From Xestospongia bergquistia (Eukaryota > Porifera > Demospongiae > Haplosclerida > Petrosiidae), in assembly GCA_963965975.1 (NCBI GenBank), contig OZ014412.1, positions 9,777,849 through 9,841,848 on the forward strand: DNA of 64,000 bases, read 5' to 3'. Position numbers and translations under genes: made by a program. Of the stretch, positions 1-64,000 are shown in pieces. Position 1 is the stretch's first letter. Every line of letters starts with the position of its first letter. Under the pieces are notes generated by a model. The model made no database searches. It was not told the DNA's origin and was given only the letters and a program-made list of their open reading frames with translations.

Positions 1-294
1 TGCTAAATGAATTTATGAAGACAATAAAAGTGCAATTTGATGCTCATATAAAACAAACAAAATTATTTTTTCCATATACTTTGCTATGAGTATTAAAAAT
101 GCACTTGATTACTATAATGGAACTCCTTTGATGAAAGCATTTTACACAACATGTGTTCTACAACATTTAAAACTACAATCACATATATAAAAATTTTGAT
201 AAATACATTGTCATTTATTGATATATTTAGGTTATGAACAACAATCAACCTATAGCTCAAGATTAATTATAGTTTTATCTTGTTTGTTACACAG
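1..294 (+). other. Intron end of gene A (no coding seen)
   Basis: AT-rich sequence with many stops in all + frames, ending in a pyrimidine-rich tract and a cacag acceptor at 290-294. The next exon starts in the frame shared with gene B, whose homologous exon begins at 24087 after the same kind of acceptor. In gene B this intron is about 4 kb, so the upstream exons of gene A are probably well left of the window. Confidence 0.7.
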
Positions 295-3200
295 GAAGTA
301 TTTCAAAGTGGATTGCAATTTGATAGTGATGTATTGGAATGCTTGTCTTGCTTTTGTTCACCTGATTTACATGAGGAACACATCCATTCTGTTAGAATTC
401 GTATAATTTTCTATATTTACTTGATTATGACGAAAGACATGAAACTTTCTTTAGACAATTTTCACTGTCTTCAAGAATATAGTTCGATAATTAACCCAAT
501 GACAAAATCATTTCTAAACATTTGGAATGCTTTTAAAAATTGGGAAGGTGTTGATAAAGAACCTACCATTGAGATGTTCATGAAAAGAATAGAAAATATT
601 CCTGAACTTCACCAGTTTGTCCATGATGTTTTGAACTGCTTCAAAGATTTTGTAAAAGTTACTGGACAACAAATTAGAAAAAGAAATGTCACTTATGATA
701 ATTTGGATGCATTAGATACTCACTATGAGATGTATGAAGCAATGTCACAGTGTGTTTCTAATGTCTTTAGTGAGGTTGATATTGTTTCGAAAGAAGAGTT
801 GTCAGATCTTAAGAGGTACTTTGATAACTGTGTTGATGAGATTTGGAAATTATTGGTTAGGTCACCTAAAAGTTATCCAGAATTAGCTATGTGAGTGTAT
901 AGCAATATAGTTACAATTATGATGACTATTTTTATTAAATAGGTCACATGTTCAATCTGTGTTGACAAAATATTATTTAGAACTTCCTCCAGTACTGGAT
1001 GCACATCTCAAGAAGTTGCTTATACCATGTACGGGTCATCATGAGTTTCCCTCAACTGATGGCTCACAAGTCTATACTGTGATTACTTATCATGCTAGTC
1101 CTACCAGTCAGTTGTCATCTCTTCAATCATTAAAAGTTAGCCTGACAACATTTCTAGAGCCATTGAAAGAGTCATTAGATACTCTTGTTTTCATTGACTT
1201 AAAAGGCTGTCAAATCTTAGAGAAATGCATTAACTACTTCCTAAAAGTATTGTCTACAACATATTTACATAGTTGCCAGTGCTCTCAGACCCCTTTTACA
1301 GACTCCAGCATGTTCACTCTTGATTGTCAAACAAGGATGATTCGACTAAATGATGCTGTTCAACAAGCTGAAACTGTTGTGATATCTCTAATAGAAGGCA
1401 ACACAAGAATGGACACTATTGCTGACATTTTCAACTCAAGTGATCTTATGAGCATTGATCTATCAGTAGAAAATGAGTCACTGCAGCAATATTACAAGTT
1501 AAAGATTGGACATGAGGTCTTTGTTGATATCTCTAATTATTTCACTGCATTTTTTGAACTCTATGCTGTATGTAAGCATATTTTTGCTTTGCAGAAAACA
1601 TGTGTGTTATTTGGTCTAAATGAGTGCCTAACTGACCCCAAAATGATCCATCTAAATCAAATTGCCAAGGAAATTGATGAAGCTCAGAAGGCAAGTGAAT
1701 TGGAGATACAAAACACTCATTTCATTACTTTACCTAATGCTTGTGATAAAGTATCAACTATCAAAGTTATATTTGGTATTGATGACCTCATTGACAATCC
1801 TTGTTTCAATTTATTCTCTCTTTTACAACATGGTTGTCCTCTATATTTCTTTGCTCAAGAGAGAGGTTATAATTTAAGTAATGGTATGGATACGTTTCGT
1901 CAAGAATATCAATTAGTAATTGGAGACCTTTTGTGTGAAGATCATGAAGAATTATTAGCAGTTCTACTTGGTGCTATGCAATTGACTTCTTGTTTCTTTA
2001 ACAAATCGTTTTCTTTTCTTGACCTTTGGACTAGTATAAACAAAATTAGTAATATATCAGCTGCAACAGTTCAACTCAAGACAGTTAATGAAGAAATAGA
2101 TGTTATAAGAACCTGTTTCCTTAGGACAATTGTGAGTAATTGATGGCTGGATAGAGTGATGGATAGATGGATTGATTTATGGATGGACAGACAGCTGATT
2201 TTAATTAAATTGACTACCTTATGTTAGTAATTTAACATAGTAAATGTATTTTTTCTAGGGAGGGCAACAATCAAATGAGACTATTCTACAATCTATTCTT
2301 TGTTCTGGATCTTATAACTTCTTTTGTGATGAATATCATGTTGAGGTCAAATTACAATTCAAGCCATCTTATTTAGGTAAATCAAGTTCTTAATTGCTGT
2401 ATCATTGCTTATGTGAATTATTGCTCTATTGAAGGAAATGTGCCATTTAAAGAGTGGTCTTGTAATAAAGTTGAAAATTTCATTCAAGAATTAACCTTGT
2501 TTAATACTGAAATAGAGTCTAGTGATGATGAAGTTGGTAATACTTTTAGAAGGCTCCAACAGGTATAATGTGTATGGCTTGCTTTTTTCTATCATCTTTG
2601 CCTATATAGTTTAATATAACTGCAATGGAATTACAAAGTTGTTATTCTCAATTGCAATGTCATGGTCATCCACTTTATTTGAAGGCATCATCAGAACAAT
2701 ATTTATTGTGTTCTCAGTATGAACAATTACAATTACTAAAAGACGAAGTATGATGAATTTTGTATAACATTGATTTAATATGTAATACCATATTATTATA
2801 GGTGACAGTGTGTAAGGAGCAATGGAGAGAGTTTGTAAATGTGTTAGTAGTCTCCAGAAAAACGTTTCCTTTGCTGTCTTTTGTAAGCACACAAAAGTTG
2901 AAAACAATTTATGCAAATTTGAAAAAAGAAATCCCAGACTTTGATGACCTTCTGAGAAATATCAGTTTTCTCTTTAATTTAGAATTGAATTCTTACTGTG
3001 TTTTACTCAATGTTAGCTTATTCTTTAAATTATTCATTAAATTAATTCTTCATATTTTATGTAGGAGGTCTCCAAATTTTACCAAGCTAATAGAAGTGAC
3101 ATTATTGAAGGACAAGATTTTCAGCATCCTGCCAAAATAATTGGGTATTTTTTGAGCAGACTTGTCAGTCAACCTGAAGTAAAGCCTTATCTTTCTGATG

Positions 3201-3648
3201 CTGTATTACCAAAACAGGGACATCGTAGAGAAGATCCAATTACATTTTCTTTAATTTCTGCTTTTGATTATTCTAATTTAGACTTGATTCGATTAATATA
3301 CTGGAGTTTTGATAAAAGCTTTCCACTGTTTTGTCAGCTGTTTAGATGTTCATCAAGTACATGTAAAGAAGATATTGAGTTATTTTTTGACAGAATTGAT
3401 CATTTTCCTCAGCCAAAATATCTTGTATTGGGAATCAATTTGATTAGAAATGACTTGCAACAAGTGAGTTAGTCTATATGTGATATTATGTCTAAATGTT
3501 TATTTAGGTCTTTTTGAAAAGAATATCTAAATTAAAAGCTGACATTCACAAAAATTTTCAATATGCTAAAACAATAGAGATCATAATTGTTGAATATTCT
3601 TCTTCAATGATTAGACTTGTACCATGGATTGATACTACTACTAAAGTT
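295..3648 (+). CDS. Gene A, exons before the AAA core
   Basis: Exons by splice signals and alignment with gene B: 295-890, 943-2131, 2259-2376, 2435-2562, 2610-2747, 2802-3011, 3065-3463, 3508-3648. They encode an alpha-helical region with no motif I can name; human RNF213 has a long helical dynein-linker-like arm in the same place, so this is probably the arm. The exon at 943-2131 is the longest. The exon starting at 3065 reads EVSKFYQANRS and then HPAKIIGYFLSRLV, parallel to ELSKYHQADGN and HPAKIIGHFLSKLV in gene B. Introns are mostly 40-130 bp. Confidence 0.75.
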
Positions 3649-6600
3649 GTGAGCTATCATTACACAATTTATAATCTGGACACAAACAACCAGAGTGGTG
3701 ATGTTGCTATGTAGCATCATCCATACATAATAGCACATTAATAATATCACAATGATTGTTTAACTACATGTTTGTTACCATTCTATAGTTTTTGATTTAA
3801 TTTCTTACATTATAAATGTACTCTTAAGCAAGAATATATAATAACTGTAATTATTACTGTCATCTTTTTTTAATGAGTTGATGAGTATTGAGTTAATGAG
3901 TATTGGTTAATGTGTTACACTTATACTATCCTGTACTGATATTAATTATTTAGGACAAAACTGAATTTTCGTCTGTAGAAGACATAAGTGCACACATAAG
4001 AAGGCAAAAAGTGTTTAAACAATTTCAAGTTGTATGTGGACCTCCAGGTGATTAAAGTTCCTGTACGCTTTGACTTCTACAATAAAGTAGAGACATTAAT
4101 TTATATTGCCAAATGCAAAATTGTATACTATCTCATTCAGCTTAATTACTGTTATTCTGTGAGAGTGCCTTAATTCCTTTTAAGTACTGAAAACAATTGT
4201 AGAATATATTGTGCTTTAAATAAAAAATATATATTTTTTATTTAGTAACATATGCAATGCTACTAATAGTATTTATAAATCACATCATATCAAAATTTGA
4301 TGTATAGAATGTATATTTAGACTTTTTCAAACAAATTTACATTAGTTTATTGAACATATATAGGTACTGGTAAGACACATTACATTAAAAAGTGTCTCAG
4401 CTGTAACTTTTATAAAAAATCAAAGACAATTTGTATCAATGAAACCTTTAACAAGACTGAAGTTGTTCAACAATTGAGGGAACATTGTTTGACTACCTGC
4501 AATCTGATACTTTTCTTGAAAATTTCTTTACTTTGGCCTCAAGTAAGAAATGTATTGTTAACATCATTTGTATAATAATATTTTTGTAGGATTTTGACAA
4601 AGAGGAATACAAGGAAGTATTTTATCAACTTGTGGATGATGTAAACTGGTTCTTCTTTGATTACTTTATACTTGGTTATGTTGATGTTCCTGAGACTACT
4701 AGTACTGAGTCAACGTCTTCTGGTTGTCTTTCTCTACCTTTGGTAGCTGGAGTTTCTATGTCTGTTTATGTAGAGGTATGTTTTAGAAGAGTATGTGAGT
4801 TTTGTAGGTGTGATAATCATAGTTTTTAAAATAAATATATTGAGTTGCATAATATAAAATAAACATTTGGTTAAAGTGTTGTTATACTTGAATAAAAACA
4901 TGTTTGGGTAGTGGCATACAATAGTTTAGTCAATAGATTATATTAGGATAAATAAATAGATAGTGACCAATTAATTTATTTAACATTAATACAGAAATTG
5001 TATCTTCATGTATTTACATTATACAGGCACCATACTGGAACATTAAAAATGGTCCTTCAACTGATGGAATGTGTCTTGATTTGTCATTTGAAAAGTTTAT
5101 TGATTTTTTTCCTGTCTTTGGTCTGCTTGGTGAGAAGGTTGTTCCTCCAGTAGAGTTTGATGTGGACAACTATCCTAGTGTACAACTTGTTTGTAAATAC
5201 CTTAATGCATCCAAGAAAAAAAAGTCAAACATTGTCCTTAAAAGTAAGTAATGCCAGTATTAAAAGCTGTACCTTTCACTTTTAAAACATGGACTTTTAA
5301 AACAAGATTTTTCTTCAAATGATTGTCAGAAGATTCTTCAAGAAGCATTTCCACATGAAATTAGAGGCAATAAACTCATGGAAGTGTTGTACTTAAAGTG
5401 AGTGACACATTACTTTACTGACATGCAAAAGCACCAGTAGGTGGCCTAGTATATGTGGAATTTTGGGGTATCTATTAATTTGTTTACAATTATAGCATTT
5501 TAGTACACAAAGAACTATAATAATTTACAAGATTGTTTACAATATAAAAACTATTACCATATGATAACCCTAGAAATGGTAATTTCCACTTTGTCAAATA
5601 AAATATAACAATTATTAATTTTAGATACATGGAAAGGCGATGTTTACTTCTTGAGAAATGTCCACATCTTCAAAACACAGCTAAAATGAGGTCCACACTA
5701 TTTAATATAATGAAAGAGGAAATTGGAGATTTCTGTAAACAATCATTTTCATTGTCCTCTGATGATCATAGACAGGTATGATCAGAACTATTAATTAAAT
5801 GTCAATTGTACTGTTGAGGCTATAATTTGAACTATGGAATACAATGTATATGACTTAAAGTATTGTTTGTCACAGTTTGTGTTCCAAAATTGCATTTAAT
5901 TGTAAAAGTTTAATTTTATAGTGGACTGTTACATTTTTTCTATTTGTTTATAATATTTATCCCCAAGAGTTGTATTGTAATACCATTTTCTGTCTTTTCT
6001 TTAGCTCATATATTATTTCATTCATGCTGGTAGTACCTTCAAATTTCTCTGTACCCATCCAGAACAACTATCACCAGTTGATCATTCAAAACTCCAAGCA
6101 GTTGGAATTGAGTTACCAGCAAATGAGTAAGTTAGAATATAGTAACTATTTTTGAATAGATTTATGACTAAGTTTATTAAAGATTAGTTGAATTGTATTT
6201 TGATATTTTAGAGAAGTAATCACCACTCAAGTACTTCATGATTATATGTCTGCTGCTTTTAATGTTGACAAGACTAATGAAATTAAAGTGATGAAAGAGA
6301 AGAAAGTAATTGTCACAAGAGATTTTGTTCGTAAAATGTTACATATTCATGAGAGGAAGGAGTGTTGTATGCCAGTGGTCATTGAAGGAGAGACTGGTGT
6401 TGGAAAGACTTTTCTTCTTGATGTACTGTCCACTCTTTGGAATGAATCATGGCATCTGCAGTTAAATAAACAAAGAGAAGTTATAAAAGTAAGTGATCTG
6501 TTATGGAATTTCTTAAATATGTTAACTGCTATATTAGAAATTCTTTGTGGAAAAAGTTTCTAAACTAAGAGCTATTGGTTCAAGAACTGATGCATTACTT

Positions 6601-9600
6601 AGAGCAACATTGTCCACGCTACTGACTGATGAGAAAGTACCTCTCGATAATTTACAAGAAATTTTGAGACTAAAAGATCCTGACATACCTTCTATTCAAT
6701 TATATGAAGTTTTGAAGAGCAAGATTGAAACTATTGCATTTGATCCAATATTAGCAAGCATAGTACTACCTAATGACTCCACCTGTGAAAGTGAATTTAT
6801 CAGTTTGCTTGAGCAGGTGCAAAGTGCTTGTGATTTTGAGGTAATGTTTTTAATTGTTTGTGAGGCCATATCTTTTAACATTGGTTTGTGTATAGATAAT
6901 AGCTGAAGTGTTGAATGGTATTCTCTATGGATGTCTAAAAGATATTTTTTACAAACTAACCATTACTGCTAGTAAGCTATATAAGTATACATTAACTGTC
7001 ATTAAACTTTGAAAGTTTATATTAATGTAAATGATTCAAAATATTAACTGACATTACCAATGTATTTAGCTGTATGTTTATGTTTAAATCCTATAGATAC
7101 AAAATCAGATAACATCAAACAGTTCTTCTTTAATGTTAATAAACATGCTGACTCTTTATTAATGAGTTATTATCGCTACTTGGATTATAAGAAAAGTATA
7201 ACTCCAACTAAAGAGTTTCAAAAGCCTGTTGTCATTGTAAATGAATATACTATAATATTTTTGATATCTGGTTTATGTTGTTAGCAATTTTATCAACACA
7301 ATGTGTTTTCACTGCATTTATAGGTGTTTTTAGATGACATACATACTTGCTCCTGTCCTGGGTATCTAAAAGAAATTATCACTGATGGCACTATTGATCA
7401 AAAGGTAAGGTCTTAAATAGAACAACTCTTGCATAGATTCTATTGTGTTTTCAAAAGTTTTAATGTTTTTGAAATTGTAATTCATTATCCTTATTTGATT
7501 ACTCTCCTTCTTTCCTTAAATTGTTAATTGTTACATTCTAACCTTATGTATGTATATTGTAGGGGCAAAAAATTTCTTCAAACATCTTTATTGTTGCTGC
7601 TTGTAATCCTCATCGTGGTAACAGTTTAGCCTCTGTAGAAAAGAAATCTGATGAGAACTGGTTTAGAAGCTCTTATTACGTCCAGTCCCTACCTCCAACT
7701 CTTGAGCTTATTATGTGGGACTATGGGCAATTACAAGTGGGCCATGAAAAAGAGTATATAAGAGAAAAGTTCATTCTCACTTATAATGAGTTGCCATTTC
7801 TTGAATACACTTTTCTTACTGAGAGGATAGCTAAAGCTCAACAATTTATTAGATCTTGTGTCTACAAAACATTAGTCAATAATAAGGTAACAGAAGATAA
7901 GGCAAAGCTATATTCCCAAAGCACTGTTAGTCAACGAGATATTCAACGTGTCTTTACATTTTATGATTGGCTTCAGAAGTGGTTTAAACGACCTACCAAA
8001 TATGACAGAAATGACTTTAGTGTCAGTTGTCGTGCTGTGTTTGTTGCCTTGGCTTTAGTTTACTATTTCAGACTAAATGAACAGTCTCGACAGCAGTTCA
8101 AAAATGAAATGAGTAAAATTTGCCTAGTTGATGAGCAAAGCATTCCAGTCACATTTGAACAGGCTGTCAGTGATGAATTTGACTGGGTAACTGATCATAT
8201 CAATCTTCCCATTGATATTGCCCCAACTGATGCTCTCAAAGAAAACATTTATGCTATAATTGTTTGTACAATGACTCGCATTCCTCTAATTATTGTTGGC
8301 CCACCTGGTTCTTCAAAAATGCTTTCTTTTAAGATTGTGACATCAAATTTTCAATGTCCAATGTCTAAACAAAAGTATGATTCTGACATTCTAATGAGTT
8401 TGGATCCTCATTTTTATCATTGTTCTCATAAATGTACATCAAAAGAAATTGAAACTTTTTTTTACAAAGCTGAAATTCATCAAAACATTTTTGATAATAA
8501 TGAAATAAGAAATTATTGTTGTGTGTTTTTTAATATGGATAGTCTGTTAAAAGATTACAGTTTATGGGACATTCTTCATTACTACTTGGACAATAATAAG
8601 GTTAGATAAAACTAGATAGTTATGTGATACGATGTAGTCTTTATAGATACAATATAATAGTAAAAATTATTTATAACTACCACAGTGGCTAATTTTAAGA
8701 TGTAATGATCATTATATGACTGTTAATGCAGTAGGTTTTGTACATACAATCATTTTGAGAGCACTTTTACTATTTTTTAAAAATATTTTAGGTATCTTTT
8801 GTTGGAGTAGCTAATGCCATTTTAGATACTGTGACATCAAATCAAGCAGTTGTCGTTTATAGAAGTGAAATGTCTCAAAATGACTTGATGCAAATAGCAG
8901 ATTGTTGCCTAACAAATGCACAACCTTCAAACTTGGCAAAAGAGGTTGTTATTGATGGCTTTGTTAAAGCTTATGAATGTATAATAAACCAATATTCAAT
9001 TAACACACTCTTTGGGGTGATGGACTTTATACATTTCTTGACCTATATTGACAAAGTAGCATCTCAAACAAATATTATATCATCAGAAATAGTTGTTCAA
9101 TCTTTGGAGATAAACTTTAATGGATCAAATTACTTTAATGAAATCTTGACAGCATTTCTAGATGTGGTAAGTCCTTATAAACATACAATCATTTGACCGA
9201 GTTATTATATATTTGTATGGTTCATGTTTTAGATTGGCATAAGCCCAAGTCAAGTTCAAAGACGTTCTTTAATAGATATGGTTCAAACAACTTTCTTTCA
9301 TTTCCAATTTTCAGAAGAGACTGGTCGAAACAAATTACTAATTGATGTTAGTGAAGATCACTCAATGATTCGACTTTTATCTTTATTTGGAATATTAATG
9401 AGAAATGAAATAAGAGTATTAGCCTGTTCAAAGCTTCCTGGAGATGATGATGATGGAAAAGTGAGCTGATAAAAAATTAGCTAATGTATATTCTTTTCCT
9501 TTTTGTAAAACAGGTAAATACAATTGATGCCATTAAACAATGTGCTATACAAGGCCAACCAGTTATTATTCTTCAAGCTGAAGAAATCCTAGATTGCCTT

Positions 9601-12491
9601 TATGACCTTTTGCTACAACATTTTACATGTATTCATAGTCCCTCTGGTGACCATCATTATGTTTGTGTAATTAACGAGGGTAGTATTCACCCAACAAGAA
9701 TATCTTCTACCTTTAAATGTGGTGTGGTAGTCAGCAGTTCAGAAATATCTAAGATTCCTTTGTCTATCTTAAAAGGACTTGAAAAACACACTCTAAGTCA
9801 CAAAGATTTTTTTGATGCAATATTGTGTTTTTGTCCTGGGAGTGTACAGAAGTTACTACAATATGCAAAATACAAAGTAAGTCCATTGACTTTTCTTGGA
9901 ATTAATCAAAAAGTTAGTAAAGATTAAAAATGTAAATTTTACAGGCTGCCATATATAAATTATACTTGCTTTGTGATTATTAGTTCATTTAACCACATTC
10001 CAATCAATGTATGTAGTGAAACAAGAGAGCTCCAATATTACACTATATCTATTTTCTATTGTTATCATTTTTCTTCTAGATTGCAACATTTGTTAATACT
10101 TGTGGAGAGTCTAGCTTTTATGGGTTCACTAAACAAACAATCGACTCCTTGATGCTTTCTTTAGCTCCATTAAAAGATTTCAATGTAAATGAAAGTATTG
10201 CAACTCATACATCTCATGACTTTCAATGTGAATGCCTTTCCAATAAGGGTATATTTATTAATTGCCTCCTGAAGCAATGTCATACAACATTTGGAATATA
10301 CATACAGCAGGTAAATGTGTCGATTCTTAGTTGAATATAATAATATTATGTATTTTTCATTTACAAGGGTACTTGTCTTGAGTTTTCTGACATGGTCAGG
10401 TATGTCTTTTCTTTTCTCCCTGGTGATGGTGTTGTAGAAGATCAAGTTGATTTAGCTTCTCACTCTGCTATAATTGACTTTGCAGCACAATCTATCGAGT
10501 CAATGAAAGAAACAGTTATTGACTTTTCTTCTCTGAAATTCTCCACATCTAATCTACCATTCTTGATAATAAGAAAATTGGTTATGACTCACTTATATAA
10601 ACAACTCATTCAAATTATGTCTCCTGAAGCATTGGTACTTCATAGAGAGCATATGGAGAACTATTACATTTGCTGCTACCTTCAGCATCAACATCATTTT
10701 TCATTGGGACAGCTAATTCAAGATCAACACAAATCAATATGTCAAGAGTAAGTTTAATAATTAATGTTTGTAATTTAGTTTTCTCTAAAAGTATTGGATT
10801 GTTATGAATGCGTGTTTGTTAAAGCTGGGATTGTTGTTTTATTGATTTTTTTATAACAAATATCTTTCTTACACAATTCTAGGATGAATACTTTAAAGTT
10901 TAAAATTAAGAAATATCTCTTGTATACACAAACGTCATATGCCATTCTTACATCTATTCCTCCTCACTATTGTTCATTTAATAAATTAACTGAAATTGAG
11001 GTTGCTGGACTAGAAGATCTCTTTCTCATCAACACTGACTTGCTTTATATATATACTATTACTAGTACTAGCAAGCAACAAAATATCAATCAAGTATTAA
11101 CTCAATTCTTTCAATCAGAGCAGTATGAAGTACTAGTATTAGTTGCTAACATGAATGAACTTCACAAAGACTGTATCAGTCATGTCCGATTGTTAATAGA
11201 GGAAATGGAAGCTTTATTTCAATCAAAGATTAAATCAAACAAACTTGCTTACCTTCTTCTTCATTTTCCAGAAAACATGCTTTATAGTTACTGCTATCCA
11301 TGTCTGTTTGAAAAAGGTTGGCAACATATTTATTTGGCAGAAGTTAGATCTGATCATCATAGTGACATAGAAGAATGTTTATCTTCATATTTACTGCAAC
11401 AAAAGGCCAATTTGCAAACACATTCAGCATTGATTGAAAAGCTTAAAAAAGTAATACCAGTATTGAATTCACCTTTACTGACCCTACAAAGCAAGGACAA
11501 AGAAATTCAACAATTAAAAATTGAACTTAAATTGGTCACACAGCAACTTCAAACATCTACCCAAAAAATCAATGAACAACAAATTGAAGCAAAGTTGTTA
11601 TTTGAACAAAATGAAGAGTTGAAAAAGAAGATGTTACAAGAACAGACAAAGCTAGAGCACCAGCTTAATGAAATGTCACAAAGATGTGAGGAAGCTGAAG
11701 AGGAACTTCAACAACAACAATGCCATTGGATAGTAAAGAGAGATGAAATTGATGTCACCCCACAGCTTCTTGGTAATGGAGCATATGGAAAGGTTAGAAT
11801 TGCTTACTTTCGAGGCATTCAAGTAGCTGCTAAATGTCTTCATGAAATAATTTTATCTCCTTATATTTTATCAACTTTTGCACGTGAAATGGAAATAGCA
11901 GCAAGGGTTCGGCATCCTAATCTCCTACAGTTCATAGGAGCCATTCAAGAAGGTAACCCTATCATCCTCTCGGAGTTAATGCCAACTAGTGTGCGTAAAG
12001 AACTTGAAAAATCACCTCTTACACGTCCTCAAATTGTCAGAATTTCCCAAGATGTCTGTGATGCTCTTAACTACCTTCATCTTTGGAAACCCCACCCTAT
12101 ACTTCATCGTGATGTTAGTAGTGCTAATGTTCTCCTTGAACCATCAGGTACTGGTCAATGGAAGGCTAAACTTGGTGATTATGGCTCAGCAAATTTTCTT
12201 CATCAAATTTCTCCAAATAGTTGTGGTCCAGGTTCTCCAGCATATTCTGCACCTGAGGCTGCTTATCCTGATCGCCACTCTCCAGCAATGGACGTCTATA
12301 GTTTTGGGGTGTTGCTAATGGAGATGATTGTCTGTCAACCTCCTCCTCCTACAACAGATGGGAAAAAACGTCTAGCTAGGTCACTTAAATGGTTGAAGCC
12401 TCTTGTTGAAAAGTGCATCATTCAAGAATGGAAACAACGTCCAACAATTGGTCAAGTACTTGCTGATTTACATAAAGCTAGACCTAGTTAA
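295..12491 (+). CDS. Gene A: RNF213/mysterin-like AAA+ protein fused to a TKL-like kinase (5' end outside window)
   Basis: Multi-exon gene on the + strand. In-window product order: RNF213-like mid region, AAA module with GPPGTGKT, AAA module with GETGVGKT, AAA module with GPPGSSKM, post-AAA region, coiled coil, protein kinase, stop at 12489-12491. Exon positions match gene B exon for exon up to the last exon, and splice sites and phases fit, so the gene reads open throughout the window. RNF213 proteins are giant ATP-driven ubiquitin ligases of the cytosol; here the ligase end is replaced by a kinase. ATPase motifs in the AAA3- and AAA4-like modules are altered compared with gene B, so ATP turnover may be weak or lost. 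Seen: motifs, frames, homology to B and C. Known: family role. Inferred: function. Gene models may instead call the kinase a separate gene, but it shares one open exon with the RNF213 part. Confidence 0.85.
3649..3953 (+). other. Gene A intron, 305 bp
   Basis: Intron between the linker-like region and the first P-loop exon. AT-rich, with a small internal near-repeat (ttgatgagtattgagttaatgagtattggtta). A closely similar sequence lies at the same place in locus C (57800-58085). No other feature seen. Confidence 0.7.
3954..6896 (+). CDS. Gene A, first and second P-loop AAA modules
   Basis: Exons: 3954-4047, 4364-4542, 4590-4775, 5027-5243, about 5265-5398, 5625-5775, 6005-6126, 6212-6488, 6538-6840, then 6896 onward. 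The first Walker A, GPPGTGKT, is split by the intron 4048-4363 after its first Gly-Pro-Pro (4038-4047 and 4364-4377), exactly as in gene B. The second Walker A, GETGVGKT, is at 6387-6410 in a VVIEGE context typical of the RNF213 AAA3 module. The acceptor near 5264 is weak and chosen by homology with gene B. Helical sequence follows each P-loop. The first module most likely corresponds to AAA2 of RNF213. Confidence 0.8.
4048..4363 (+). other. Gene A intron splitting the P-loop, 316 bp
   Basis: AT-rich intron lying inside the codons of the first Walker A motif. The same intron interrupts the same Gly codon in gene B (27667-27899) and locus C (from about 58182 to 58495), showing it predates the gene duplications. 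Nothing else recognised. Confidence 0.75.
6896..8600 (+). CDS. Gene A, Walker B of AAA3 and AAA4 P-loop region
   Basis: Exons 6896-6971, 7097-7236, 7324-7404 and the large exon 7563-8600. The exon at 7324 begins VFLDDIHTC: the Walker B of the AAA3 module, with Asp where gene B has the catalytic Glu (VFLDEINTC). The large exon starts with SSNIFIVAACNPHRGNSL, then SLPPTLELI, both matching the RNF213 family. The AAA4 Walker A at 8298-8321 reads GPPGSSKM, with Met in place of the Mg-coordinating Thr of gene B. The aligned Walker B (8515-8570) has lost the Asp-Glu pair (Phe-Asn in my alignment with VVLMDEAGLAE). These are drifted sites in an otherwise open frame. Confidence 0.8.
8792..11408 (+). 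CDS. Gene A, post-AAA4 RNF213-like region
   Basis: Exons 8792-9166, 9233-9460, 9514-9876, 10080-10310, 10368-10746 and the start of the last exon (10883 onward). Contains the conserved-looking stretches SCxGSVQKLLQYAK and GESSFYGFTKQTIDSL (gene B: GESSFYGFVNHTIDSL), QCYLQHQHHFSLGQLIQ-like sequence and FEKGWQHIY. In RNF213 this zone closes the AAA ring and leads to the E3 module. Similarity to gene B stops inside the last exon just after YLLQQKA (about 11403-11408; gene B CLLKQKG at about 37372), with no intron at the break. Confidence 0.8.
11409..11736 (+). CDS. Gene A, coiled-coil linker
   Basis: About 110 residues rich in Glu, Gln, Lys and Leu with a heptad feel (KEIQQLKIELKLVTQQL, then EQNEELKKKMLQEQTKLE, then CEEAEEELQQQQ). 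It joins the RNF213-like part to the kinase and has no counterpart in gene B. A coiled coil between a scaffold and a kinase could bring kinases together for trans-activation; that role is inference. Confidence 0.75.
11737..12491 (+). CDS. Gene A, TKL-like protein kinase domain
   Basis: About 250 residues with every key catalytic motif: glycine loop GNGAYGKV (11772-11795), ATP-anchoring Lys in VAAKCLHE (11832-11834), HRDVSSANVLL catalytic loop (Asp 12111-12113, Asn 12126-12128), DYG in place of DFG (12177-12185), APE (12249-12257), DVYSFGVLLMEM, and a C-lobe Arg in KQRPTIGQVL. The RHPNLLQFIGA and DVYSFGVLL phrases and the absence of the tyrosine-kinase HRDLAARN loop fit the tyrosine-kinase-like Ser/Thr group. 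All residues needed for activity are present, so this is probably a working kinase. It ends five residues after the C-lobe. Confidence 0.9.
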
Positions 12492-14394
12492 AGACATTTT
12501 AATAGGAGTTTGCATTATGTGTGGTCACATTAGCTATATGTTATTATGTATATATAATATCCAACAATTCCCACTTAAGATTATATAGTTTTTTTGTAAT
12601 TCCCTTGCTCTCCTTTATTCATTGTATACTATATATATATATAATCTTGCAACTTAGTCCACTTACAAAGGTGCTTGACTTGTCTATATTAAATTTACAT
12701 TGCCATTGCCAAAATACCTTTATCATGCACACATACATGTTGATGATTACATATGTAACATTAATTCCTAAACTAAACTACCCCTTTGTTCAAGCAGAAA
12801 CCCTCTGGAGTGTTATCTGGTTTCTCACCATGCTGTTCTTTTTACTAATACAGTAATGACAAGTCAGACTTTATTTCTTACTACTTCTTTCTTTCTTTTT
12901 ATTTCTTCTACTTTTGCTTATGTAATTACTATCACTAATGTCTTGCGACTGTAGTATATTAGTTATTAAAACAGAGTTACACTTAGTAAACTTCTCAAAA
13001 TGATCTTCACTATGTACTACTTGCAACAAAATGATTATGAATTAGTTAAATTAACCAATCCATTTTTTATAGTGATAACTACACACATCAAAGTATAACT
13101 TTCTGGCAAACATATATTTATATGAAGCAAAACGTACATGTGTCTAAGTAGTCAAATTAAAGGAAAACTAATTTTAATAAATCAGCACATAGTTTTGTCA
13201 GTTAGTTGATTGTTAGTTAATCACATGATCAAGAAGATCAGATAAACAACAGCAACTTATAAATTAACTACAATTTTAATAAGTGGTCACATTTTTGAGT
13301 ATATATAATTAAGAACAGATGCTGTTATTATACATTCTATTTGCATATATACCTTTAAGACACATTATTAATGTACTAACTAGTCTATGTAACTACAAGT
13401 ACCATAAAGATATTATTTTTATGGAGGATTTAATTTAGTCAATTAATGGCAACTCCTATTTACAAGTCAGGTATATCAGTACTACTAAACATAGATTAGA
13501 TTTTATTTTATTTTTATTCAGTTTAGCAAGCATTTCTTAAATTGAAATCAATTCAGGAGCATGAATTGGCATGGCTATTACCTGTGATGATGGTTTTCTT
13601 TTTGACATTGCATAATTGCATACCTCAATTTGACTTATCTATTTAGCATTAACAGAAACTGATATAGATAATTTCTGCTAAGACAAGGACAATGAAAAAG
13701 CAGAGTTGTGGTTGCTTTATAGGAGTTGGAAAAAGAATAGAGGTATTGCATCATATCTGGTTTTAGTGACAACATTTTTGCATGTGCATGTTCAAGAGAG
13801 TGTGTGAGCTGAATTTATCACCAAATATGTTAGAGAAGATTTTCTTTATCTCTTAGCTCTGCAGCCAAGAAACAACAACAGTTTATTCCTGAGGGAGCCT
13901 CAGGGAATACAGTAACTGAAGAAAGCTTAAAGAAAATAAAAGAGAGGAAATAATAAATGATTTTCAGGCAGAAAAATAATTCAGGAACATTCTATTCCTA
14001 TATCTCAAGATATTAGATTTATTTGAAAAAAGAAAGTTGATATTTTTAAAATAAAGAGTTTTGATGCAGAATCTTTTCTATGGAAGTAATTGAGTAGAGC
14101 TTGATACTGCTAATACTTTAACTGAAGTTTTATTTTCTTATTAAACAGTGTTTATGGTTCACTTTGAGTTATTTGAAGTTTTTCAGTATTTTAATATAAT
14201 GAAGCCAAAACTTAATGAGCTCTTATATATAAGTTACTCTTAAGCCTTTCCTCAAAGGATCCATCTTTAAATTAATTTCACAATTTTTTTCTGGATGTCT
14301 GTCTGTATATATATATATAGTCAATATATTTGTTCTAAATTGCCAAATGATCTGACACCTTCAGGAACTGATGTCAAGAGAATCCAAAGCAATT
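12492..14394 (+). other. Spacer downstream of gene A
   Basis: No coding evidence. Holds a short (AT)n run near 12629-12643, a (TA)n run near 14308-14320, and an interspersed repeat at about 13100-13740 listed separately. Gene A's polyadenylation site should lie in the first few hundred bases, but no canonical signal stood out. Confidence 0.7.
13100..13740. repeat. Interspersed repeat, copy 1 (about 620 bp)
   Basis: Aligns over its length with 49110-49730. Shared blocks include acatgtgtc..agtaatgaaatta-type sequence, atcacatgatcaagaagatca / catcacatgaccaagaggtca, ggatttaatttagtc, attaatggcaa, gacaagtcaggtatgtcagta-type sequence, catttcttaaattgaa and tcaattcaggagcatgaatt. Both copies are well diverged with indels. 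No open frame or terminal repeats seen, so the family is unknown. Both copies sit just 3' of an RNF213-like gene. Confidence 0.7.
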
Positions 14395-15138
14395 TAACTA
14401 AAGAAATAGGACTGAGTCTTCTGTTTTCAGATTAAGGAGCTAAAAGAGGTGTTATATTTCACTTTGGATACTGACACCATTGTACAAGTTGTTGTAGTTA
14501 CTTTCATACATGTAAATACATGTTTTGAAGAACATAAACCTCACCTGAGTATTGATAAGTCATTTGATGATGTTGTGGACATTATGCAGAAAATCTGTAC
14601 AGTAATCAATGTTGTCTGTGTAGAGATTGTCGTTGATCAATACAACATTGAAAAACCCAAGGCTCATATCACAGCTTGCAAATCTGCAGTTGATAAATTC
14701 TGTGAGGATGTCAAACTTAGTATCTGCAAGGATAAAGATTTTATGTCAAGTCCATTGTTTTTTGTCATACATGACATGAGACTATTGAATTTGTTCTTGA
14801 GTGGGAACCTGATAATTGTTCCCTCTACCAGATCAGAGTTTTGTTATGAAAAACTTTCCACGATATGGCTAAATTTGTCTAAATGAGATGCATCAAAGAA
14901 GGCAACTCCATCATTGTTATTTACTATACTCCACAAAATATTATACCTCTATTACTAGTGGAAGCACAGGAGAATCTTCACAATCTAATAAATATGGGAG
15001 TAATCAAATTAACTATAGCCTTCCATACTACATGGGACAAACGTACCAGAGATAAGGTAAGATATGGCTACTGTACTAGCAATAATGTATGTGTTAAATA
15101 CATTATTATGGGTTTAGACTGTATGCGTACAAGTCTTT
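14395..15138 (+). pseudogene. Broken fragment of an unrelated gene
   Basis: An acceptor-like ttttcag near 14425-14431 is followed by an open stretch of about 145 codons (to 14886) reading KELKEVLYFTLDTD, then SICKDKDFMSSPLFFVIHD, then IIVPSTRSEFC. It stops, and the sense continues in another frame from 14883 with CIKEGNSIIVIYY, LLVEAQENLHNL, MGVIKLTIAFHTTWDK up to a GT donor near 15056. The frame change and the lack of neighbours suggest a decayed gene piece. I cannot assign a named domain. The IKEGNSIIV..YAPQNI style resembles a repeated sponge protein type, but that is memory, not a search result. Confidence 0.5.
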
Positions 15139-15304
15139 AAGTTGTCTATCTAGGTAAGCCCCTATTCCTTTTTGATAAGTTACGCCTCTTGCTTATCCAA
15201 AAAAGGAGGAGGTGCTAGCTCGCTCTTTGAAAAGGTCATTTAATTAGCTATTAATTTATTACTATTACAATAGCCTTACCACTCAGCGTGGTAGTTGGAG
15301 TTGA
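15139..15304 (+). promoter_or_regulatory. Upstream region of gene B
   Basis: A 165-bp stretch richer in G+C than its surroundings between the broken fragment and the start codon of gene B. It contains a short inverted repeat around ccttaccactcagcgtggtag (15276-15295). No clear TATA box. Called a promoter by position only. Confidence 0.35.
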
Positions 15305-16291
15305 ATGGCTTTTTGGAAGCGCTCAAGTTCTTCACAGCAAGAAGCGAGTTCATTTGAAGTTATCCCAAAGCATGCTAAAATTGGTAAGACTCAGTTAGAC
15401 ATCTATATATCAAGGATGTAAAGGAATGCTTGAATGTTTTTTTTCTTACAGAGGTGAAACTAAGATCTAACGATAAAGATGTACTCATAGTTTATGGGAT
15501 TGCCAGTCTTCCCGAACAACCACCAGTTATTTCTTGGTGTAGATTAATTCTAGAAGACAAAACTCCACCAGAGGATTATCATATAGTAATTCATAAGTTG
15601 AGTGAGTCTAGAGGTCAAACCATTGAGTCTATTGTTCAGAAATATTCCAAACAAACTAATCTTAAAGCTATCTTGATTGTAGCTAACTTGGACCAAAGAA
15701 AGCTAAACACAGCTTTGACTAAAGACTACTCACAGATTGCTATCGTCGTTATTCCTAAAACTTGCAAATCTGAGATTTTTCAATATTTGGAAAGTGAAGA
15801 TGACACTTTACAGGCAACGATAGGTCCATTGTATAGTAAAAGAAGTGAAGGTGGTGCTACAGGTGAGCTATACCTCTTAATTACTAATAATTTGTTGTCA
15901 AAATGTGTATATTTATTATATCATTATATACTCAATACACGCTATTGTATATATCCTTGAAAATGTCAGTTGTAAAACTACTGAAATGTTTATTCAATAT
16001 CTTTTATTGAGTACTAACTCCCTATAATTAATCAATATAATCATATACTATATGGTTGATATATGTTGTCGTGTATGTCCATATAATGATATATATTTGT
16101 CTGTGTCACTAACAGGTTTAGGCATATTATTTCCAAATGTACCTAATGAAGTGGTTACTTTCAAATCAATTATGCGTACAGTTGTTCAAGAGAGAATATG
16201 TGTATCACTAGCTAATGGATTTGGAAAAGTACCCGCTGATATGAGACTAATAAAATGGGTGCTTGAAGCACTTGAAATTATTCAAAAAATG
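15305..16291 (+). CDS. Gene B exons 1-3, N-terminus
   Basis: Exons 15305-15383, 15452-15862, 16116-16291. Exon 1 codes for MAFWKRSSSSQQ..EVIPKHAKI and splits the next codon before GTAAG. Exon 2 contains YGIASLPEQPPVISW and SESRGQTIESIVQKYSK, both with clear counterparts in locus C. Exon 3 begins LGILFPNVPNEVV and lacks a counterpart in locus C. No named domain recognised; there is no obvious carbohydrate-binding module such as CBM20 of vertebrate RNF213. Confidence 0.8.
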
Positions 16292-19200
16292 GTAAACAAT
16301 CACACACTACATTGTGTAATATACAAAATTGAACTTATGTTATAATGATACTTGACTGTTATAATGTTACTTGACTGTTTACCATATCAGTTGATTATTT
16401 TATATATTCTATTGTTAAAACTATGTAAATGTCAAGTGTAGCCAATAAAATGAAACAGCATGCAGTTCCCAATAATATTAAAAAGAATTGAGAAATGATT
16501 TTATTAGGTCAAAGTTATCTTTATTATGCCAACTCTTTATATTCTATTACTGTAGCTTCAAACTGATCTTAAAATTAAAATATTTTTATCACTGTTTAGC
16601 AATGATACTCAAAGTATTACAACCCAACTTCAATATGGCTCATTAAAATTGTTTTGATAGATGTTAAACCACAAGTTTCAATATTTTGATAAGGATTATT
16701 TTGGAATAGTAGTAGAGATTTAATCAATGACCTCTTGTCATAGTAAGCTTGAAGTTGGGTACATAGCTCTGGTCTTGACTTGACTTGCAATCCTGCAGCT
16801 TTATAATATCTTGAATTTCTTAAAACTGTTTTAGACCATGCACATACATTACTTCACAAGAAAATGGAAGTGCTGACAGGTTGTATATAGACCATATATC
16901 CTTCACAACAGGTGTGTTATAAGACCACAGATGTATTATAGGCCATAAAATAATTATATTCATGATTGACCATAGGTGTGTTATGAGACCATATGAGGTT
17001 ATTGAACTGCTCTAAGCTTGCGCAATTGCGTCAATAGCACTGTGAATTCTTAATTGTTATGAGTATAATAAAGATGTAGATGTCCTTGTAAGCTATAAAA
17101 TATATGTGCAATGACTTCTTTGTCTATAGGAGCAATACAGAGACATTCATATCTCATATTGGTACCATACACTTAAAGTCATTTATACAACATCTCTGCT
17201 TTGAATACATTGTTGAATTGCAAGTTTTGAAAGGCACTAATTGCAATAAAATTAACATTGAACACTGAAATACTCACAATCAATGAATTTAGATGTTTAC
17301 TACTATGGACAAATTAAAACATCCAGTCTTTTTAACAGTATCAACATCTGTAGCCTTTGTATGTCTTTCTGCTAGTTTTAATCCTTAAGCATCAGTACTT
17401 TACTATGAGATTGGCATTTTGAAACATTTGCAAGACGATTTTAATGTTATATTATTTTATAATAAGTATGATTGTATATATTAAATACTGGAAAATTTTT
17501 TAGTTATTGTAATAATTGTCTTTGTGTATAATAGTCTGAAACTGAAGTATACATTGCTTGGTGGGAAGACTTAGATGAATTGTTGGAGTTGGTTCTTCAT
17601 GATACTTACTTTGATGCTATATTTAGTCAAGATTTGCCTTTCTTTTTCAACCTTGCCTATTCAGTATACAAGTAAGTTGATTTATTGGTAGTTAATGTAT
17701 TTCATTTTTCCTAATGCACCTGTAGAAGTATGACTGGTACTACACCTTATAAAAAGCTTCATATCTTTGTTTATAGTTGTGTCTCACAACTGTTAAGGCT
17801 TCAAGTTTCTGTAATAGCAGAGAACTTATTTAAATTTATCAATTTGTGAGTTAATAATTTTAACTACTCAGCAGTAACTAGAAATCACTTTAAAAATGAG
17901 TGGAATTCTTTGTATTCCACATTACATGACATCATGGACAATTTATATATTATTCATGATGTTCTTACAAGCATTCACTCTTTGCAGCCAAAGATGTTCA
18001 GAAACAGTATAATATGTTCCGTTGGATGTATCACCTAGTATTGACTACCAATGCATATATACACCATGTCCAATGACTACTGGTGTGGATGTTACTGAGC
18101 ATCAAGAAAACAGTTCTCATTTACCCAAACTGTTTCTAGGAAATTTTCACTCATCAATATATTAGCATACCTAGAAACTTACTGACTACAAAAGATATTA
18201 CAAATTATTTCACATTGTATTTATGTAAATGGCATTTCTTTTTATCATGGTCAATGAACGTCACTTTTATTGCTATAAGTTTCTCACTACTTCTTTAGGG
18301 GAAATGTTGAAATAGTTTTTGGTGGTATTCATACAAGCAACAGTATATTTGAGCTCACTGCTAAATCTTTCTTGAAAGTGTGTGATATGTTCTGTAAAAG
18401 AAAACATCAAATTTCACTTTCATATGTTTTGTTGCTCTCTAGTGAGTTATTCTCCATTTTAATCTTGATTGTTTTTATTATATAATAGCATCAATTGCTA
18501 TGAAGTTTTATAGCTCATGTACTATGACTGAAAAAACTAAGAAATTATGGCAAGAACATTTTGTTAATGTATGTATACTTCTTGAAACTTTTATGATAAA
18601 TTCTCTGTAGTGAATTGGCTATTTCAGTTAATGATAAGCAATAAATTCCTAGTAACAAAACTATATCCTATTTCTTTTTTATTCAGCATTATAAGTCTAA
18701 TGGGTTAAGTCAAGTTGATGTTAATGGCTTACAAAGTGGACTAGAGGCAATGACAACAATACTTGTTGATCATCCTGGCCTAATGCTCAGCTGGAAAGAT
18801 ACCTCCTGTATATTCACTTCTAAAGTTCATATAATAACTATTTTGAGGTAAGTTAGCACATTATAGCAAAGTTATATATAATTTATTGACTAGAAATTTC
18901 ATTGCTGTATGTGACTACCAACTGAAAGGAGATAATGATGAAGAGAGTTTTCATACTGGTTTTCTGAAACCTGTTACATCTTTTTATCTGTCTAAAGTTA
19001 ATAAAATGGAGCAGCTAAGCTCTATTAAGAGTGAAACAGTATGTGAAGTAAGTCAATTATATACTATAGTGGTGATATGAATAATCTTTTTAAATTTTAT
19101 TTTTTAGGGATTACGTTTCATTTCCTATTTAATAAAGTTAATTCACTTACATCAGTGGTCATTTTCTGATTTTCAAATTACCCTTGAGCAATGGTTGTCT

Positions 19201-22113
19201 ATTCTTGTCAATGCTATAGACATTTCAAACACTAACTGCTCACAATACGTCAATCAATTGGTTAATCCCAAAGAGCTAACTCCTTGGAAGGGCTATCACG
19301 AATACTTAAATAATGAGGTTTGACATGAATGCTATGATAATAACATAATATAGTTTTCGTAGTTGGAGAGTAAACTAAGGAATCAATGTCACAATATGTC
19401 AGTTGAAAACTTTGTTGAAGTTGTTAAAAATGGTCATTTCAATAAAGCAAAGGTCAGTCTGTTACTATATCCTTTATATCAAAAGTAACATTTGTGTTTT
19501 TGTCCTTATTATTATAACTGTAAAGAAATATGACATCACTGCTACTTTCATGTTTTCCTGTTCAGATAGTAGATACCTTTCTTGGGAGGTTTGCTGCCCA
19601 TATGCCGAAGGACATTGTTATCAAAAAGGAACCATTTAAGAGTCTACTCATACTGGCAAGCACTCAGTAAGCAATGTTTTAATGTATATTATTACCTTGT
19701 TGACAATTATTAATAACTATAAAAAGAAATATATAATTTTCTTTTTATTTATTTAGTTTGAATGAGCCTAAACATCAAGAGGATCTGGTTGCATTTTTCA
19801 AAGTGGTCATGGAATGTTATAGTAAAACTAATCGATCATTAAAATTCCTGATTGATATTTTTGAAGTTGATATCCATCCCTCAGAAAGCTTTGAAATTAC
19901 ATTTGCTGTCAGTTTAAAAGACTTCATTGTCGATCATAAACTCCACAAGCTAATACATGACAAGATCGTTATTCTATTTGTGAGTTTTTTTAAAAATACA
20001 ATTCGATTATTTTTACTTTATTTTCTCAGACTAAGTTACCGATGACAGAAAACTCCTTTCTATGGATGATTGTCAACACTATCATACAGGTCTTTATTAC
20101 TACATGTGGTTACTATAGTGTTTTCAATATAGCATGGTTCAGAAGAGTATTATTAGCCCTCTCATTATAGGAATTATCAACCTTGGGTGATATTCTTACA
20201 GATATCCAAGTTTGTAGGGTTGATATAACATGTAGACACTTATGAACCATATTATATCTAACAAATCTATCAAACGATTTATACTAAGCTGCCACCATTA
20301 TTTATATATTGTAGCACATGGTAATATTTATGAGTTAGCAGGCTTAATTAAGGCATATGAACCAACTGATATAGCTTGTTGGGAGATTCATATACTAACC
20401 TGTGACTATGCCTTTTGAAACAACTATCTCAGGTTGATATTGGAAAGATATAACCTCAATTCACATGAATAAACTGTAAATCTTATGAAACGTATTGGTT
20501 TGTTTAACCATTAGTTGGTTATAAAGGCTAAAATGTCAACATAATACAGTTTTGTTACTAATGTACTGTTTATGAAGCTATATAATCATAACTTTCATAA
20601 TACTGTATTATGATTTCGTTTTTCATATGCAGCCATATGCCATACCAGTGGCCACAGGCTAGAAATGTATAAACACATAGCTAGTAAGACCAAACCGTAT
20701 AATGGACTTGTACCATGTTAGCCAATCAGATTGTTATAGATAAGCTACATGTGCTGCTTTGTATATGTGTGTACATAAATCTGTTTACTAGCTTTAGCTA
20801 ACAAAGGAATATTATTATTTTATTTTCAGTAGAGAAACGGACTTTCTTATTCATACTTTTGTTTACAATACATGATGAGACTATTCTGCTACACCTTTAT
20901 TAGCCCCACCCCCTACTTTGACCTTCAGTTAAGTGTCGTACTGATTAGATAAACATTCCAAGTTGGTTTTTTGCAACATTAGTTGTTACAGAAGATTATG
21001 CTTCATAATTAATGATGGTGTTTAAGTTCATGGCAAACTTTATTAGACTCTATATTGGGAAAACTGCCCAGCTAATTTTCTGTTGTCATTGTAGTCATAA
21101 TAATTATTATTTCTTCATCACAATATGTAAGAACACTTTTATGGACAAAGGAGCTGGCCTCACCAGACTATGTTGAACATGAAACCTTACTGTTTCCAAC
21201 ATGCTACAATTTTGTCTATTAGCTAGCAAAACACTTGAATTTTGTAAAAAAGTAAACAAGTAAATACAATCATTTTCTAAGAAATGAAGTAAATGTAAGG
21301 ATGGCTATTATAAATCCAAAACTAAGAATGCAAACAAGATAATAGAATGGTAATTTCATCATCCTTAAATAATAACACAGGATGGAAGATATTCATCAAC
21401 AATCTAAATCACTCAAATAATATCAATGATGTATAAGAACTTATAGCACCTTTTAGGGAAGTGTATCAGGCAAAATATAGCGGTGCCTATGTAGAGATGA
21501 CCCGGACTATCATTTGAAGTGTATTGCCAGAAAGCACAGAGTATTCTTCCTCCCTAGGATTATGTCCATGTTAGGACTGATTTATAGGCTAAAACAATGT
21601 TTCCCAGCATCATAGTCAAAGCTTATGAAAGGATTTAGTTGTTTATTCTAGCAATATTGCAAAGAATTAAATATCATTACAACTTTATTATTGTATTCTG
21701 GAGAACCTCCTTGTTGATTTTCCTATTATCATTGTAGTCATAATAATTTATTATTTCTTCATCACAATATGTAAGAACACTTTTTGTGAGCTGATTGAGC
21801 ATGGAACCTCACTACCTTGCAACATGCTTCAGCTTTTTCTATGTTGGCTATCAATGCACTTGCATTAAAAAAATTTCCATAGAAAAAAATAAAAGACATT
21901 TTTGAAAATATGAATTAATGGGCTAACATTTTTGCCTGTACTATTATGTATGAAAATACAAAACCATCCCTACTATTTTGTTTGCACTCTTTGTATCTAA
22001 CTCATAATAGCCATTCCTAAATTTATTTCTTTTTTATAAAAAGTTTTTATTTACTTGTTAGCTATTTATTGACCTGAAATTGAGCAATCTGATTAATTTT
22101 AAACATAGCATAG

Positions 22114-22148
<35 letters not shown>

Positions 22149-25100
22149 TTGTGCATTAAAATGTGTTAACAGAAATAGCTCAATCAAAATCTTTCAATTC
22201 TTTGCAGTATTTCTTTTTATGATAATCCTTTTCTTAGCATTATGGGTACAATAGTCAAATATTGGATTTGTTCATTTCTCTTTGCTTTTGCCTTTGATTT
22301 TGGACATGAAATTCACAGAGGTAACATGCTCAACTATGAAGTATGTCCTTTTGGTTTCATTTTGAGTGCTTCAGAAACAAAATTAGTGATTTCAGCTGGT
22401 TACTACAAAAAGCTACTCTTAGGTTTCATTTGACTGCCTCAGAAACAAGCAATAGATGTGAATAGGGAATACTGTTTCATTGTGGCTAAACTGAAGCTTA
22501 GTTTTCTATTTTTTGCATAATTTCTTTAATTTCTTTTTAATTTTAAATTTAATTTCTTGACTATTTCCTATTTTGATGTTCAGCCTAGAGGAAGATCCAG
22601 AATCATTATTGTATGACTGATAAGCCAGTAATTATTTGCCTAGCCACAATGCATTGAATTTCCTTGTTGTCCAGAACTTAGGATGGAATAAGTTATTGTT
22701 TATTAATAAAATACTTTCATCACAATATGTAAAAACGTTTTTTTGATCTGGTTAAACGTGACACCTCATTGCCTTTCAGCATGCTACAATTACTCATTTA
22801 TAATGGAGCAGCAGTTGCAGGTTTACTATGAATCTTATGATAAGTTTTATTAAATCTATCATATACACATGGTATAACATTTCCCTGTGGATGTACTGTC
22901 TTTGTATCTCATGTCCCACAAAATTGGAAAATTATAAATGTTTAGATGAGTTATTGATTGCAGTACAAAGAGAGACACTTTTATGATGCAATATTTTCAA
23001 AATACACTAAGAATATCAATGAAATTAAAACACTCTAAAGTTTTCCTTGTAATGCATACAATATAGTGACTAGAATTAAGTTATAATCAATTAATTCAGT
23101 AGAAATGTGCTCATAGGCTAAATGACACTTATGTTCATGCTCTAGATTATACTGTTATAAGAATAATGTATGTATGCTACTAAATGCATCAGTTGTATGA
23201 AAACAACGATAATTTAGCTTTTTAATATAAGAGGTAAAGCTTTCTACTAGATTTATCAAAAGAACTACCAAAAATGTGAAATACAGAAGTTATTAGATGT
23301 ATGTGTACAATGTACTATCTTTTGTGCTAAGGCCATATCATATGGTATCCACAAAGATTTCCTGGGTGACTGATAATTGTTCACAGAAACATTTATGAAC
23401 TTTCCAAAGATGACTGAAATCAAGCAATGTTATTAGTCAATTAGTGCAATCTTATTTATTACTATTATAAGGAACAAACCAAAATTTTATTAAGTACTGT
23501 AAAACTACTAATGTTGGCGGCTAATGTTGTTTTAAGCATTTTTGCTTCATTACCATATTAGCGGCTATTAAATTTAATGTTTCTTATTGTACTTTCGGTG
23601 ACCAAAAATCCAAGCTCCTTAGTGAATTTGTCAGCAGCTGTCTTATTTCCAACTTCACACGAGTACTCAGCAATTTTAACACGTGTTTCATCATAATATT
23701 GATACCTGCCCCTTTTCCTTTGCACTTGCTTCGCCTTTTCAACCTCTGTTTGCTGCTGCCGTTGCTCCATCCTCATTCTCTTCAAGTTATGACGAAGATG
23801 ACCCACGAAGCCATTTTATAAGAGACATGACTTTCGCTGTTCAGTTTGCACGCTTCTCCTTCTTTTTCAATGCATGTGACTTGCTCTTAACTTTAGCAAA
23901 TATTAAATTTAGCAATTTTTTTCAAATCGTTAATATGGCTAAAATTAGTCGCACGCTAATATTAGTAGTTTTACAGTATAGTTCATCATAGACATGTGAT
24001 TATATACACCCAACTACGTGTGTATTGCAGCATACTATTTGTACACTGTTAATTAATTGTGAATTTTTTAAAATCTTGTTACACAGGAGGTCCTTCAAGG
24101 TGATTTACAATTTGATCATAATGTACTAGACTGCTTATCTCACATTTGTTCGGCTGATTTACAAGAGGAGCACATCTGTTCTATTAAAATTCGTGCAGTT
24201 TTTAGTATTTTTTTAACTATGACTAAAGACATGAACCTTACTTTAGACAATTTTCACTGTCTTCAAGATTATCACTCAATAATTAAGCCAATGGCAAAGT
24301 CATTTGAAAACATTTGGGATGCTTTTAAAAATTGGGATGGTGTCAATGAAGAACCTACCATTGAGATGTTCAGAAAAAGAGTAGAGAATATACCAGAATT
24401 TCATCAGTTTATCGATAGTGTTTTGAATTGTTTCAGAAATTTTGTTAAAGTTACTGGACAACTAATCAGAAAGAAAGATGTCACCTATGACAATTTAAAT
24501 GCATTACACACTCATTATGAGGTGTATGAAGCAATGTCACAGTGTGTTTCAAAAGTCTTTTTTGGTGAGGTCGACATTATTTTGAAAGAAGAGTTGTCAG
24601 ATCTTAAGAAGTGCTATGATAAATGTGTAAATGAGATCAAGAAATTATTGGTTAGGTCACCTAAAAATTACCCAGAATTAGCCTTGTAAGTACATTAAGT
24701 TATATAATTGTATTTATATTATAATTATTAATGTATTAGGTCACATGTTCAATCTGTGTTAACAAAGTATCGTATAGAACTTCCTCCAGTGATATATGCT
24801 CATCTCAAGGAGTTGCTAATACCATCTACTGGTCACCACAAAATTCTCTCAACTAATGGCTCACAAGTTCACACTGTAATTACTTATCGTGCTAAGGAAG
24901 ACAGTCGGTTGTCATCTCTTGAATCGTTAAAAGATAGTCTGACAAAATTCCTAGAGCCATTGAAAGAGTCATTAGATACTCTTGTCTTGGTTGACTTAAA
25001 AAGATGTCAAATCTTTGAGAAATGCATTAACTACTTTCTTGAAAAGTCTTCAAAAAATCTACATAGTCGTCAGCGTTCTCAGACTCTCTTTACAGACTCC

Positions 25101-28100
25101 AATCTGCTCACACTTGATTGTCAAAACCAGATGATTCAACTAAACAATGCTGTTCAAGAAGCTGAAACTGTTGTGATCTCTCTAATAGAAGACAATGCAC
25201 AAATGAATATTATTACTGACATTTTCAACTCAAGTGATCTTAAGAGCATTGATCTATCAGTAGAAAATGAGTCACTACAGCAATATTATAAGTTAAAGAT
25301 TGGAGATGAGGTCTTTGTTGATATCTCTATTAGTTTCGCTGGATTTTTAGAACTCTTTGATGTATATAAACATATTTTTGCTTTGCAGAAAACATGTGAA
25401 TTATTTGGTCTTTGTGAATGCCTAAATGACCCTAAAATGATACAGCTAACTGAAATTGCAAAGGAAACTAAGAAGGCGAGTGAATCCAAGCTGCAAAATG
25501 CACATTCCATTACTTCATCTAACGCCTGTGATAAGGTATCAAATATCAAACGTATTTTTGGTATTGATGACCTCATTGATAATCCTTGTTTCAATTTATT
25601 CTCACTTTTGCAACATGGCTGTCCTCTATTTGGATTTGCTCAAGAGAGAGGTTATAACTTGATTAATGGTATGGACAGTTTTCGCCAAGAATATCAATTA
25701 GTAACTGCAGACCTTTTACACGAAGATCATCATGAAGAGTTATTAGCAGTTCTACTTGGTGCTATGCAATTGACTTCTTGTTTCTTTGATAAATCCTGTT
25801 CCCTTGTTGACCTTTGGACTAGTATAAACAAGATTAGCAATGTATCAACAGCAACAGCTCAACTCAAGACAGTTAATGAAGAAATAGGTCTTATCAGAAT
25901 CTGGTTCAATAGAATATCTGTAAGTTGACTAAAATGTAAATCAATATGTCAATAGATATACATTAAAAGAATGAAATGATGTATTGATGGGTTGTATGTT
26001 TAATAACAGCTAGACAGAGAATAAAGACAGGTAGATAGTTTATAAAACATGTCATTATATATTACAGAATATTGTATATCACTATCTTCTTACGTTTTAG
26101 GAAGGGTCTCAAGAAATGAATGAGAATACTCTACAATGTATTCTTCATTCTGGATCTTATCACTTCTTTTGTGATGAATATCATGTTGTGGTTAAATTAC
26201 AATTTAATCCATTTTGTGCAAATCAGAGAGGTAATTGAATAGTTGTACCATTAAGTAAATGAAACAGGCTGTTTTTACTTAAATAGACCAGCCATTTAAA
26301 GAATGGTCTAGTAATAAAATAGAAGATTTCATTCGTCAATTAACCTTGATTAATTCTGAAATAGAAAGTAGTGATGATCAAGTTGGTACTAATTTCAGAT
26401 GGTTTCAACAGGTAATTTTGACCATACAGTATGGTGTACTCTTATATTATACTTACATTATACCTATATAGTTTAATATAGCTGCAATGGAATTACGAGA
26501 TTGCTATTCTCAATTGCAACATAATGGTCATCCACTTTATTTGAAGGCGTCATCAGAACAATATTTATTGTATCCTCAGTATGAAAGATTACAATTACTA
26601 AAAGACAAAGTATGATGAGGTTTATATTACATTTATTTAATATGTAATATCATATTATAGGTGACAGTGTGTAAGAAGCAACTGACAAAGTTTAATGATG
26701 TCTTTTTAAAATCCAGAAATGATATTCCCTTGTTGTCATTTGTAAGCACTCAGAAACTAAAAGCAATTTATAGAAACTTAAAAAAGGAATTTCCAGACTT
26801 TGATGACCTTTTAAGAGATGTTGGTTTTTTCTTTAATTTAGATATAAACTCTTGTCATGTTATACATAAAGTTAGTCACAAAGAGTCTACTATTAATTTT
26901 ATTAAAAGTACTAATTATTTATTTTAATAGGAACTCTCTAAATATCATCAAGCTGATGGAAATACCATCGAGGAAAGTGAACATCCTGCCAAAATAATTG
27001 GGCATTTTTTGAGCAAGCTTGTCAATCAACCTGAATTAAAGCTTTTTCTTTCTGCTGCTGTTCTACCACAAAAGGGAGCTCATAGAAAAGATCCAATTAC
27101 AATCTCTTTAATTTCAGCCTTTGATTATTCTAATTTAGACTTGATTCGATTAATATACTGGAGTTTTGATGAAAGGTTTCCATTGTTTTGTCAGCTGTTT
27201 AGATGTTCATCAAATACATCTAAAGAAGACGTTGAGTTATTTTTTGACAGAATTGATCATTTTCCTCAACCAAAATATCTTGTACTGGGAATCAATTTAA
27301 TTAGAAATGACTTGCAACAAGTGAGTTAGTCTTTATGTGATATTATGTATCATTGCATTCCAATACTTTGAATAGGTTTTTTTAAAACGATTCTCTAAAT
27401 TGAAATCAAATGTTCACAGAAATTCTGATCACTTCAGAACAATAGACATCTTGATCGTTGAGTACTCTCCTTCACTGTTTCGACACATACCATGGATTGC
27501 TACCACAACCAAAGTGGTAAATTTTACTTTGACTAGTTAATTGTTTTTATTCATTTAATTTAGAACAAAGATAAACTACCTGATTTTACTGATATATATG
27601 ATCATTTAAGGGAACAAAAAATTGGTAAAGAATTTAAGCGATTTCAAGTTGTGTATGGACTTCCAGGTAAAGAAAATAAAGAAAAAATTTAATTTGTATA
27701 ATAGCAAAAAGTTGATACATACAATAATTGAAGCTGTTATTATAACATCCCCTAAGAAGACCAGGGTTTAAGTTAATAACTACTTTATATCAAGTATTGT
27801 TTTGATTATTCTATTAATAAAAATAGACAATTTTAAAAAAATTGTTCAGACTTTTCATGAGAGAGAGGCTTTATTAATTTGTTGTGCTTGTTTTTTTAGG
27901 TAGTGGTAAGACACATTACATAAAGAATTGTCTTGACAGTGACTTTCATAAAACAACAAGGACAATTAGTATCAATGAAACCTTCAACAAGACTGAAGTT
28001 GTTCAACAACTAATGCAACTTAGTTTGACCACCTATGATTTGGCACTCTTTTTGAATATCAATTTAGTGTTGCCTCAAGTACTTGATTTGTTATTTTAAA

Positions 28101-31100
28101 ATGTATTTATGATTTATGTTTATAGAAATGGGACAGAAAAGAATACAAGAAAGTATTTTATCAACTTGTGGATGATGTAAACTGGTTCTTCTTTGATTAC
28201 TTCATACTTCGCTATGTTGATGTTCCTGAGAATACTAGTGCTGACTCAACTTCTCCTGGTTGTCTTTCACTATGTTTGGTAGCTAAAGCGGCTACATCTG
28301 TTTATATTGAAGTTAGTTGTTACATAATACATGTGAAGGGTGTGTTGAAATTACAATGGACCAAACAGTTCATTTATTTGCATATGGTATGTCTGTTTTG
28401 ATAAATAAGTAAATAATTCCCTCTGGTGTTGCTCAAGTGTACAATTAATTGCACTTACTAATTTTGCAATTTTAATTTAGTCAAAGTTTGTGTGTATTAA
28501 TTTTAGCAACCATGCCTAATTCAACCACAAAGTCTAACATTTGTGTGTACTAATTTTAGCAATCATTACAATAGATGCTAAAATTACTTCTTACAATTAA
28601 AAGGAGGCTTAAGGTAAGTGGCAATGACATCTCAACCATTAGTTTTGCTATAGTGGTTGTACATAATTAAAGGTACTGATCAAGCTTCTTTGTTTCATGC
28701 AACCTACTTTTGATTAACAGTTACAGTATTTGTCAACTTAAAATCTTTACAAAAGCAAACTAAAGTGTCAAATAATTATATACTACTTACGATAGAGTAA
28801 TTCATTATATTTAGCTAGTATAGTAGTTACTGAGTAATAACGCTGTATGACACATAATGATGTATACAAGTTATATCATAGAGTACAAATTACCTCAAGA
28901 AGCACCCAACCTAAGTTATAACAAAGTGATACTGCAAGGAATTGAAAGATTTTGATCAGTTTTGAGCGAGATATTCATTGTTTTCTCCCAATACTTTTCA
29001 AGGCACAATCCATGCCATCCCTACATAGGCACTGCTATTGCATGCCTCATATTGAATGTGATTGGATGTGGTCAAAACACCTACTTCCTGTTGTACCTAG
29101 TCTTTCTATTGATGAGGAAGTAACATAATAATAGGTGAAAATCAGTTTTTAGACAAATGTACTTTATTACCAAAACAATCTTATGATTTGTTTGCACACA
29201 AAGTGTGCTAAACTGATATTGATTTCATGAAGTTATAAATGTTGTTTGTAGGCTCCATACTGGAAAATTGTCAATGATTGTTATGTATCAGATGAAAAAC
29301 GTCTGAATCAGTCGTATGAAAAATTTAAAGATTTCTTTCCTATCTTTGCTCTACTTGGTGAGAAGTTTACTCCTCCAATATGGTTTGATGTAAAAAGTAG
29401 TCCTGGTGTGCAACTAGTTTGTAAATATATTGTTGCAAACAGAGAAAAAAGACTGGACCACATTATTAAAAGTATGTTCACTCTATAATATTGCATAAAA
29501 TATAATGTAATTAATTTCTGTTTTGACATACTTGTTAAATATTTTATTTACAGGTTATGGCCTAAAAACATGATGGCTATATATAGTATATACAATGTGC
29601 AACAATGTAAACTAGGCATGGAGTATAAAGCTGTACATGTAGTGGCACATTAATGGCATAAGTTAGTTGGGCTATAACCTGTTTTGGCTTAATCCAAGAG
29701 ACACTCAAAGTGATATCACCTCTACCATGCCTTATTTTAACTCTTTTAGAGGCCAGAGATGCTCCAATTGAAATTAATAAAATTATGAAAGATATTCCTC
29801 CCAGTGAATGTCAGAGAATACTCTATGAAACTTTTCCATTGGTTGAAGTTAGAGGGAAAAAAATTATGGAGGTTTTGTATTTGAGGTGGGTTCCTATATA
29901 ATGTTTCTTGTCATTTTCTACTTGCATAATGATATTTTGTGCGTCAGAGTATTTTATGTACAGATATAGTAATGATATTATTTTTAACTTTATTTGAAAT
30001 GTAATTAATTGACTGAAAGAACAAATGAATTCTATCACATTCTTTATATTTAGATACATGGAAAGACGATGCATATTTCTAGAGAATTGTCCTCATCTTC
30101 GTTATAATGAAGGCTACAGAGAAACTATAAAAAACAGTGAAGGGAGAGTAATTGGAGAGAGAAACACAGCAAAAATGAGATCTACATTGTTTGCTATTAT
30201 GCAAGAAGAGGTTGGAAATTTTTGTAAGCAGTCTATGTCATGGTCGTCTGATGTTCATAGACAGGTTTGTTTATAGCTTAAAGCTAATTGAATTGTCTGT
30301 ATAAAAATATTATTATAAACAAACTGCTCTAAATTGTCCTAACTATGTGAAGACATTAATTATCGCATATTTATCACATTATCACAAATTTATATGTAAA
30401 GCAAACTAAGTGTCACGTTTATAGTGTCATTATAATTTTTAAAATGCCTCCATAAAATTAATTACTGTGTATTTTAAAATCTTTTTTCATTTAGCTGATA
30501 TATGACTTCAATAGTAGTGGCAGTACATTCAGATTTCTCTGTACTCATCCAGAACGTCTGCCACCAGATGAATTTTCAAAACTTCAAGCAATTGGAATTG
30601 ATATAGGAACACTCAAGTATGTTTAACTCTACTTGAAGAAATACCATTTTTAATTTTAATATTTTAGAGAGCGACTCAGCACTCAATTACTTCATACTTA
30701 TCTTTCTGCTGCTCTTAATGTTGACAAGGATCGTGAAACCAACGAAATTAAATTAATAAAAGATAAAAAATTTGTTCTCACAAGAGATTTTGTTCAAAAA
30801 ATGTTAAATATTCATGAAAGGAAGGAATGTGGTACTCCAGTGGTCATTGAAGGAGAGACTGGTGTTGGAAAGTCTTTTCTTCTTGAGTTACTTGCCTGTC
30901 TTTGGAATGAATCTTGGAACCAACAGTTGAAAAAACAGAGGCAAAATATTAAAGTAAAGAATTTAATTATTTTATATCTTCATCACAGTATAATTGCTGC
31001 TATAGGAATTTCTTCTTGAAAAAATATCCCTGTTGAAGGCTCGTGATTCAACAACTGATAAATTGCTGAGTACAACACTTTCTAAGCTGCAAACAGAAAA

Positions 31101-34100
31101 CGAAAAAGTGCCTCTTAGTGATATACAACAACTTTTGAGACTACATGATCCTAACAAACCTTCTAAACAATCATTTGAAATATTTAGGAATAAAATTGAA
31201 GTTGACTCTTATGATCCAGTGTTATCAAGTTTAGTATTACCTAGCGATTCCTCTTACAAGGGAGAATTTAGTGATTTATTGCAGCAAATGCAACGAGATT
31301 GTGATGTGGAGGTAATGTCTATTTTATATAAAGATTTCTATTCATACTGCTTATTAGATAATGGCTGAAGTGTTAAATGGTATTCTCTATGGATGTCTAA
31401 AGAGCACATTCTATAAACTAAGCATTCATACTGGTAAGTTTTATCCCAACAGTTGGGTTAGATAATTTTCTAAAACTAGTGGACTAAAAAGGGTATTAGT
31501 TTGTCATTTATATGATTTGTGTGGACTATGTGTTATACTCTAGCCATGAAGCCTGAAGAAGTCAGAATGTTCTTTCGTGATGTTAGTAAACATGCTGACT
31601 CTTTATTAACAAGATATAATGACTACTTAAAGCACAGGAAAAGAGCAACCTTTAAAGAATATCAGAAACCTGTAGTCACTGTAAGTATTTATTGTCTCTT
31701 AAAGTTTATGTGTTTTCAATTTTCTGTATAAATACACAAATTTTGTTAATGCATTCAGGTGTTTTTGGATGAAATAAATACTTGCTCATGTCCTGGATAT
31801 TTGAAAGAAATCATAACTGATGGCTCTGCTGGTATAAGAGTAAGTTCTTAAATAATACTTAAGGTTATGGTGAAGAAATGCTCCTATCTATATTTATATC
31901 TAAGGCTAGCTCGTTTATGAAGTTTTTTCAATCTCTGCTTTAGAATAATTAGACAATAGATAAGCTAGCTTTCCAAGTATTTGGTTTGTTTGAAGTTTCT
32001 GAATAACTATTTTGTGTTTGCCATTTTCTGACCTGAATTATTAGTATGTCTGGAAAAAGACATATTAATAATTGCTATATAGAATGCCTTTACACTAGTA
32101 CCAATACCATCATAGCGAAGAATTAATCTGCAGTAGCTTATTAGCATATTTTCTTAGGTTCCCTGTTTTTAATTCTTCCTGGTAACCCTTAACCCTGGAT
32201 GGGCAAGGGTTGTGGGACTTGTTTTATGTATGTGTCTGTTCTAAAAGTACAAGCTTTTTTAATGTACACACCTATTTGATAAATAATTATTGTAATTAAT
32301 TAATAATTAATTATTGCAAGTATAATTGTCATATGATTACTTTACTTGCACATTTTCATTGACTTGTGTAAGGAATTTTTATTGTTTGCACACTTTCATT
32401 TCATGAAGCGCTATTATATGTTGTGACTGAAAGAAACTTTGGTTTAACATTTAAGATATAAATTATTTTCTTTTCCAACTGTAAGTGAGACAAATGACTT
32501 AGCTTAACAAGCAAATACTTACAGAACTGCTGAAAAAATATACTGCATCCATTGCAATTAAAGTGTTGTCTTTTGCCACAGCTGTGGTATATATCTCCTG
32601 TATAACTTGGATATTTTCACAGATATTATGATACTTAGTTACTTTGAAACAACCTCTATTGCATATTATTTTTAACATGTTTTCATGTGCTACATAAAAT
32701 CTTGAAACAATAAGTATAAATAAGTAAGAATGAAATGATATCACAATGCAGCAAAAGATCCATGTTAAAAGGTAATTGTGATCCCTGGCTCCATCACTAC
32801 ATATTTATTTACAAAGTGGTTCATGTTTCACTAATTTAACTATGGCTCTCTTAATTGTCTGTTATAGGGAGAAAAAATCTCTTCAAACATATTCATTGTT
32901 GCTGCTTGTAATCCTCATCGTGGTAACAGTTTAGCATCTGTAGATAAGACATCTGATGAGAACTGGTTTAGAAGCTCATATTATGTCCAGTCCCTTCCTC
33001 CAACTCTTGAGCTTATTATATGGGACTATGGACAATTACGAGAGAGCCATGAAAAAGAGTATATAAGAGAAAAGTTCATTCTCACTTATAATGATTTGTC
33101 ATGTCTTGAATACACTTTTCTTACTGAGCGGATAGCTAAAGCTCAAAAATTTATTAGAAATTGTGCCTACAAAACATTGATCAATAATAAGGTAGCAGAT
33201 GATAAAGCAAAGTTATGTTCCCAAAGCACTGTTAGTCAACGAGATATTCAACGTGTCTTCACATTTTATGATTGGCTTCGGGAGTGGTTTAAACGACCTA
33301 CCAAATACAAAGTAGATGACTTTAGTGTCAGTTGTCGTGCTGTGTTTGTTGCCCTAGCTTTAGTTTACTATTTTCGATTAAATGAGAAGTATCGAAAGAA
33401 ATTTAAGGAAGAGATGATGGAACGTCGCCCTGTAGGTGAACAAGGAATTCCAGTCACATTTGAAGATGCACTTAATGATGAGTTTAAATGGGTATCTGAA
33501 CATGTTGATCTTCCTGTTGGTATTGCTCCAACTGATGCCCTCAAAGAGAACATTTATGCTATAATTGTATGTACAATGACTCGCATTCCTCTAATTATTG
33601 TTGGCCCACCTGGTTCTTCAAAAACTCTTTCTTTTAAGATTGTGACATCAAATTTCCAAGGACAAGAGTCCAAGTTAGAGTCTGACATTGATATTCTGTT
33701 GAGGTTGGATCCTCATTTTTATCAGTGTTCTCGTAACTCTACATCAACAGAAATTGAAACTGTTTTTCAGAGAGCTGAAAATCGTCAGAAAACATTTGAT
33801 GAAGGTAGTATTAAAAGTCAATCTGTTGTTCTTATGGATGAAGCTGGATTAGCAGAAGATTCTCATGAATCATTAAAAGTTCTTCATTATTACTTAGACA
33901 ATCCAAAAGTCAGTGAAGTATTGTTTAATTTCTTTACTAAAATGTGTGACATTTGGTAAAATTACTATAATTATTGTATAAGGGTACAGTGTAATTAACA
34001 GCTACCATCTAAATTTGTGTTAATTAGTAATTTTTTCTTGGGAAACATTATCAATAAGTACATTTATAACAATTTATAATAATACTGGTACTTATATACT

Positions 34101-37100
34101 CTCTCTAGGTATCTTTTGTAGGGATAACTAATAAGTTTTTAGATGCTGCCAAAAGTAACCGAGCTGTTTGTGTGTTCAGAAGTGAAACATCTCATGATGA
34201 CTTGGTTCAGCTGGCAAAATATTCTTTGACACATGGACAAGCTCCTAAAGCCACTGACATGATGGAAGAACATGTTATTGATGGTTTTGTAAAGGTGTAT
34301 AAAAGAATGATGACAGAGCCTGAACTTAAAGATTTCTTTGGGTTGCGTGATTTTATTCACTTCTTTACTTATCTTAGTCAAGTAAAATCTGAAAATGACA
34401 TTATATCACCTGAAGCAATTGTTCAATCTTTGGAGCATAATTTCAATGGGACTGCCCACTTTCAAGTGATATTGAGAGCTTTTCTTGAAGTGGTATGTCT
34501 AAATACATTAAACTATTTTTTATAATATACAAATTAGAAATTGATAATGTTAGTTTTTTCGTTTTTGTAGATTGGTTCAACTCCTGATCAGATGCATAAT
34601 CGTTCTTTAGTTAAAATTCTACAATCTAGTTTCAAACAGAAAGAAAAGGATCTCGCTGCAGAAAACTTAATTCGATATAAATTACTCATTGACAGTAGTG
34701 AAGACCAATCATTGGTCAGGCTTCTATTTGCCTTTAACATACTTAATAGAGATGAAACAAGAATCCTATCATGTTCCAAACTTCCTGGAGATAGTGAATC
34801 ACAAAAGGTAAACAAGACTATAATAGAAATTATCCTATAATTTTTTGTAAGACACTGACTTTACAATGAACACTGACTAGAGCAACCAAGACTGCATAAT
34901 TAGCAGCATTGTTAGTAGAAGATTAATAGCTATGGTATACTATTGAATACTAGAATATAGAAGAGCAAGCTAGTTGGATGCTTTAAGCATTGTTTATTTT
35001 AATCATTGTTGTACTACTTTCTATTAGGGTTAATAAATTTCAACATATGTTGTTGGTTAAAGGATATGCATTTGTTAGATTTTGAAATACACATATAACA
35101 ATATATTAAAGCAATGAAAACAAACAAACCCATATAATTAGTACATTATTCAAAAGATTATAGGACCACCTAGCATGTTATGTGTGCCAGGTGAAAAAAA
35201 GATATATGAGTCTATGCATTATATAAAAAAAATTATTTTTATAGCTCAACACTACTGAAGCTATAATACATTCTGTTGTGCAAGGTCATACAGTGCTCAT
35301 TCATCAAGCTGATGAAATTCAAGAATATTTCTATGATCTTTTTAACCAACGATTTACCTGCATAAAGAACCAATCTAGTACATCATTTTATGCCAATGTG
35401 GCTGTTGGCCCTAATGTTCGTCCCACTCGAGTTAGCCCTCAGTTTAATTGTGTCATGATTATAAGTAGTTCAGAGCTACCTAAAGTGGAGAAACCATTCT
35501 TGAACAGATTTGAGAAATATGCCTTAAGTCATGATGTACTGTTTAGAGAAGTCTTATCTTCTTGTCCCAAAAGTATCGAAAGTCTGCTTAAGTATGCTAA
35601 AAACAATGTAAGTTGACCAATTGTGCACACAAAAATAAATTTGAATATTTTTGTTATGCAAATAGTCATACTCATTTTTGTGATATTCAATACTTTTACA
35701 TTATATAGCCAGTTATGTTTCTATTCTATAGATTGATGACTTTGTCAAATCATGTGGAGAATCTAGCTTCTATGGGTTTGTAAACCACACAATTGATTCA
35801 CTCATGTTATCATTTTCAACATCCTTGTCATCTGATGACTGCTTACATATTCTTGTTGATGAAGATGACAAACATAACACTGACTGTCAATGTGCCACCA
35901 ACAAAGGACTTTTTGTGAAATCTCTTGTAAAACACTTTTATGATTGCTTTGGAATGCACATAAAACTGGTAGGTTGATAACACTGTATATGTGTTGGTGT
36001 ATTTAAAAGGCAACATCAATTATATAACGAGGTCTTTAATTTGCTTATAGTTCTAATTTGAGCTATTTTATCAGAAAGCTACTTATGTTTGCAAATAATT
36101 TTTTTAAATACAGTCATGTCTGATTTACTATGCATTAATAATGCTACCAATTTGTGCAATGATATTCTAACAGTCATATCGAAATATAGCTTTTAAAGTA
36201 ATAAGCTTATTTTATTACATTTGTATAGCACTGTATTGTAAAGTGGTATGTCTAATGTAAGCTTTTATTACCATTTTAGACCGCTTGTATTCATATGACT
36301 TTATCATTATTATGTAGGGTGAATGTTCCAAGTTTTCAAATACAGTCAAGTACGTATTTAATGCTGTACTAATTGATGATACTGTAATAGAGTTTCTAAG
36401 TACAGCCAAAACTTTTGATTTGATAGAATGTATTAAACAAGCTATGAAATGTATAAAAGAAAGTAACATTGATTTTTCTATTGAACCAGTTTGTGCCACA
36501 ATCGATAACCTTCCAATTCTTGTGTTGAGAGAATTAGTTGTTGTATGCCTTCAGAAACAACTTATTGAACTTATGACTCCTGAAGCATTAGTCCTTCACA
36601 GCGAACATCTTCATGAATATTATATTCAATGTTATCTTCAACATCAACATCACTTTTCACTAGGACAGCTAATTCAGGAAAAACATGATGCTCTGGGAAA
36701 ATTGTAAGTTGATTTTAAATTTTATTTATATACTCGTATGGAGATTATTGTATTAAATATGATGCACATTTTTGTTGATACATATGTCCTACGTTATCAA
36801 GTAATATCCTATGATTTAATCATGTTATTACTTATGTTTGTAGGACTAGTCTTCCACATTTTAAAATTAAGAAGTACCTCTGTTATACACGCACATCTTA
36901 TGCCATACTTGAGATAATTCATCCACACTATTGCTGGCAATTCAAAATAACAGAAGAGGAACGTACTAAAATGAGAGAATTGTTTTTAATTGATACACAA
37001 CTATTGTATACTTATGTTATTACTAGTACCACTAGCCAACAGAATATTAACCATATATTAAAACAATTTTTTGATTGTGAGACATCTGAAGTACTAGTGT

Positions 37101-40100
37101 TAGTTGCTGACATGAATGAACTGAGCAAAGACTGCATTAGTCATGTCCGACTATTAATAGAGGAGAAGGAAGCTCGATGTAAGATCAAAACCAACAAGCT
37201 CATTTACGTTCTTTTACACTTTTCTTCCAACATGTTTTATACACATTGTTATCCATCAATTTTCTTAAACGGTTGGCAACATATATACTTTGATACTATT
37301 GGTGAAGCTAAGGCAGATTCTCATATTGATATACAAAAATGGCTAACATATTGTTTACTGAAACAAAAAGGAAGTAGTATTGAACATATCGCCAGACACA
37401 CAGAGCCATATTTTGTCACTAAACCCATTATGATTACATGGCTACACAACTTGCTACCAAATGTATCGATGAGTATTAGTATTCAAAAGACAAAAGACAT
37501 AGATAAACTTTGTGGAAACAGGACAATACGTGACTGTTGGTACCATCTACTTTTTGGTTTTGATAATAGGATCAGTAATGTGATAATGGAACGATTTTCT
37601 TATTTCTGGCAACAGGATGCCACTAACAAACTCTCACAACAAGCTGCTAGCTATTCTATGAAATATCATTCTAGTCGTACATTATCCAGCACCATCAAAA
37701 CGACTGTTGAGTCTAGTTTTAAGGACATTGTCCTCTACCTACTTTCCATTATTAATGACACAATGACAATACACACCATTCTTAAATGCAATGAAGATAG
37801 CAGTGATTGTGTTGTAAGTTTGTTCTGTCAAATACTCTCCATTCTGCCAATACCCAAATCGATAGAAGAAATCAAACTACAACTTCATGAGTTTAATCAA
37901 CGACGTGAACACAACAAGAGTAATATTTCATCACCAAGATTCCCATTTTTTATTTCTGTTTTCCAGTCTATGGAAGCAATTCTAAATAAAGCATTAAATC
38001 TTGTCATTAGTACAATAACGATTGATGATAACCAACAGAATAACAGGTCTGATCCTTTAAAGCTTGAAGGATTTACTAATACTATTGAGAAAAACGAGAC
38101 TGATGCTGTCATTAACAAAATGAAGGAAATATTTGTTGAGCCTATACATGTAAGTATATTAAAAAGATTTTGCATAGTTTTTATTGTCCATTAAATGTCA
38201 GACTCCTACAATGTACTAATGATGTAGAAATTATTATATATGCATGATAACGATTATCATCATAATCCTCTTGTAATTTGTACATTTTTAATTAACAATG
38301 TGTGTTTAATAGGAGGGAGATGATCACTATGCCTGTGTTCGTGTGGCCATTCAATTTATGAAAGAACATACTGTCTGGGATGCCTACTTTCATGATGCAC
38401 TGTCCAAGCAAATGTTGTCTAGAGATGTGGGAGTTTTCTCTAAACAGTTTATGACACAACAGTTAATGAATATTGAGTCGGGTAAGTAATCTTAAGACAA
38501 ACACTATAATGAACAAAGCATTAAGCAGAAGATTCATAAAAGACTGTACAGTGTTGCTTATAAAATTAAAAATGATCAATTCTTACTCACTTACTAACTA
38601 TTTAACTTAGCTCCTTAATCATTATTTTATTTAACAGATGATATGCTTGAGAAGATGGCCTGTCTACATTACCAGCTAAGAGTGTGCTTGTTGGATTCTA
38701 ATTCATTATCAATTCTAAGAATATTAGATGAATGTGGCTCAAGAATTCCAGCCTGTACTGTCCCTGCAGAATTTAAACTCCAAGATGATACCTCTCTTTT
38801 CTGTGTTGTCATTGACATGATTTATACATCACTGCTCACCATCTGTGTACCTGAGACACCTTCAAATTCAATTTCAGAAATAAAGAATCTATTATCTTTA
38901 TATTATCGAATGGTATGTATTTATAAACTGTGTTTACATTACATGTTATTTATTTTTTATAGATACATTTAATCAAGTTACCACTTCAATCACTAGAAAT
39001 GATTTCATTTTCTCGAAAGAATAAATTGAGTTTTATAGGCTTTGCGTTTCGTATCTATGAGTTGATATCTACAGAAGAAAAAGGTGTCTTTCAGACATCA
39101 TTTGAGGATTTAATCTATAAAGTTTCTAAAAAACTTAACTTGGGCATCCTCTTAGTAAGTAATAGTGATTAATGTTATTTAAAGGTTCTTAAAGTTTAAA
39201 AGGAAAGAATTTAAACTGTTTCTTTATTTTAGGACACTCATCTCAAGGTCAACATACTTGTGGATACTGTTGCAGGTGTTGCTTTCAATGATAGTGACAG
39301 CCTACATCTTCTCTCATCAAGAACATGTCCACAGGAATTTCATTCCTTTCTAGAGCGCACCATACAACATTATGTACAATACTTCCACAACTTCATATCC
39401 CATGAAGAAGTAACGTGGATTCATCAAGTTATTAATCTGTCTCTGTCCAGTAATAAGGGTGTAGTTGTGAGCTCCTTTGGTCGATTCATTGTCAAGTATC
39501 ATTTTCAGTGTTTGTTAGTTAACAATGTTCAAACTGCTAGATCACCTGCTATACTTAGCGGACAAACTCACCCAAATCCATTACTACTTTTTAATGACAG
39601 GGTAATTTAGTATACCCTCTTTCATTACAGGTATTATTACTCTATTTTACAGATCAGAATAGTATTGAATGAATTGATTGAGACAATGCATCAAACTGAA
39701 AAGTCAATATACAGCCCTACATTTCATCGAAACAATTCTAAAATGCAGAAACGGTATCAACATGTAAGTAATATGATGTTAAGTCATTAATATTTTGTTG
39801 TCATTAATTATATCTGGTCATTATTTTATAGGCATTACTAACAGAGCCAATATGTGATGCATATTTTGAACTCACTCTAACCAAACTTCAAGCAAGGGAG
39901 CATAACTTATTAGAGCTAGTCTGTTTTTATAAAGCAGTAAGATATTTACTAATTTTGAGCTAATTTATGCATACAATATAAAATAAAATATAATATCTTT
40001 AAACAGAGTGACTTTTTTATTTTCTTAGATTTCTGAATGTCAAGGGAAAATGAAAGTGTTACTCATTGAAAAAGAGGCTGTAATTCATGTTGTTGCATCA

Positions 40101-43100
40101 TCTCTTGCAAGAACAATCCTGCTTGATGAAGCAGAACGAGTGGAGGTACTTTATGATATAAGAATTTCATATGTAATTATTTTTTATAGTTGGCTGAAAT
40201 TGATGTGGAATTAAACACAATTTTAAATGATAGCAATGCAGTTAGCAAACTAAATAATAGCATTAATAGTAATGCAATCATTTTTGTTATGAGGTAAAAC
40301 AAATACATATTTGTCTTTTTCTTGACATTACTATAAATTTAAGTATATAAGTACTGTCATTTAAACCTTATTATACAATGAAGTCTATTATAAAGATGTT
40401 GGACATACACAAAATATACACATATTCATATAGTCTTGCATATTATTAACACTTTTTGTGTTACAAAATATCTAATTAAAGACATGGCAATTAGAGAATA
40501 GTACATACTTATACTGTAGAATGTGAACATGAAAAACACAGTAGGAAGTTATCACAAAAAACATTTGATGGATATAGCTAGATATATCAAGAATCTACAA
40601 TTGCTATGTTTATGTAGAGCAGTTGACATCATAAAACTTAGTAGTATATTAGAAAGAGGAGTGGGAGAATTTCAGGCCTTTCCCCATATTATGTATTTTT
40701 TATGATTGTATTTTGTTGTATATATTAGATTACTTCAAGCCTGTGGAAGTGAACAGAAAGTACATACCATGATGGTGAACCAGTTCATATCTCTTTTAAA
40801 TGTTTTTGAATGTCTCCGTCCTGTCAATATAACTATCACTCAGGAAGTAAATTCTTATGCTTTTTTTATGCTATTGATATCATTACATTTTATTGTGATT
40901 ACTTTTTAGATGAGAGAATTGCCGTTAAAGATTTCTTCAAAATTTCTACTGTTTTTAGATAACAAATTTCGCACTAGATATAGCATTTTTAATGAAGTTC
41001 ACCAATCAACTGTCAAAATTATTCGTACAGGTACTAAAAAAGGAGTTGATACATTAATGGCAACTGCTCTCAAATGGTGAGTATGTTAATTTTCTATTGT
41101 GAACAACTAATGAGTACATATTTTTGTTGTTACATATAAATTTACTTTTTTGTCCAAAAATTAATTATGATTTCATGCATACTGTTTATTTTAAATTATT
41201 AATTACGATTATATTATGTGTGTATTATACACTAATGACCTCATATTATTATATTGTTATCTTGTATTGTTTTGGCAGTTATGTGAAAAAACATAACAAG
41301 AATCCATTGGATATGATGAAGTGGACCTTTAACATGTCAATGTTTATCAGTATCTACTATGAAGTCTTCGTCAAGAAAGATATGGTTTGTGAACTACATT
41401 AACATCTAGTGTTCTAATATGATTTGCATATTTTATGAAGTATACTGTACTCTATTGCTATTTCAGAGTCATTAAAATCATAACACTACTTCTATTTTGC
41501 TATCAATAATTTTAGCAAAGGAGATCAAGTGTGATTTCTGATGTTTTGTCAAGAATGGTGTCTCAATATGTCAGTGCAAGATATTTAAGATATCTACAAT
41601 GGCTTGCTGCTCCACATGCATTTAAAGTTCAAAATGCTTCAATTGAAAAATTAAGACATTTCTTTGTTAGAGGTAGGGATATGATTATGTACTAGAATAT
41701 ATACAATTGAAGTTGTAGTTTATCAGAGCAAAGTTTAGAGGAGTAAAAATCTTCCTATTTTGTTTAGATGAACATAATAGAACACTTGTTCATTGTATAT
41801 TGGAATTGGTTGCTGTTGTGTTAGGCAGTCCTGAACACTCATCTCATCTGTGGACACATCTTATTATGCCTGATAAGATAAATATGAGTTTTGTTCCTGG
41901 ATCTTTGGTAAGTATTGATTTTTTCACTAGCACTCTTAGTATTTGTAGTGAAATAATATCAATTAATCAATTAAAGCTAATCAATTAAAGAATTGCTTTG
42001 GCTAATTTCTTACAACCATTTTACACATGTCTTGAAGATGTACTTTCTATTTAATTCAAGATAAAAATGGATATATACAAATAATCAATCAATTTTTATG
42101 TTGTTGTTTTTGCCTGCAGATTTCAACCACTTTTGTTCCTGATAATCCTCAGCAATATAAACAGATAATGAGTATAAGTAATGACCGTCTTTCCTACACA
42201 TCACGTCATGGTTTAAATTGGCAGTCTCTTTTACTTAATCAATGGATGAGTTATGGAATGCTTTGTGCATGCATAGTGATTAATCCAGAAATTATAAAGA
42301 AAATGGATTTTCTTCATAATACCTCCAACATTGATTATTGTTTGTCTAAAGTCACTATGTTGTGGGATAAACTTCAATATGACTGTAACCTTACAAGGGA
42401 AGATAGAGACTCCTTAGTATTTTTATGTATACAAAACTTTTATGAAGTAAGGCAATGGGATGTATTATTGTGATTAAATTATATATTATAACTTTAAGGT
42501 TTTGTCTAAAAATACATTAGAGGAAAGTTGGTCCAAAATTTCAAAAGAAGAGCGTTTATCTGATCAATCTGAGCAACCAAGTCTTTTGACTGATGAATCT
42601 GATATCATTGAGAAACAATATGACAAGCAACAAGAATATTCTGAGGAACAGAAATCATCTGCTCTTTGTGAATATGAGAGAATCCTACATACTGGTGTAT
42701 TTCTACCTTCATGGAAATTATTGAAGGTAAAAAGCATTTAGAAAGTAGTGGATTAGATAAACAAAGTAATAATGTATTATTTCAATTTTAACAGATGATT
42801 TCTCATACTTTATATAGTCACAAAAGAAGTTTGAAAACTTGGGAAATACACTCAGTGTACATATGAGGTAAGATGTTATTGTAACATTCATTTCTTTGTG
42901 TGGATGTAATATCTTTCTCTGTCTTTTAGGGAATTAAGTAATACAGTTCCTCACTTGAACATACATTGCAAAAAACCTCTGAAATCATTTCTGTTCACTA
43001 TTCTTTCCTCTACTAATCTTCATAATAAGGACTGTCATCTCTTTGTACTCTATCAATTTGTCCTAAGAAGACCAGCATTGAATATTGGAGCAGAAATACT

Positions 43101-46100
43101 GCCAGTTTTAATAGAGTTCTATAACTGGATCCATATCCATTTAGCTCATAAAGTGACTGTTGAAATTGCCAAGCAAACAACTACCAAACATATTCTCGTA
43201 TCAGTTCTCAGACAGTTCTTTCCTGATCAGTATCAAAAGAGACTAGACCAACTACGTCATATGATAGGTTAGTTTGAAAATAGCTTTTTAGTTTTGAATG
43301 TTTGTCCACATCTATTGAATAGAGCAATGTAAAGTTATGAGAGATCTTGTTTCTAATTGTATTGTACCTAACATTGATGACAATACAATATTCTATGACT
43401 TATTGTCCACTAAAGATGGACAAAATATTCTCTTTAATGTGATCACTAATATTGTAAGTTAATGAGTAGAGCAATCCCTCGTATTCTAGACAATGCCTTT
43501 TCTAGGTTGAAATGTATCATCAATTTCTTATGGATGTCCACAAACACTGTTCAGCAAGAAAACATCTTATGGAGTATTTTAGTAGTTGTGATATTAAGAT
43601 ACCTCTCTCTGAGATTACAAAACAGACCTGTGCCTTTGGCACTGCTAGAAGGTATGAAAGAGGGAGCTAACAGGAATATACTTTCTATTAGATTATTTTA
43701 TTGTATTCTATTGTTATGTTATGTGTATTCTTTGCTAAGTAAGAAACTTTCAATTTTATTTTTTTAATATTAACAATTCAGATATGATAGTTTGGATGAT
43801 ATTAGTGCTATTGTGATGAAGTATCACTCAATTAATGAAAGTGCTAAGAAATGGACCAATACAATACATGATCAGACAATATTGGATGATTGTGTTCCTG
43901 AGGTATGAACATCAATGGAATCTGTTGTTGAAGAGTTATTTTATATTTGTTTAGACTTTTTATTTAGATGGAATACAAGATGCAATCATTCAAAGTTATA
44001 TAGCACATAAACAATTCATTGAAAGAGAAAGTTTTTGGAAAGAATTTGTATTTAACAAATTTTCTCCTTGTCATCATGTTCCTCAGAATTTGTAAGTAAA
44101 CTAATTTACTATAGTATAGAGATGTTCATTTGTCTGTTTCTATTCTTCAAGACTTTACACATCTACATATGGATATGATGAGACTGTTGAACAACTTAGA
44201 GAATATCCAGATCTTATAGTGAGTAGTTCATTATCTATTGTGTTATCTCCTTACCTTAGTTGACCATTTTATATTGTTATATGTTCTATTAGGAGGAAAA
44301 TATTACTAATCTTGGATTTGATGAGTTAACATTCACTTTTCATTCATTAAATTATGACAGTCTTGTGTGTGTTTGTGGTGGACTTTGTGTCATCTTGAAA
44401 ATGTTACTACAGGTAAGACTTTAATATGACACAAACAACAAATAAGAAAAGCCATGCAATAATATAGCAGAACCTCAGATGTATTGCCATTATGTAAATT
44501 CAGACTGGTGTAGTCTAAACACTATAGTCTTAAAGCATACAAGTCCTGGCTGATAAACTTCACCCCATCTATACTTTTGTTAATTGATAAAGGTAGAGAT
44601 GCTATATTTTAATTGTCTTGAGGACAAATAACTGTTATAGCATATTGTAGAAACCTGTGGATTTAGGAATAAGGAATGCACATTGCCTTACCTTTGAGAC
44701 ATTAAGACAGCTTTATTAAATTCCTAGATGTCTGAAATAAACGATAATATTATGTTGTTGCCAATACCTGTTATTGTTTTGATAGTTACTTGTCTGTGGT
44801 TTACTAACTTCATAGTTGTGGCTATAGTGTTATATTATCATCATTACTGTAGACAGTTTTATTAAGTCCCTAGGTGTCTGAGTTTTCACTATATTTTTAT
44901 AATACTTTATGTTTATTGACAAATGTGTTGTTATTGTTCTGATAGTTACCTTCATGTGGTTTACAGACTTCATAGCTGTGGCTATAATATTATATTATTA
45001 TCATTACTTTAGAAAGTAGCTACACATGGAGTTGAGGCTTTGTCAAGTCTAACTGTAGAAGAATTTCTAAAAAAGCATTACAACAGTGACAAAGGTGGCA
45101 TTCTTGATGAAGTGGGTATTATGCCCCTTTCACCCACTAACCTAAGAAATGGGTGAGTGTTATAGTTGATAATCAACAACTTTGCTCTGTTTAATTATTA
45201 TTTTTGTTCTTTGGTCAGCAATTTTGAAGTTTGTTGATTCTATAGACAAAGTTAATGTCAATGTTAATCTCATTAATGCAATACTATATAAAATGTTAAC
45301 ACCTTATGATTGCCAGAAGTTTTGCAGATTTAATTTACTTTCTGGGATACACAGTGTGTTAAGCAGTCTTATAATTGTTTCGCACCTTGTGGTATCTATA
45401 TGATATGTATGTCCACTTTTTGATTTTAAGTTATGGTTACATATAACTTTTAAGAGTAACAAATGACATTAAACCACATACTTAACTGCAGATGCATCTA
45501 GTAATCAATGAATTTATTAACCCTACTGTGAGAATTATAGGATGATGTTTTCAATTATAATTAAGACAAGGAAAAGTGATGTTAGTTATCAATATATCTT
45601 ATGTTTATTCACAATTTTTTCATTTTAATATTATAGATTAGAACCACGTCAATATAGCTATATTTGTAATATGCCAATCAAAGAAATTGTTGCTTTGTCA
45701 GATAAATTTCGTGAATGGATAGAGATCGGTTTTTATGACTTCTGCCACCTTTATCATACCATGAAAATTCCACTTGATAATGAAGATATCAAAGAATTAA
45801 TTAGAAAACAAGGTGATTAATTATTAACTTACAATTATTATTAGATGCTACACAGTAAAAGTACAGATATTTCATTAATACCAATATAGTGAGTAATAAT
45901 TAACATAACAAAATATATTGTGGACAAATGTACTACTAAACTGTTGTCTTTGTACTTGACATTGTTTGATAATAAATAACAATGATGGTCAGCTACCAAA
46001 TTAGTTCAAATATTGTTCTATTTTTTAGAGGATGACAAAGTACTCAAAAGTTGTATTTATCTCTTGTTTAATTATGAACAGATGTTGTCACTTGAAACTA

Positions 46101-48319
46101 AAAGTGATGAAAAGGTAATCCATTTATTGTAATTGATTGAGTAGTTTGACATTCACAAATTCAAACATAATGAATTGTTATATTAATTCATAATTAAAAT
46201 TTTGTCATAGTATGTACAAATATTAATCAATACACTTTATAGACAATGATTTTTTTTCTTTTTGTTAAAGATGATCAAGTTGATTAATGAAGAAAAGATT
46301 GATTCCAAAGACAAGTTTACACTTCAAGTTCTTAATTTACCTATTCATTGTTATGTTGACCTTCAAATTGAACTCAGAAAGTTAGTAATGACATGAATAA
46401 TGCTATCATTAGATGCCATAATTGGCATATTTGAATTATCCAAGCATTGATATCTTGTAGTTTATTAGGCAATCTCACTATAAATTTTAATACTAATATT
46501 AGTTGTTTATGGACTATTTCACAGTTTTACAGACTGTTTTGTTTTCGTTTTTATTTTTGATGTTGATGTTGTTCACTTAGAGTAACTAGAATATTCCAAG
46601 TTAGTTTTATCACATGTTAACTAATGAACAGCTAAGCAAAGCTTTAATAAAAACTAAATGACTTACAACAAGGCTGAAGTATTAAGTAATTATAATTTGA
46701 ATTATCATCAACATCAAATCTAGTTTCACTTAAATATAGATATGTCTTAGAAAATTGCTGAACTAAATATGTGCCAAATCTGAGTGACTTAAAATTTCTA
46801 GCTTTTGTACTTGCAATTAAAAAAAACATACTTATAATCTATACATTCTAATTATATTGAATTATTGAAATTGATATAGTTGACAAATAAATGTCTCTTA
46901 TCTCTCTCTATATAGGAGATTAATGAAACTGTCAACACAACAAGAAAAAAAACAGTATAATGAAAGTGCTACACAGAGAATGGATGATATTGATATGAGG
47001 TATACCATTCATTATTAAAACATATTATGCCATTAATATGATAATAGTGAACTACCATCTGATAGTGATGTACCTAGTACAGATATGAATAAGATAGATG
47101 ATGTCAACGATGTAGAAGAAAAAGATGGGATGCATACTACTTGTATTGTGCCCAGCAATGATCCACCTCTAGAAGAAATACAAGGTATTTAAAATTTTAA
47201 GAGAGGTTTAATATCATTCCACATTTAAACTTGCTGGCCATTTTAAAGCTACCAGCCTTAACTTTAGCTTCCCTAGACCACTTCATAAACTATATAATCT
47301 GCTTTATCTCAAAAGGATAAAATTTGAGGAGAGCTCAACTTTTGCATTTACTATAATTAAATTAAACATCCAATTTATTTATGAATGATGATTTTTAAAG
47401 CTTTTAGTTTAAACTATACTAGTGGATATCATGTTAAAATACTATTTTCTTTCTAAATCATATAAATATGTGTAATTTAGATACAACTTAAATTAGTTAG
47501 TTCCGTTTTTAATATTACAATTGACCACATCCATATCAAATTGATGTTTCTACATTATGTATTATTCCCTGAATTAAAAAAATTATCCCAGATGACAGTT
47601 TGGCAGAAGAGGCTTCCAAACTATCTTATGAAGATGTTGCAGAATTCCTTGAAAAGATTGGATTAAAGAACAGTGCTGATATAGTCATTGAAAATAACTT
47701 TACAGGCGACATTATCTATCTTGCTATGAATGAAGATAGCTCTTTGGAAGACTTGGGTATAACAACAGCAATTGAGAGACTGCGATTTCGTGTTCTTTTC
47801 AAAAGAGAATTATCAGGAACCATTTCAATGGCTGCCAATAAATTTTCACCAAAGACACTAGCAGACATTTGTCGTAGTGTTCAAAAACTGGAGACCTATG
47901 CTCAGGTAACATTTTTGTTATTTTTGTTATGTTAATTCATGTATGTCTTGACTACACATCTGAAAGTAAGTTCGTAGTATATTCTGAATATATTGTAGAG
48001 ATAAGGTGGTAACTACAGTAGGGATGGATTTGTATATGTATACTGAATGTTAATAATAATAGTGTAACTCATGAAGTAACAAGAGGTTGTGTACATCATC
48101 AAAACATTAGTGCAATTATCATACGTTGTCAGAGTGAAAGCAGATTTATATTATTTATTTTTATTTTGGATTTAGCTATTTGAAGACAAAGAGATTGATG
48201 GAGAAATGCTTTTACAAGCTGATCAAAGTGTTTTTGATGAGCTAGGTATTAATTCCCTTCGCAAGATTGCATTGTTGAATAAGTGTAAAGAAATAGGCCT
48301 TAAAAAGTCAACTCTTTAA
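15305..48319 (+). CDS. Gene B: full-length RNF213/mysterin-like AAA+ protein ending in two SAM domains
   Basis: Start ATG at 15305 is fixed by an in-frame TGA directly before it; the N-terminus MAFWKRSSSSQQ parallels locus C MASLTFWKR. I trace about 72 exons with matching splice phases to the stop at 48317-48319, summing to about 16 kb or about 5,300 residues, near the 5,207 of human RNF213. Order: N-terminal region, long helical arm, three P-loop AAA modules (GLPGSGKT, GETGVGKS, GPPGSSKT) with Walker B motifs VFLDE and VVLMDEAG, post-AAA and C-terminal region, acidic linker, tandem SAM. I see no RING (C3HC4 spacing) and no RZ-type Cys/His finger in the traced exons, though vertebrate RNF213 has both. 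SAM domains usually self-associate. Probably a cytosolic giant ATPase; function inferred. No frame break was found. Confidence 0.88.
16292..17534 (+). other. Gene B intron 3, 1.2 kb
   Basis: Long AT-rich intron. It contains two nearby copies of a short phrase, caggtgtgttataagacca (from 16910) and taggtgtgttatgagacca (from 16973), an old local duplication. No coding sequence seen. Confidence 0.65.
17535..20089 (+). CDS. Gene B exons 4-14, N-terminal helical region
   Basis: Exons 17535-17671, 17726-17845, 18299-18441, 18489-18568, 18687-18847, 18894-19047, 19108-19317, 19363-19452, 19566-19666, 19757-19979, 20030-20089. Residues such as ETEVYIAWWEDLDELLELVL, GNVEIVFGGIHTS and HQEDLVAFFKVVMECYSK read as a continuous helical protein; locus C repeats the first four of these exons. 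RNF213 proteins have a long alpha-solenoid stalk here, which is the likely match. No catalytic motif seen. The intron 17846-18298 (453 bp) is featureless. Confidence 0.75.
21040..22860. repeat. Three diverged copies of an intronic repeat
   Basis: Copies at about 21040-21245, 21690-21870 and 22660-22810. Shared core: tcatcacaatatgtaagaac, then a stretch ending in aacctcact..ttgcaacatgct-like sequence; the first two also share tcattgtagtcataataatt before the core. No open frame, no terminal repeats seen; family unknown. The copies are old by their divergence. Confidence 0.65.
22117..22142. repeat. (TA)n microsatellite
   Basis: Uninterrupted alternating T and A for about 26 bases inside intron 14 of gene B. 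Confidence 0.95.
23497..23976 (-). mobile_element. 480-bp pogo/Tc1-mariner-like DNA element with transposase remnant
   Basis: Terminal inverted repeats of 16 perfect bases, CTGTAAAACTACTAAT at 23497-23512 and its complement at 23961-23976, flanked on both sides by TA (23495-23496 and 23977-23978), the target duplication of the IS630/Tc1/mariner/pogo superfamily. Inside, on the - strand (23806 to 23558), is an 82-residue open frame: KRGRYQYYDETRVKIAEY, then EVGNKTAADKFTKELGFLVTESTIRNIK. This reads like the N-terminal helix-turn-helix of pogo-type transposases. The catalytic DDE part is absent, so the element is non-autonomous, an internally deleted copy. It may have moved with help from a full-length relative elsewhere. 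Confidence 0.8.
24087..27516 (+). CDS. Gene B exons 15-22, arm before the AAA core
   Basis: Exons 24087-24685, 24740-25919, 26101-26230, 26287-26411, 26472-26609, 26661-26870, 26931-27320, 27376-27516. Each has a counterpart in gene A (295-3648) with the same phases. Readable phrases: NFHCLQDYHSIIKPMAKSF, TYDNLNALHTHYE, DDLIDNPCFNLFSLLQHG, SAFDYSNLDLIRLIYWSFD. Helical, no motif; probably the linker-like arm of RNF213 next to the AAA ring. Confidence 0.8.
27564..31311 (+). CDS. Gene B exons 23-31, first and second P-loop AAA modules
   Basis: Exons 27564-27666, 27900-28078, 28126-28311, 29252-29471, 29750-29885, 30054-30264, 30495-30616, 30668-30953, 31005-31311. First Walker A GLPGSGKT is split by an intron (27657-27666 and 27900-27913). 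The exon at 28126 has VDDVNWFFFDYFILRYV. Second Walker A GETGVGKS lies at 30852-30875 after VVIE, matching the active AAA3 module of RNF213. Human RNF213 has six AAA modules of which AAA3 and AAA4 hydrolyse ATP; the first P-loop here is most likely AAA2. Motifs are intact. Confidence 0.83.
28312..29251 (+). other. Gene B intron 25, 0.94 kb, with local repeats
   Basis: Holds two copies, 53 bp apart, of tttgtgtgtaYtaattttagc (from 28487 and from 28540) and, at about 28880-29080, a sequence whose core ccctacataggcactgctat is the reverse complement of gcggtgcctatgtagaga at about 21480 in intron 14. No coding sequence seen. Confidence 0.6.
31358..33908 (+). CDS. Gene B exons 32-35, AAA3 Walker B and AAA4 module
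   Basis: Exons 31358-31433, 31544-31680, 31759-31839, 32868-33908. Exon 34 starts VFLDEINTCSCPGYLKEII: an intact Walker B. Exon 35, over 1 kb, has SNIFIVAACNPHRGNSL, SLPPTLELIIWDYGQL, FVALALVYYFRLNE, PTDALKENIYAIIVCTM, Walker A GPPGSSKT (33603-33626) and Walker B VVLMDEAGLAE (Asp-Glu at 33837-33842). The odd Ser before Lys in GSSKT is normal for the RNF213 AAA4 module. Both active modules therefore look competent, unlike gene A and locus C. Confidence 0.85.
31840..32867 (+). other. Gene B intron 34, 1.0 kb
   Basis: AT-rich, no coding sequence. A small inverted pair (aaccct near 32188-32202 and agggtt near 32205-32210) surrounds gatgggc. The matching intron in gene A is only 158 bp, so this one has grown. 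Nothing else recognised. Confidence 0.6.
34109..37372 (+). CDS. Gene B exons 36-41 (first part), post-AAA4 region
   Basis: Exons 34109-34492, 34571-34807, 35245-35608, 35732-35968, 36318-36703, and the start of the long exon 36844-38149. Matches gene A 8792-11405. Phrases: EKPFLNRFEKYALSHDVLF, GESSFYGFVNHTIDSLML, CYLQHQHHFSLGQLIQE, ETSEVLVLVADMNEL, KDCISHVRLLIEE, NGWQHIYFDTI. The FLNRFEKY phrase is well conserved in RNF213 proteins. In gene A it is FLKGLEKH-like (SILKGLEKH), so the drift of A extends past the P-loops. Introns 34808-35244 and 35969-36317 are AT-rich with nothing recognised. Confidence 0.8.
37373..42867 (+). CDS. Gene B exons 41-57, C-terminal region without RING
   Basis: Rest of exon 36844-38149, then 38313-38481, 38638-38912, 38963-39154, 39233-39601, 39653-39763, 39832-39936, 40029-40145, 40190-40293, 40729-40846, 40910-41076, 41279-41384, 41516-41672, 41768-41907, 42120-42446, 42499-42726, 42818-42867. 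In the exon at 42818 the acceptor tatatag is needed; the upstream cag at about 42794 would lead to a stop. Continuous helical protein; RNF213 has its RING and E3 shell in this zone, but the Cys here are scattered and no paired Cys-x2-Cys set is visible. The intron 40294-40728 (435 bp) is featureless. Confidence 0.72.
42930..46999 (+). CDS. Gene B exons 58-69, C-terminal domain
   Basis: Exons 42930-43267, 43323-43453, 43506-43651, 43782-43902, 43955-44091, 44152-44218, 44293-44412, 45013-45152, 45637-45812, 46029-46114, 46271-46380, 46916-46999. Begins HMRELSNTVPHLNIHCKK; contains LVLYQFVLRRPALN-like sequence and FYNWIHIHLAHKVT, which resembles the C-terminal domain of RNF213. Exons from 45013 on are duplicated downstream at 49929-52255. 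The last exon is charged (STQQEKKQYNESATQRMDD). Splice phases agree throughout in my reading. Confidence 0.72.
44413..45012 (+). other. Gene B intron with a tandem duplication
   Basis: 600-bp intron. Two successive units of about 155 bp (about 44700-44853 and 44854-45012) align: each has taYtaaatYcctagRtgtctga-type sequence and gacttcatagctgtggctata, and each ends in an acceptor-like attactKtag. The downstream tail copy (49785-49928) has only one unit. The left edge of the large tail duplication, about 44640, lies in this intron. Confidence 0.65.
45153..45636 (+). other. Gene B intron, 484 bp
   Basis: Intron between the exons ending LSPTNLRNG and starting LEPRQYSYI. It includes a 73-codon open stretch (45182-45403) that is broken in the tail copy and does not fit the splice phase, so I read it as non-coding. 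Compared with the copy at 50402-50630 this intron lacks about 175 bp near 45535. Confidence 0.6.
46381..46915 (+). other. Gene B intron, 535 bp
   Basis: AT-rich intron before the exon at 46916. Its last ~250 bases recur nearly unchanged before 51753 and, more diverged, before 52165, which is how the small tandem exon duplication in the tail copy can be recognised. Confidence 0.65.
47048..48319 (+). CDS. Gene B exons 70-72, acidic linker and tandem SAM domains
   Basis: Exons 47048-47184, 47592-47905, 48176-48319. The first is a flexible acidic linker (SELPSDSDVPSTD..). Exon 71 encodes SAM 1: LSYEDVAEFLEKIGLKNSAD, DIIYLAMNEDSSLEDLGI, RLRFRVLFKREL. SAM 2 is split by an intron: LADICRSVQKLETYAQ in exon 71 and LFEDKEIDGEMLLQADQ, FDELGINSLRKIALLNKCKE in exon 72, with the classic EIDG..LL and LGI..R..L pattern. 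SAM domains bind each other or RNA, often as polymers. Vertebrate RNF213 has none, so this tail is a lineage-specific addition. Stop at 48317. Confidence 0.88.
47185..47591 (+). other. Gene B intron before SAM 1
   Basis: 407-bp intron, nearly identical to 52436-52848 in the tail copy (about four differences over the last 265 bases). Nothing else recognised. Confidence 0.7.
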
Positions 48320-48808
48320 TATGTTAATTACAATAATTACATTTTTGTACATGACTGGCTACCAATTAAACATGCTTGATTATAATGCTGAGTTTATATA
48401 TTTTTTGGTTAAGTATTTTATGTAGTCATAATTTGTTTTGATAAATTATTATTACTTATTATTATATTAATTAGAAGTTTGGTATGGGAAGGTATCTATA
48501 GTGATGACACATTGGTCAGGCCACAAGTGATCAGGTATACATTGATAGCATGATCCTGCAGTAGCTCAAACTTGTACTGATAATACTATGATATCAAGCT
48601 AGTTTCAATTATACTAAAGTTGATCAATGTGTATATGGTGACTCTAGTTACTGTCAACTTTCTCAAGACACAATAAAAAATTCTCCGGTACCATATTATT
48701 GTTAAATTGAACACTAGCTCATGCTAACAATTGTGTGTGAGTTACATAATCCACAGTAAAAATACTGAAGAAAATTTCAAGAAATGTATTATTAGTACTA
48801 GTTTTAGT
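48320..48808 (+). other. 3' flank of gene B
   Basis: Non-coding, matches 53579-54060 downstream of the second SAM tail. Contains several cacaataaaa-type AT-rich stretches (aataaa near 48673) that could serve as polyadenylation signals. No other feature. Confidence 0.5.
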
Positions 48809-48860
48809 ACAAGTCCTGTACATGTTATTCACCAAATCCCAAAACATGCTAAAATTGGTA
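48809..48860 (+). pseudogene. Relic of an RNF213-like first exon
   Basis: acaagtcctgt..(48809) followed by aatcccaaaacatgctaaa and attggt (48835-48859) matches the end of exon 1 of locus C (caagtcctgttgacatccc.., ending 54484) and gene B (ending 15383), coding for IPKHAKI and including the exon end. The donor GTAAG has become GTATA and the ATG end is missing. It marks where a neighbouring gene once began just after this SAM tail. Confidence 0.7.
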
Positions 48861-48910
48861 TATAGGTATTAATTTACTGTGATGTCTAGAACTTTTTCCA
48901 GTTGTTGTAG

Positions 48911-49052
48911 GAGAAGGAGGTTGACAGAGAATCGTTTCTATCAGTAAGACTCGAAAACTATAAACATCGAGAACGAGAATCACACAAGACAGACCCAACC
49001 CCTATGATTGAAGATACTACGGGACTTTCCCGTCCGTCCACAGGGTTGATGT
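48911..49052 (+). other. Possible orphan exon, GC-richer open segment
   Basis: After an acceptor-like ttgttgtag (48902-48910) a 45-codon stretch is open and ends in TAG: starts EKEVDRESFLSVRLENYKHR, ends TTGLSRPSTGLM. Base composition is less AT-rich than the surroundings. It has no partner in gene B or locus C. Either a terminal exon of a lost neighbour or chance. Confidence 0.3.
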
Positions 49053-49109
49053 AGGAAGTGACACTTCTTGCGTATGACAGAAAAATATGACTTCCTTTCA
49101 AAGATATTA

Positions 49110-49734
49110 TATGGATCAACATATACACATGTCGAAGTAATGAAATTAAGGTAAAGCTAATTTTAATATTTGGTCAAGTAGTTTTGGCTACTTGATGAAT
49201 ATCAGTTCATCACATGACCAAGAGGTCAGGTAAGTATTGGCAATTCATAAATTAACTGTAAGTTTTAAGATCTTGTCAATCTATATGTTATGCTTTTATG
49301 ATTTAAGATGTAATAATAACAATAGTGTATCTTTTTATAGACACATTGTTAATGTGCTAGTCTGTATAGCTATAAGGAACGTAATACAAATTACAAATCA
49401 AATTTTCACGGGGGATTTAATTTAGTCCATTAATGGCAAATTATATTGACAAGTCAGGTATGTCAGTACTACCAGTGGAATTCATTTTTCTTTATCGTCA
49501 GTTTTGCAGGCATTTCTTAAATTGAAGTCAATTCAGGAGCATGAATTATCTATTACCTGTAGTGACGCTTTCTTTCTGGTGTTACATAGTCATATAACTC
49601 ACTTTGACAGGGTAGCAATGTATTTAGCATTAACTGAAACTGAAATAGAGCATATCCGTTGAGACAAAGATAATGAAAAGAGCAGAATCATGGCTGTTTT
49701 GTGGGAGTGGAGAAAAAAGAATGGTGGATATAGC
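49110..49734. repeat. Interspersed repeat, copy 2
   Basis: Diverged partner of 13100-13740 (see that entry for shared blocks). Its right end abuts the left edge of tail duplication unit 2 at about 49735, so it may have taken part in the rearrangement. No frame or terminal repeats seen. Confidence 0.7.
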
Positions 49735-52700
49735 ATATTGTAGAAACCTATGTATATTAGGAATGAGGAACAATTATCGTGTAAATTAAGACAGTTTTAT
49801 TAAATTCCTAGATATCTGAAATAAACAATACTATATATTGTAGCCAAATACCTGTTATTGTTTTGATATTTACCTTACTAACTTCATAGCTGTGGTTGTA
49901 GTGTTGTTATATTATCATTATTACTGTAGAAAGTAGTTACACATGGAGTGGAGGCTTCATTAAATCTAACTATAGAAGAATTTCTAAAAAAGTATTACAA
50001 CAGTGACAAAGGTGACATTCTTGATAAAGTGGGTATTATGCCCTTTTCACCCACTAATCTAAGAAATGGGTGAGTGTTATAGCTGGTAATCAAGAACATT
50101 GTTCTGTCTAATTATTATTGTTGTTCTTTGGTCAGCAATTTTTAAGTTTGTTGATTCTATAGACAAAGTTAATGTTAATTTTAATGGATGCAATACTATG
50201 TAAAATTTAGACACCTTATGATTGCCAGAGGTTCTGCAGGTTTTATTTACTTCCTGGGATGTACAGAGTGTAAGCAGTTTTATAATTGTTTTGAACATTG
50301 TGGTATCAATATGATATGTATGTCCACTTTTTGATTTTAAGTTATGGTTACATATAACTTTTAAGAGTAACAAATGACATTAACCCACATACTTAACTGC
50401 AGATGCATTTAGCAATCAACGAATTTATTGATGCTACTGTGAGCACTTCAAGAAAGGATGTGTCTATTAAAGCTCGAAGTTTCTTGTTGCTTGTTTTTCT
50501 AACTATAGTTCTAGCATTCTGTAACTATGTAGTCTTACAAAGGTTATTGCTTGAATTATACAATCTTTGTAGTTGTAGTCAAAGTTTCCCTGTAAGTAAA
50601 TATCTTTCAAAAGAATTATAGGATGATGTTTTTCCATTATTATAATTAAGACTAAGGACAGTGATGTTAGTTATCGATATCTGTTATGATTATTCAACTT
50701 TTTGTTTTTATTTTAATGTTACAGATTGGAACCAAGTCAATATAGCTATATTTGTAATATGCCAATCAAAGGAATAGTTGCTTTGTCAGATAAATTTCAT
50801 GAATAGATAAAAATCTGTTTCTATGACTTCTGTCACCTTTATCATACCATGAAAATTCCACTTGATAATACTGATATCAAAGAATTAATTAGAAAACAAG
50901 GTAATTAAATATATCAACTTATAATTATTATTAGCTGCTACACAGTAGAAGTGATGATATTTCATTAATATACCAATGACTATCATAACAAAATATATTA
51001 TGAACTCTATCTTTGTACTTAAACATTCTTTAATGATAAATAACAATGACAGTTTGCTACTAAATTAGTTCAAATATTGTTCTATTTTTTAGAGGATGAC
51101 AAAGTACTCAAAAGTAGTATTCATCTCTTGTTTAATTATGAGCGGATGTTGTCACTTGAAACTAAAAGTGATGAAGAGGTAATCCATTTATTGTAATTAT
51201 TATTATTGATACATAGCTTTGATAACTTTAATTGAGTAATTTGACAATCACAAAAATTCAAAATAATGAATTTTTCGACTAATTCATTATTAATAGTACA
51301 CACAAATATTCATCAATATAGTAGCTATTGCTTCAGTCCTTTATACATAATGACTTTTTTCCTTGTTATAGATGATCAAGGTTATTAATGAAGAAATGAT
51401 TGATTCCAAAGACAAGTTTACACTTCAAGTTCTTAATTTACCTATTCAATGTTATGTTGACCTTCAAATTGAACTGAGAAAGTTAGTAATGGCATCAATA
51501 ATGCTATCATAAATGACTTACAATATGGCTAAAGTAATTAAGTAATTAGTATCATCAACATCAAATCTAAATATAGACATGTCTTAGAAAATTGGTGAAC
51601 TAAATATGTGCCAAATCTGAGTGACTTAAAATTTCTAGCTTTTGTACTTGCAATTAAAAAAACATACTTATAATCTATACATTCTAATTATATTGAATTT
51701 TTGAAATTGATACAGTTGACAAATAAGTGTCTCTTATCTCTCTCTATATAGGAGATTAATGGAACTGTCAACACAACAAGAAAAAAAACAGTATAATGAA
51801 AGTGCTACACAGAGAATGGATGATATTGATATGAGGTATACCATAATAATGAATAATGCTCACATGTTAAATAACAAACAGTAAGCTTTAAAACTAAATG
51901 ACTTACAATTAGACTGAAGTATAAAATAATTAGGAGAATTTGAAGTGTCATCAGCATCCAATCTAGTTTCACATATATAATAATAATACAGACATTTCTT
52001 AGTAAATTACTGAACTACATTTGTGTGAAATCTGAGTAGCTTAGATTAGCTAGCTTTTATACTTATAAATAAACATACTTATAAGGTATACATACTAATT
52101 CTATTGAATTTTTGAAATCGACATAGCTGACGAAACAAGTGTCTCTTATCTCTCTATATATAGGAGATTAATGGAACTATCAACACAAGAATAAGAAAAA
52201 CAATATAATAAAAGTGCTACACAAAGAATGGATGATATTGATATGAGGTATATTATTACATTATTACAACATATTATGCCATTATTATAATAATAGTGAA
52301 CTACCATCTGATAGTGATGTACCTAGTACAGATATGAGTAAGTTAGATGATGTCAATGATGTAGAAGATAAAGATAGGAAGCATACTACTTGTATTGTGC
52401 CCAGCAATGATCCACCTCTAGAAGACACACAAGGTATTTAAAATTTTAGGAGTGGTTTAATATCATTCCACATTTAAACTTTTTGGTCCACTTCAAAGCT
52501 AGCAGACTTAACTTCAGGTTGCCTGGACCACTTTATAAACTATGTAATCTGTTTTATCTTAAAAGGATAAAATTTGAGGAGAGCTCAACTTTTGCTTTTA
52601 CTATAATTAAATTAAACATCCAATTTATTTATGAATGATGATTTTAAAAGCTTTTAGTTTAAACTATACTAGTGGATATCATGTTAAAATACTATTTTCT

Positions 52701-54060
52701 TTCTAAATCATATAAATATGTGTAATTTAGATACAAGTTAAATTAGTTAGTTCCGTTTTTAATATTACAATTGACCACATCCATATCAAATTGATGTTTC
52801 TACATTATGTATTATTCCCTGAATTAAAAAATTTATCCCAGATGACAGTTTGGCAGAAGAGGCTTCCAAACTATCTTATGAAGATGTTGCAGAATTCCTT
52901 GAAAAGATTGGATTAAAAAACAGTGCTGATATAGTCAGAGAAAATAACTTTACAGGCGACATTATCTATCTTGCTATGAATGAAGACAGCTCTTTGGAAG
53001 ACTTGGGTATAACAACAGCAATTGAGAGACTGCGATTTCGTGTTCTTTTCAAAAGAGAACTATCAGGAACCATTTCAATGGCTGCCAATAAATTTTCACC
53101 AAACATAGTAGCAGAAATTTGTCGTAGTGTTCAAAAACTGGAAACCTATGCTCAGGTAACATTTTATTATTTATTTTGTTATGTTAATTCACGTATGTAT
53201 GGGCTACACATATGAAAGTAAGTTCATGATATATTCTGAATATATTGTAGAGATAAGGTGGTAGCTACAGTAGGGATGGATTTGTATATATACACTGAAT
53301 GTTAAGGTTAATAATAATAGTGTAACTCATGAAGTAACAAGAGGTTGTGTACATCATCAAAACATTAGTGTAATTATCATGCGTTGTCAGAGTGAATGTT
53401 TTATATTATTTTTTTAATTTTTATTTTGGATTTAGTTGTTTGAAGACAAAGAGATTGACAGTGAAATGCTTTTGGAAGCTAATCAAAGTGTTTTTGATGA
53501 GCTAGGTATTAATTCCCTTCGCAAGACTGCATTATTGAATAAATGTAAAGAATGGGCCTTAAAAAGTCAACTCTTTAATATGTTAATTACAATAATTACA
53601 TTTTTGTACATGACTGGCTACCAATTAAACATGCTTGATTATAATGCTGAGTTTATATATTTTATGTAGTCATAATTTGTTTTGATAAATTGTTATTACT
53701 TATTATTATAATAATTAGAAATTTGGTATGGGAAAGGTATCTATAGTGATGACACATTGGTCAGGCCACTATAGTGATTGAGTATTCATGAATAGCATGA
53801 TCTTTCCAGTAGCTCAAACCTGTACTGATAATACTGTGATAACAAGCTCGTTTCAATTATATATAAAAAAGTTGATCGATGTGTATATGGTGACTCTGGT
53901 TACTGTCAAAGTAGACAACTTTCAAGACACAATAAAAAATTCTCTAGTACCATATTTGTGTTAAATTGAACACCAGCTCATATTACATATGCCCACAATT
54001 GTGTGAGTTACATAATCCAAAGTAAAAATACTGAAGAAAATTTAAAGAAATGAATTATTA
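49735..54060 (+). pseudogene. Tail duplication, unit 2: decayed copy of the gene B 3' end with SAM exons
   Basis: Copies of the gene B exons at about 49929-50068, 50725-50902, 51092-51178, 51372-51480, 51753-51837 (and again 52165-52249), 52297-52434, 52842-53155 and 53436-53580. It has no upstream gene body. The exon near 50725 has Trp to stop (KFHE followed by TAG where gene B has KFREW) and the duplicate exon at 52165 also has a stop after STQE. The SAM exons stay open, but the last one lost one base (keeping LGINSLRKTALLNKCKEWA then a longer read to about 53669). SAM 1 differs at five residues (for example KTLAD to NIVAE). It might still serve as an alternative 3' end only if the broken exons are skipped. 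Confidence 0.75.
51511..52255 (+). repeat. Small tandem duplication of one exon and its upstream intron
   Basis: Block 1 about 51511-51843 and block 2 about 51890-52255 both run from aaatgacttacaat through tctcttatctctct..tatatag to the exon ending gatattgatatgag. Block 1 is closer to gene B; block 2 is more diverged. The exon codes for RLMELSTQ..QRMDDIDMR. Confidence 0.8.
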
Positions 54061-54399
54061 TTTTCTTCAGAAATGAAAGAAACTATTAAAGTAATACATA
54101 GGTAAAGGTCAAAAATATATATGCCTACAAAAAATTGGCCAAATTCATGTACTTGAAGATAAAGCAAAGCTCTACTACTGAAGATTAATTTTGTAATGTA
54201 CTTGCTGCTCTTTATGCAGAAATAAGTAGTTACAAAAATAAATTGTGTCCATATAGTTTACGCGTCGCCTAATTAAGTTATACAGATTACTATATTATAA
54301 ATACTTCCCCCAAGTACGAACGTCGACGTATGTCGCATGCCGCGCATCTCAAACCAAACCCTTTATTTGAAAAATTTCAAGTATCTTGTATTCAATGAA
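54061..54399 (+). promoter_or_regulatory. Upstream region of locus C, with a TATA-like motif
   Basis: 340 bp between the SAM tail copy and the first exon of locus C. The last 150 bp are strikingly CpG-rich for this window (acgcgtcgcc near 54260, acgaacgtcgacgtatgtcg near 54317). A tataaata motif at about 54295-54302 is about 100 bp before the ATG. An out-of-frame ATG at 54395 and an in-frame ATG at 54337 also lie upstream. Promoter status is by position. Confidence 0.4.
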
Positions 54400-54991
54400 A
54401 TGGCGTCTCTGACTTTCTGGAAGCGCACTGGCCCTTCAAAGAAGGAACCAAGTCCTGTTGACATCCCAAAACACGCTAAAATTGGTAAGTATATATATTA
54501 TACATTAATTATTAGTCGCATGTTGTATTCGTATGACTAAACTACAATGTCCATGTTAATTTTTTTAGAAGTAATGTACATGTTAATATATTTAGAAGTG
54601 AAGCTGAGATCTAAGGCTAAAGATGTACTCATTGTTTATGGGATTGCCAGCTTTCCACAACATCCACCACTCATTCCTTAGTGTTGTTTAAAATTTGAAG
54701 AAGAAACTCTACCACCAGAGGATTATCATATGTTGTATCACAAGTTGAATGAATCAAAAGGTCAAACTGTTGAATCTATTGTTCGGAAATATTCTAAGCG
54801 AGTTAATCTGAAAGCTCTTTTGGTTAGAGCTAATATTGAACAAAGAAAGTTGGACATGTTGACAATTACATGTTCATTTACAGTAGTCATTATTCCTAAC
54901 ATGTACAAACATGATATAGCCGAATATTTACAAAGTGCAGATGAATCCTTAGAGGCAACAATATCTCCATTGTATAGTGAAAGAAGAGATG

Positions 54992-55620
54992 GTGAGATGT
55001 TTAAGATAGTCATAATAAGTCGCAATCGTTACAATTACATAATGAAATTTTGTGTTTAGATATGTATTGTTTGTTTGGTCATTTGATAAATGAAGCTGTC
55101 TCATATACCAAACACATTTCCTGAGGAATTATTGATCTAGTTGTGTGCATTATATTATGTTTTGTAGATATATAATTTATAATCCCAATATATAATAATA
55201 ATACCTTAATTGTCCTCTGTATAAATCAAATATATATAACACCTACCAGTAATTCATTTCAATTGTCTGAATAAGACAAGTAATGTTAATGTTTCCACAA
55301 TAACCACTTGATGAGAAAGCAGATCCATTAATTACATCAGTTTATATCAATAAATTCTCCTCATTAATGGATGGTTGCACTGGTTTTTTGGATTATACTG
55401 TCTCAACTGTCTTAATGTTTTTGCCCATTGCTTTGACTTTTAAACTCAAAATGTTGCCAATGGCTTCAAACTGGTGTAAAGTCAAGTTTGCTGCCTATAA
55501 GAAAGACAATTCAGTTTTAGGACTGTTAAAAAACAGAAAATCTCATTTCATCATATTATTAATTGACCTCTTGTTTAAGCTAAACTTCTGTGTATACAAT
55601 TTATTTCCTTGTTCAGCTCA

Positions 55621-55653
<33 letters not shown>

Positions 55654-55897
55654 TGAATAATGATCAAGATTGGTCATACCTGTTATATTGTGTTTTATAT
55701 ATGCTAATTAAATTGTTGATTGCGAAATATGTCTGTAGTTAATATATGAGGTTAATTATATTAGATAGAACCTTTCCTTTGCGACATACTACATGAATGA
55801 ACATAACCTTAAACTGTCATAATGTGACTGTTTATTAATGTTTGAACAGTGAACATTTTGAACAGTGTTTGAAGTTACTATGATTTTGTTAATACAG
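54992..55897 (+). other. Locus C interval lacking exon 3, with an (AAT)n repeat
   Basis: 900 bp between exon-2 and exon-4 counterparts. It holds an open stretch of about 85 codons (55367-55620, LMFLPIALTFKLKMLPMASN..) of unknown origin, followed at once by the (AAT)n microsatellite at about 55620-55653. No match to gene B. Confidence 0.55.
55620..55654. repeat. (AAT)n microsatellite
   Basis: About eleven perfect aat units. Confidence 0.95.
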
Positions 55898-56208
55898 GTA
55901 GAAACTGAAATATATATGGGTTGGTGGGATGATCTACAAGAAGTTATGGAACTACTACTACAAGACACTTACCTTGACACAATGTTTTTTCAAGATTTCC
56001 CCTTCTATTTAAATTTTGCCTATTCTTTATACAAGTAAACAGGTTTTGGGGATTACTTTTAAAATTTTTGACAATGTGTCTTTTATAGACACTCATCAAA
56101 GTCCACACTTTCTAAGAAGTTAAATGAATTTATTGAAAGTTGTGTCATGCACATTTCAAGACTTCCACTTTCAATGATAGTGGAAACATTATCCAATTTT
56201 ATTGAAAT

Positions 56209-57427
56209 GTAAGTTACTTTCTTCATTTATTTATATTGTAGTTCAAAATTGTGCATTATATGTTGCATATGATTATCAAAAGTAATGAAAAGTATACCAC
56301 TACTTACACAACCATATTGGCTGTAGCCAATGAATACTAGTATTCTTTCTGCCTGGCATGTTGTGCATGCCAGGCAGTCCATTAATGATTTTGCTCCACA
56401 GGCTGACAGATATGTTTGTATGTGCAATTGCTTATGTTTTTATATTGTTGTATGCGACAATTGAAAGCAAAGGATGAAAACAAACCATGTCCTTTAATCG
56501 CCAACACACACATATATCAACAAATGAACCGCAAGCACTATGATGATAAGTGTGACTGATTGTGCTCAAATCTTTTTGCTAGCTTGCTTCTCTATATATA
56601 TTTCTAGCATTAAATAGCTATTAGTCTTTTCTTCAGCATATTTTCCTATCTTGTAGCTTTATTCAGTGTTTCATTGTAAAGTCAAGTATTACAAAATTAT
56701 TATAGGATGTTTTATAAGTATAGTCTTGTTTTTGTTACCTCCAGTGCTATGAAAACAAGATTACTTAATTTTAATTTTTACTTAGCTTTGAGAATGTCTC
56801 TGCTGTTATGACTATTTTATTATTAGCATTGCATGCATTGTAAAAATTGATTGGTTGGTTTAACCAATACATTGCTATATAAGCTGACATATTTTATGTA
56901 AAATATAACCATAACACTGTTTTGATTACTGATGTACTACTGGTGATGTAGTTACTAGTTAGGACTAATAATGATTTTTATTGGTATATTATATGGATGT
57001 ATGCAAACCAAATAATGTTCATGAATGGATTAAAAGTTTAAAACATCTTACCATAACCTTATCTCTTTGAAAAGCATTGTATCAGCATATATAAAAAGAA
57101 ATACAGTAACATTGGAAATGCATATTATTTACCATTTATAGAAATATTTGATTTTTGTAAAAAGATTATGGTAGCAATATCTGGTGTTATATCCTAGTAC
57201 AATTCTTTTAAGATTAATATGAAGGCAGATTGAAATAACATAAGAAGTCATAGTAACAAATATTTTACTTCTTTAAGAATAAAAAATATTATTGTTTATA
57301 ACCATGAGCTACATAAACAGTCAATTCTATAGAAATTATAGTAATAAAAACAGTATTATGTTTACTTTTTGCAACAAACAATTTTGCAACAATCTGTATA
57401 ACCATACATTTATATATTTATTTTTAG
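56209..57427 (+). other. Locus C intron, 1.2 kb, with a strong hairpin
   Basis: AT-rich intron between the exon-5 and exon-6 counterparts; the same intron in gene B is 453 bp. Contains the perfect inverted repeat ctgcctggcatg / catgccaggcag (56349-56360 and 56366-56377) and, 30 bp before it, ttggct-gt-agccaa. No coding sequence seen. Confidence 0.7.
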
Positions 57428-57699
57428 GGGAGACTTTGAATTAGTTTTTGGTGGTCTTCAAACAAAACCGACTATCTTTGAGCTCACAGCTAAATCATTC
57501 CTGGCAGTGTGCAATGAATATTGTAGAGTTAATTCTCTTGCAAACTTTACTCACACTAAATTGGTCTCTGGTGGGTTACATTTCATTAGAAATTTAATTG
57601 TTTTTTTAAAGCATCAATTTTCATGAAACTATTTAGTTTATGTTCAAAAACAAAAAGACTGAGACACTTTGGCAAAAACAATTTATTGATGTAAGTGTA

Positions 57700-60600
57700 A
57701 ACTAAATACATCAATAAGTAAAACAATAGATGTCATCATTGTTGAATATTCTCCTTCAATGTTTAGACATGCACCATGGATTGATACTACAATTAAGTTG
57801 TGAGCTATCATTACACACTTTATAATCTGGACACAAACCATGCTGATGTTGATATATAGCATCATCCTTTACATAATAGCACATTAGTAATATTACAATG
57901 ATTGTGTAACTGTCTCTCAACGTTGTATAGTTTTTGATTTAATTTCTTACATATAAATGTACTCTATAATGCAGGAATATAACAACTTTAATTATTATTG
58001 GCATCTTATTTGTATTTTTTAATGGGTTGATATTGGTAATGTAATTATGCACTCATACTATCCTGTACTGATATTAATTATTTAGGACAAAACTGAATTT
58101 TCATCTGTAGAAGACATATGTGCACATATAAGAGGGCAAAAAATGGAAAAAGTGTTCAACAAATTGTATGTGGATTGCCAGGTAAAATTTTGAATAACTC
58201 CTATAAGCTTTGACTACTACAATAATGTGCAGACATTAATTTACATTGGCAAATTCAAAATTGTATAATAGCTCTTTCAGCTTAATTACTGGTATTCTAT
58301 GAGAGAGGCTTCCTTTTAAGCACTAAGGACAATTGTAGCAAATGTCATGCTTTAAATAAATAAACTTTTTTTTTATTTAGTAGCATATGCAAAGCTACTA
58401 ATAGTATTTATAAATCACATCATATCAAAATTTGATGTATAGAATGTATATTTAGACTTTTTAAAACAAGTTTACATTAATTTATTGATCATAGGTAGTG
58501 GTAAGACACATTACATTAAAAAGTGTCTCAACTATAACTTTTATAAAAAATCAAAGACAATTTGTATCAATGAAACCTTCAACAAGACTGAAGTAGTTCA
58601 ACAATTGAGGGAACATACTTTGACTACCTGCAATCTGATACTTTTGTTGAAAATTTCTTTACTTTGGCCTCAAGTAAGAAATATATTGTTAACATCATTT
58701 TTATAGTAATATTTGTAGGATTTTGACAAAGAAGAATACATGAAAGTATTTTATCAACTTGTAGATGATGTAAACTGGTTCTTCTTTGATTACTTCATAC
58801 TTGGCTATGTTGAAAATACTAGTGCTGACTCAACTTCTCCTGATTGTCTTTCACTACCTTTGGTAGCTGGAGTTTCCATGTCTGTTTATGTAGAGGTGTG
58901 TTGTAGGTGTGATAATCATATTTTTCAAAGAAATATATTGAGTTGGATAGCATGAAATAAACGTTTTGGTTAAAGTGTTGTTATAGTTGAATAAGAACAT
59001 GTTTACTCAATAGATAATCTTAGGATAAATAAATAGATGAATTAATGAGACTAATGGAATTTAATATTAATTCAGAAATCATATCTTCATACGTTTACAT
59101 TATGCAGGCACCATACTGGAACATCAAAAATGGTCCTTCAACTGATGGAATGTGTCTTGATTTGTCATTCGAAAAGCTTATTGATTTTTTTCCTGTCTTT
59201 GGTCTGCTTGATGAGAAGATTGTTCCTCCAGTAGAGTTTGATGTAGAAGATTATCCTAGTGTACAGCTTGTCTGTAAATACTTTAATGCATCCAAGAAAA
59301 AAGTCAAACATTGTCCTTAAAAGTAAGTAATCCCAGTATTAAAATAGTGTACCTTTCACTATTAAAACATGGACTTTTAAAACAAGATTTTTCTTCAAAT
59401 GATTGTCAGAAGATTCTTCAAGAAGCATTTTCACATGAAATTAGAGGCAATAAACTCATGGAAGTGTTGTACTTTATGTGAGTGACACAGTACTTTACTG
59501 ACATGCAAAAGCATAATTACTAACTAAACAGGAGGCCTAACATATTTGGAATTTTGGGGTATTTATTTATTTGTTTACAATTACAGCATTTTCGCACATG
59601 AAGAACTATAATAAATTACAAGATTGTTTGCAATATAAAAATTATACCATATGATAATCCTAGACATGGTATTTTCCACTTTGTCAACTAAAATATAACC
59701 ATTATTAATTTTAGATACATGGAAAGGCAATGTTTACTCCTTGAGGAATGTTCTCACCTTCAAAGCACAGCTAAAATGAGGTCCACACTATTTAATATAA
59801 TGAAAGAGGAAATGGGAAATTTCTGTAAACAATCATTTTCATTGTCCTCTGATGATCATAGACCGGTATGATCAGGACTACTAATTAAATGACAATTGTA
59901 CTGTTGAGGCTATAATTTGAACTATGAATACAATGTATAGTACTTAAAATATTGTTTGTCACAGTTTGTGTTCCAAAATTGCATTTAATTGTAAAAGTTT
60001 AATTTTATAGTGGACTGTTACATTTTTTCTATTTGTTTATAATATTTATCCCCAAGAGTTGTATTGTAATACCATTTTCTGTCTTTTCTTTAGCTCATAT
60101 ATTATTTCATTATGCTGACAGTACCTTCAAATTTCTCTGTACACATCCAGAACAACTACCACCAGTTGATCATTCAAAACTCCAAGTAGTTGGAATTGAG
60201 TTACCAGTAAGTTAGAATATAGTAACTATTTTTGAATAGATTTATGACTAAGTTTATTAAATATTAGTTGAATTGTATTTTGATATTTTAGAGAAGTAAT
60301 CACCACTCAAGTACTTCATGATTATATCTCTGCTGCTTTTAATGTTGACAAGACTAATGAAATTAAAGTGATGAAAGAGAAGAAAGTAATTGTCACAAGA
60401 GATTTTGTTCGTAAAATGTTACATATTCATGAGAGGAAGGAGTGTTGTATGCCAGTGGTCATTGAAGGAGAGACTGGTGTTGGAAAGACTTTTCTTCTTG
60501 ATATACTGTCCACTCTTTGGAATGAATCATGGCAACTTCAGTTAAGTAAACAAAGAGAAGTTATAAAAGTAAGTGATCTGTTATGGAATTTCTTAAATAT

Positions 60601-63600
60601 GTTAACTGCTATATTAGAAATGCTACTGACTGATAATGAGAAAGTACCTCTCAATAGTTTACAAGACATTTTTAGACTAAAAGATCCCGACATTATTTCT
60701 ATTAAATTATATGAAGTTCTGAAAAGCAAGATTGAAACTATTGCATTTGATCCAATATTAGCAAGCATAGTACTACCTAATGACTCCACCTGTGAAAGTG
60801 AATTTATCAGTTTGCTTGAGCAGGTGCAAAGTGCTTGTGATTTTGAGGTAATGTTTCTAATTGTTTGTGAGGCCATATCTTTTAACATTAGTAGGTAATA
60901 GCTGAAGTGTTGAATGTACCGGTATTCTTTATGGATGTCTAAAAGATATTTTTTATAAACTAACCATTACTGCTAGTAAGCTATATAAGTATACATTAAC
61001 TGTCATTAAACTTTGAAAGTTTATATTAATGTAAATGATTCAAAATATTAATTGACATTGCCAATATATTTAGCTGTATATTTATATTTAAATCCTATAG
61101 ATACAAAATCAGATAACATCAAACAGTTCTTACTTAATGTTAATAAACATGCTGGCTCTTTATTAATGAGTTATTATCACTACTTGGATTATAAGAAAAG
61201 TATAACTCCAACTAAAGAGTTTCAAAAACCTGTTGTCATTGTAAGTGAATATACTATAATATTTATGATTTCTGGTTTATTTTGTTACCAATATTATCAA
61301 CACAATCTGTTTTCATTGCATTCATAGGTCTTTTTAGATGACATACATACTTGCTCCTGTCCTGGGTATCTAAAAGAAATTATCACTGATGGCACTATTG
61401 ATCAAAAGGTATAAGGTCTTAAACAGAACAACTCTTGCATACATTCTATTGTGTTTTCAAAAGTTTTAATGTTTTTGAAATTGTAATTCATTATCCTTAT
61501 TTGATTACTCTCCTTCTTTCCTTAAATTGTTAATTGTTACATTGTAATATTATGTATGTATATTGCAGGGGCAAAAAATTTCTTCAAACATTTTTATTGT
61601 TGCTGGTTGTAATCCTCATCGAAATAGCAGCATAGCATCTGTAGAAAAGAAATCTGATGAGAACTGGTTTAGAAGTTCTTATTATATCCAGTCCCTACCT
61701 CCAACTCTTGACCTTATTATGTCGGACTATGGACAATTACAAGAGAGCCATGAAAAAGAGTATATAAGAGAAAGTTCATTCTCACTTATAATGAGTTGCC
61801 ATTTCTTGAATACACTTTTCTTACTGAGAGGATAGCTAAACCTCAACAATTTATTAGATCTTGTGTCTACAAAACATTAGTCAATAATAAGGTAACAGGA
61901 GATAAGGCAAATCTATACTCCCAAAGCACTGTTAGTCAAAGAGATATTCAACGTGTCTTTAGATTTTTTGATTGGCTTCTGAAGTGGTTTAAAAGACCTA
62001 CCAAATATGACAGAAATGACTTTAGTGTTAGTTGTCGTGCTGTGTTTGTTGCCTTGGCTTTAGTTTACTATTTCAGACTAAATGAACAGTCTCGACAGCA
62101 GTTCAAAAATGAAATGAGTAAAATTTGCCTAGTTGATGAGCAAAGCATTCCAGTCACATTTGAACAGGCTGTCAGTGATGAATTTGACTGGGTATCTGAT
62201 CATATCAATCTTCCCATTGATATTGCCCCAACTGATGCTCTCAAAGAGAACATTTATGCTATAATTGTATGTACAATGACTCACATTCCTGTAATTATTG
62301 TTGGCCCACCTGGTTCTTCAAAAATAGGAGTAGCTAATGACATTTTAGATACTGTGACATCAAATCAAGCAGTTGTTGTTTATAAAAGTGAAATGTTTCA
62401 AAATGACTTGATGCAAATAGCAGATTGTTGCCTAACAAATACACAACCTTCAAACTTAGCAAAAGAGGTTGTTATTGATGGCTTTGTTAAAGCTTATGAA
62501 TGTATAATACAACAAGATTCAATTGACACACTGTTTGGGGTGATGGACTTTACTCATTTCTTGACCTATATTGACAAAGTAGCATCTCAGACAAATATTG
62601 TATCATCAGAAATAGTTGTTCAATCTTTGGAGATAAACTTTAATGGATCAAATTACTTTAATGAAATCTTGACAGCATTTCTAGATGAGGTAAGTCCTTC
62701 AAGCAATTTTCTTTCACAACCGATCTCCAGAAGAGACTGGTCAAAACAGTTTATTAATTGATGTTAGTGAAGATTACTCAATTATTCGTCTTTTATTTTC
62801 ATTTGGAAAGTTAATGAGAGATGATATAAGGGTATTAGCCTGTTCAAAGCTTCATGGAGATGATGATGGAAAAGTGAGCTGATAAAAATTAGCTAATGTA
62901 TATACTTTTCCTTTTTGTAAAACAGGTAAATACAATTGATGCCATTAAACAATGTGCTATACAAGGCCAACCAGTTATTATTCTTCAAGCTGAAGAAATC
63001 CTAGATTGCCTTTATGACCTTTTGCTATAACATTTTACATGTATTCATAGTCCCTCTGGTGACCATCAACAAGAATATCTCCTACCTTTAAATGTGGTGT
63101 GGTAGTCAGCAGTTCAGAAATATCTAAGATTCCTTTGTCTATCTTAAATGGACTTGAAAAACACACTCTAAGTCACAAAGATTTTTTTGATGGAATATTG
63201 TCTTGTTGTCCTGGGAGTGTACTAAAATTACTACAATATGCAAAATACAAAGTAAGTCCATTGACTTTTCTTGGAATTAATCAAAAAGTTAGTAAAGATT
63301 AAAAATGTAAATTTTTACAGGCTACCATATATAAATTGTACTTACTTTGTAATTATTAGTTCATTTAACCACATTCAAAGAAATATATGTAGCGAAACAA
63401 GAGAGCTCCAATACTACACTATGTCTATGTAAATGAAAGTATTGCAGCTCATATAGCTCATGACTTTCAATGTGAATGCCTTTCCAATAAGGGTATATTT
63501 ATTAATTGCCTCCTGAAGCAATGTCATACAACATTTAGAATATACACACAGCAGGTAAATGTGTTGATTCTTAATTGAATATAATAATATTATTATGTAT

Positions 63601-64000
63601 TTTTTCATTTACAAGGGTACTTGTCCTGAGTTTTCTGACATGGTCAGGTATGTCTTCTCTTCTCTTCCTGGTGATGGTGTTGTAGAAGATCAAGTTGTTT
63701 CAGCCTTTTACTCTGCTATAATTGCACAATCTATTGAGTCAATGAAAGAAACAGTTATTGTCTTTTCTTCTCTGAAATTCTCCACATCTAATCTACCATT
63801 CTTGATAATAAGAAAATTAGTTATGACTTACTTGTATAAACAGCTCATTCAAATTATGTCACCTGAACATTAGTACTTCATAGAGAGCATATGGAGAACT
63901 ATTACATTTCCTGCTACCTCCAGCATCAACATCATTTTTCATTGGGACAGCTAATTCAAGATCAACACAAATCAATATGTCAAGAGTAACTTTAATAATT
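57700..64000 (+). pseudogene. Locus C, gene A-like AAA region
   Basis: Counterparts of gene A from the middle of its exon 3508-3648 to the exon 10368-10746. P-loops still readable: GLPGSGKT (58170-58182 and 58496-58509), GETGVGKT (60468-60491), GPPGSSK followed by Ile (about 62303-62326). Walker B of AAA3 is VFLDDIHTC as in gene A. The exon at 63600 breaks near 63868 (PEALVL-type sequence lost to a frameshift). Intron sequences are also near-identical to gene A, for example 59880-60300 against 5820-6212, so this copy is young. Confidence 0.82.

Follow-up and report, generated by a model that had tools for sequence, protein, structure and literature searches.

Gene A, one of three RNF213-like genes (A, B and C) that lie in tandem on the plus strand of the window (the whole 64,000-nucleotide stretch of DNA analysed here, from an animal that is probably a sponge), is a fusion: within its last exon the RNF213-like sequence passes directly into a likely coiled coil and then into a protein kinase domain. 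The exons of gene A span about 286 to 12491 on the plus strand, and the gene may start upstream of the window. The features on which the analysis rests are as follows.

286..10747, plus strand: RNF213-like exons of gene A (matches to gene B, phmmer 3.1e-30, gene model)
10748..10882, plus strand: last intron of gene A, GT-AG (gene model; position as in the intron of B at 36704-36843, which also begins with GT and ends with AG)
10883..12491, plus strand: last exon of gene A, comprising RNF213-like segment, coil, kinase and stop (open frame, gene model)
11405..11408, plus strand: join point (final base similar between A and B, 11404)
11409..11723, plus strand: predicted coiled coil of 105 residues (moderate support)
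11763..12458, plus strand: protein kinase domain, TKL-like judging from the top hits (Pfam PF00069, 2.1e-33)
24076..44260, plus strand: sister gene B, the comparator, RNF213-like, with intact AAA3/AAA4 Walker motifs and a non-kinase C-terminal half
48781..48968, minus strand: degraded remnant of a related kinase's tail, not part of gene A (76 bp at 80%)
54594..64000, plus strand: gene C, a close relative of A, broken, ending at the window edge

Gene A was modelled with 25 exons by a gene finder that used home-made splice weights. Some of its inner exons are weak or do not extend as far as the corresponding tblastn blocks, and thus their exact boundaries are unsettled. The limits given for gene B reflect the gene-finder settings; the inner exons of its 3' half are uncertain and an earlier start is possible. 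Gene C ends with the window, ahead of the exon expected to reveal a kinase: the window end is equivalent to position 10762 of A, about 120 bases before the expected start of C's last exon and about 640 bases before its equivalent of the join. Scans of the window for tRNA genes and Rfam families returned no matches.

The forward open frames of gene B (at least 30 codons, 23991-38200) were compared with gene A by tblastn. Among the 51 resulting rows, 27 are blocks of A in coding frame that match open frames of B, from 286 to 11429, where the final block ends, and none of the 27 contains a stop; the other 24 (overlapping rows in other frames and one upstream row with stops) were left out. Upstream of the AAA region, the identity of gene A comes only from this match to gene B. 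Against solved structures, phmmer matches gene A to RNF213 at 3.1e-30; the bulk of the match covers the AAA3 Walker B to AAA4 and is flanked on both sides by weak further stretches. Gene B matches RNF213 at 4.7e-45, with a match that extends into AAA5. The RNF213-like AAA+ scaffold reported in the initial annotation is thus supported for both genes. This homology is the likeness of A and B to vertebrate RNF213 (mysterin), from which gene A differs in having a coil and kinase after 11404, a degenerate AAA4 and an Asp instead of Glu in the AAA3 Walker B.

The similarity between A and B ends sharply. Their DNA aligns over 10599-11404 of A and 36555-37368 of B, and a second comparison stopped at the identical last base. 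At the protein level, the A/B score is 527 before the join (shuffle mean 35, z 71.5) and 38 after it (shuffle mean 35, z 0.5; 200 shuffles each). The open frame of B passes the equivalent point uninterrupted and continues to 38194, so the join lies in mid-exon relative to B. In gene A, one open frame runs from 10857 to 12491 and the kinase frame is intact. These observations bear out the earlier statements that similarity to B stops at about 11405, that the join falls inside an exon and that the tail follows with neither intron nor stop. The last exon was also scored after its exclusion from training: among 17 sub-windows (99 bases each), 15 gave a positive coding signal in its frame, the exceptions being -1.2 at 11082, before the join, and -0.7 at 11874, within the kinase domain. 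Both remaining frames were negative save for values of 0.2 and 0.4. The fusion itself is therefore confirmed as a feature of gene A in this sequence.

Q, L, E and K abound in the 105-residue stretch that begins at 11409, and its two prolines both lie in its first part. AlphaFold places a single 76-residue helix in this stretch. With a block-mean pLDDT of 65-78 over residues 211-270, the helix alone reaches fair confidence, while the model as a whole is poor (mean pLDDT 39.7); a second AlphaFold model has a mean pLDDT of 35.5. Of 2000 shuffles, 72 matched the heptad periodicity of the helix at 28 residues, 37 at 42 and 4 at 56; for the whole 105-residue stretch the counts were 92, 10 and 12. 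Helix and periodicity agree with the coiled coil proposed after the join, but support is moderate and the structural model poor, so that we regard a coiled coil in the tail of A as likely but not firm. Similarity of the coil to the sequence of B past the join was considered and dismissed (z 0.6).

The kinase domain retains the Gly loop, the VAIK Lys, the alpha-C Glu, the HRD Asp, the DFG Asp, APE and the alpha-F Asp. All of the motifs listed earlier (GNGAYGKV, AAK, HRDVSSAN, DYG and APE) were found. The description of the kinase as complete needs qualification, however: the HRDxK lysine is replaced by Ser (in HRDVSSAN, aligned with the Lys of CTR1), and DYG stands in place of DFG. Kinase activity of the gene A product is plausible. 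Among solved structures the domain comes closest to CTR1 (4e-23), followed by a lectin-type receptor kinase (8e-20) and IRAK4 (1.4e-18); the term TKL-like reflects the rank of these hits only, since CSK, SLK, MEK1 and Snf1 follow closely (1.5e-17 to 3e-16). CTR1 and IRAK4, which we take to be TKL-type kinases, are thus among the best solved-structure matches, from which the kinase of A differs in having HRDVSSAN without the usual Lys and in being joined to an RNF213-type ring. In sponges, TKL kinases that have a coiled coil and HRDVSSAN probably form a large family. A search of genome contigs for relatives returned one bacterial kinase (28% identity) and was uninformative, and scans of viral contigs for relatives of gene A found none.

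The AAA names used here are inferred, with numbering after PMC7311170. Four motif positions were located in gene A.

6387..6407, plus strand: AAA3 Walker A, GETGVGK, intact in A (aligned to GETGCGKT of vertebrate RNF213; this stretch alone has an i-Evalue of 0.27)
7327..7350, plus strand: AAA3 Walker B, FLDDIHTC in A versus FLDEINTC in B, with Asp for Glu
8298..8321, plus strand: AAA4 Walker A, GPPGSSKM in A versus GPPGSSKT in B, with Met replacing Thr after the Lys
8517..8549, plus strand: AAA4 Walker B position, Asp-Glu pair lost in A (B retains VVLMDEAGL)

At the acidic pair of AAA4, the residues of A are Asn-Met when aligned to B and Met-Asp in a gapped alignment to vertebrate RNF213. Gene B preserves the motif sets of both AAA3 and AAA4. 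In RNF213, AAA3 and AAA4 are catalytically competent (PMC7311170); by its motifs gene A departs from this, with changes in the AAA3 Walker B and in both Walker motifs of AAA4. In vertebrate RNF213, the C-terminal E3 is activated by ATP binding at AAA3/AAA4 rather than by hydrolysis, Walker A mutation of AAA3 or AAA4 reduces activity, and full E3 activity requires the AAA4 Walker A (PMC12075652). The "ATP-driven ring" of the initial annotation is therefore doubtful, given the degenerate AAA4 and the AAA3 Asp for Glu in a gene whose sister retains the motifs. Judged by these residues, the ring of A would be a one-site switch at best, and it may be a passive platform. It may even switch nothing, because the AAA4 Walker A on which full E3 activity depends lies in a module that is degenerate in A.

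Sequence comparison recognizes AAA3-AAA4 in A and modules up to AAA5 in B. Profile searches of the pre-join segment against solved structures detected no RNF213 homology beyond AAA5. The join lies 779 residues past the AAA4 P-loop of A, which, by length only, would place it close to where AAA6 meets the hinge in mouse RNF213.

The RNF213 part of gene A is open and shows signs of constraint. In six exon blocks, with B as outgroup, the A branch has accumulated 12 synonymous and 12 nonsynonymous changes since the A/C split, and the C branch 19 and 34. Across six mutation settings, omega is 0.27-0.39 for A (binomial P 0.002-0.02) and 0.48-0.71 for the broken gene C; the difference between A and C is not significant (Fisher P 0.32). 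Within the compared blocks gene C has deletions of 1, 37 and 1 bases and one stop in the frame of A, and it has lost the AAA4 region past the P-loop to a further, larger deletion (about 480 bases). The constraint on A may be partly older than the fusion, since C ends before the exon in which a kinase would be seen.

Nothing B-like follows position 11404 in A. Searches of 12400-24070 for the C-terminal half of B gave no convincing trace (lowest E-values 0.095 by tblastn and 0.019 by blastn, the latter over 30 bases). In B itself, four zinc-finger patterns run in three forward frames over 37301-46000 gave two loose H-C-C hits, one (39253) out of the exon frame and the other (45475) beyond the gene; the patterns are rough for an RZ finger and would miss any finger that an intron interrupts. 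Pfam found no RING in the scanned pieces of B. Thus an E3 module (RING, RZ finger, CTD) was not found in A and no RING was detected in B. Of the suggestion that the kinase stands "in place of" an E3 end, the loss of a B-like tail holds, but the E3 nature of that tail lacks a detected RING on the side of B. Ubiquitin transfer by mouse RNF213 is RING-independent (PMC7311170), so the tail of B could still be an E3.

We consider it probable that gene A is a real fusion whose product acts as a scaffold-kinase, signalling by proximity in place of ubiquitin transfer. Through a DNA rearrangement, a tandem RNF213-like copy would have been stripped of the C-terminal half that follows its AAA region and would have acquired in frame a segment encoding a coil and a TKL-like kinase. 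We infer that the product would be one protein, with the RNF213 part as a targeting and sensing scaffold. Rather than working as a motor, the ring would be a platform that binds nucleotide and can hydrolyse it at one site (AAA3) at most. Several copies would assemble on a target, the coils would pair and the kinases, brought side by side, would phosphorylate one another and relay a signal, replacing ubiquitin transfer. An immune role would be the likeliest for gene A, by analogy to the vertebrate protein RNF213.

The same locus could be read as two overlapping units: a truncated RNF213 copy in decay and an independent kinase gene, which would begin at Met 11631 or use an acceptor such as 11766. 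Two acceptor-like sites within the last exon, 11272 and 11766, equal the model acceptors in score on a home-made scale and would allow the kinase to be transcribed on its own, and both the decayed AAA4 motifs of A and the broken state of sister gene C fit a decaying copy. Against this, all 27 blocks of the RNF213 part of A lack stops and this part shows constraint, the frame is maintained across the join, and the first Met past the join, at 11631, comes only after 74 residues; we therefore judge two units to be unlikely. An error of assembly that joined unrelated exons at 11405 is very unlikely. It would agree with the single visible copy of the join, gene C ending about 640 bases short of it, yet the window contains no Ns, the coding signal persists past 11405, and strand and frame agree on both sides, for which we put the chance in a random join at about 1/6. 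Somewhat unlikely is a transcribed fusion with a pseudokinase that serves as a scaffold or decoy without phosphotransfer. The Ser at the HRDxK lysine and the DYG for DFG point that way, as does the degenerate AAA4, with which loss of catalysis would pervade gene A, but every other catalytic landmark named above, from the Gly loop to the alpha-F Asp, is retained.

As to how the scaffold-kinase fusion arose, the earlier alternatives were DNA breakage or retro-insertion. The minus-strand relic of a related kinase, whose extended alignment to 12291-12500 of A scores 100 (maximum 54 in 100 shuffles), lies nearby and favours local DNA rearrangement, without proving it. That the exon received a processed kinase transcript by retro-insertion appears quite unlikely. 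Its one sign is that the new part, about 1.08 kb, has no introns; against it stand the kinase relic within the same locus, the lack of convincing B-like sequence beyond the insert and the lack of any A-run of at least 7 following the stop in 12489-14400, although such signs may vanish from old retrocopies. Breakage is thus the half of the earlier statement that gains support. We also considered a mobile repeat carrying the kinase, with copies at 13090-13751 and 49082-49736 near the kinase and the relic, and rejected it because their order and orientation differ.

RNF213 acts broadly against microbes and is the chief susceptibility factor for Moyamoya disease, and how its ring communicates with its output module is unsettled. 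The vertebrate protein oligomerises on lipid droplets following interferon (PMC8486878). The initial annotation knew of no RNF213 homologue with a kinase in place of its E3 end. The nearest precedent is human and somatic: RNF213/ALO17-ALK fusions have been published from tumours (anaplastic large cell lymphoma) and likewise join RNF213 to a kinase (PMC12192600, PMC10542332). In ALK fusions generally, N-terminal oligomerization domains may cause constitutive kinase activity, according to PMC10542332. The tumour fusions are somatic and involve the receptor tyrosine kinase ALK, whereas gene A is genomic, its kinase is TKL-like and it brings its own predicted coil. Among open-access titles and abstract openings, which were covered in part, we found no description of an RNF213-kinase gene in an animal genome.

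Gene A, if its fusion product is real, would be a germline counterpart of the RNF213/ALO17-ALK tumour fusions, and a natural gene in which the ring is retained and the output changed, separating the sensing from the acting part. Tentatively, and as a possibility that we hold less firmly than the scaffold-kinase itself, the ring may be a modular sensor with a swappable output, in which a near-dead ATPase platform, encoded by a constrained genomic gene, would bring together and switch a TKL kinase with a coiled coil and open a pathway from ring to phosphorylation in immunity without ubiquitin. Gene A hints that the RNF213 ring machine may be rewirable to another signalling output.

Gene C (54594-64000), a close relative of the RNF213-like gene A, is similar first to the region at 15450-18577 and then to gene A from about 3558 onward, with the pieces in this second part 88-96% identical to A. 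The equivalent of A 256-3550 is missing from gene C and frame-breaking deletions are present; gene C reads as a pseudogene. The region at 14416-18577, between gene A and its sister RNF213-like gene B, contains open frames, which may form the N-terminal portion of gene B. These frames are copied in part upstream of gene C, at 54594-57699.

A SAM-domain gene is duplicated in tandem (44636-48794 and 49729-54060), with identities of 79-91% between pieces of the two copies. At 48781-48968, the minus strand carries a decayed kinase tail from a relative of the gene A kinase; this relic is at the locus of gene A, on the strand opposite to that gene. Two copies of a 0.66-kb repeat (13090-13751 and 49082-49736; 70.7% identity) lie near the gene A kinase and the kinase relic, respectively. 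The 3' part of the repeat may be similar, by motif only, to a decayed death-domain exon, a likeness without support from Pfam.

Neither a RING nor any Pfam match above the cut-off was found in the pieces scanned of the C-terminal half of gene B (37369-44260). An RNF213 relative that lacks the customary E3 fingers would be interesting in its own right.
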